A stretch of 36,306 bases of DNA from an uncultured Cellvibrio sp. (GTDB lineage: Bacteria; Pseudomonadota; Gammaproteobacteria; Pseudomonadales; Cellvibrionaceae), in assembly GCA_903858205.1 (NCBI GenBank), contig CAIOHY010000097.1, positions 1 through 36,306 of the forward strand, in the 5' to 3' direction. Of the stretch, positions 1-36,306 are shown one piece after another. The stretch's first letter is position 1; every line of letters starts with the position of its first letter. Position numbers and translations under genes: made by a program. The notes beneath the pieces were generated by a model that searched no databases, was not told the origin of the DNA, and saw only the letters and a list, made by a program, of their open reading frames with translations.

Positions 1-1
1 A

Positions 2-577
2 TTGCAGTTTTCACCACATGCTCATTACTGGTATATCTGTTTATCCGCACACTCTTCTAGAAAAAGACCTTATTCATTTGTTGAGGCATCCCAAATGATT
101 CGATACCCAACAGATGAAGAATACGCTTCTTACGATGGCATGCACTGCAATGTGAAGTGGAGCGGGCTTAGCCATGACTGGCAATGTCCAGTGTGCAACC
201 GGAGCAAGCGCCAAATATTGCAGTGGGGTAAACGAGTCGGCTCAAATGCACTTCGATATGGAAGTATCGGCTGGAAAGCAGGACTCCACACACACCACGA
301 TCATGGGGCAGACATGGGGCGGGAACGCTTTTCTCCCACACTGATTTGTGGTGCTTGCAATTATTTGGATGCGCGATTGAAGCGCAAAGCAGGAGTTACT
401 GAAGAATTCTCTTTTTCACCAAGCGAAATGCGCGAATGTCTGATGCTGGCAAGGCCTAATGAGAAGATTCGCGATTGTGATATCGACTTTGAAAGAGCAA
501 AAAGTATCTACTCCGCTCTTTCCCTTATCAGAGCGTCCGCCAAGGACAGAATACTGCCTTTTTCACCCGCACTTTAG
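2..577 (+). CDS. HNH-type endonuclease-like protein (5' end uncertain; internal ATG at 95)
   Basis: ORF with CPVC...HTHHDHG...CGACN arrangement typical of zinc-stabilised HNH/beta-beta-alpha-metal nucleases; frame is open to the window edge, so it may be 5'-truncated. Confidence 0.65.
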   Translation: MQFSPHAHYWYICLSAHSSRKRPYSFVEASQMIRYPTDEEYASYDGMHCNVKWSGLSHDWQCPVCNRSKRQILQWGKRVGSNALRYGSIGWKAGLHTHHDHGADMGRERFSPTLICGACNYLDARLKRKAGVTEEFSFSPSEMRECLMLARPNEKIRDCDIDFERAKSIYSALSLIRASAKDRILPFSPAL

Positions 578-1768
578 CCTAAACTGCCTAGCCAGTAATC
601 ACCAATTCAATGTGGAATTATCGATACCCAGTCGTGAGCATAAACAACCAAGGTCGAACTAAATCTTAATTTTAGGGCTAGTACGTGCAACAGCAACAGG
701 AGTTGATGCCTAAGGTTTAGAGCCCGAAGTGATGTTCGCTCGTATAAGCTGCCTGAGAGGAAGCCCTCGCCCTATTAACTACCTGCGGCCAGGGGCCTTG
801 GCTTCAATAAGGAGTGAAACTCGCTTTTTGGACGCCATACCACGGGTGGCTTCTTTATCTTTATTCGTCCCATTTGCACCGGCATCGTCGTGATCATAAC
901 CTCAGTTGGAACCAAGAGTGTAAGGTAAGTGAAATGCAAGCTATCTGGATATTTGAGGATGGCCATCTTAAAGCGCGGAACCAAACAGGTAAATTAATGC
1001 GTTGGTGGTCAGCAGAAGCCACCATAGGGCTGTTTCTTGCAGACCTATTAAACCGTGACATTAACTTAACCAGATTGATTCTTTGGCCGTTATTGGAAGA
1101 CAGCAACCAAATACATAGGAAGCCATCGCCACACGTAAAAGGATGAAACACCGCTGAAAAACCCATGTACAGGGGTAAAAATGTCATCGGACCACAAAAA
1201 ACAACAGTATTTCAGTAGTGCGAGCACTTTGCCCGGACGGACGAAATATTTTTGTACGCTATGATGGCCATTACAATTTATTACACGGCATTAGAAACCA
1301 TAGTAAAAATACGCCTAAAATTGATGCTGAAATACTGCATCAACACAATAATTTAAACGCCAACAAAAAAAGATTCAAAATGCGCTGTTATAACCCCTTG
1401 AAGAGCAAGCGCTTTTGTTTCTACTACTGGCAATTTAAACAGTAAGGCGAAATAGCTCTCATTTATTGGAGAAGCCACCTCAATATACATCAGTAATACG
1501 TTGATTATTAAAGTAACTTTAATGATATTCCAAAGAGTAATAGCGTGTAACTTGCAAAGTGCCGCTACCTTTGTCCATACTTGCACAACGGTGATTTTCC
1601 AATGACATTCAGCGGAACTACTTGTTGACACCGTGCACTAATGACGTGAGAATGCCGCGCCTTTTGCCAAGGGCGACCCATGCCCGACGGAATGGTTTTT
1701 GCATAAGGACGTTTATATCTTAATCTTACAATTATAATAAAAAGCCTTAAAGACAGGAGTGATGGCAG

Positions 1769-1999
1769 ATGAGTGTATTTGCTATAGCAATATCGATTGT
1801 ATTTTTTTCGCTGTTAGCCGCCGAGGTTTACACACTGTGGCGCAAGAACAGAATGCATGCCACCGAGCAGCAATTTAGAGAAGCCGGAATCGTCCCTTAC
1901 GGTTCAGGTATTTGTCATGGTATGGTGCTATCCCCAGATAAAGCTGGCGTCCTCAAAGACCAGAAGAATACGCCTGCCTGGTATAACCGCCTCGACTAA
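1769..1999 (+). CDS. small hypothetical protein with N-terminal TM helix
   Basis: 76 aa ORF preceded by AGGAG-like RBS (gacaggagtgatggcag); hydrophobic N-terminus MSVFAIAISIVFFSLLAA. Confidence 0.5.
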   Translation: MSVFAIAISIVFFSLLAAEVYTLWRKNRMHATEQQFREAGIVPYGSGICHGMVLSPDKAGVLKDQKNTPAWYNRLD

Positions 2000-2022
2000 T
2001 TCAACAATAATACTGTTTTTGG

Positions 2023-2050
2023 AAATCCTGCCCAGGCAGGATTTTTTTTT
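2023..2050 (+). terminator. intrinsic terminator-like hairpin
   Basis: AAATCCTGCC-CA-GGCAGGATTT perfect inverted repeat running into a T tract. Confidence 0.75.
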
Positions 2051-2059
2051 GGGACATCT

Positions 2060-3487
2060 ATGGATAATTGGGAATACATGGGGTGGGTACCCTGCCTGAA
2101 TGGACATTTGGACTTCGGGCTGATGAAAGTAGGCATATCCGGACCATTCAGTGTCGGAAAATCCCAGGATCGAGAATACATCTCCGTCAATCAATCGACA
2201 AAAAAAGAACGCGACTCTCACGAGCGAAAAATCTTTCTCCAATCTAAAGTGGACTGGAGAGACTCTGAAACATTTAATCCCGATGATGGACTTTTTAGAG
2301 TTCTGGTTTCCGCCGAGGTGACACCTTCGCTCTCAATGGACAAGCGCGCACTGCGCGGGCACATCGCCATTTACCCTATCGGCGCAGAACCCTCCTCCTA
2401 TGCCGAACGCATGGAGATGAACATTCATCGCCTCAGTCATGAGCTGAGAAATATTGCAACTGAGCGAGATAGAATTAACCTTCGACTTGGGCAACATGAA
2501 AATAACCGTTTCGACGACCTGACAAGCGAAATGAACACCCATGTGTCGGAGCTTGAAAAAATTGTTTCCGGTCAAACCGGAATAGATAAACTGGACACAT
2601 CTTACTTTTTTGCCTCGTTCGAATTCCGCATTGAGGCAAATGGGATAGTCTGGATTAAATCGGTTAAAGATAATATTCGCACAGATATCAGGTATATCAT
2701 CGCCAGGCAGGCGTATTACTTTTTAAAATATGCACTGCATATTCATAAGCATCATCAAACCAAACAGGATGCACTTACCACGATCGTCGCCCTCGGCGCA
2801 GACGAAAATGCAAAATCAGAAGCAGGCTTAAGACTTGTGTGTCAATTAAAGCGAGAGCTTACCTCACTAAATCGCATCAAAAGTAATCGTTCCCATCGCT
2901 ACAAAGATCAATTCTTTTTAAACGACACTTGCGGCATCATTGCATACGGCAAAGCACTCATCCGATCACTCCGAAACAATGAAATTTTTTCGACGGATAT
3001 TGCTGACCGGGAACTAGAGAGATTCGACGACCTGAAATCCTCCTCTGACGCACTCAACTTCAAAATGGACAAAATGCATGGAATCACCGAGCTGGTGTCG
3101 GCGAAATCCAAAGTCCTCGTCGGTTTATGCATGGGGCTATTCTACTTCATACTAGGACGGCAATTCGTCATAAATAATTCAGCCATCGATATTTCCGGGG
3201 CGGTTAATAACATCCCCAAACTACTAACGGCCAGCTCAGTATTTTGTATCGCATTTCTTATCAGCTATTTTATTTTTAAAAAGATTTATGCAAGCAAGCA
3301 CGGGCTAGAAGACCCAGATCGTGCTGAAGCTATATTCAACACACACAAGAACCGATTTTATACACGAATCGCAATACTTTTTTGCGCATGGGCAATTCTG
3401 ATGTATATAAACTACCTATTTGGTGATGCATTACTAAGTAGCCTTTCCGGGGTATTTTCGTGGGTTGGAGACGCATTCAGCGGATAA
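2060..3487 (+). CDS. hypothetical protein, soluble/coiled-coil N-terminal region plus about three C-terminal TM helices
   Basis: 475 aa ORF; hydrophobic segments VLVGLCMGLFYFILG, LLTASSVFCIAFLISYFIF and IAILFCAWAILMYINYLF near the C-terminus; start codon uncertain. Confidence 0.65.
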   Translation: MDNWEYMGWVPCLNGHLDFGLMKVGISGPFSVGKSQDREYISVNQSTKKERDSHERKIFLQSKVDWRDSETFNPDDGLFRVLVSAEVTPSLSMDKRALRGHIAIYPIGAEPSSYAERMEMNIHRLSHELRNIATERDRINLRLGQHENNRFDDLTSEMNTHVSELEKIVSGQTGIDKLDTSYFFASFEFRIEANGIVWIKSVKDNIRTDIRYIIARQAYYFLKYALHIHKHHQTKQDALTTIVALGADENAKSEAGLRLVCQLKRELTSLNRIKSNRSHRYKDQFFLNDTCGIIAYGKALIRSLRNNEIFSTDIADRELERFDDLKSSSDALNFKMDKMHGITELVSAKSKVLVGLCMGLFYFILGRQFVINNSAIDISGAVNNIPKLLTASSVFCIAFLISYFIFKKIYASKHGLEDPDRAEAIFNTHKNRFYTRIAILFCAWAILMYINYLFGDALLSSLSGVFSWVGDAFSG

Positions 3488-3548
3488 TTTTTTAACAGAA
3501 CCTCAGCGCTGAAATATTTAAGTAATTTTGGATATACAAGAATGGAAG

Positions 3549-3569
3549 GCACCAAATCGGTGCTTTTTT
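3549..3569 (+). terminator. intrinsic terminator
   Basis: GCACC-AAATC-GGTGC followed by TTTTTT, about 60 nt downstream of the 475 aa ORF. Confidence 0.75.
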
Positions 3570-3626
3570 ATTGACACTAACTCGCAGGTGTTTCATCCGC
3601 CACTGCAATAGGAATTCTCTGTCAGA

Positions 3627-3752
3627 CTATTTCTCATGCTTATGCGTTTTTAATTCCTTGTGTTTAGGCTTATTTTCTGGTGTTACACGCTGCCTTTTGT
3701 CTTCTTTGCCAGTGGATTTTGCAATTGGCTTGAGGCCAGGTTTAATACTCAT
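3627..3752 (-). CDS. small lysine-rich hypothetical protein (41 aa)
   Basis: My translation: MSIKPGLKPIAKSTGKEDKRQRVTPENKPKHKELKTHKHEK*, with AGAGG upstream of the ATG; too short for the ORF track. Confidence 0.35.
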   Translation of the reverse strand: MSIKPGLKPIAKSTGKEDKRQRVTPENKPKHKELKTHKHEK

Positions 3753-4088
3753 GAGACAAACCTCTTTGTTGACTGAAAAAACGTGGCAGAAATGTTAAAC
3801 ACGCATGTGCACTCCTTTTAAATGGACATTATCCCGACCTCCCCACCAAGCAGTTAACATATAACCACTGGCTGACTATACAGCTGCATCTAAAACACCT
3901 CAAGATTAAATATTAGGCTTTTTCAGTATATAGGGGCCAACAAGCCACTCGAAGCACTACATACAGTGCTTCACATCGACATCAACATTACCAAACCATG
4001 TCACATCCCCCGCCAACTCAAACGGCTCTCAATTTCTACCCTCTTCTTTAACACCTCTAACTGGACATCCTCACGACGGCATTAGATA

Positions 4089-4102
4089 ATGTATGAATAC
4101 AT
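4089..4102. promoter_or_regulatory. candidate operator palindrome upstream of the HTH gene
   Basis: ATGTAT-GA-ATACAT perfect inverted repeat about 20 nt before the HTH start codon. Confidence 0.35.
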
Positions 4103-4122
4103 AAACTGAATCAGGTGTAATC

Positions 4123-4455
4123 ATGTATCGCCCCAAATTGGATATATGCCGTGATCTCAATCTTTGGATGGAAAAGAGCGGAAATTCGCAGGAATTCGTA
4201 GCTAATGAGCTAAATATTAGCCAGCCACACCTATCGAGGTTGCTCAGCCATGAATACGAACCGTACACCAATAGTTTTCTTGATTTATGCATTCATGCAT
4301 CAGTTGATGCTTATGATAGGGATAAATACGACCCCCTAGAGGACGACGAATTGAAGAAAACTATCAGACTATTTGTTGGTAATAGTCCAACTAAGGCGGG
4401 GCTGGTTACCAATTTGGTGAAGGCATTAGGAGATGGACCATGGGTGTCGCATTAA
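4123..4455 (+). CDS. HTH (XRE-like) transcriptional regulator
   Basis: NSQEFVANELNISQPHLSRLLSHEYEP resembles a helix-turn-helix; first gene of an overlapping operon. Confidence 0.6.
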   Translation: MYRPKLDICRDLNLWMEKSGNSQEFVANELNISQPHLSRLLSHEYEPYTNSFLDLCIHASVDAYDRDKYDPLEDDELKKTIRLFVGNSPTKAGLVTNLVKALGDGPWVSH

Positions 4456-5339
4456 GAAAAGGATTTGCTGAGTATTCTCCGATTGTCGATTTGCTGGTGA
4501 AGACTCGCAAAAAGGTCAAGCCGGTAATAATCGGAGGCGATCCTGGCCTCACTCCGATTTTGAGATGGGCGGGAAGCAAAAAGAAATTATTGCCAGTTCT
4601 TCTAGATCAGGCACTTGGGGAGTGCTCGGGCGTTTACCATGAGCCATTCGTAGGTTCTGGCGCTCTTTTTTTACAGATGAAAGCTAAAAAGGCTGTACTC
4701 TCGGATTTAAATCCACATTTGATGCAAGCTTACAAGCAAGTGAAAAACCATCCGGAAGCGGTATGGGAAATGCTTTCAAAGATGCCCTCAAATATTGAGT
4801 TCTACTATTCTTTAAGGCAAGTTAATTGGATCACACTAAACTCAATCGAAAGAGCCGCTAGATTCGTTTATCTCAATAGATTTTGTTTTAATGGCGTATA
4901 CCGCACTAACCTTAACGGGGATTTTAATGTTGCAAGAGGCGACGGTCACTTGGGAATTCCTAGTTGGGATATTTTTAAAGCGTTTGCAAATCGATTAAAG
5001 AAAGCGAGCCTGGTCGAGGCCGATTTTGGTGTTTCCATAGATAAGGCAGTTAAAGGAGATTTCATTTATATTGATCCCCCTTATGTGGATCTTACCAAGC
5101 GAAATCGTGGTGAGTACGGGTTAGGTTCATTTGGAGAAGAGGATATCTCTAGACTGGCACGCGCTGCCAATCAAGCATCGAAGCGAGGCGCAAAAATAAT
5201 GCTTTCCTATCGGCATTCAGATGAGCTCATCAGTTTATTCAAAGGTTGGAATGTTCGTTCCTTTGACGTTCAGCGGACAGTGTCGTGCGATATCGCAAAA
5301 CGACATGCTGCAAAGGAAATATTATTAACTAATTATTAA
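4440..5339 (+). CDS. Dam-family DNA adenine-N6 methyltransferase
   Basis: ILRWAGSKKKLLPVLL, HEPFVGSGALFLQ and DPPY motifs in class-alpha (Dam) order; overlaps the preceding gene by 16 nt. Confidence 0.9.
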   Translation: MGVALRKGFAEYSPIVDLLVKTRKKVKPVIIGGDPGLTPILRWAGSKKKLLPVLLDQALGECSGVYHEPFVGSGALFLQMKAKKAVLSDLNPHLMQAYKQVKNHPEAVWEMLSKMPSNIEFYYSLRQVNWITLNSIERAARFVYLNRFCFNGVYRTNLNGDFNVARGDGHLGIPSWDIFKAFANRLKKASLVEADFGVSIDKAVKGDFIYIDPPYVDLTKRNRGEYGLGSFGEEDISRLARAANQASKRGAKIMLSYRHSDELISLFKGWNVRSFDVQRTVSCDIAKRHAAKEILLTNY

Positions 5340-5354
5340 TATAATCGGGTTCAT

Positions 5355-6569
5355 ATGGATTTTAACTCTAAGATTCGAATTGCAATAATTTCAGACCCCC
5401 ATTTTTACCAACAGGAAAAGGCACAGACTCCACCATCGTGGCTCAATATAAATGAGATGGGAGATCCACAAAATCTTTGGAAACAACTACAGGATTTAAT
5501 CACCAAAGAAAAGCTTTCAGCGGATGTTCTGCTGTCCTTGGGGGATATCACTACCTATGCCAATTCAGATGCCCTAAAAGTTGCCTGGCAATCCCATGTA
5601 TCCCTCGGTGAACAGATGGGCTGCGACATATTGGCCGCCGCAACAGGTAATCACGATGTATGCTCCCGCCCAAAAGAAGGCGCAAAAAGCCCGAGAGAAA
5701 TGGAGCATGCAACGGATCTATTTGAAAATTTGAAGCAACTTGATCCATGTTACCCTCTGCATCTGTACAACAAAGATAATCATAAAAATGCTCATACGCA
5801 CAGAGTGCATTATTTCGGAGCCGATTTTGTCATTTATGACGATGATGAAAGATTTCGATTGGTTGTACTGAATTCTTGTGCTCGACACACTACAGAAGCA
5901 AAGGAACATGAGAGAGGACGCATAGCAGCGTCAACTATATCTTGGCTGGAAAAAGAACTCGAAAAATTTAGCGACGCCCCAAAAAAAATTAACATTGCTA
6001 TGTGTCACCATAGCCCTATTCCATTGGAGGACAATAATTCAGGAACTTATGATGTGATTCACAATGGCGGGATATTGTTGAATAATCTCAATAAATGTGG
6101 CGATTGGGTAGTTTGCCATGGTCACAAACACTTCCCCAAAATTACGCATCAAAATGAATGCTTCATTTTCTCCTCCGCGAGTTTAGCTTCTTGCAGTGTA
6201 ACAGCTGATAATCAATTTTATATTCTAGATATATTTCTACGCGAAGAGGGTGGAATATCGTGTACGGTCAATGCTTGGAATTGGTTTGAAAGAAAGGGAT
6301 GGGAAAAGGCACTTAGCGTTAAAAACGGAATTTGGGATGGTTGTGGGTTTGGAACAAAAAAACACCCAGAAGAAATTGCAAAAGTTATTTCTGAAATTAG
6401 TCAAGAATTTCCTGTCGATTGGCGATTTGTCAGAGATCAAATATCCGATCTCAAATTCATACCTCCCGAAACTTTTAATAAGACCAATAAGGTTTTAAAC
6501 AATAGATACAACTTGAACATAGTTTGCAATGAAAATGGGCCGGTGGAAGTTGCAAGGATAATGAGATGA
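5355..6569 (+). CDS. calcineurin-like metallophosphoesterase
   Basis: DPH (IISDPHF), GD (LLSLGDITT), GNHD (ATGNHDV), H (CHHSP) and GHxH (CHGHKHF) motifs all present. Confidence 0.9.
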   Translation: MDFNSKIRIAIISDPHFYQQEKAQTPPSWLNINEMGDPQNLWKQLQDLITKEKLSADVLLSLGDITTYANSDALKVAWQSHVSLGEQMGCDILAAATGNHDVCSRPKEGAKSPREMEHATDLFENLKQLDPCYPLHLYNKDNHKNAHTHRVHYFGADFVIYDDDERFRLVVLNSCARHTTEAKEHERGRIAASTISWLEKELEKFSDAPKKINIAMCHHSPIPLEDNNSGTYDVIHNGGILLNNLNKCGDWVVCHGHKHFPKITHQNECFIFSSASLASCSVTADNQFYILDIFLREEGGISCTVNAWNWFERKGWEKALSVKNGIWDGCGFGTKKHPEEIAKVISEISQEFPVDWRFVRDQISDLKFIPPETFNKTNKVLNNRYNLNIVCNENGPVEVARIMR

Positions 6570-8407
6570 AACCAATAGCGTTTTTAGAATCATTTAACGC
6601 GAAAACGATGCAGTTAAAGAATATCGTTGATTCGTTTGTTACTTCCGAACACTTTGATGATCTCGCTGGCGTGTGGAATTCTTTATTGATTGGCCCTCGT
6701 GGAAGCGGAAAAACTACGTTATTAAGAATGCTGGAACCAAAAGCACTTAGACTATGGTCCCATCCAGACGCGGAAAATTATAGAAATGCAATCCAATATA
6801 CTGGCATCTATGTTCCCTCAGATGTTGCTTGGGGTGCGATGGTAGATTCACTGGAAGATAATGGAAAGTTAAACCCTGACTGTTACAAATTACTTTCTGA
6901 AGCAGCATTTATTACAAGTGTTTTTCAAGCATGTATAAGTGCACTGGAAGCGCGGCTCACACTCACAGAAGATGCTCCGCATGCTGATTATAAAGTTGTT
7001 ACTTTAACAAAATCCGCCCAAGAAGAAGTCTTAAAAAAAATTACAAGGCTATGGCGGCTAACAGGGGTTAGCTTATCGTTTAGCGGCCTCCGTGAAGCAT
7101 TGAAATTGCGCATGGTCGAAATTAAGGATAAAGCGCGGGAACTTGTCTACATGCCCGGACATAACGTGCAAGATCTCTTTGAAAAAATTCCATATGCCAA
7201 CCTTCCTGTTGAAGAATGCGTAGAAGCAGCTTTAGGGTATTTTGATGAAGCGATTGGCGAAAGAGATAGCAGATGGGCTTTATTATTTGACGAGTTTGAA
7301 ATTGTCCCATTTGATCTTCAGAAAGTGATAATGGCAAAGCTGCGATCAACCAATTCAAAAATAATCTATAAAATAGCACTCGCACCATGCGGCCATCACA
7401 CGCAAATTAACCTAGATAGCTTCAATTCAGACCCTATCAATGATTATAAACCTGTAACGCTTTGGTACAAAGATAAGAATGCCACCTTAAAGTTTTGTTC
7501 AAAATTATTAGCCAGTAAAATATCTAGCGACGACTCCTCATCGAACATTTTAGAACAGGCTCAAAATTTATTTGGCAAGTCGATTTATGCTGATGTGACA
7601 TCCAGTGAAGAAGACGACACACCAAAATCGAATGACTGGAATGGAAAATGGGAAGCCTATTTCATATCGCTAGAAAAAAAGGACAAATCATTTAAGGATT
7701 TTTTAACTAAAAAAGATATTGATGCTAGCAATTTAAATTCAGACCTAAGCATCATTAGGAAAATTGCACCACTTGTTGCTTTTCGAGAAGCGTTTATCGG
7801 TGATACGGGTGTGCCGAAAGCGCCTAAAAATTTCTCAGACTTCTACACCGGATGGGAGGCATTCGCCACCATCAGTGAAGGAAATCCACGCTGGTTTATC
7901 GGCATGTTAAATACGATGCTTTCCGAGACTCGTCACAGAAACTTAAGAACCGTTCCCAAATCTGTTCAGTTTGAAAAGATCAATACTACTACCGATTCGT
8001 ATTGCGCAATGCTGAAGCTATTGGCGAAAGAACATAAACAGGTTGGCTTAATTACTAAAAATCCTGTTTTTACGTTGTTGAAGGATATTGGTGACTATTT
8101 TCATGAAAGAATAATCAAACACGATTTTGCAGAAGAGATGCCATTGAGTTTCGTTGTTGATAAAGGTATTTCTCTGGAGATAGAGAACATATTGAAAATT
8201 GCTTTTAACCATGGCGCTATAGTATGTCTATCCGACAACCGTGATACAAAACAATTTCACTCGCTTACGGACTTGCGCTTTAGATTAGCCTATTTATTGG
8301 CACCGGAACTCAAGTTACCTTTGCGAGGAACCAAGGAAATAGCGCTTTCAACCATTCTTAGAACAAGGGAAGCGAAAAAGGCTCCTCTGCAGGGGTCGCT
8401 AATATGA
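6566..8407 (+). CDS. P-loop ATPase (AAA/STAND-like, family unassigned)
   Basis: Walker A LLIGPRGSGKTTLLRML; Walker B-like RWALLFDEFEI; ATGA overlap with the preceding gene. Confidence 0.8.
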   Translation: MKPIAFLESFNAKTMQLKNIVDSFVTSEHFDDLAGVWNSLLIGPRGSGKTTLLRMLEPKALRLWSHPDAENYRNAIQYTGIYVPSDVAWGAMVDSLEDNGKLNPDCYKLLSEAAFITSVFQACISALEARLTLTEDAPHADYKVVTLTKSAQEEVLKKITRLWRLTGVSLSFSGLREALKLRMVEIKDKARELVYMPGHNVQDLFEKIPYANLPVEECVEAALGYFDEAIGERDSRWALLFDEFEIVPFDLQKVIMAKLRSTNSKIIYKIALAPCGHHTQINLDSFNSDPINDYKPVTLWYKDKNATLKFCSKLLASKISSDDSSSNILEQAQNLFGKSIYADVTSSEEDDTPKSNDWNGKWEAYFISLEKKDKSFKDFLTKKDIDASNLNSDLSIIRKIAPLVAFREAFIGDTGVPKAPKNFSDFYTGWEAFATISEGNPRWFIGMLNTMLSETRHRNLRTVPKSVQFEKINTTTDSYCAMLKLLAKEHKQVGLITKNPVFTLLKDIGDYFHERIIKHDFAEEMPLSFVVDKGISLEIENILKIAFNHGAIVCLSDNRDTKQFHSLTDLRFRLAYLLAPELKLPLRGTKEIALSTILRTREAKKAPLQGSLI

Positions 8408-9387
8408 ATAAATATTCGGTATCAAAAGTAACTAATATAAATTCAGACGATATCTTGGAAGAGTCAGAAAAGTATGATTTTGCGATTGTATGCTTGAGCA
8501 AAGAGTCAAGATCATTGGAATCCAGAAAACTTCTGGAAAAGTCTTCGCCCGATTGCAAAAAAATAGCCTATCTAAGTTCTATAAAGAATTTGGCCCCATC
8601 TGTTCAAGAAGATTACATAAAATCAAATTTTGAAATTTGCAATTCTGTTGAAGAATGCCTAACCATTTTAGATTCAGTTATTAAACTTAAAGAACATAAA
8701 AAAACATTATCTCTATGTATAGATGTATCTTCTATTCATAGACGAAACCTGGCCTCAATCTTAAGTTTTTTGCTGCGGGAATTAAGTGCAAGGCATCATA
8801 TTGAATTGTCCATAATTTACACGTTGGCTGAATACAGCACTCCTCCATCTTTTGATGTGCAACCGAATACAAGAGTAGCACCAGTTCATTCCGAATTCGC
8901 CGGATGGGCTAGTCTTCCAAGCATACCTATTGCCGTTATTGTGGGCCTGGGGTATGAGAAAGATAAGGCACTTGGAGCATTCGAATACATTGAGTCCAAT
9001 GAAAGGATTATATATATACCGAACTCTCCGGAAGCTGAATATAAGGATCAAGTACTTCAACATAACGATATTGTTATCGGTGCAACAGAACCAAGAAATA
9101 TTATTAATTATCAAGTAGATAAACCCGCCTTGATCTTTATGTCCTTGCGCTCATTGATGGAAGGGATAAAAAATGAATTCCGTCCGATCATTTTTCCATT
9201 TGGGCCAAAAATATTTTTCGCAGTATCACTTATCGTAGCAATAGCCAATCCAGAGGTATCCGTCTGGTACGTTAGTGGAGAGGAGGATGAAACCCCTGTT
9301 GATAAGAAAACTTCTGGCAAAGTTTCCACGTTTGGATTGCGTTGCTTACTTGAAAACTCTCTACCAAATGAAGACTCGGGGAAATAA
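8404..9387 (+). CDS. hypothetical protein, last gene of the methylase/phosphoesterase/ATPase operon
   Basis: 327 aa ORF; ATGA overlap with the ATPase gene; alternating hydrophobic strands (FAIVCLS, LSLCIDVSS, IPIAVIVGLG, ALIFMSL) suggest an alpha/beta fold; no family recognised. Confidence 0.7.
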   Translation: MNKYSVSKVTNINSDDILEESEKYDFAIVCLSKESRSLESRKLLEKSSPDCKKIAYLSSIKNLAPSVQEDYIKSNFEICNSVEECLTILDSVIKLKEHKKTLSLCIDVSSIHRRNLASILSFLLRELSARHHIELSIIYTLAEYSTPPSFDVQPNTRVAPVHSEFAGWASLPSIPIAVIVGLGYEKDKALGAFEYIESNERIIYIPNSPEAEYKDQVLQHNDIVIGATEPRNIINYQVDKPALIFMSLRSLMEGIKNEFRPIIFPFGPKIFFAVSLIVAIANPEVSVWYVSGEEDETPVDKKTSGKVSTFGLRCLLENSLPNEDSGK

Positions 9388-9415
9388 AAAATACAGCTAG
9401 CACACAACTCATCGC

Positions 9416-9694
9416 TTGCTGGCTAGATCACTATATAAGAGGGAGAAGATTATGGAAACTTTTCTTATTAGGCGACAGAATAAAAACTTACCCTTTTGCA
9501 GAACGGTCCGGCTATTCGCCGAGTTCAACATACTTATTCTTACAAACGCCTATGCTAAATATCATAAGAAATACATGTTTGGTTCCAAGGTGTCAATTGC
9601 CAGTACGCGCCATTCAAAAATAATCCTTGGTGCATTAGTGTTTGTATCGAATGAGTACGATGGACACACCCTGCTGTGGCCTTGGTGCAATTGA
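9416..9694 (+). CDS. hypothetical protein
   Basis: 92 aa ORF; no recognised domain. Confidence 0.2.
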   Translation: MLARSLYKREKIMETFLIRRQNKNLPFCRTVRLFAEFNILILTNAYAKYHKKYMFGSKVSIASTRHSKIILGALVFVSNEYDGHTLLWPWCN

Positions 9695-10088
9695 AGCGCC
9701 TGTCCGTCTGACCTATTGCAGCTTTATGTGATCGAGATTTATAAAGAAAAGCTAGATCAATTACACTCCTATTCTCAGAGCACAAAGCAATACCAACGGT
9801 AATAACAAAGAAATAGAAGAGCTAATGCGCAAACGCCTTTGCAAGTGTGGGCACTGAACCGGTCATTGATCATTTAAAATATTCAATCGCAATTATTTCA
9901 AGGGTTTTGCAGGCGACCAGATGAACGTGCTGCTGCCGATAGCGGCATTCAATCTCACAAAGTAGATACGGCTATTTTTGTGTATCTGTATTTTTATGGC
10001 ATTCCATGTGTGAGGCTAGTTACGCCCACCACCGTTACTGGCGTAAATTGGGTTTTTCAGGATGGGATATTTGAAATACATTTTTGCG

Positions 10089-11354
10089 CTACTCGTCCTG
10101 AAGCGCAACTATGGGATTAACCGCAGCGGCCTTGGCCGCTGGCATCAAGGATGCCAAAATCCCAGACAATACTAATACCAATAAAGCAATCAAGGCCGTA
10201 GTAAAGTCCACTGAGGGATGACGAAACAAGCGTCCATCGCCGCCTCCCATTTCTATAAATTTATTAACACCTTCCAAAATCAATACACCAAAAACCAAAC
10301 CAAAATATCCCGCTATTGCTGTGACAAATACTGATTCTTGTACAACCATGCTGATAATAGATACGGGTGTAGCTCCCAATGCTTTGCGTAAGCCAATTTC
10401 GCGAGTGCGCTCTTTCACAACAATAAGCATGATATTACCAACGCCTATAGAACCAGCTAAAATTGTGCATATAGATACGAACCAACTAAAGGCTTTGATA
10501 CCTGCAAACAAGCCGTTCATCTTGTCGAACTCATTTTGCAAATTAAAGCTACCTAAAACGCCAAAGTCCTTTACATCAAATTTTTTCCGCTCACTCAAAT
10601 ATTGCTTTACCTCAGCTTCTGCCACAGCAGCATGAATATTTTGCTTAGGTATTATGACAAAACTAGCCACCCAATCAACTTGATTAAAGGCATATCTGAG
10701 AGTGTCATTTGGAATATATATTCGCTCAGCCTCCCTACTATTGGGATCCTTAGTGGTGCATTTAAACACTCCTATTACTTGAAAGTTAATCCCCCCCAAA
10801 GTGATATTTTCTCCTATTGGATTTTCATCGCTCGCAAATAGCATTTCACGTACTTTATTGCCGATAATAGCAACCTTGCGCCTTTGATCATCATCAATTT
10901 TGTTAATGTAACGCCCTTCTAGAATTTTCTGCTGATAGATATTTGCCATCCCAGCATGCGTACCCTGAATAGAGAAATTGCCATTTTTACGTTTATAGAC
11001 CGTATAAGCTGGAGCGCCATCCCATATACCTAAACTATTTGCCGCATATATTTTTTCCACGCTCGCTACATTTTTTTTAATAGCTTCTATGTCAGCAACG
11101 GTCAATATTATTTTTCTTCCTATCGGAAGCCCCTTATAAGCAATTTGAGTGGTGCCTTGGGACCATATCCAAACCGAATTGGGGGTTTCTTTAAAGTTTT
11201 CCGTTACGCCATTTTGTAAACCTCTGCACATACCAAGCAAGATGGTGAGCATAAAGATTCCCCAGAAAACACCAAAGGCGGTAAGTCCAGTGCGCAATTT
11301 ATGCTGAGACATAGTTAAAAATATTTCATGCCATTTATCCCTGTCAAATATCAT
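10089..11354 (-). CDS. ABC transporter permease, MacB/FtsX-like
   Basis: QHKLRTGLTAFGVFWGIFMLTILLG N-terminus; GNIMLIVVKERTREIGLRKALGATP and C-terminal FtsX-like helices. Confidence 0.9.
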   Translation of the reverse strand: MIFDRDKWHEIFLTMSQHKLRTGLTAFGVFWGIFMLTILLGMCRGLQNGVTENFKETPNSVWIWSQGTTQIAYKGLPIGRKIILTVADIEAIKKNVASVEKIYAANSLGIWDGAPAYTVYKRKNGNFSIQGTHAGMANIYQQKILEGRYINKIDDDQRRKVAIIGNKVREMLFASDENPIGENITLGGINFQVIGVFKCTTKDPNSREAERIYIPNDTLRYAFNQVDWVASFVIIPKQNIHAAVAEAEVKQYLSERKKFDVKDFGVLGSFNLQNEFDKMNGLFAGIKAFSWFVSICTILAGSIGVGNIMLIVVKERTREIGLRKALGATPVSIISMVVQESVFVTAIAGYFGLVFGVLILEGVNKFIEMGGGDGRLFRHPSVDFTTALIALLVLVLSGILASLMPAAKAAAVNPIVALQDE

Positions 11355-11365
11355 GATTATTTTTC

Positions 11366-12601
11366 CTAGTCTGCACGCATAGCTTCGGTAGGCATAATAC
11401 GCGATGCTCTTAAAGCCGGCATTAAACCCGCCAGCGCACCGGCCATCACCAATAAAATAATGGCGGTTACAGCCACTTGAAAATCAACTTCAGGATTTTG
11501 AAAAAAAGGTAACTCCGCACCTACACTGCGCAAACCAAAAGCAATAACTTCCAATACACCTACACCTAAAATTAAACCGCTATAACCCGCCACCGATGTA
11601 ATTAACACAGATTCCATTAATAATGTAGATACAATATTAAATGGCGTTGCACCTAGCGCTTTACGAACACCAATCTCACGGGTTCGTTCTTTTACCGTGA
11701 TAATCATAATGTTACTAATCCCGACGATACCCGCAGCTAAGGTACCTAAGCCTACAAACCAGATAAGCGAATTTATCGCAATAAATAACCCATTCACCAT
11801 TTTTGCAGGCTCTGCCATATTAAAAGAACGAATTGCACGCTTATCATCAGGTGATACATTGTGGCGCTGCTGAAGCAACCTAATCACATCTGACTCAAGC
11901 TTAAGTCCGTCGCTACCTACTGTAGGTCGTAACCAAATTGCACCAATCTCATTGCTACTGCCAAACATTTTTTGAAAGGTAGTGTGCGGAATATATATTC
12001 GCTCAGAGTCCCGACCCCGATTACCCTTATCGTGAAACACACCCACAACTTTCATTAATACATCATTTACACGCACCAACTCACCAATCGGATTTACGGA
12101 TTTCCCAAAAACTCGTTCAGCTACGACACTTCCAATGATGGTTACCTTGCGTGCGTCACGCTGATCCAAGGGATTCAAGATGCGGCCGAAATTTAACGGA
12201 AGATCTTCTTTGATATTGAAGTAAACATCTGGCACTCCGTGCACCTCAAAGCTGCCGCTCCTTTTTTCGTGAACTATTGCAACTCCAACGCGCTGATTAT
12301 CACCAGCCATAAATCGTATATGAGGGACTTTTTCTTTTAACTCAGCCATGTCAGTATGCGTGAGATCAATATGCCTGCCGATACCTTGGCCCTTATAAGG
12401 AAGAGAAGTTGTCTCGGTGTATACGACAATAAAATCCATTACCTCCGTGCCAAAACTGGCGTAGACACCATCCTGCAACCCCTTACCTGCGCCCAGCAGC
12501 AAAACAAGCATGAGGGTGCCCCAAAACACACCGAAAGCCGTCAACAATGTGCGTAGTTTATTTTGACGTAAGGTGTAGAGAATCTCCTGTAGACCATCCA
12601 T
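11366..12601 (-). CDS. ABC transporter permease, MacB/FtsX-like
   Basis: QNKLRTLLTAFGVFWGTLMLVLLLG; SNIMIITVKERTREIGVRKALGATP; tandem with the downstream paralogous permease. Confidence 0.9.
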   Translation of the reverse strand: MDGLQEILYTLRQNKLRTLLTAFGVFWGTLMLVLLLGAGKGLQDGVYASFGTEVMDFIVVYTETTSLPYKGQGIGRHIDLTHTDMAELKEKVPHIRFMAGDNQRVGVAIVHEKRSGSFEVHGVPDVYFNIKEDLPLNFGRILNPLDQRDARKVTIIGSVVAERVFGKSVNPIGELVRVNDVLMKVVGVFHDKGNRGRDSERIYIPHTTFQKMFGSSNEIGAIWLRPTVGSDGLKLESDVIRLLQQRHNVSPDDKRAIRSFNMAEPAKMVNGLFIAINSLIWFVGLGTLAAGIVGISNIMIITVKERTREIGVRKALGATPFNIVSTLLMESVLITSVAGYSGLILGVGVLEVIAFGLRSVGAELPFFQNPEVDFQVAVTAIILLVMAGALAGLMPALRASRIMPTEAMRAD

Positions 12602-12739
12602 AACATTAACCTAGTGTTTTTCCTTATCTTGCACTACAAAGTGCGATTCATTTGCGTGAACAGCTGTATATCATAATTATTAACGGGACTATCCATCCAA
12701 CCATCCAAAACACGCCCGCCCTTTAAAATTACCTGGCGT

Positions 12740-13290
12740 TAAATTAGACTTTCAACGCCCAGCTCGTGGGTAACTATGATATGGCATCGCCCGCAGTATT
12801 CATCTGCTTCATTGATACCATAATTTCTTTGGTTGCATTACTTTTTATTGCACCTGTTGGCTCACCCTGCTAATACTACCTTAGATTTTGTAACCATTGC
12901 TCGAACGATAGCAAAAGCTCCTTTTGATCAACAGAACGCTCATTGGGCCGATGAAATGCGCGAGCACTAAGACCTACCATTTCTAAATATGGCTTAACGC
13001 TCTTTGTGACTCACATCTTGATAGCAGAGCGGTGGAGCTACATTTCCGGTGAAACTTTTAAAGGGAAAAGAATTAAAGGATCGAAAGACAAAACCGAGCA
13101 ATTCATTCCGCGACCTTGCGGCGGATTTTTCAGTACGTTTTATATTTCATACCTAGTGAGAAAATAATCTTTGGTGGACTTATCCGCACTAGAGGAACCC
13201 ATGATAGAGACCATTTCACCTTCGTTCACATGCAAGTTTATACCCTTTGGTACATGCAGTGACTGCATGAACATTAGTGAGTGTTATCAT
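12740..13290 (-). pseudogene. degraded MacB/LolD-type ABC transporter ATP-binding protein
   Basis: Minus-strand fragments in shifted frames: MITLTNVHAV / PKGINLHVNEGEMVSIMGSSSADKST / RNELLGFVFRSFNSFPFKSFTGNVAPPLCYQDVSHKER / PYLEMVGLSARAFHRPNERSVDQK / AFAIVRAMVTKSKVVLAG / EPTGAIKSNATKEIMVSMKQMNTAG / IIVTHELGVES. Confidence 0.92.
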
Positions 13291-13699
13291 TGCTTGGCCC
13301 CTTATTTGGATATGTTATCGTTTACTTAACTTTTATGGCCTTATTTTTCAATTCGCTATGCATCTTGCATAACAGCAACATTATTTACCGAACACATCGA
13401 AGTACCACAGAATAAGTCTTGGTATGCCTGGAAACTAAGAATCGCCGCATCGTTTTTGCAATTACATCAATATATAAGAGTCCGCTGATGGTACAGAACT
13501 AAAGATGGAGGATTTTTCCTCATTTTTATTCGCTTAATTCATTTGTTAGAGAGCAGAATTTGAAATTTGCATCATACGAAAGCTACTAGGTCATCGTTTA
13601 AACACTAAAAGCATCAATTTCACGTACAAGTCCGCAAGATCTACCACCTGCGGCCATCCAGAAAAACGTTGCAAAAAACCTATAACTCCGCTTACCATC

Positions 13700-14224
13700 T
13701 TGCATCTAAAGACTCTCATGGGGGAAAAGACGATTAACGAGCCACTAAACAAAAGGTACCCTTCGCTGCTGGTTCTGTTGGCATCCACATTAGCTTTTGG
13801 TCTCGATCGGATTTCTAAGGTGATCATTGTCGAAATGAATGATCTCATTTCAGTCGGCACCATCTCGATATGGCCTCCTTATTTTCAGTTAGTGATGGCT
13901 TGGAATAAAGGCGTAAACTTCGGCGTCCTTAGCGGCCTCGATGCTCGTTGGATATTGGTGACGTTTAGCCTCGCCGTGTCGATAGCTTTAGCAATATGGG
14001 CGCGCAAGTTGTCTGGATTAGTGCTGCCACTGGCTGCCGGTACTGTAATCGGTGGGGCACTCGGGAATGCCTATGATCGTATAGTCTATGGCGCCGTTGC
14101 CGATTACCTCAATGTCAGCTGCTGCAGCATCAATAATCCCTACTCTTTTAACGTTGCAGACATATTGATTTTCGCTGGAGCAATTATTCTTATAACTTAC
14201 AACACAAAAAACAATCAAAATTAG
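13700..14224 (+). CDS. lspA: lipoprotein signal peptidase (LspA/SPase II)-like; alternative start at 13718
   Basis: Multi-TM; NKGVNFGV, GGALGNAYDRIVYGAVADYL and FNVADILIFAG match LspA catalytic motifs. Confidence 0.85.
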   Translation: MHLKTLMGEKTINEPLNKRYPSLLVLLASTLAFGLDRISKVIIVEMNDLISVGTISIWPPYFQLVMAWNKGVNFGVLSGLDARWILVTFSLAVSIALAIWARKLSGLVLPLAAGTVIGGALGNAYDRIVYGAVADYLNVSCCSINNPYSFNVADILIFAGAIILITYNTKNNQN

Positions 14225-14336
14225 ATTCAACTGCACCGCAATTGGAAAATCAACTCTTTTTCTTAAAAACAATATCTGAGTATTTAAACATCACTCAAAC
14301 CAAATAATATATTTTGTTTGATCCCGCTAATTTTAT

Positions 14337-15599
14337 TCATGAGCCACTTAAAGCTTTTTCGATAAGATCACATGCTTTTTTCGCAGAACATTCAGACTCA
14401 ATTTTTTTTCTTGCCATCTTAACCTTAATTCTCATATCGTCATTTGATAACACCGTCTGAATGGCATCAACAACCGCTGTCCTATTGAAGTGCTTTTTTT
14501 TGATTGATACACCTAAGCCATGCCTGACAACCCTACTTGCATTGTCAGGTTGATCAAAGCGAATAGGGCATATAATTTGCGGGACTCCAGATTTTATCGA
14601 GCGAGCAACGGAGCCTATGCCTCCATGGTGGACAAGCAATAACCCCTCATGAAGCACCTGCGCCAAGTCGACATAATCCAGAATTAAGATGTTTTGAGCT
14701 AGAGGAACCTCGCGCAGTGTTTGTTTTGCGATATTACTGATAAATACCCCTGGAATATTTAGTGTTTTCAAAGCTTCAAGAGCTACTTCAAAGAAATTTT
14801 TGACGTCGCGAACGCCGGTGCCAGGAATAACAACGACAGGGGAGCCATGTTTTTTTTTATGAGTTAAAAATTCGCTAACTGCAATGCAGTTATTTTGTTT
14901 ATAAAACGGAAATCCAATCTCAATACAACATTCTTCATCACGATACGCCCTTTCCCCAAACCAGTCAGGGTAAGCCCTTAACCTGATTCTGGGCAGACTC
15001 TCCATGTGGGAAAAAGAAGATATTAATGGCAACCCGACGCACTTTCGAAACAAATTAATTTCCTTTTTGGGATATTTAAACCTCTTATGTATCCAGAATA
15101 AAAGTGGAGCAACTATATACTGAGTGAAGCATTTTACTAATTTACCTTTTATTTCTGTTATTGGATAAATGGGATTATTTAAGTTCCACTCTATACAAGG
15201 GGACAGAATTATCCTGACAAATGGTATATTAAATTTTTCACACGCAAAGCTTGCCCCTGAGCACTCACTACTACTTATAATAACCATTGGAGCGCTTTCT
15301 TTAAATTTTTCTTCTACAAAACCATAGGACACTTTGTATGATGGGATGACGCTGGATCTATAAATTTCATTAAGGCTATGCTCTTGTGACAATTCAGCAG
15401 GCGCAATTGATCTGAAGGATATGCCTTCCACCTCGACTAATTTTCGATGATTTTCATTTGTTAAGAAATATACTTCATGTCCCCGTAATTTTGCCTCTAT
15501 TGCAATAGCCAATAGAGGCACTACGTCACCAACACTTCCCATGCTACTAAAAATCCAAATGCTTCGCACAACAGATTCCTCTTCCATTTTTAAGCACAC
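14337..15599 (-). CDS. glycosyltransferase, GT1/MGT-type
   Basis: N-terminal SSMGSVGDVVPLLAIAIEAKLRGHEVYFLT; C-terminal VHHGGIGSVARSIKSGVPQIICPIRFDQPDNA. Confidence 0.88.
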   Translation of the reverse strand: MCLKMEEESVVRSIWIFSSMGSVGDVVPLLAIAIEAKLRGHEVYFLTNENHRKLVEVEGISFRSIAPAELSQEHSLNEIYRSSVIPSYKVSYGFVEEKFKESAPMVIISSSECSGASFACEKFNIPFVRIILSPCIEWNLNNPIYPITEIKGKLVKCFTQYIVAPLLFWIHKRFKYPKKEINLFRKCVGLPLISSFSHMESLPRIRLRAYPDWFGERAYRDEECCIEIGFPFYKQNNCIAVSEFLTHKKKHGSPVVVIPGTGVRDVKNFFEVALEALKTLNIPGVFISNIAKQTLREVPLAQNILILDYVDLAQVLHEGLLLVHHGGIGSVARSIKSGVPQIICPIRFDQPDNASRVVRHGLGVSIKKKHFNRTAVVDAIQTVLSNDDMRIKVKMARKKIESECSAKKACDLIEKALSGS

Positions 15600-15939
15600 A
15601 ATAAAACTTATTCCGTGGGAAAATAAAATTTTTTAAATCTATTTTCAGTACATGACATCGTAGCTAACTCATACAGTTTGTTATATTACGAGCCACTAAT
15701 AAGGAAGCTAACTGAAAGAAAATATCAATCCTTACAATATGAATATATTTCTTGACATTAAATAAATTGATTTTTATTTTCAGACTCCATACTTCCCGAT
15801 TATTTTCTCTTTCTTAAAATTCTATTTATAAAAAACGTGTTGAATTATTTTCAATTAATAAGAAAACCATCTACAAAAAAATATCTAATCAGGCCAATAC
15901 TTATAAAGCACAGGAACATTTTTTACCTGCAATTAATAC

Positions 15940-17628
15940 TTAAAATTCAACAAAAGCAGATTGAGCAGCGACCTTTTTTATTGCCTTAACAGCACCATAT
16001 TCCATTTCGATTATCTTATCTGCAAAACTGAAAAACAAATCGTCGTGAGTTATAACAATAATAATCTTTCCCATCTTCTTTAAAAGATATAAAAATTCCT
16101 GATAAAAAAACACTTTAAATTCAGGATCTTGATCTGCTGCCCACTCATCAAAAATATATATATCTTTATTTGCCAACAAAGCAACAAACAAAGCAACACG
16201 CTTTCTTTCTCCTGTAGAAAGATTAATAGTTGAAAGCTTTCCGGAACTATTAACCGAAATTTTTTTATCCAATTTAAGCAAATGCAAATACTCCTTTATT
16301 TCGGTGTTCATAGATTCGTTATAGCCAGCCAAGTATGGGAAGAGATGAAAGTCCGGAAATATGGCACCTAATTTTCTTCTAAAAGATTCAACATTAGCAT
16401 CAGTGATTGGAAAATCATCAGCCAAGTACGCCCCAGATGATATTCTGTAATGTGTACTTAATACCTTTCCCAGCGTTGACTTTCCTGATCCATTTCCCCC
16501 TGCTATAAAGTTAATCTCACCCCGATTGAAGGTTAAAGAAATATTTCTAAGCGCAAATCTTTCCTTATGATCTTTTAAGTCATGGTATGAATAATTTACA
16601 TTACGCAAACTAATTGAATAAAATTCGCTCAATCCATCATTGTGTTCTATTTTAATCTCAGCTGATAGTCGACCCATTATGTCCTGAATGCGCCGAAAGG
16701 AAACATTTCCACGAAGCAGTACAGGGATAGCATTTAAAATTATGGATACCGGTGACATGACAAACAACAAGGAAATCACTAATCCGGCCTGGCTTTGTGT
16801 ATCAATCTGATTTATGTAAGGAAAACAAAAAAGCATAATCCCTATCGCAAAAAAATTGAGCGATTCACCATAAATATTAGCCGCATATACTATTGAGCTT
16901 CCTTTCAAGTATTCTTTAGAGGCCTTCTCTTCATGATGAGCTAATATATTTTCAATGTGTTCTTTTCTAGCAGAAGCATTGAGCTTGAGCTCCTTTACAC
17001 CCAATATAAGATCCATCGCACCAGAAGATACATCATCGAAATGCAACTGACTCTTTCTGTGAAAACGATCACTTGCCTTGATAAGCATATAATAACTTAT
17101 TAAACCTACACTCATTATTGCTAGCACGAGAATTAGTGCATCAAAATCAATAAATGCCATGTAAAATAATATGCAAACCAAGGTTATAGTAGAGGCAAGA
17201 ATTGTCGGAGTTACTATAGTTCCCGCCACCACATTAATAACGTCTGAAAAAATACATGTGGATAGCGCTGAAGAACCAATAGATTCAACATCCCTAATTT
17301 TTGCGCTGACAATCTGATTGAAAAGCCTCCTGCGCAGATTAACAGATAATTTTTGCGCCAGAAAATTGGTAACGCTACTTGCAGCAAATTTAGAAAGCAT
17401 AGCCACGGAGCAGATTAATATGAAGAGAATTGCTATCTGCTCATTTGAAGCATTTAAAAAAATGTAAATTAAGCCATCTTGAGAAGAGCCGTTATGAGAA
17501 TTTTGTATTTGAAGAGCATGCACCACAACAGGAAAAATAAGTGCATACCCAATTCCAGATACCACACCTAAAAACAAAGCAACATAAAATAATTTACGTC
17601 CCTTAGTTAACAAAAGCGAATACATCAT
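15940..17628 (-). CDS. ABC transporter, fused TM and ATPase, PvdE/SyrD cyclic-peptide/siderophore exporter family
   Basis: Walker A IAGGNGSGKSTLGK; signature NLSTGERKRVALFVALLANKDIYIFDEWAADQDPEFK; THDD; six-TM N-terminal domain. Confidence 0.88.
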   Translation of the reverse strand: MMYSLLLTKGRKLFYVALFLGVVSGIGYALIFPVVVHALQIQNSHNGSSQDGLIYIFLNASNEQIAILFILICSVAMLSKFAASSVTNFLAQKLSVNLRRRLFNQIVSAKIRDVESIGSSALSTCIFSDVINVVAGTIVTPTILASTITLVCILFYMAFIDFDALILVLAIMSVGLISYYMLIKASDRFHRKSQLHFDDVSSGAMDLILGVKELKLNASARKEHIENILAHHEEKASKEYLKGSSIVYAANIYGESLNFFAIGIMLFCFPYINQIDTQSQAGLVISLLFVMSPVSIILNAIPVLLRGNVSFRRIQDIMGRLSAEIKIEHNDGLSEFYSISLRNVNYSYHDLKDHKERFALRNISLTFNRGEINFIAGGNGSGKSTLGKVLSTHYRISSGAYLADDFPITDANVESFRRKLGAIFPDFHLFPYLAGYNESMNTEIKEYLHLLKLDKKISVNSSGKLSTINLSTGERKRVALFVALLANKDIYIFDEWAADQDPEFKVFFYQEFLYLLKKMGKIIIVITHDDLFFSFADKIIEMEYGAVKAIKKVAAQSAFVEF

Positions 17629-18428
17629 GCATTTCCTTTTACAAATAAAAAAACAAAATAGTATTTTTAAAATAATTAGGCCAAATATTTATAAATACGA
17701 CGGAACTCACAAATAAATTCAGCAATTTCAATTTGATATAGGCGTGAAATCTTCACGCAAAATGAATCTAAACCAATTTTTGTATATGGCGTACTGAACA
17801 TTCGAATTAATATTTAAGCGCAATCCATTGAACAACCTACTTTACTTAATGAGTCCATGATCTTGGATTTTCATGCAATACTATTTACAATCGAATAAGC
17901 AACAGCATTTAATTGCAGCTTACATGTAACTCTGACATTTAACATATTGACAACCCTAATAGACACAAGTTAAGGATCAAATGTGCCAACTCCAAAACTG
18001 CCCTCTGCTCTTAGAGGCCGAAGCCCTTTACTGATCCTATGCTGCGTCACTTTACCTTAAAATCTAAAGTCGTTAGCTATCGACCTAGTTCGCTACCTCT
18101 ATGACTGCAAGAAACAGATAACAATCCACATCTTCGCAACCCAACAAACATAGTTAGCCAATATTTTTTCGCTGCTCTCCTAGTACTGCTTTTTTTCGAA
18201 AAACCATCCCCGTAAATCTAAAAATGCACGAGCTAAAATTCTTTCTGATCACGCACAGATTGTACACGCCTCCTGGTTACCGCCCAAAAAAATGAGGCAC
18301 GGGGCTCCAGCAGAAGGATGAGTTACGAAATCCATTTCCTGCATGCTCTACCGAAAAATAAAAGCACAAAACCCAACCACGAAAAGTTAATGCAAAGCAA
18401 AAATGATATGCAGGAGATGCAACCTAAA

Positions 18429-19688
18429 CTACGAATCAAAATCGACTGTTTCGTCAAAAAACTGTTCGCAAATTCCAGCCACTTTTTCGCCCCCCATACT
18501 TTTAAGCAAGTGCAGCTGTAATTGCTGAAGATTTTCAATATTGATCTCGGTAATCGCTTTTTCGATTTTTTCTTCCAACCGCTTTACCGAAAATTTTTGC
18601 TTTTCAAGAATCCCTGCCAACCCAAGTGATTTGAGCCGATAAGCGTTGTCAGGTTGATCGAAAGCTTGGGGAATTATTAATTGAGGAATGCCTGCGCGTA
18701 TAGCCTGAGCCGCAGTACCTATACCGCCATGGTGAACAATAAGAGCTACTCGAGGAAGCAATGCTGAAAAATTCGCAAAGTTGATTATCATCACATCTTC
18801 ATTCGGCAGTGACTCAGGTAAATTTTTTTCGAATTTTGTGATGAATATCCCTCGTCGCCCTGTCCTTTTGAGGGCGGATACAGCTCCTCTGAAGAGGTTT
18901 TCCACATGAGCAATCCCAGTACCGAAAGTGAATACGATAGGCTTGCTTCCTGACTTCAGAAAATCCTCCAGATCATCAGGCAGCAACGCATTCTCATCAT
19001 CCATAAAAAAAATGAAGTCGCCTTGATATACACTTGCCTCAACAACATTGCTCACATCGTCAAACCAAGCAGGAAAAAGTGCAACTGATGGATTGCTAAA
19101 GAAATTCCATTCACGCATTCGCTTAATCGGAGGCAATGAGACTTCACTTCGCAAAATATTAATTTTTGGCACTAGTGGCTGATTGTAGAAGTGGTCACCA
19201 AGATACACCAAAATATTTTTTATCCAAACTGGTAAGCTACTCAAATATGGAAGCGAGTATGGTAACCGTGCAGCTGTGACTAGTTGGGTAGGTGAATATG
19301 CCAAGCACATACACATCAATCCAAATTTTTCTGCCGCAAATCGTGCACCATAAGCATTCCTTGTACAAACCAAGTTTGGTCGCTCTGATTGACGAGAAGC
19401 AATATATTCATATTCCGTCTGAAATGCCTGTCGAATATAACCGTTCTCATCCAATGCTTTTGAATGGCTATTTCTCGCCCAAAAATTCGCTTGCGTGATT
19501 TTTGCAAGATATGATTCACTTGTGCCGATAGATATAAATGACAGCTCTGCACTTAGGATGTCCATTTTAAAATAATCGTAAGACAACACGACAACAGAAT
19601 GTCCTCGCCGTCTTAGTTCTTTAGCAATAACTATCCCCGGCCAAATATCCCCGCCAGTACCAAGCAACGACATTATATAAAGTGCCAT
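18429..19688 (-). CDS. glycosyltransferase, GT1/MGT-type (paralogue of 14337-15599)
   Basis: LLGTGGDIWPGIVIAKELRRRGHSVVVLS; VHHGGIGTAAQAIRAGIPQLIIPQAFDQPDNA. Confidence 0.88.
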   Translation of the reverse strand: MALYIMSLLGTGGDIWPGIVIAKELRRRGHSVVVLSYDYFKMDILSAELSFISIGTSESYLAKITQANFWARNSHSKALDENGYIRQAFQTEYEYIASRQSERPNLVCTRNAYGARFAAEKFGLMCMCLAYSPTQLVTAARLPYSLPYLSSLPVWIKNILVYLGDHFYNQPLVPKINILRSEVSLPPIKRMREWNFFSNPSVALFPAWFDDVSNVVEASVYQGDFIFFMDDENALLPDDLEDFLKSGSKPIVFTFGTGIAHVENLFRGAVSALKRTGRRGIFITKFEKNLPESLPNEDVMIINFANFSALLPRVALIVHHGGIGTAAQAIRAGIPQLIIPQAFDQPDNAYRLKSLGLAGILEKQKFSVKRLEEKIEKAITEINIENLQQLQLHLLKSMGGEKVAGICEQFFDETVDFDS

Positions 19689-19937
19689 TTTTATTCCTTA
19701 ATCTGTAAAGTTAATCAACAAAACTTTTGTGATCAATCTAATCAAAAAAATAATGCCAATTAACATACCGTAAATTAAGCCGTTTAATCCGGCAGAGTCT
19801 CTGAGCGAAAAAAGGGAAAGGTGATTGGAATTTGAATCAAAACTCAATAAGTATGGGCATGATCGGTTGATGTAGAATGTAGAAAGTGCAAAAAAGCCAA
19901 CTATGTATCCACTAGGTCGATTGATAAAAGTAATTAT

Positions 19938-19964
19938 CAAAAATGCTCCTTCATAAGAAGGAGC
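19938..19964 (-). terminator. intrinsic terminator (minus strand)
   Basis: GCTCCTTC-TTAT-GAAGGAGC followed by ATTTTT when read on the minus strand; lies downstream of the 20162-21313 gene. Confidence 0.6.
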
Positions 19965-20161
19965 TCTCTTGCAACGCTGCAGCACCCTCATTTCTTTTCA
20001 CCACCAAAAAAACGGCAAAAAATTTCCCTACTGTGATGACTTAGAGATGAATTCAAATCCGATTACGGACAATGGTCATAGATATTTTGCAACCAGAGCG
20101 ATCCAACTAGGCGCCTACCTCTAGAAAATTCCAACATCGCTCAATAGCGCAACAAAACCGC

Positions 20162-21313
20162 TTATCTCATATTCAAGCGCTCACATGCATCAGTCCAATT
20201 CAGCATCGACTGAGCTGTTTCGTCAGCCCAACGTAGCGCGTCATCGCCAAGAATGCCACCTCCATTAGGCAGGGCATCAACTAGGCCATCAGCGATGGCG
20301 CGATATGCCTGCACGACACTAGTGGCGGCAGGCACCGTTTCAATATAAGTCAACAGATCTTCTAGTAGCGCCATTCCACTAACCTCGCCGGTAAGATCAC
20401 GCAGCAGTGAGTGCGCATTGCGCTCGTGACGCACTAGCGGCAAGCCAAACGCAAAGCGGGCGCCGACCGCGTCAATCACCATGGAGGCGAAATATGCCTG
20501 AAACATATCACCAAAACGGTCGAGAGGCCGCCCCGATGCAAGCCGCCCCATACGCACGTACCACCATGCAGGAACCAATTCGCGTGCTACTGCAATATTT
20601 TGTGTCGACATGGGTGCCCGTGCGTGGTCTGATGCCAACATCACCGCAGGATGCAACATAGCGCGACTGATCGGATCCAGCGCCGCGCGCGTGGCTGCAT
20701 CGACGTCCGGGTGCCCTTCCCATAGCCCGACATGAGCCAAAACAGTAGCTTGCTCTTCTGGGTAGATCGATAGATCAATACTTTGGCCATCTCGCCGCGC
20801 ATGGGGATGGCCGCGGGCGAATACAGAGACCGGCTGATCAGTCCACCCAGAGCGAATGTCGAGCAAAGCGCAGACATTTGGCCATCGCCCGGCACCCCGC
20901 GCAACCGGCAGGCGCCGCATCTTCCCTACCTCACTGTAGCAGCTGATGAATTCATGTGGATCAAGCGGAAAATTGTCATCATCCAAGGAAATAAAAACGT
21001 CTGCACCAGACCTCCATGCTTCCAGCACAGCTAGATTACGACGATTATCCGAATCGAACGGTACAAACTGTGAAGCCAGTCCTGCAGCATCCAAAATATC
21101 AGCCTGCTCATCAAGCCCGAGATAACGTACATCAAAGCCCTCAGCAACCAAGCGTGCGGCACGACTGGCGCATTCCGGTGGAGTTTTGCGGTCACCCGCA
21201 ATCACCAGTGCGAGACGATTCCCACCAGCAGCAAGCAAGGGGCGAAAGCGATCAAGAAAACGCCCATCGTTGATCGTGGTGAGAGTGATAGCCAATTTGG
21301 GTGGGGATTGCAT
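20162..21313 (-). CDS. glycosyltransferase-like protein (STELLO/reversibly-glycosylated-polypeptide-like fold suspected)
   Basis: LAITLTTINDGRFLDRFRPLL...GADVFISLDDDNFP, with a DDDN metal/nucleotide-sugar motif. Confidence 0.55.
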   Translation of the reverse strand: MQSPPKLAITLTTINDGRFLDRFRPLLAAGGNRLALVIAGDRKTPPECASRAARLVAEGFDVRYLGLDEQADILDAAGLASQFVPFDSDNRRNLAVLEAWRSGADVFISLDDDNFPLDPHEFISCYSEVGKMRRLPVARGAGRWPNVCALLDIRSGWTDQPVSVFARGHPHARRDGQSIDLSIYPEEQATVLAHVGLWEGHPDVDAATRAALDPISRAMLHPAVMLASDHARAPMSTQNIAVARELVPAWWYVRMGRLASGRPLDRFGDMFQAYFASMVIDAVGARFAFGLPLVRHERNAHSLLRDLTGEVSGMALLEDLLTYIETVPAATSVVQAYRAIADGLVDALPNGGGILGDDALRWADETAQSMLNWTDACERLNMR

Positions 21314-21578
21314 AATATGATCACTCCGTAAAAACTTGGTTTTATTCCATCTGTATTAAATAGTGCTCTTCGCCCGAGGTCAGCGTAGGGAACTAAGCAT
21401 AAAAACTATAAGAGAAAATGGCTATCACAGCCCACTATTCAGAGTTGGCAAGCACCTCGTCAATTCCAAAGCCTGAAGACTTCCACGTCTTCTCATCGAA
21501 CGTTTCGCTTGCATTCAGCTTACCATTAAGCGTATCGTGTGTGCGAAAGTTATATGGATCATATTTTAAGGAATTAAA

Positions 21579-22508
21579 ATGAAGCTTCTTTTATTTGGTT
21601 GCAATGGATTTCTCGGGTCACGTCTAGTACCCATGCTTGAGCGCGCCGGACATGAAGTCATGGCACCGCGCAGCAGTCAGTTTGACCTCACTTGCCCTCC
21701 TCGAAACCTATCTGTATTCGGCCAACCTGATGTTGTGGTGCATGCCGCAGCCGTGTATGGCGGAATGCCATTCGACATGGAAAATCAAGCCGACATTTTC
21801 ACAAAGAATATGAAAATGAATATCCATGTCTTCGAGATTGCCGCTGCTCTCAAGGCTCAGAAAATAGTTACCATAGGATCTGCCTGCTCCTATCCTGGTG
21901 TTGCGCCTACCGATCTGAGCGAGAGCGATCTGTTCACCGGACCATTGCACCCATCGGTCGAATGTCACGGCTTCACAAAGCTTGCAATGATCGCTGGGAA
22001 TCGAGCTTATTATTCCAGCCATGGTCTGTCGGGTATCCACCTGCTGCCAGCCAATCTTTACGGCCCCGGTGATGTGTACCAAGAACGCCGCGCGCACGTA
22101 GTCGCTGCACTAATCAAGAAATTCACCGACGCAGTAGCTGCCGGCAGCGACGTCCATCTGCTCGGAGATGGAGAACCAGTTCGTGAGTTCATGTATATCG
22201 ATGACCTTGCTAATGCAGTTATGAAGGCTTGCGAGACTCATATAGATGGCGTTGAACTAGTTAATGTAGGAACCGGGATCGGCACATCGATTCGCACGCT
22301 TGCGCAGATCATTTCTGAGTTGACCGACTTCAAAGGCAGGATTCACTGGGCGGGGTCGGCATCGAACGGAGCCATGCGTAAGGTAATGAAAATCGACCGC
22401 ATGCGTACTCTACTAGGGATCAATCAGAGCATCGAATTGCGCGACGGCCTAGCTCGCACTCTGGATTGGTATTTGCCGATAAAAAATGAAGCCGACGCGC
22501 GGGAGTAG
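21579..22508 (+). CDS. NAD-dependent epimerase/dehydratase (SDR, GDP-fucose-synthase-like)
   Basis: LLFGCNGFLGSRLVPMLERAGHEV; VTIGSACSYPG; ANLYGPGD. Confidence 0.85.
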   Translation: MKLLLFGCNGFLGSRLVPMLERAGHEVMAPRSSQFDLTCPPRNLSVFGQPDVVVHAAAVYGGMPFDMENQADIFTKNMKMNIHVFEIAAALKAQKIVTIGSACSYPGVAPTDLSESDLFTGPLHPSVECHGFTKLAMIAGNRAYYSSHGLSGIHLLPANLYGPGDVYQERRAHVVAALIKKFTDAVAAGSDVHLLGDGEPVREFMYIDDLANAVMKACETHIDGVELVNVGTGIGTSIRTLAQIISELTDFKGRIHWAGSASNGAMRKVMKIDRMRTLLGINQSIELRDGLARTLDWYLPIKNEADARE

Positions 22509-22516
22509 CGTTATTT

Positions 22517-23650
22517 ATGGCTACTTTCAATTATACGTCAGATTATTTCTGGCGTTTGGCATTAGCTCATGACCCCAAGAACCCCATGCAACTTGAGCTC
22601 CACCCGGGGCTCAATTGCGGCCTGTACAGATGTCAGTACTGCTTCGGTCATGGTCAACCGCTTAACCCTGGCCGCTACCTGTCTGCAGGTGAGTATGAGG
22701 CAATCGCTGAGAGCCTCGGCAACTCACGCCCTACTGTAATTATTTCCGGTATCGCTACTGAGCCCCTCACTCATCCCGATCCAGCAGGCATCCTGCGCGC
22801 GTTTCGGAGCCGTGGCTTTCCTGTGGGCCTTTACACAAAGGGGCACAACCTGAATACCCAAGTACGCGAGGCTCTAGTAGATGGTCCAGGAGAGTGTTTT
22901 GTTACCGTTTCTATCGATGCAGGCACTTCAATTGACTACAAGCGGATTCACAACATAGCATCGTCCAAAAACGAAGAGATGGTGCATGCCGCCAGTTTTG
23001 AAAACATTCTCGACAACATTCGGGCATTGTCGACCCTGAAGCGCGAACACAAACCCGACCTGAAACTACGCGCTTCAATCCTTGTGTTTGAAGAGATGGC
23101 GCAGCCCGGCAAGCTGGCAGATGCAGTTCGGCTGCTGCAAGACGACGTCGACTTGATCCGCGTTGCTATCGCGCAGGACCGTAATGATGGCCAGAGACTA
23201 GATACCTTACCGCAGGATCGGGAAGCACTCCTAGCACAATTCTCATTGGAATTCTCGAACAACCCAAAGGTCGCGATCCTGACGAACTCTAACACACCCA
23301 CACGCAGCACTGCCTTTAAGCGCTGCATCGTTCAGCGTACGCAGGTGACAATCGATAAATCTGGAAATGTATTCCCTTGTCCACAGGTTGCACTAGCACC
23401 TTACGAGAATCTCAAGTTAGGCAATGTGCGTGATCTTTCACTGCCTGAGATTCTCGACTCGGATCGTCGCAAGAGCATGTTCGATATGGATATCGACACC
23501 GAAATGCGGTGTCGTATCTGCGACCGAAAGGACGAGGCAATCAATGCTTCGGTAAGCGGTCACTTTGAAGCATTCAACAAAATTCTGCCCGACGTCATTG
23601 AGTCTCCCGCCCAAGACAACCCCTCTCAAATCCTGTTCCGATCCCGTTAG
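22517..23650 (+). CDS. radical SAM protein with SPASM-like C-terminus
   Basis: HPGLNCGLYRCQYCFGHG; C-terminal CIVQRTQVTIDKSGNVFPCPQ...LKLGNVRDLSLPEI...MRCRICDRKDEA. Confidence 0.88.
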   Translation: MATFNYTSDYFWRLALAHDPKNPMQLELHPGLNCGLYRCQYCFGHGQPLNPGRYLSAGEYEAIAESLGNSRPTVIISGIATEPLTHPDPAGILRAFRSRGFPVGLYTKGHNLNTQVREALVDGPGECFVTVSIDAGTSIDYKRIHNIASSKNEEMVHAASFENILDNIRALSTLKREHKPDLKLRASILVFEEMAQPGKLADAVRLLQDDVDLIRVAIAQDRNDGQRLDTLPQDREALLAQFSLEFSNNPKVAILTNSNTPTRSTAFKRCIVQRTQVTIDKSGNVFPCPQVALAPYENLKLGNVRDLSLPEILDSDRRKSMFDMDIDTEMRCRICDRKDEAINASVSGHFEAFNKILPDVIESPAQDNPSQILFRSR

Positions 23651-23670
23651 AACATTAGAAATCAAGAACC

Positions 23671-24903
23671 ATGTCAACAACGAATTTTGAATTGAATTCT
23701 GCTCATCGCAAGGCAGACAACTCTCGCGCCCTCGACTGGATCTTCAGTCGCATGTTTCGAGGTCTTATATATAACCAGGTATGGGAGGATCCATTAGTAG
23801 ATCTCAAGGCTCTTTCTCTCAACAACAATCACAGGATCGTCACTATTGCATCGGCGGGATGTAACGCGCTTGCATATTTATCGGCCGATGTAAAAAGTAT
23901 TGATGCTGTCGACATCAATGCGGCGCATCGAGCGCTGTTCACTCTCAAGCTCACAGCTCTAGAAAGGCTGCCAGATAGAGAAGCTATGTTCTGCATGTTC
24001 GGCTCTGGACAAAGCCCAGACAACGTAAAGGCTTACGACACTCTACTCGCGCCACACCTTCCGCAGACTGCCCGCGCCTACTGGTCAGGCCGGGGGATGA
24101 CAGGAAAACGTCGCATAGAAATGTTCCGCACTGGTTTTTACCATCATGGATTATTGCACCGTTTCATAGGCTTGATGCACCGACTAGCCAAACTAAGCGG
24201 CTGTGATCCGAATCTCCTCGTTCAAGCGCAGAGTTTAGAAGAGCAGAGACAATTGTTCGCTTCCGAGATCGCTCCAGTGTTTAATACTCGTTTCGCACGA
24301 GCGTTTGCTCGCAGCCACTTATCACTTTTCGCATTAGGCATTCCGCCAGCACAGTATGACCGGCTCGAAGAGGGGGCAAATAGTGACCTAAGTGCCCTGC
24401 TGATTGATCGTATTAAGCACCTCGCCTGCGATTTTCCTATCAAGGAGAACCCCTTCGCTTGGCAGGTCTTCGCGCGTCGTTATGGCTCTATCGACAGCAA
24501 AGCTATTCCTTTTTATCTAGAACCGCCAATATATGACACGATCCAATCTCGGACTGGGCGCGTTAACCTGCACGCCATCCCAGTAACAGAATACCTTAAA
24601 ACACAACCTTCTAATTCGATACATCGCTTTGTATTGCTCGACGCCCAAGACTGGATGTCAGGTCATGATGTCGCTGCATTGTGGCGTGAAATCGGGCGCA
24701 CCGCTCACCCGGACGATGCGCGTGTTTTGTTTCGAACCGCGGGACCCTCCAACCCTTTCCACAATCTGCCTGAAAATTTACGCCGTCAATGGGTCGCTCG
24801 CGACGATCTCACTGCAACCTTCACCGCCGCTGACCGCACAGCACTGTATAGCGGTGTCCATCTAATCGAACGCCTCTGTGCAAAAGGAAACGAAAATGAG
24901 TAA
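23671..24903 (+). CDS. DUF3419/BtaA-like S-adenosylmethionine 3-amino-3-carboxypropyl transferase
   Basis: GLIYNQVWEDPLVDLKAL...IVTIASAGCNALAYLSADVKSIDAVDINAAHRALFTLKL matches the BtaA N-terminal/SAM-binding region. Confidence 0.82.
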   Translation: MSTTNFELNSAHRKADNSRALDWIFSRMFRGLIYNQVWEDPLVDLKALSLNNNHRIVTIASAGCNALAYLSADVKSIDAVDINAAHRALFTLKLTALERLPDREAMFCMFGSGQSPDNVKAYDTLLAPHLPQTARAYWSGRGMTGKRRIEMFRTGFYHHGLLHRFIGLMHRLAKLSGCDPNLLVQAQSLEEQRQLFASEIAPVFNTRFARAFARSHLSLFALGIPPAQYDRLEEGANSDLSALLIDRIKHLACDFPIKENPFAWQVFARRYGSIDSKAIPFYLEPPIYDTIQSRTGRVNLHAIPVTEYLKTQPSNSIHRFVLLDAQDWMSGHDVAALWREIGRTAHPDDARVLFRTAGPSNPFHNLPENLRRQWVARDDLTATFTAADRTALYSGVHLIERLCAKGNENE

Positions 24904-26659
24904 GCAAGAGGCTGCGATGGTGCTTGTCGACATACTCAAGCGAGAGGGCGTACGCACCGTGTTCGGCGTGCCAGGTGGCCCAGTAATGGCACTATGCGAC
25001 GCCATTAAGCGCGATGGTGAAATTAAGTTTGTATTGACAAAGCACGAGCAGGCTGCAGCCTTCGCAGCCTTCGGCGAAGCGTTGGCAACTGGCCGCATGG
25101 GTGTGTGCTTGGCAACCCTAGGTCCTGGTGCCGTCAATTTGGCGTCCGGCCTGCCTGTTTCAGGCGTGGAAGGTGTGCCAGTTCTAGCAATCACTGGGCA
25201 AGTGCAACTCGATGGGCAGCGCCGTGGCGGCCATCAAGACAGTTGCGGTATGTACGGCACCCCTGATCAGACCGCACTTTTTTCAGCGATTTGCAAGTCG
25301 TCTGAGATGCTGATGAGAGCAAGCCATTTACCCGATGCAATGCGTAGGGCGATTCGTTTAGCCTATGGGGAACGACCTGGCCCAGTACACCTGTCATTAC
25401 CTAGCGGCTTACTGCATGAGGAGATCGAATATGAACCGCTGGAGCCCCACCAGTATCGTTTAAAAGCTCCCATGCTAGTCGATATGCAGGCGACATGCCG
25501 GATCGCCAATCGTCTGGCGGCAGCGCGGGCACCTGTTATCGTATTGGGCGCGCGCGCGCGCGAGTGCGGATCTTTAGTAGAGCACCTGTCGGCACACTTC
25601 GGCATCGCTCTGGCCGTTGATGTCGGCGCCAAGTCTATCGTCGACGAACGCAATTCTCATTATATCGGTTGCTTAGGAGTGCTGGGGCACCGCGCCGCCG
25701 AGACCTTCGTCAAGACCGAATCCGATTTGATCTTGGCAATAGGACAAAGTTTCGATGAGGTGTCAATGCTGTCATGGGATCCCGCCATGCATAAAGGCCG
25801 TGATCTGATTCAGATCGATACTGTGGCCGAGGAAATTGGTAAGGCGTTCCCAGTGTCAGACTCCACCATAGGCACGCTAACGGCGATTCTAGAAACAATA
25901 ATCCGCGTCCATCCAGCGCTTGAAGATAGTACGCTCGATAAACGACGAACCAAGCTAGCCAAACATATCCAAGATAACCCACTATTCTCGGACCCAGCAA
26001 TGGAAAGTGCTCAGATACCGTTACTACCACAGCGGATCATGGCTGAGTTAACGAATACTTTGCCGCATGATGCGATAGTACTGACAGACAGTTCGAAATG
26101 GGTACGCTGGCTGGGTCGATTCTTCGTTTCGCGCTCCAATCAAGTACTGTCGGCTCATGACTTTGAACACATGGGATGGGCAGTCTCTGCCGCGCTGGGA
26201 GTCAAACGAGCATCCCCAGAGCGTGCTGTTCTGAGCTTGAGCGGCGATGGCGCCTTTTTGATGTCAGCACTTGAAATCGCTACAGCGGTTGACCACGATC
26301 TTGCTGTGATCTGGCTGGTATTTAATGACCAACGTCTAGGCATTATCCATGACCTGCAAGAGATGCTGTATGGTGCCCGCTTTTGCGGCACTGAATTTAA
26401 TAGCCCCGATTTAGTAACCCTCAGCGAAAGCATGGGTGCTCGAGGTGTGCGTGTGGATAAACCGGGTGAGCTGACAACGGCATTAGTCGATTGTCTCGCC
26501 AGTGGCAGGCCCTGTGTAATCGATATCCACTTCGATGCCAATGAAGTGCCTACGGTGAGACCTCGCTCGCTGATTGTCACAAAGGAAATGGGACTCCCAG
26601 CACCCGGCATCGGCCTAGTTACAACACGCACACTTTTCAAGATGCTTAAGGATAAATGA
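24896..26659 (+). CDS. thiamine-diphosphate-dependent enzyme, acetolactate-synthase-like
   Basis: GVRTVFGVPGGPVMALCDAI, catalytic-Glu region VLTKHEQAAAFAA, ThDP motif SGDGAFLMSALEIATAVDHDLAVIWLVFND; ATG at 24896 overlaps the previous stop. Confidence 0.9.
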   Translation: MSKQEAAMVLVDILKREGVRTVFGVPGGPVMALCDAIKRDGEIKFVLTKHEQAAAFAAFGEALATGRMGVCLATLGPGAVNLASGLPVSGVEGVPVLAITGQVQLDGQRRGGHQDSCGMYGTPDQTALFSAICKSSEMLMRASHLPDAMRRAIRLAYGERPGPVHLSLPSGLLHEEIEYEPLEPHQYRLKAPMLVDMQATCRIANRLAAARAPVIVLGARARECGSLVEHLSAHFGIALAVDVGAKSIVDERNSHYIGCLGVLGHRAAETFVKTESDLILAIGQSFDEVSMLSWDPAMHKGRDLIQIDTVAEEIGKAFPVSDSTIGTLTAILETIIRVHPALEDSTLDKRRTKLAKHIQDNPLFSDPAMESAQIPLLPQRIMAELTNTLPHDAIVLTDSSKWVRWLGRFFVSRSNQVLSAHDFEHMGWAVSAALGVKRASPERAVLSLSGDGAFLMSALEIATAVDHDLAVIWLVFNDQRLGIIHDLQEMLYGARFCGTEFNSPDLVTLSESMGARGVRVDKPGELTTALVDCLASGRPCVIDIHFDANEVPTVRPRSLIVTKEMGLPAPGIGLVTTRTLFKMLKDK

Positions 26660-26660
26660 A

Positions 26661-27113
26661 ATGAACATTAACGAAGGTAAATCCATAAAGATTTCGCGCA
26701 TCCTGCAAGTCGACCCTTCTCGTGCATTCGAAGTTGTTTATGACGTGGCTAACTTTCCGAGCTTTATGCCCAGTGTGACCTCTGCTGAAGTTATAAGTGA
26801 TGATGGTGATCACAAGGTCGTGGAATGGGAAATGTCAATCGACGGTGCACCATTAATCTGGACCGAAGATATTCGCTACAACCACGAACATCTTACAGCA
26901 GAATTCAAGGCGCTTGATGGTATGTTTCTCCACTTTGACGGCACTTGGCGCGTAAGCGCTGGTGAGCATGGAACCAAGCTTGAAGTATCGGTGCTTTACG
27001 ATCTAGGTTTGCCCGAGATAGAGGCAATTATTGGACCCGTTTTGGACGAGCGTATACGTCAAAATCTTGATGCCATGCTTGAAAATATTGAAATGAGAGC
27101 AGGCCTACAATGA
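26661..27113 (+). CDS. SRPBCC/START-like (polyketide cyclase/COQ10-type) protein
   Basis: SRILQVDPSRAFEVVYDVANFPSFMPSVTSAEVI...VEWEMSIDG fold pattern. Confidence 0.75.
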   Translation: MNINEGKSIKISRILQVDPSRAFEVVYDVANFPSFMPSVTSAEVISDDGDHKVVEWEMSIDGAPLIWTEDIRYNHEHLTAEFKALDGMFLHFDGTWRVSAGEHGTKLEVSVLYDLGLPEIEAIIGPVLDERIRQNLDAMLENIEMRAGLQ

Positions 27114-28216
27114 CTAAGACCGAAATCATCGATGTAGCATTCTTAGGACACCCCTCCAGTTTTAACCACATAGTTAAACTTATTGAAGATATGGATGGAC
27201 CGGAAGCAGCTAGACGTGTTTCTCGTAATGAAAAATCGTTCTCTGCATTTTTAGACTGGATGCCATCGAGCATTACACACCATCGACCAATTTTCGAGCT
27301 CAACGGAGTCACTGTAAGAGCTGCGATGGTAGTCTGTTGGTTTCTGCCTCAGATTATAAATGACCGACACAAATTAAAATTGGCCGTCACCAAAGTTTTA
27401 GAAGGTGTTGACGTGGCCGCGAGCATGGGTGCCCAAGTGGCGAGCCTAGGAGGTTTTACATCAATTTTGGCTGGACGCCGCCGCTTCGATGCAGCAGATG
27501 CGGCTGGCATCACACTCACTGCCGGTAACGCGCTGACTGCAGGACTTGCCGTGGCTAGATTGCGGATCGAGCTTGAAGCACGCAAGCGTCCTATCGGTGA
27601 AGAAGTCATTGCCGTCATTGGAGCGTCAGGTGACGTTGGAGCAACTGCCTCTGCTTTACTAGACGACGAACCCGGCCGGCTACTTCTTGTGGCGCGTGAC
27701 CAAGAACGCCTGGAAAGGGTAAGGACCAAACTCGGTCACCCTAATTCTTCTTGTGTTTCGCTAGCAGAAGCGCTGAGCCAAGCCAGCTCAATCATTGTCG
27801 CTACTTCAGCCAGCGAGCCCATTCTGACCAGCAACGATGTCGCACCTGACACTATAATTTTGGATCTTGGTTATCCAACTACTACCCACATATTGCCAAA
27901 CAGTCAGGTTAGTGCCATGCGAGCCGGACTGGCGCAATTTCCTGCTCCCATCCCGATTGGTGCCTATTCACGCTTGTCACAGCCTAATCACTTGTTTGGC
28001 TGCTCCACCGAAGGTGTGGTTTTAGCGGCTCGACCAGACTTAAGGCACTTAGCTCGCGCACAAGGGCAAGCCGGTAAAACCGAAGCATTGGCCTTGCTGA
28101 ATGCCGCCTTGGAGCTTGGGATTAGACCGACAGCTGAATTATTAAATGTTGATATCAAGGCTTCGAATGCTTTTAGCCAAACTAACCTTTACAACGCGAC
28201 CCCAATCAAATGTTGA
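27110..28216 (+). CDS. NAD(P)-dependent oxidoreductase similar to acyl-ACP reductase (AAR)-type proteins
   Basis: FLGHPSSFNHIVKLI, ASLGGFTSILAGRR, GNALTAG and VIAVIGASGDVGATASALL; ATGA overlap with the preceding gene. Confidence 0.7.
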   Translation: MTKTEIIDVAFLGHPSSFNHIVKLIEDMDGPEAARRVSRNEKSFSAFLDWMPSSITHHRPIFELNGVTVRAAMVVCWFLPQIINDRHKLKLAVTKVLEGVDVAASMGAQVASLGGFTSILAGRRRFDAADAAGITLTAGNALTAGLAVARLRIELEARKRPIGEEVIAVIGASGDVGATASALLDDEPGRLLLVARDQERLERVRTKLGHPNSSCVSLAEALSQASSIIVATSASEPILTSNDVAPDTIILDLGYPTTTHILPNSQVSAMRAGLAQFPAPIPIGAYSRLSQPNHLFGCSTEGVVLAARPDLRHLARAQGQAGKTEALALLNAALELGIRPTAELLNVDIKASNAFSQTNLYNATPIKC

Positions 28217-29250
28217 TGCACGATTCTTTCAGGGATGAATATCTAAACTCACTTGAATTGCGCAGAGCGTTTAGCGCCCCGCCACTAACTCTGGGTAAGT
28301 GGCCAACGCCATTGGAATGCATAAATCATCCTTCCTTGGGGCGAGTACTAGTGAAGCGTGACGATTTGGCAGGTTTCGGCGGCGAGAGTCGAAGCGGAGT
28401 CAAGGCGCGCAAGCTTGAAGGCCTATTTATGCACATGCAGTCCAATGGGCTTAATACCCTGCGCATGCCGCTTGGTAACATTACTAATCTAGGCCCTGCC
28501 TTGATGGCAGAAGCCGGAAAGCTCGGTATCGACGTACACCTCGATCTAGTCAACGACCCTCCTTTGCCTAAAACAACACGGCAGGACATCCACAGCGCCT
28601 ATACCGATATCGCAAAGCTACATGGACCGAGCTATATCTCAGCGGCAATACGTCTTTGGAGTAGCCTGCTGCATGATCGTTTGAAGAGCAAAAGGTCGAT
28701 CTGCGTTCCACCTAGCCCAGCACATCCATCGGCCATAATTGGGATGGCGCGGGGGTATCTGGAAATGGCTCAATGTGCCAAGGAGAAGTTTGGAGGCTTA
28801 CCCGGCGCGATCTATTTGGCCTCGGCATCGGGAACATCAGTGGCTGGTTTAGCTCTTGGCGAGGCACTGGGTCGAGCAGCGGGCGATCCGCCAGTAAGGA
28901 TCATTGCTGTGCAAGTGGTGCCAGAACCCCTACGCCTCTGGTTACCGATATTATTTACTTGGACGCAGCGATATCTTCGCCCTGCTCGGATACCGTTTCC
29001 CAAATGTGAAGTGGTGGCTTGGCCAAAGCATACGATCTATGGGCGCTTCACAAAAGCGCATGAAACAATCTGTGCCAGAGTGGAAACTGATTTCGGTTTA
29101 ATCATTGATCCGATTTACGGTGCCAAGGCATGGGATGTGATGGAACACAGCGCGCTAAATGGCCAGATTTCATCATCGCGTCCACCATTGTTTTGGCATT
29201 GTGGTTTTACGCCAACTTGGCGCGCCTTGGCAGAGGAATTGCGGGTATGA
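28210..29250 (+). CDS. PLP-dependent enzyme, ACC deaminase/D-cysteine desulfhydrase-like
   Basis: TPLECINHPSLGRVLVKRDDLAGFGGESRSGVKARKLEGLF (RKLE PLP-lysine context); GAIYLASASGTSVAGLALGEAL. Confidence 0.75.
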   Translation: MLMHDSFRDEYLNSLELRRAFSAPPLTLGKWPTPLECINHPSLGRVLVKRDDLAGFGGESRSGVKARKLEGLFMHMQSNGLNTLRMPLGNITNLGPALMAEAGKLGIDVHLDLVNDPPLPKTTRQDIHSAYTDIAKLHGPSYISAAIRLWSSLLHDRLKSKRSICVPPSPAHPSAIIGMARGYLEMAQCAKEKFGGLPGAIYLASASGTSVAGLALGEALGRAAGDPPVRIIAVQVVPEPLRLWLPILFTWTQRYLRPARIPFPKCEVVAWPKHTIYGRFTKAHETICARVETDFGLIIDPIYGAKAWDVMEHSALNGQISSSRPPLFWHCGFTPTWRALAEELRV

Positions 29251-30716
29251 CAGCAGCAGTGTGTTGGGTGAGTGGCATCGTTTTCGCTCTTTTTGTTATT
29301 AGCCAATTGCGCTTTGTGCTATTAATGATGCTAGCTCGCCGCGTTCGACCCGTATATGTGAATCACTCCAGCACCCCTTTGGTGGCGATCCAAGTAGCAA
29401 CTTATCGAGAAACCGAAACGATTGCCTCACTTCTCGACGCAATATGCCGACTCGATTGGCCACACGATAAGCTAATGGTGCAAATACTCGACGACAGCCC
29501 ACCTACCGACGCGACACGTATTGATGCTGTCATCACGGAGTATGCGAACCGCGGTTTGCCAGTGAGCTGTCATCGCCGGGGTTCGCGCGAAGGTTTCAAA
29601 GCCGGGGCCCTTAATCATGGGTTGGAAGTCGCCAACCCAGCCGAATACATAGCCTTTTTCGATGCAGACTGTCGGCCAGATCCGCAATTTTTGCGCAAGA
29701 CGATACCTTACTTAGCCGATCCTCAAGTAGCGGCTGTTCAAGCGCGCTGGCGCTTTCCGAACGCGTTAGTGTCACCATTGACAGCTATTCAGGCAGCAGC
29801 CTTCGAATACCTCTTCGTTTATGATCTCCCAGTAAGAGCCAGCCTTAATCTACCCTCTTACTACTTCGGCTCGGCCGCCGTGTGGCGCCGATCTGTACCA
29901 TTGGCACTCGGAGGCTGGCACTTCAAGCCCTTCACAGCCGAAGACGTAGACATGGGGCTGCGGGCAGGCAACGCTGGCTGGAAGCTATTATATGTGGACG
30001 ACGATCTCGCTGAGGATGACGCCATAGAGGATATATTGGCTTTTCGAACCCAACAAAGGCGGTGGGCGCAAGCAGTTTTGCAAGCCGGAGTCAGTGCGCT
30101 CGGTTCTTTACCTCGATCTAGACGACAGCTATTGGCAACCATGATCGATTGGAGCTCGTTCGCACCTCATGCTCTAATTCCACTCTCAGTATTAGTTACA
30201 CTCTGCATGGCTCTGTGGATACTGTTGCAAGTACCACCGGCGCCAGCCTTATTTTGGTGTCTGAGCGCGCTGATGATTGCATCTCCGGCCACACTTGCAA
30301 TTATATTGGCGCAATCGCGACTCCATCGATGCGATTGGAGCACGCGCGTCCTGCTATTGCTGCAATCCGGCCCTTATTTGGCTGCGACCATGACTAGCTT
30401 CCTCCTTGGCTTAATTGATTTTCTGCATCCTGATAAGCTTGAATTCGTTGCCACACCAAAGTCAGGACGTGCCGGCGTGATCGATGGCCGAACTGCCAAA
30501 TGGATCAGAGCGCATATTGCTCCTGTGATCCTGGATGCTGGCTTCGCTCTACTTTTTGGTACTGCGGCAGCCGTCGCATGGCAAAACGCTATGCATAGCG
30601 CCCTTTTGCCCCTGAGCTTGATGAGCGTCCAGTTCTTTGCTAGTTCCATACTAACGGGAGGCGCCCTATTAAAACGCGTGAGGATAAAAGATTCGGAGAA
30701 GCCTGCCTCGTGCTAA
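29247..30716 (+). CDS. family 2 glycosyltransferase, cellulose-synthase-like membrane protein
   Basis: VAIQVATYRETETIASLL, ILDDSPP, FFDADCRP and QQRRWAQ motifs with TM helices at both ends; ATGA start at 29247 preferred over the upstream 29130 ORF start. Confidence 0.9.
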   Translation: MTAAVCWVSGIVFALFVISQLRFVLLMMLARRVRPVYVNHSSTPLVAIQVATYRETETIASLLDAICRLDWPHDKLMVQILDDSPPTDATRIDAVITEYANRGLPVSCHRRGSREGFKAGALNHGLEVANPAEYIAFFDADCRPDPQFLRKTIPYLADPQVAAVQARWRFPNALVSPLTAIQAAAFEYLFVYDLPVRASLNLPSYYFGSAAVWRRSVPLALGGWHFKPFTAEDVDMGLRAGNAGWKLLYVDDDLAEDDAIEDILAFRTQQRRWAQAVLQAGVSALGSLPRSRRQLLATMIDWSSFAPHALIPLSVLVTLCMALWILLQVPPAPALFWCLSALMIASPATLAIILAQSRLHRCDWSTRVLLLLQSGPYLAATMTSFLLGLIDFLHPDKLEFVATPKSGRAGVIDGRTAKWIRAHIAPVILDAGFALLFGTAAAVAWQNAMHSALLPLSLMSVQFFASSILTGGALLKRVRIKDSEKPASC

Positions 30717-30803
30717 ATGCTGGTTGTGGTTTTTATTCCTGCAACTTTATAACGAGGCAAGCCCCCTATTGGCTTTCCTATTTAGTGTTAGTGGAAGTGA
30801 CAC

Positions 30804-31679
30804 ATGGTGAATATTCTTTATACACATTGTAACGCTGGTGCCGGGGACATCCTGATCCATCATTGGCTCAGATCAGCCAAGCTACATGTCGACCTGACCA
30901 ATATTGAAATCGTTGTGATCGATTTCGGTTTGACAGACGACCAACGTGAGCAACTACGCAAGGAAGGCGTGCAATTGTGGCTTGGACGTGCCGATGGGCG
31001 TACACCCAATATCCAGTACCGAGAGATCGCCAGTTATCTAGCCACGCGGCCAGATGTCAATCAAGTTATGTATTCCGATTGCGGCGACCTGATTTTTCAG
31101 GCCGACATCAGCCCGATCTTCGAGCATCACACCGCGATGATGAAAGCTGTAATTGAGCCAGAATTCAACGTTGCACTGCATGGCATAACGCTCGGCTTTG
31201 GCGATGTCCGGCCCGAGTGTCTTGCCGATATCCGAGAAACAATTGGCGAAAGCCCTACGGCCAATTGCGGCATTGTGGTTGGCCCGAGAGAAAGGATGAT
31301 GGCAATCTGGGACACCTATCAATTGTGCTGTCACGGCACCAAACTGCATGGCACTGACCAATTGATTATAAATTTTATTTTATACCGCGATGGCTTCATC
31401 GAGCTTGATCGATCTTGGAACTACGTCACTTTTATCAATGGCCGCAAATTTTACTACGATGCAGATGGGTTCCTGTGCGATCAAGAATCGCGAATACCAG
31501 TAGTACATAATGCTGGCCGCTATGATTCCGTGCGTACTATAAGTGATTTCGGTTACCGGCGTGGGCGAATCAAGCCACGTGCGTATACTGAGTCAATTCG
31601 CTTTTTCTATCGTGCCCTAGACTTGCTGCATAGGATAGCCCGCAAACGCCCCTTAACCGGCAGCGCCCAAAAGGACTAA
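30804..31679 (+). CDS. GT8-like nucleotide-sugar glycosyltransferase
   Basis: MYSDCGDLIFQADISPIF resembles a DxD region; ANCGIVVGPRERMMAIWDTY; LHGTDQLIINF. Confidence 0.5.
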   Translation: MVNILYTHCNAGAGDILIHHWLRSAKLHVDLTNIEIVVIDFGLTDDQREQLRKEGVQLWLGRADGRTPNIQYREIASYLATRPDVNQVMYSDCGDLIFQADISPIFEHHTAMMKAVIEPEFNVALHGITLGFGDVRPECLADIRETIGESPTANCGIVVGPRERMMAIWDTYQLCCHGTKLHGTDQLIINFILYRDGFIELDRSWNYVTFINGRKFYYDADGFLCDQESRIPVVHNAGRYDSVRTISDFGYRRGRIKPRAYTESIRFFYRALDLLHRIARKRPLTGSAQKD

Positions 31680-31691
31680 TCAGGAAGAATT

Positions 31692-33395
31692 ATGAGGATA
31701 CTTGGCTATTCAGGATTAAACCATGACAGTTCGGTCGCCCTGCTTGAAGACGGCAAGCTAATTTTTGCATGCGAATCGGAAAAAATACGTAGGGCCAAAC
31801 ATGAAATAAGTCCGTTTCCCGACCAAGCTATCAGGAAGCTTCTCTCAGTGACCGGACTGGAACTCAGTGATATCGATGCATTAGCTGTAAACTACGATGC
31901 GGGATTTCTTGCCAACTGGGGGTATATGCCCCATCTTTGGGCTTGTTGGCGCCAACGCAACGCCGATCTTGGAATCATCGCCAATTGTGCTGTCATATCA
32001 GCCAGCCATTCGAAAGCCCTTATCCGTTACTCGATGAGTGGGACGATTCCGCCGATCCGCCGCGTGCGGCACCATCTAGCTCATCTGGCCTCTTCATTTC
32101 TCTATTCCCCCTACAACGAGTCCGCAGTCGCGGTAATTGACGCTTCAGGCGAACTTGACTGCACAACAACCTATCATTGCACAGGGCGGCGTATAACACG
32201 GTTATCCGCCATGACCTTACCGACTGATTCGCTTGGTTCTGTGTATATGATGGCGACCCGACACCTAGGTTACCGATTGATCGGCGATGAATACAAAGTT
32301 ATGGGCCTCGCCTCATTCGGAGAAGCCGATCCAGTATTCCGACGTTTTTTTGAAGAATTGATCATTCTCGAAGCAAACGGGCGATACCGCGTTAATCCAC
32401 GCCTAGCTGGCCATATGTCCAGCAGCGGCTGCCAGTTTCCCGAAGCAGTAGCTAAGCGACTCGGCGGATATCACAAAGGCGGTCCCGAAATGTTCACCGA
32501 TGCTCATAAAAGCTTCGCCCGAGAATTACAGCGTCGTATCGAAGAGGCCATACTCCATGTGATACAACATTTGCGCAAAACTAGCGGCTCGAGAAATCTA
32601 TGCTTGGCCGGTGGGGTAGCACTGAACTGCGTCGCAAACGGCAAGCTGAAAGCAGAGTCGGGTTTCGACAACATTTTTGTTCCGCCTGCACCACATGATG
32701 CAGGAACCTCGATAGGTGCCGCAGCGTACTTACACTATTATGCCGATGGACTGGCGCGCCCCGATCCGTTGCTTCACGCCTATCTAGGCCAAAGCTTTTC
32801 TATCGAGTCTGTCGAGGCAGAGATATTACGCTGCGCCCTACCAGTTCGCCGCCTAGCAGACCCGGCACAGGAGGCGGCGCGGCGTCTGGCACTAGGCGAA
32901 GTCATTGGCTGGTTCCAAGGTGCAACTGAGTTCGGTCCGCGTGCGCTTGGAAATCGCTCGATTCTCGCCGACCCACGCGCCCCTGAGATGAAGGACCAAG
33001 TAAACCGTCGAATAAAGGAGCGCGAAGGGTACCGTCCGTTCGCCCCTTCCGTGCTCGAAGAAGCTGCCGAAGAGTATTTCCCTGGATTAGGCGCCTCCCC
33101 CTACATGCTTTTTATTGTACCAGCCTCGGAAAAGGCGCGCGCTGAAATTCCCGCAGTTGTGCACATCGACGGCACCGCGCGACCTCAAGTAGTATCCGCC
33201 AAAATCAATCCGCTTTACCATCGGCTGATTTCTTGTTTTGCCGAGACCACCGGGGTTCCGGCAGTGCTGAATACCTCATTCAATGTTGCGGGGGAACCAA
33301 TTGTAAACACGCCGGCAGATGCGATCCGATGCTTCTTCGGCAGCGGACTTGATGCCCTGATCATGGGGCCGTTCCTGGTCGAGAAGCCAAAATGA
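31692..33395 (+). CDS. O-carbamoyltransferase, NodU/CmcH/TobZ family
   Basis: MRILGYSGLNHDSSVALLEDGKLIFACESEKIRRAKHE; VRHHLAHLASSFLYSP; NLCLAGGVALNCVANGKL; EFGPRALGNRSILADPR. Confidence 0.95.
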   Translation: MRILGYSGLNHDSSVALLEDGKLIFACESEKIRRAKHEISPFPDQAIRKLLSVTGLELSDIDALAVNYDAGFLANWGYMPHLWACWRQRNADLGIIANCAVISASHSKALIRYSMSGTIPPIRRVRHHLAHLASSFLYSPYNESAVAVIDASGELDCTTTYHCTGRRITRLSAMTLPTDSLGSVYMMATRHLGYRLIGDEYKVMGLASFGEADPVFRRFFEELIILEANGRYRVNPRLAGHMSSSGCQFPEAVAKRLGGYHKGGPEMFTDAHKSFARELQRRIEEAILHVIQHLRKTSGSRNLCLAGGVALNCVANGKLKAESGFDNIFVPPAPHDAGTSIGAAAYLHYYADGLARPDPLLHAYLGQSFSIESVEAEILRCALPVRRLADPAQEAARRLALGEVIGWFQGATEFGPRALGNRSILADPRAPEMKDQVNRRIKEREGYRPFAPSVLEEAAEEYFPGLGASPYMLFIVPASEKARAEIPAVVHIDGTARPQVVSAKINPLYHRLISCFAETTGVPAVLNTSFNVAGEPIVNTPADAIRCFFGSGLDALIMGPFLVEKPK

Positions 33396-34522
33396 ACTCA
33401 AACAGCAAAACGCATTCTAAATGTGCATCGAATTTTCTAGCAAACTACGTTTTTTCCGGCTTCCCTATCCTGCGATTTAGAGTAGCCTGTAATCTTATAT
33501 GGCAAAACAGGCACCGCATTGAGCCAAGTTATATTGGGCGAGCCGCTTTCGTGCTGATGGCTAGTATATTTGGCGCAACTTTCTCCTTGATTGATCGTTA
33601 CTCATTCGGTAAAGCCCCCCCGCACCCAGTCTGGAATGAACCGGTTCTGTTCATTCTTGGATATTGGCGTAGCGGCACCACGCTTTTGCATGATCTGATA
33701 GCTCAGGATTCTCAGTTCGTAACACCCACCCTTACAGACGCTAATGCCGCACCCTGCCTATCGGTCGGCCGCCTCTTTGCACCTCTAATGAAATCCTTCT
33801 TACCGAAAAATCGTGGTTATGATGCGATGGCCTTCAATCTCGACGGTCCCTGGGAAGAGGAAGGTATGCTGTTTTCTTTGACCGGCATATCCCCCTATCA
33901 GGCAGCAGCATTTCCTCGTGATTTCCGAGACTTCGACGCAATGTTAGATCTAAATAGTCTGTCCGAAGATGATATTACGCGCTGGAGGCAAGCTTATGTC
34001 ACTATCTGTCATCAATTGTCTACGAGAAACGGACGCATTGTATTATTCAAATCTCCACCTGCAGCTGCGCGTTTGCCTGTATTGCTCAAGCTGTTTCCTC
34101 AAGCTAAGTTTTTACATCTGAGTCGAGATCCAGAAACTGTATTCGCTTCAAATATGCTGATGATGCGCGTTGTAGGGGAAAAAATACGACTACAGCGTGA
34201 GACGGAAGCTGACATAGCCGAACACATATTGCACCGTTTCGAATGCATCTATGACCGCTATATGGCCGATCTAGGCATGTTGCCACCCGGGCGGTTAACA
34301 GAAATCACATATGAGAATTTAATAGCAAATCCATTGGATGTATTAGAAAAAGCTTATAAAGCATTGGAGCTATCCGGGTTTGAGGAAGCTAGTAAAAATT
34401 TCACTAGGCTGATGACTGCACGCAACGATTATCGCCCCAACCGCCACTCGGCAGTCTCAGCGCAGCAACGTGCCGAAATTGCTCGCCGCTGGGGGCCTTA
34501 CGCTAAACGCTGGGGGTACTAA
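33392..34522 (+). CDS. sulfotransferase family protein
   Basis: FILGYWRSGTTLLHDLI (PAPS 5'-phosphosulfate-binding loop); FKSPPAAARLPVLLKLFPQAKFLHLSRDPETVFAS (3'-phosphate-binding); ATGA overlap with the preceding gene. Confidence 0.9.
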   Translation: MNSNSKTHSKCASNFLANYVFSGFPILRFRVACNLIWQNRHRIEPSYIGRAAFVLMASIFGATFSLIDRYSFGKAPPHPVWNEPVLFILGYWRSGTTLLHDLIAQDSQFVTPTLTDANAAPCLSVGRLFAPLMKSFLPKNRGYDAMAFNLDGPWEEEGMLFSLTGISPYQAAAFPRDFRDFDAMLDLNSLSEDDITRWRQAYVTICHQLSTRNGRIVLFKSPPAAARLPVLLKLFPQAKFLHLSRDPETVFASNMLMMRVVGEKIRLQRETEADIAEHILHRFECIYDRYMADLGMLPPGRLTEITYENLIANPLDVLEKAYKALELSGFEEASKNFTRLMTARNDYRPNRHSAVSAQQRAEIARRWGPYAKRWGY

Positions 34523-35038
34523 TTCTATGAGCCCGCCAACCCTTTAGATTTAATCTAAACAAAAACCCATAGTAATTTTGTTAGGCTTGAATAAATCCAA
34601 ACTAAGAATGAACATTTATTAATGTGGCCCGCTGGAGAGCTTGATAACGAAACAGCTGCAGCCAACAGTACAAATTGAAGGCCTGTATTCGGCTTCTTCT
34701 ATAAATCCAGAATAGAACCGTAAGTCATTTCTAGAATGCCAAATTTCGAATAAGCGTTACCTTACTACCCGTCTTAAACCGGGTAGGCCATAAGTAATTA
34801 ATCACGTATGGCGCAACACCTTTTGCTGACATGAAAGAAACGGCCCTCTGGAGAATTCGCATTTAATCTCAAAGTTTGCGATTTGATCTTCCAAGTAGGT
34901 CGAACCGAAGCCAGTACTTTAATTGAATTTAATTGTTTAATAGAGACAAGTAATTAGAATTCACTGATCATTAACATATACTGGTATAACAACTCATCCC
35001 TAGCACGTTTCATTAAGTTGATTCTTGTCTGGGAAGAT

Positions 35039-35061
35039 AAAACCGCCTTTTGGCGGTTTTA
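35039..35061. terminator. intrinsic terminator, possibly bidirectional
   Basis: AAAACCGCC-TTTT-GGCGGTTTT symmetrical hairpin with A and T flanks. Confidence 0.75.
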
Positions 35062-35359
35062 TCATTTTGGGGCAATGGATATGTGTAATAGAACAGACAC
35101 CTTACGGTGCGGCAGCCTGCCGGGCACTGTATCATTAGACTGAAGGATGGTTTGATGTGTTACTTCAATTAGCCGAGCCTACTAGAGGAGCATTTATTTT
35201 TATTGCAAATCACATAATAACCGTTCCTAAAAGATAGCGGCTTTGGCCAAATTGACACATACTGTTAATGTTTCATACAAATCTGTGCGTTTTCCTGCAT
35301 CCCGACAACGAAACATTAACTAGAATTTTTAACAATAAATCATTTAAAAGGACTTTAAA

Positions 35360-35620
35360 ATGAAAATCAGCATCGTCACCTCTACAGATACCCACGAAAT
35401 CAGACTCTATGAATTCATAGCACCCGCCGGATGGATCATTACATCCTTCTTTCAGATTGTCGAAAAACCCAATACGGGGATTGGTTGTGTGGACACATAC
35501 CATGAAGCTCTTGAAGCAATTGGTTATCCCGCAGATGATGACCAAACCAATATTCAAGCCTCATCTGCAAGTAATTGGGTAGCTAATTTCAAGTATGTCC
35601 CGCATTTCGCCTTGCCCTAA
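35360..35620 (+). CDS. hypothetical protein
   Basis: 86 aa ORF with AAAGGA RBS upstream. Confidence 0.5.
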   Translation: MKISIVTSTDTHEIRLYEFIAPAGWIITSFFQIVEKPNTGIGCVDTYHEALEAIGYPADDDQTNIQASSASNWVANFKYVPHFALP

Positions 35621-35685
35621 TTGGGCAAAAAATGCTTCCTACGGGATACTGGTTACACCCCGGTTCAATAACGGACAATGGGAAA

Positions 35686-36306
35686 ATGACAAAAAGTGAG
35701 ATACGGCATTTTAAGCCGAAGTATTGGACTATCGGACATATATTAGAGACTGGATTTGTTATTCCTGATGAGGACGATCGAATCATGTTTAAAGATATCG
35801 ACGGTTACCTCTCATTTTTTCGGAACACATTAGTCAGAAACTCGGGGTCAATTCATGAACTCACAATCGCGAGGATGTATTGTGAGTTCGTAAAAAATAA
35901 TCCAGAGCCACTCGATGTTCCTTTATTGATTCCTGAGCTGCGGTATGGAGGCAAGGACGTAAAGCATGAGCACCGCCTGGACTTCACTGTAATTGACTCT
36001 TACACGCTATCGAAGGTGGGATTCGAATTGTCTCCTTGGTCAACCCACGGCCAGATCGCCAGCACCAAGGGAAAAACACAGAAAGAAATAAACGCAGAGG
36101 CAAAGGCTAATTTCGAGAAAGAAATGAAAAAGCTCAAGGCCTACTTTCGCAAGCTTGGCATCCCGATTATTGTCTACACTGATAGCGATTTGGCAAATCC
36201 GGAATCGATTTTCTCCGAGATTGAACAGTACCTGACGCCATCCAAAATACAAAAAAAACTGGAGTTTCAAGCGATGGAGGATTTTCTTTCGTTTAAGACA
36301 CCAGAA
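35686..36306 (+). CDS. partial protein, possible PD-(D/E)XK-like nuclease (runs off window)
   Basis: Open frame from ATG 35686 to the end, not in the ORF track: MTKSEIRHFKPKYWTIGHILETGF...KHEHRLDFTVIDSYTLSKVGFELSPWSTHG...FRKLGIPIIVYTDSDLANPE. Confidence 0.5.
   Translation, partial: MTKSEIRHFKPKYWTIGHILETGFVIPDEDDRIMFKDIDGYLSFFRNTLVRNSGSIHELTIARMYCEFVKNNPEPLDVPLLIPELRYGGKDVKHEHRLDFTVIDSYTLSKVGFELSPWSTHGQIASTKGKTQKEINAEAKANFEKEMKKLKAYFRKLGIPIIVYTDSDLANPESIFSEIEQYLTPSKIQKKLEFQAMEDFLSFKTPE

What the first reader, a model, noticed from the sequence alone, without database searches (positions are those of the whole stretch)
4123..9387. Candidate undescribed defence/restriction operon: HTH + Dam-type methylase + calcineurin-like phosphoesterase + P-loop ATPase + unassigned protein
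Five genes run in one direction. Four junctions are a 16-nt overlap, a 15-nt gap, and two 4-nt ATGA overlaps. A self-modifying methylase paired with a phosphoesterase and an ATPase resembles restriction logic, with the phosphoesterase as putative nuclease and the ATPase as sensor/motor. No HsdR, REase or helicase is present. The arrangement does not match BREX, DISARM, Druantia, Zorya or classic R-M as I know them. The 327 aa terminal protein could be the specificity or effector component.
Basis: partly seen in the sequence, partly recalled or inferred. Interest (0 to 1): 0.8.

Follow-up and report, generated by a model that had tools for sequence, protein, structure and literature searches.

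The report
Methylation-guarded four-gene bacterial defence operon
Four neighbouring bacterial genes, a DNA-marking enzyme, a phosphate-bond cutter, an ATP-driven switch and a CARF-like protein with a predicted sensing role, travel together across at least eight phyla and look like an unnamed anti-virus system that recognises 'self' by DNA methylation, a mark that the host's own Dam methylase seems able to supply instead.

Summary
The five genes are real and at the stated coordinates. The core is not a chance neighbourhood: metallophosphoesterase (MPE), ORC/CDC6-like ATPase and CARF6-type protein sit side by side in the same order in every intact relative found (about 76 loci, at least eight phyla), usually behind a Dam-family methylase. 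The 110-aa HTH gene is local to Cellvibrio.

The ATPase is Pfam PF24389.

The strongest new result concerns the methylase. All 13 complete loci without a methylase in the operon lie in genomes with a strong Dam gene elsewhere. Only 3 of 56 with one do. Four of the 13 came from a later search of Vibrio's order and fitted the prediction. So the methyl mark, probably at or near GATC, seems to be what is needed, and it can come from the host.

In wider relatives the ATPase-CARF pair is kept while the effector changes (phosphoribosyltransferase, HD hydrolase, kinase).

Best reading: a modification-gated defence system, BREX-like in logic but not a BREX member. Defence itself is inferred, not shown. 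I found no name for it, but its parts are catalogued and two key papers were unavailable.

The parts
4123..4455 (+). Small HTH (Xre/Cro-like) protein, 110 aa; probable operon regulator; Cellvibrio-specific, not core
   Evidence: HTH_3 E=0.009; only homologue among the loci lies directly before Dam in Cellvibrio sp. OA-2007, L009 7504-7854, E=1e-8
4440..5339 (+). Dam-family (D12) N6-adenine DNA methylase, 299 aa; predicted self-marking component
   Evidence: TIGR00571 E=1e-57; nearest solved structure DpnM (GATC) E=3.5e-38; EcoDam N120 and R124 equivalents conserved in 60/60 aligned linked Dams, DPPY intact
5355..6569 (+). Calcineurin-like metallophosphoesterase, 404 aa; predicted effector
   Evidence: PF00149 E=8e-9; homologous to anti-phage DS9_1 E=4e-19, below its cut-off; metal ligands invariant in 47 relatives; AlphaFold pLDDT 92.7; fold hits YydB, Rv0805, Lmo2642, SMPDL3A/B, Mre11
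6566..8407 (+). ORC/CDC6-like P-loop ATPase, 613 aa; predicted switch or DNA-engaging motor
   Evidence: PF24389 E=5.6e-117 over residues 6-594; Walker A and DE invariant
8404..9387 (+). CARF6-class tandem Rossmann protein, 327 aa, no effector domain; predicted sensor
   Evidence: PADLOC CARF6--CARF_CARF_CARF E=1.2e-57; AlphaFold pLDDT 92.4; weak Foldseek matches to the SAVED protein Cap5 (prob 0.96) and the CARF protein Csm6 (prob 0.92-0.99)

Best explanation
A horizontally spread, modification-gated anti-MGE (probably anti-phage) system. SHOWN by sequence: a conserved MPE-ATPase-CARF trio, usually behind a Dam-family methylase, and a strict relation in which complete loci without a methylase occur only where the genome has Dam elsewhere. 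INFERRED: the methylase marks host DNA at (or overlapping) GATC; DNA lacking the mark is detected by the ORC/CDC6-like ATPase, possibly with the CARF-like protein as ligand or nucleic-acid sensor; ATP-driven assembly then switches on the metallophosphoesterase, which cleaves phosphodiester bonds of invading DNA or of a nucleotide pool or signal and so stops the infection. Because a distant host Dam can apparently replace the linked enzyme, the system needs the methyl mark, not the methylase as a bound subunit. The HTH probably sets expression timing.
For: Trio always adjacent and co-oriented in intact loci from at least eight phyla, methylase just upstream in 56. Without linked methylase: 9/9 complete loci have strong Dam elsewhere (277-314 bits), versus 3/56 with a linked methylase; a follow-up in Vibrio's order gave 4/4 more (293-319 bits). 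Combined 13/13 vs 3/56, Fisher p=1.4e-11; at least 6 state changes on the ATPase tree; 5 independent contrasts, none against. Three Alphaproteobacteria lacking Dam carry another D12 methylase in its place. In genus Cellvibrio an above-cut-off Dam occurs only in the two genomes with the operon. Linked Dams keep EcoDam N120/R124 (60/60) and P134 (58/60). Mobility: plasmids, type I-F3 CRISPR-transposon cargo (L012, L049). Sister systems keep the ATPase-CARF pair and change effector; five of six also have a methylase of another class adjacent. Related metallophosphatases DS-8/DS-9 need their predicted catalytic residues for phage defence (PMC13092281).
Against: No anti-phage data. The phylogenetically controlled test is not significant (sign test p=0.0625). 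MTase-less loci cluster in Vibrio/Pseudoalteromonas-type hosts, which nearly all have Dam. The first base-reading residue of Dam (K9) is R in 54/60 linked enzymes and P134 is A in the window, so the site may not be plain GATC. No partner of the CARF-like protein is known: no credible Cas10, and SMODS-family cyclases in only 7/51 hosts, none in the window's genome. Whether MPE acts on DNA or nucleotides is open. Flanks hold defence genes only in some loci.
Confidence: 0.6

Rival explanations
1. Restriction in the strict sense: MPE is an Mre11/SbcD-like nuclease moved by the ATPase, and the complex cuts DNA lacking the methyl mark, with the CARF-like protein as structural or specificity subunit.
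For: MPE profile and fold match Mre11/SbcD among others; methylase-dependent safety pattern; no separate endonuclease in the operon.
Against: Closest matches are equally cyclic-nucleotide or phospholipid phosphodiesterases (Rv0805, GpdQ, SMPDL3A); in sister systems the effector slot holds PRTase, HD hydrolase or kinase, which are not DNA nucleases.
Confidence: 0.25
2. The methyl mark acts on expression: GATC methylation represses the operon, and unmethylated or hemimethylated DNA derepresses a toxic trio (a methylation-controlled toxin or addiction module), so host Dam can again substitute.
For: Explains host-Dam substitution; HTH genes lie upstream in several loci; the operon is found on plasmids.
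Against: The trio includes a DNA-engaging type ATPase and a CARF-like protein, needless for simple addiction; upstream regulators differ between loci and the window HTH is not conserved beyond Cellvibrio.
Confidence: 0.12
3. A DNA repair or replication-control complex that uses Dam marks (SbcCD- or MutH/SeqA-like), not a defence system.
For: ORC/CDC6 and Mre11-type folds; relation to Dam.
Against: Patchy and rare (6 of 395 genomes in Vibrio's order; 3 of 97 relatives), spread on plasmids and CRISPR-transposons; gene tree needs several changes of host class; effector exchange in sister systems.
Confidence: 0.08
4. A second-messenger system: the CARF-like protein senses a (cyclic) oligonucleotide and MPE is the off-switch that degrades it; the methylase is a separate neighbour.
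For: CARF6 class and weak SAVED/Csm6 fold similarity; MPE relatives degrade cyclic nucleotides (for the relatives; their activity from general knowledge).
Against: No cyclase in the operon; no credible Cas10 and few SMODS cyclases in hosts; methylase linkage is too regular to be incidental.
Confidence: 0.15

Closest known systems
BREX
   Same: Adenine methylase marking self, an ORC/CDC6-clade ATPase (BrxC) and a phosphoesterase-type enzyme (PglZ in BREX); no classical REase; same logic of modification plus ATP-driven interference (PMC12839542 read; PglZ from general knowledge)
   Different: No PglZ, PglX, BrxA or BrxB match; phosphoesterase is of another superfamily; small Dam instead of large PglX; CARF-like protein added; methylase apparently replaceable by host Dam, unlike the DNA-recognising PglX
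DS-8 and DS-9 metallophosphatase systems (DefensePredictor)
   Same: Homologous MPE; DS-8 couples it to a STAND-type NTPase; predicted catalytic residues essential for phage defence (PMC13092281)
   Different: One or two genes, no methylase, no CARF-like protein; window MPE is far below the DS9_1 cut-off (68.7 of 420 bits)
PADLOC CARF6 families (CARF_CARF_CARF, CARF_STK_AAA)
   Same: The 327-aa protein belongs here (E=1.2e-57); the STK_AAA fusion model matches the kinase-ATPase-CARF sister loci
   Different: Catalogued as single proteins; no PADLOC model was found for the ATPase or for the combination Dam + MPE + ATPase + CARF6
Pfam PF24389 ORC-CDC6-like with PF24390 PRTase-CE and PF24391 HD-CE
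   Same: ATPase is a member (E=5.6e-117); PRTase-CE and HD-CE are effectors of sister loci
   Different: Here the effector is a calcineurin-like MPE and the methylase is Dam-type
DpnII-type R-M (DpnM)
   Same: Methylase is closest in structure databases to DpnM
   Different: No DpnII-type endonuclease; three-gene ATPase effector module instead
MADS (methylation-associated defence)
   Same: Methylase plus ATPase defence logic (general knowledge)
   Different: Only a P-loop-sized match to mad8 (E=8e-4, residues 38-71); gene content differs

Membership tests
BREX | PglZ (alkaline-phosphatase superfamily) gene | tested here: not met
   No PglZ model hit for any operon protein; MPE is PF00149
BREX | Large BrxC/PglY ATPase (1200 aa or more) and PglX methylase | tested here: not met
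   613-aa PF24389 ATPase and 299-aa Dam; no BrxC or PglX model hit
Type II R-M | Cognate restriction endonuclease beside the methylase | tested here: not met
   No REase family in the operon in Pfam, PADLOC or NCBIfam
Type II R-M | Methylase protects host from linked effector | not testable with these tools
   Indirect support only: host-Dam substitution pattern
CARF6 (PADLOC) | Significant match over full length to CARF6 models | tested here: met
   E=1.2e-57, residues 10-307 of model 7-288/297
Type III CRISPR / CBASS signalling | Cas10 or CD-NTase making the CARF ligand | tested here: not met
   SMODS in 7/51 hosts, none in the window genome; palm-domain matches only borderline, at most 36.5 bits and mostly partial, likely GGDEF; other cyclase families not searched
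PF24389 ORC-CDC6-like | Match above gathering score over full model | tested here: met
   392 bits vs cut-off 27, model 2-571/571
Dam family (N6A methylase) | TIGR00571 above cut-off, DPPY motif, R124-type GATC residue | tested here: met
   195.8 bits vs 114.85; N120, R124 and DPPY conserved; K9 to R and P134 to A
Dam family (N6A methylase) | Methylates GATC | not testable with these tools
   Needs methylome data
Anti-phage defence system | Protects cells from phage or plasmid | not testable with these tools
   Needs challenge assays
DS-9 | NCBIfam DS9_1 above cut-off plus HAD partner | tested here: not met
   68.7 bits vs 420, no HAD gene

The most novel reading that the evidence does not exclude
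A broad, unnamed class of immune systems built on an ORC/CDC6-like ATPase plus a CARF6-type protein, guarded by DNA methylation of self and fitted with exchangeable effectors (phosphoesterase, PRTase, HD hydrolase, kinase); the self-mark can be outsourced to the host's housekeeping Dam, so the same effector module works with or without its own methylase.
Probability: 0.4. Interest if true: 0.8.

Novelty: new variant of a known kind. Interest (0 to 1): 0.62.

Why it matters
If true, this joins modification-based self/non-self discrimination with CARF-type proteins, which are so far tied mainly to cyclic-oligonucleotide signalling, and gives CARF6 proteins a setting outside CRISPR. The host-Dam substitution makes a direct test possible: the same trio should be safe in dam+ and harmful (or restricting) in dam- E. 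coli. It would also mean that housekeeping Dam methylation decides which defence modules a cell can acquire.

Tried and rejected
Specificity-subunit reading of the 327-aa protein: rejected, CARF6 match and tandem Rossmann model. HTH as a core component: rejected, found only in two Cellvibrio. Phage origin: scan of 2.9 million viral contigs found no relative of the ATPase. CARF-like protein fed by Cas10 or SMODS cyclases: not supported. Naming from the literature: ten searches gave no description of this operon; Makarova et al. 2020 (NAR, gkaa635) and Burroughs and Aravind 2020 (JB.00365-20) are not held, so prior description cannot be excluded. Promoter/terminator scan: numbers not above shuffles. 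Acidobacteriota phylum search for more methylase-free cases: no new ones. ATPase versus PDB by sequence: only P-loop-sized hits.
Full report
OBSERVATION. Catalytic motifs of methylase, MPE and ATPase are intact.

CONSERVED UNIT. A plasmid search with the ATPase and one with the last protein hit the same five plasmids, side by side. The four regions opened (Cupriavidus, Methylobacterium, Pseudoalteromonas, Sinorhizobium) show the same order, with Dam in front in three of them. A scan of one genome per species gave 72 loci. HMMs built from the five starting sequences show MPE, ATPase and CARF-like genes adjacent, in that order and on one strand, in every intact locus; Dam lies directly upstream in 56. 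Taxa include Pseudomonadota, Bacteroidota, Actinomycetota, Acidobacteriota, Verrucomicrobiota, Planctomycetota, Gemmatimonadota and SAR324 (tree). 71 of 74 MPE/ATPase and 71 of 74 ATPase/CARF junctions allow a start codon within 20 nt of the previous stop, and -4 overlaps are the commonest. The gene tree needs six changes for Gammaproteobacteria where one would do, three of them forced by well-supported branches, which fits horizontal transfer. The HTH has only one homologue, in Cellvibrio sp. OA-2007 at the same place; it is a local regulator rather than part of the core.

METHYLASE TEST. Complete loci with no methylase in the operon or next to it: L008, L012, L017, L028, L037, L049, L052, L060 and L072. 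Loci cut by contig ends (L006, L007, L011, L035) and those whose host was not searched (L003, L004, L005, L023, L075, L076) were left out. L072 has a Dam gene 3 kb away on the other strand and was counted as not linked. All nine genomes carry a strong Dam gene outside the operon (277-314 bits). Of 56 loci with a linked methylase only three (L013, L064, L068) have another Dam above the NCBI cut-off (counts). Three Alphaproteobacteria with neither (L019, L020, L025) instead carry a different D12 methylase immediately upstream. I then searched the order of Vibrio, whose members usually carry Dam (from general knowledge), expecting copies without their own methylase. Four new trio loci appeared (L107-L110); none has a methylase of its own and all four genomes have Dam elsewhere, 293-319 bits. 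Combined: 13/13 versus 3/56, Fisher p=1.4e-11. On the ATPase tree the state changes at least six times, with five independent contrasts on supported branches, none in the wrong direction; the sign test is p=0.0625, so after phylogenetic control the result is consistent but not significant. Within the genus Cellvibrio an above-cut-off Dam is found only in the two genomes that carry the operon.

WHAT THE METHYLASE READS. The nearest solved relative is DpnM (GATC). EcoDam residues N120 and R124 are kept in 60/60 linked enzymes and P134 in 58/60, but K9 is R in 54/60, and the window has A at 134. GATC or a site overlapping it is likely but unproven. That a distant host Dam appears to stand in for the linked enzyme suggests the mark matters, not contact between methylase and trio, unlike BREX PglX.

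CARF-LIKE PROTEIN AND MPE. AlphaFold models are confident (pLDDT 92.4 and 92.7). The CARF-like protein is two Rossmann-type halves with no effector domain. Foldseek matches are weak; the coherent ones are the SAVED protein Cap5 and the CARF protein Csm6. Its usual cyclases are absent: no SMODS match in the window genome and only 7 of 51 in the hosts; Cas10-palm matches are borderline and look like GGDEF cross-hits. Other cyclase families were not searched. The MPE has all metal ligands invariant and resembles YydB, Rv0805, GpdQ, SMPDL3A/B and Mre11/SbcD, so substrate cannot be read from fold. Its sequence relatives DS-8 and DS-9 are validated anti-phage proteins whose metallophosphatase residues are essential (PMC13092281).

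WIDER FAMILY. Six further PF24389 loci in Gammaproteobacteria keep the ATPase-CARF6 pair but differ around it: PRTase-CE with an Eco57I/N6 methylase or a small N6-type methylase (L093, L095); a ParA-like domain fused to the ATPase with an N6 methylase (L096); HD-CE, with no methylase seen in the stretch held (L097); a kinase fused to the ATPase with an N6/N4 methylase (L098, L099). This modularity suggests sensor/switch plus exchangeable effector, guarded by methylation, and argues against a purely nucleolytic restriction model.

MOBILITY AND CONTEXT. In Pseudoalteromonas rubra and Vibrio mytili the trio lies next to Cas8/5f and TniQ of type I-F3 CRISPR-associated transposons. Other flanks hold integrases, GmrSD, McrBC, Dnd/Ssp-type or Tn genes in some loci but not all; no control set of flanks was scanned, so no enrichment is claimed. 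No viral contig carried the ATPase.

CONCLUSION. Known from data: a conserved, mobile, co-transcribable unit with a methylase-or-host-Dam rule. Inferred: defence, methylation-based self-recognition, ATPase-triggered MPE. Most likely logic: BREX-like gating by methylation with a signalling-type effector module. It is not BREX, R-M, CBASS or type III CRISPR by the tests run. The novelty claim is limited by two papers that could not be read and by Pfam/PADLOC names showing that the parts had been noticed.

Noticed in passing
L012 (Pseudoalteromonas rubra) 2262-5494; L049 (Vibrio mytili) 4813-8123: The trio sits beside Cas8/5f and TniQ genes of type I-F3 CRISPR-associated Tn7-like transposons, i.e. 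probably as transposon cargo.
   Followed up: partly
L098 and L099 (unnamed Gammaproteobacteria): ATPase carries an N-terminal protein kinase domain and is followed by a CARF6 protein and preceded by an N6/N4 methylase: a kinase-effector version of the system.
   Followed up: partly
L093, L095, L097: PRTase-CE or HD-CE genes take the place of the metallophosphoesterase before the ATPase-CARF6 pair; the PRTase resembles PADLOC's retron III-A PRTase (E=2e-16).
   Followed up: partly
L004 4889-6733: A 614-aa protein without any Pfam match occupies the methylase position in the Pseudoalteromonas donghaensis plasmid copy, with an HNH gene upstream.
   Followed up: no
L003 11478-14950: Next to the operon on a Methylobacterium plasmid: a CHAT/TPR-S protein with a second metallophosphoesterase, possibly another defence pair.
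   Followed up: no
window 14337-24903: Two glycosyltransferases (EryCIII-like C-terminal), an ABC exporter, an RGP-domain protein, an epimerase, a SPASM radical SAM protein and a DUF3419 protein; looks like a glycoconjugate or small-molecule pathway.
   Followed up: no
window 10089-12601: Two tandem MacB/FtsX-type permease genes on the minus strand next to the operon.
   Followed up: no
linked Dam proteins, EcoDam position 9: Lysine that reads the first G of GATC in EcoDam is arginine in 54 of 60 operon-linked Dams, a consistent change that may alter the recognised site.
   Followed up: partly
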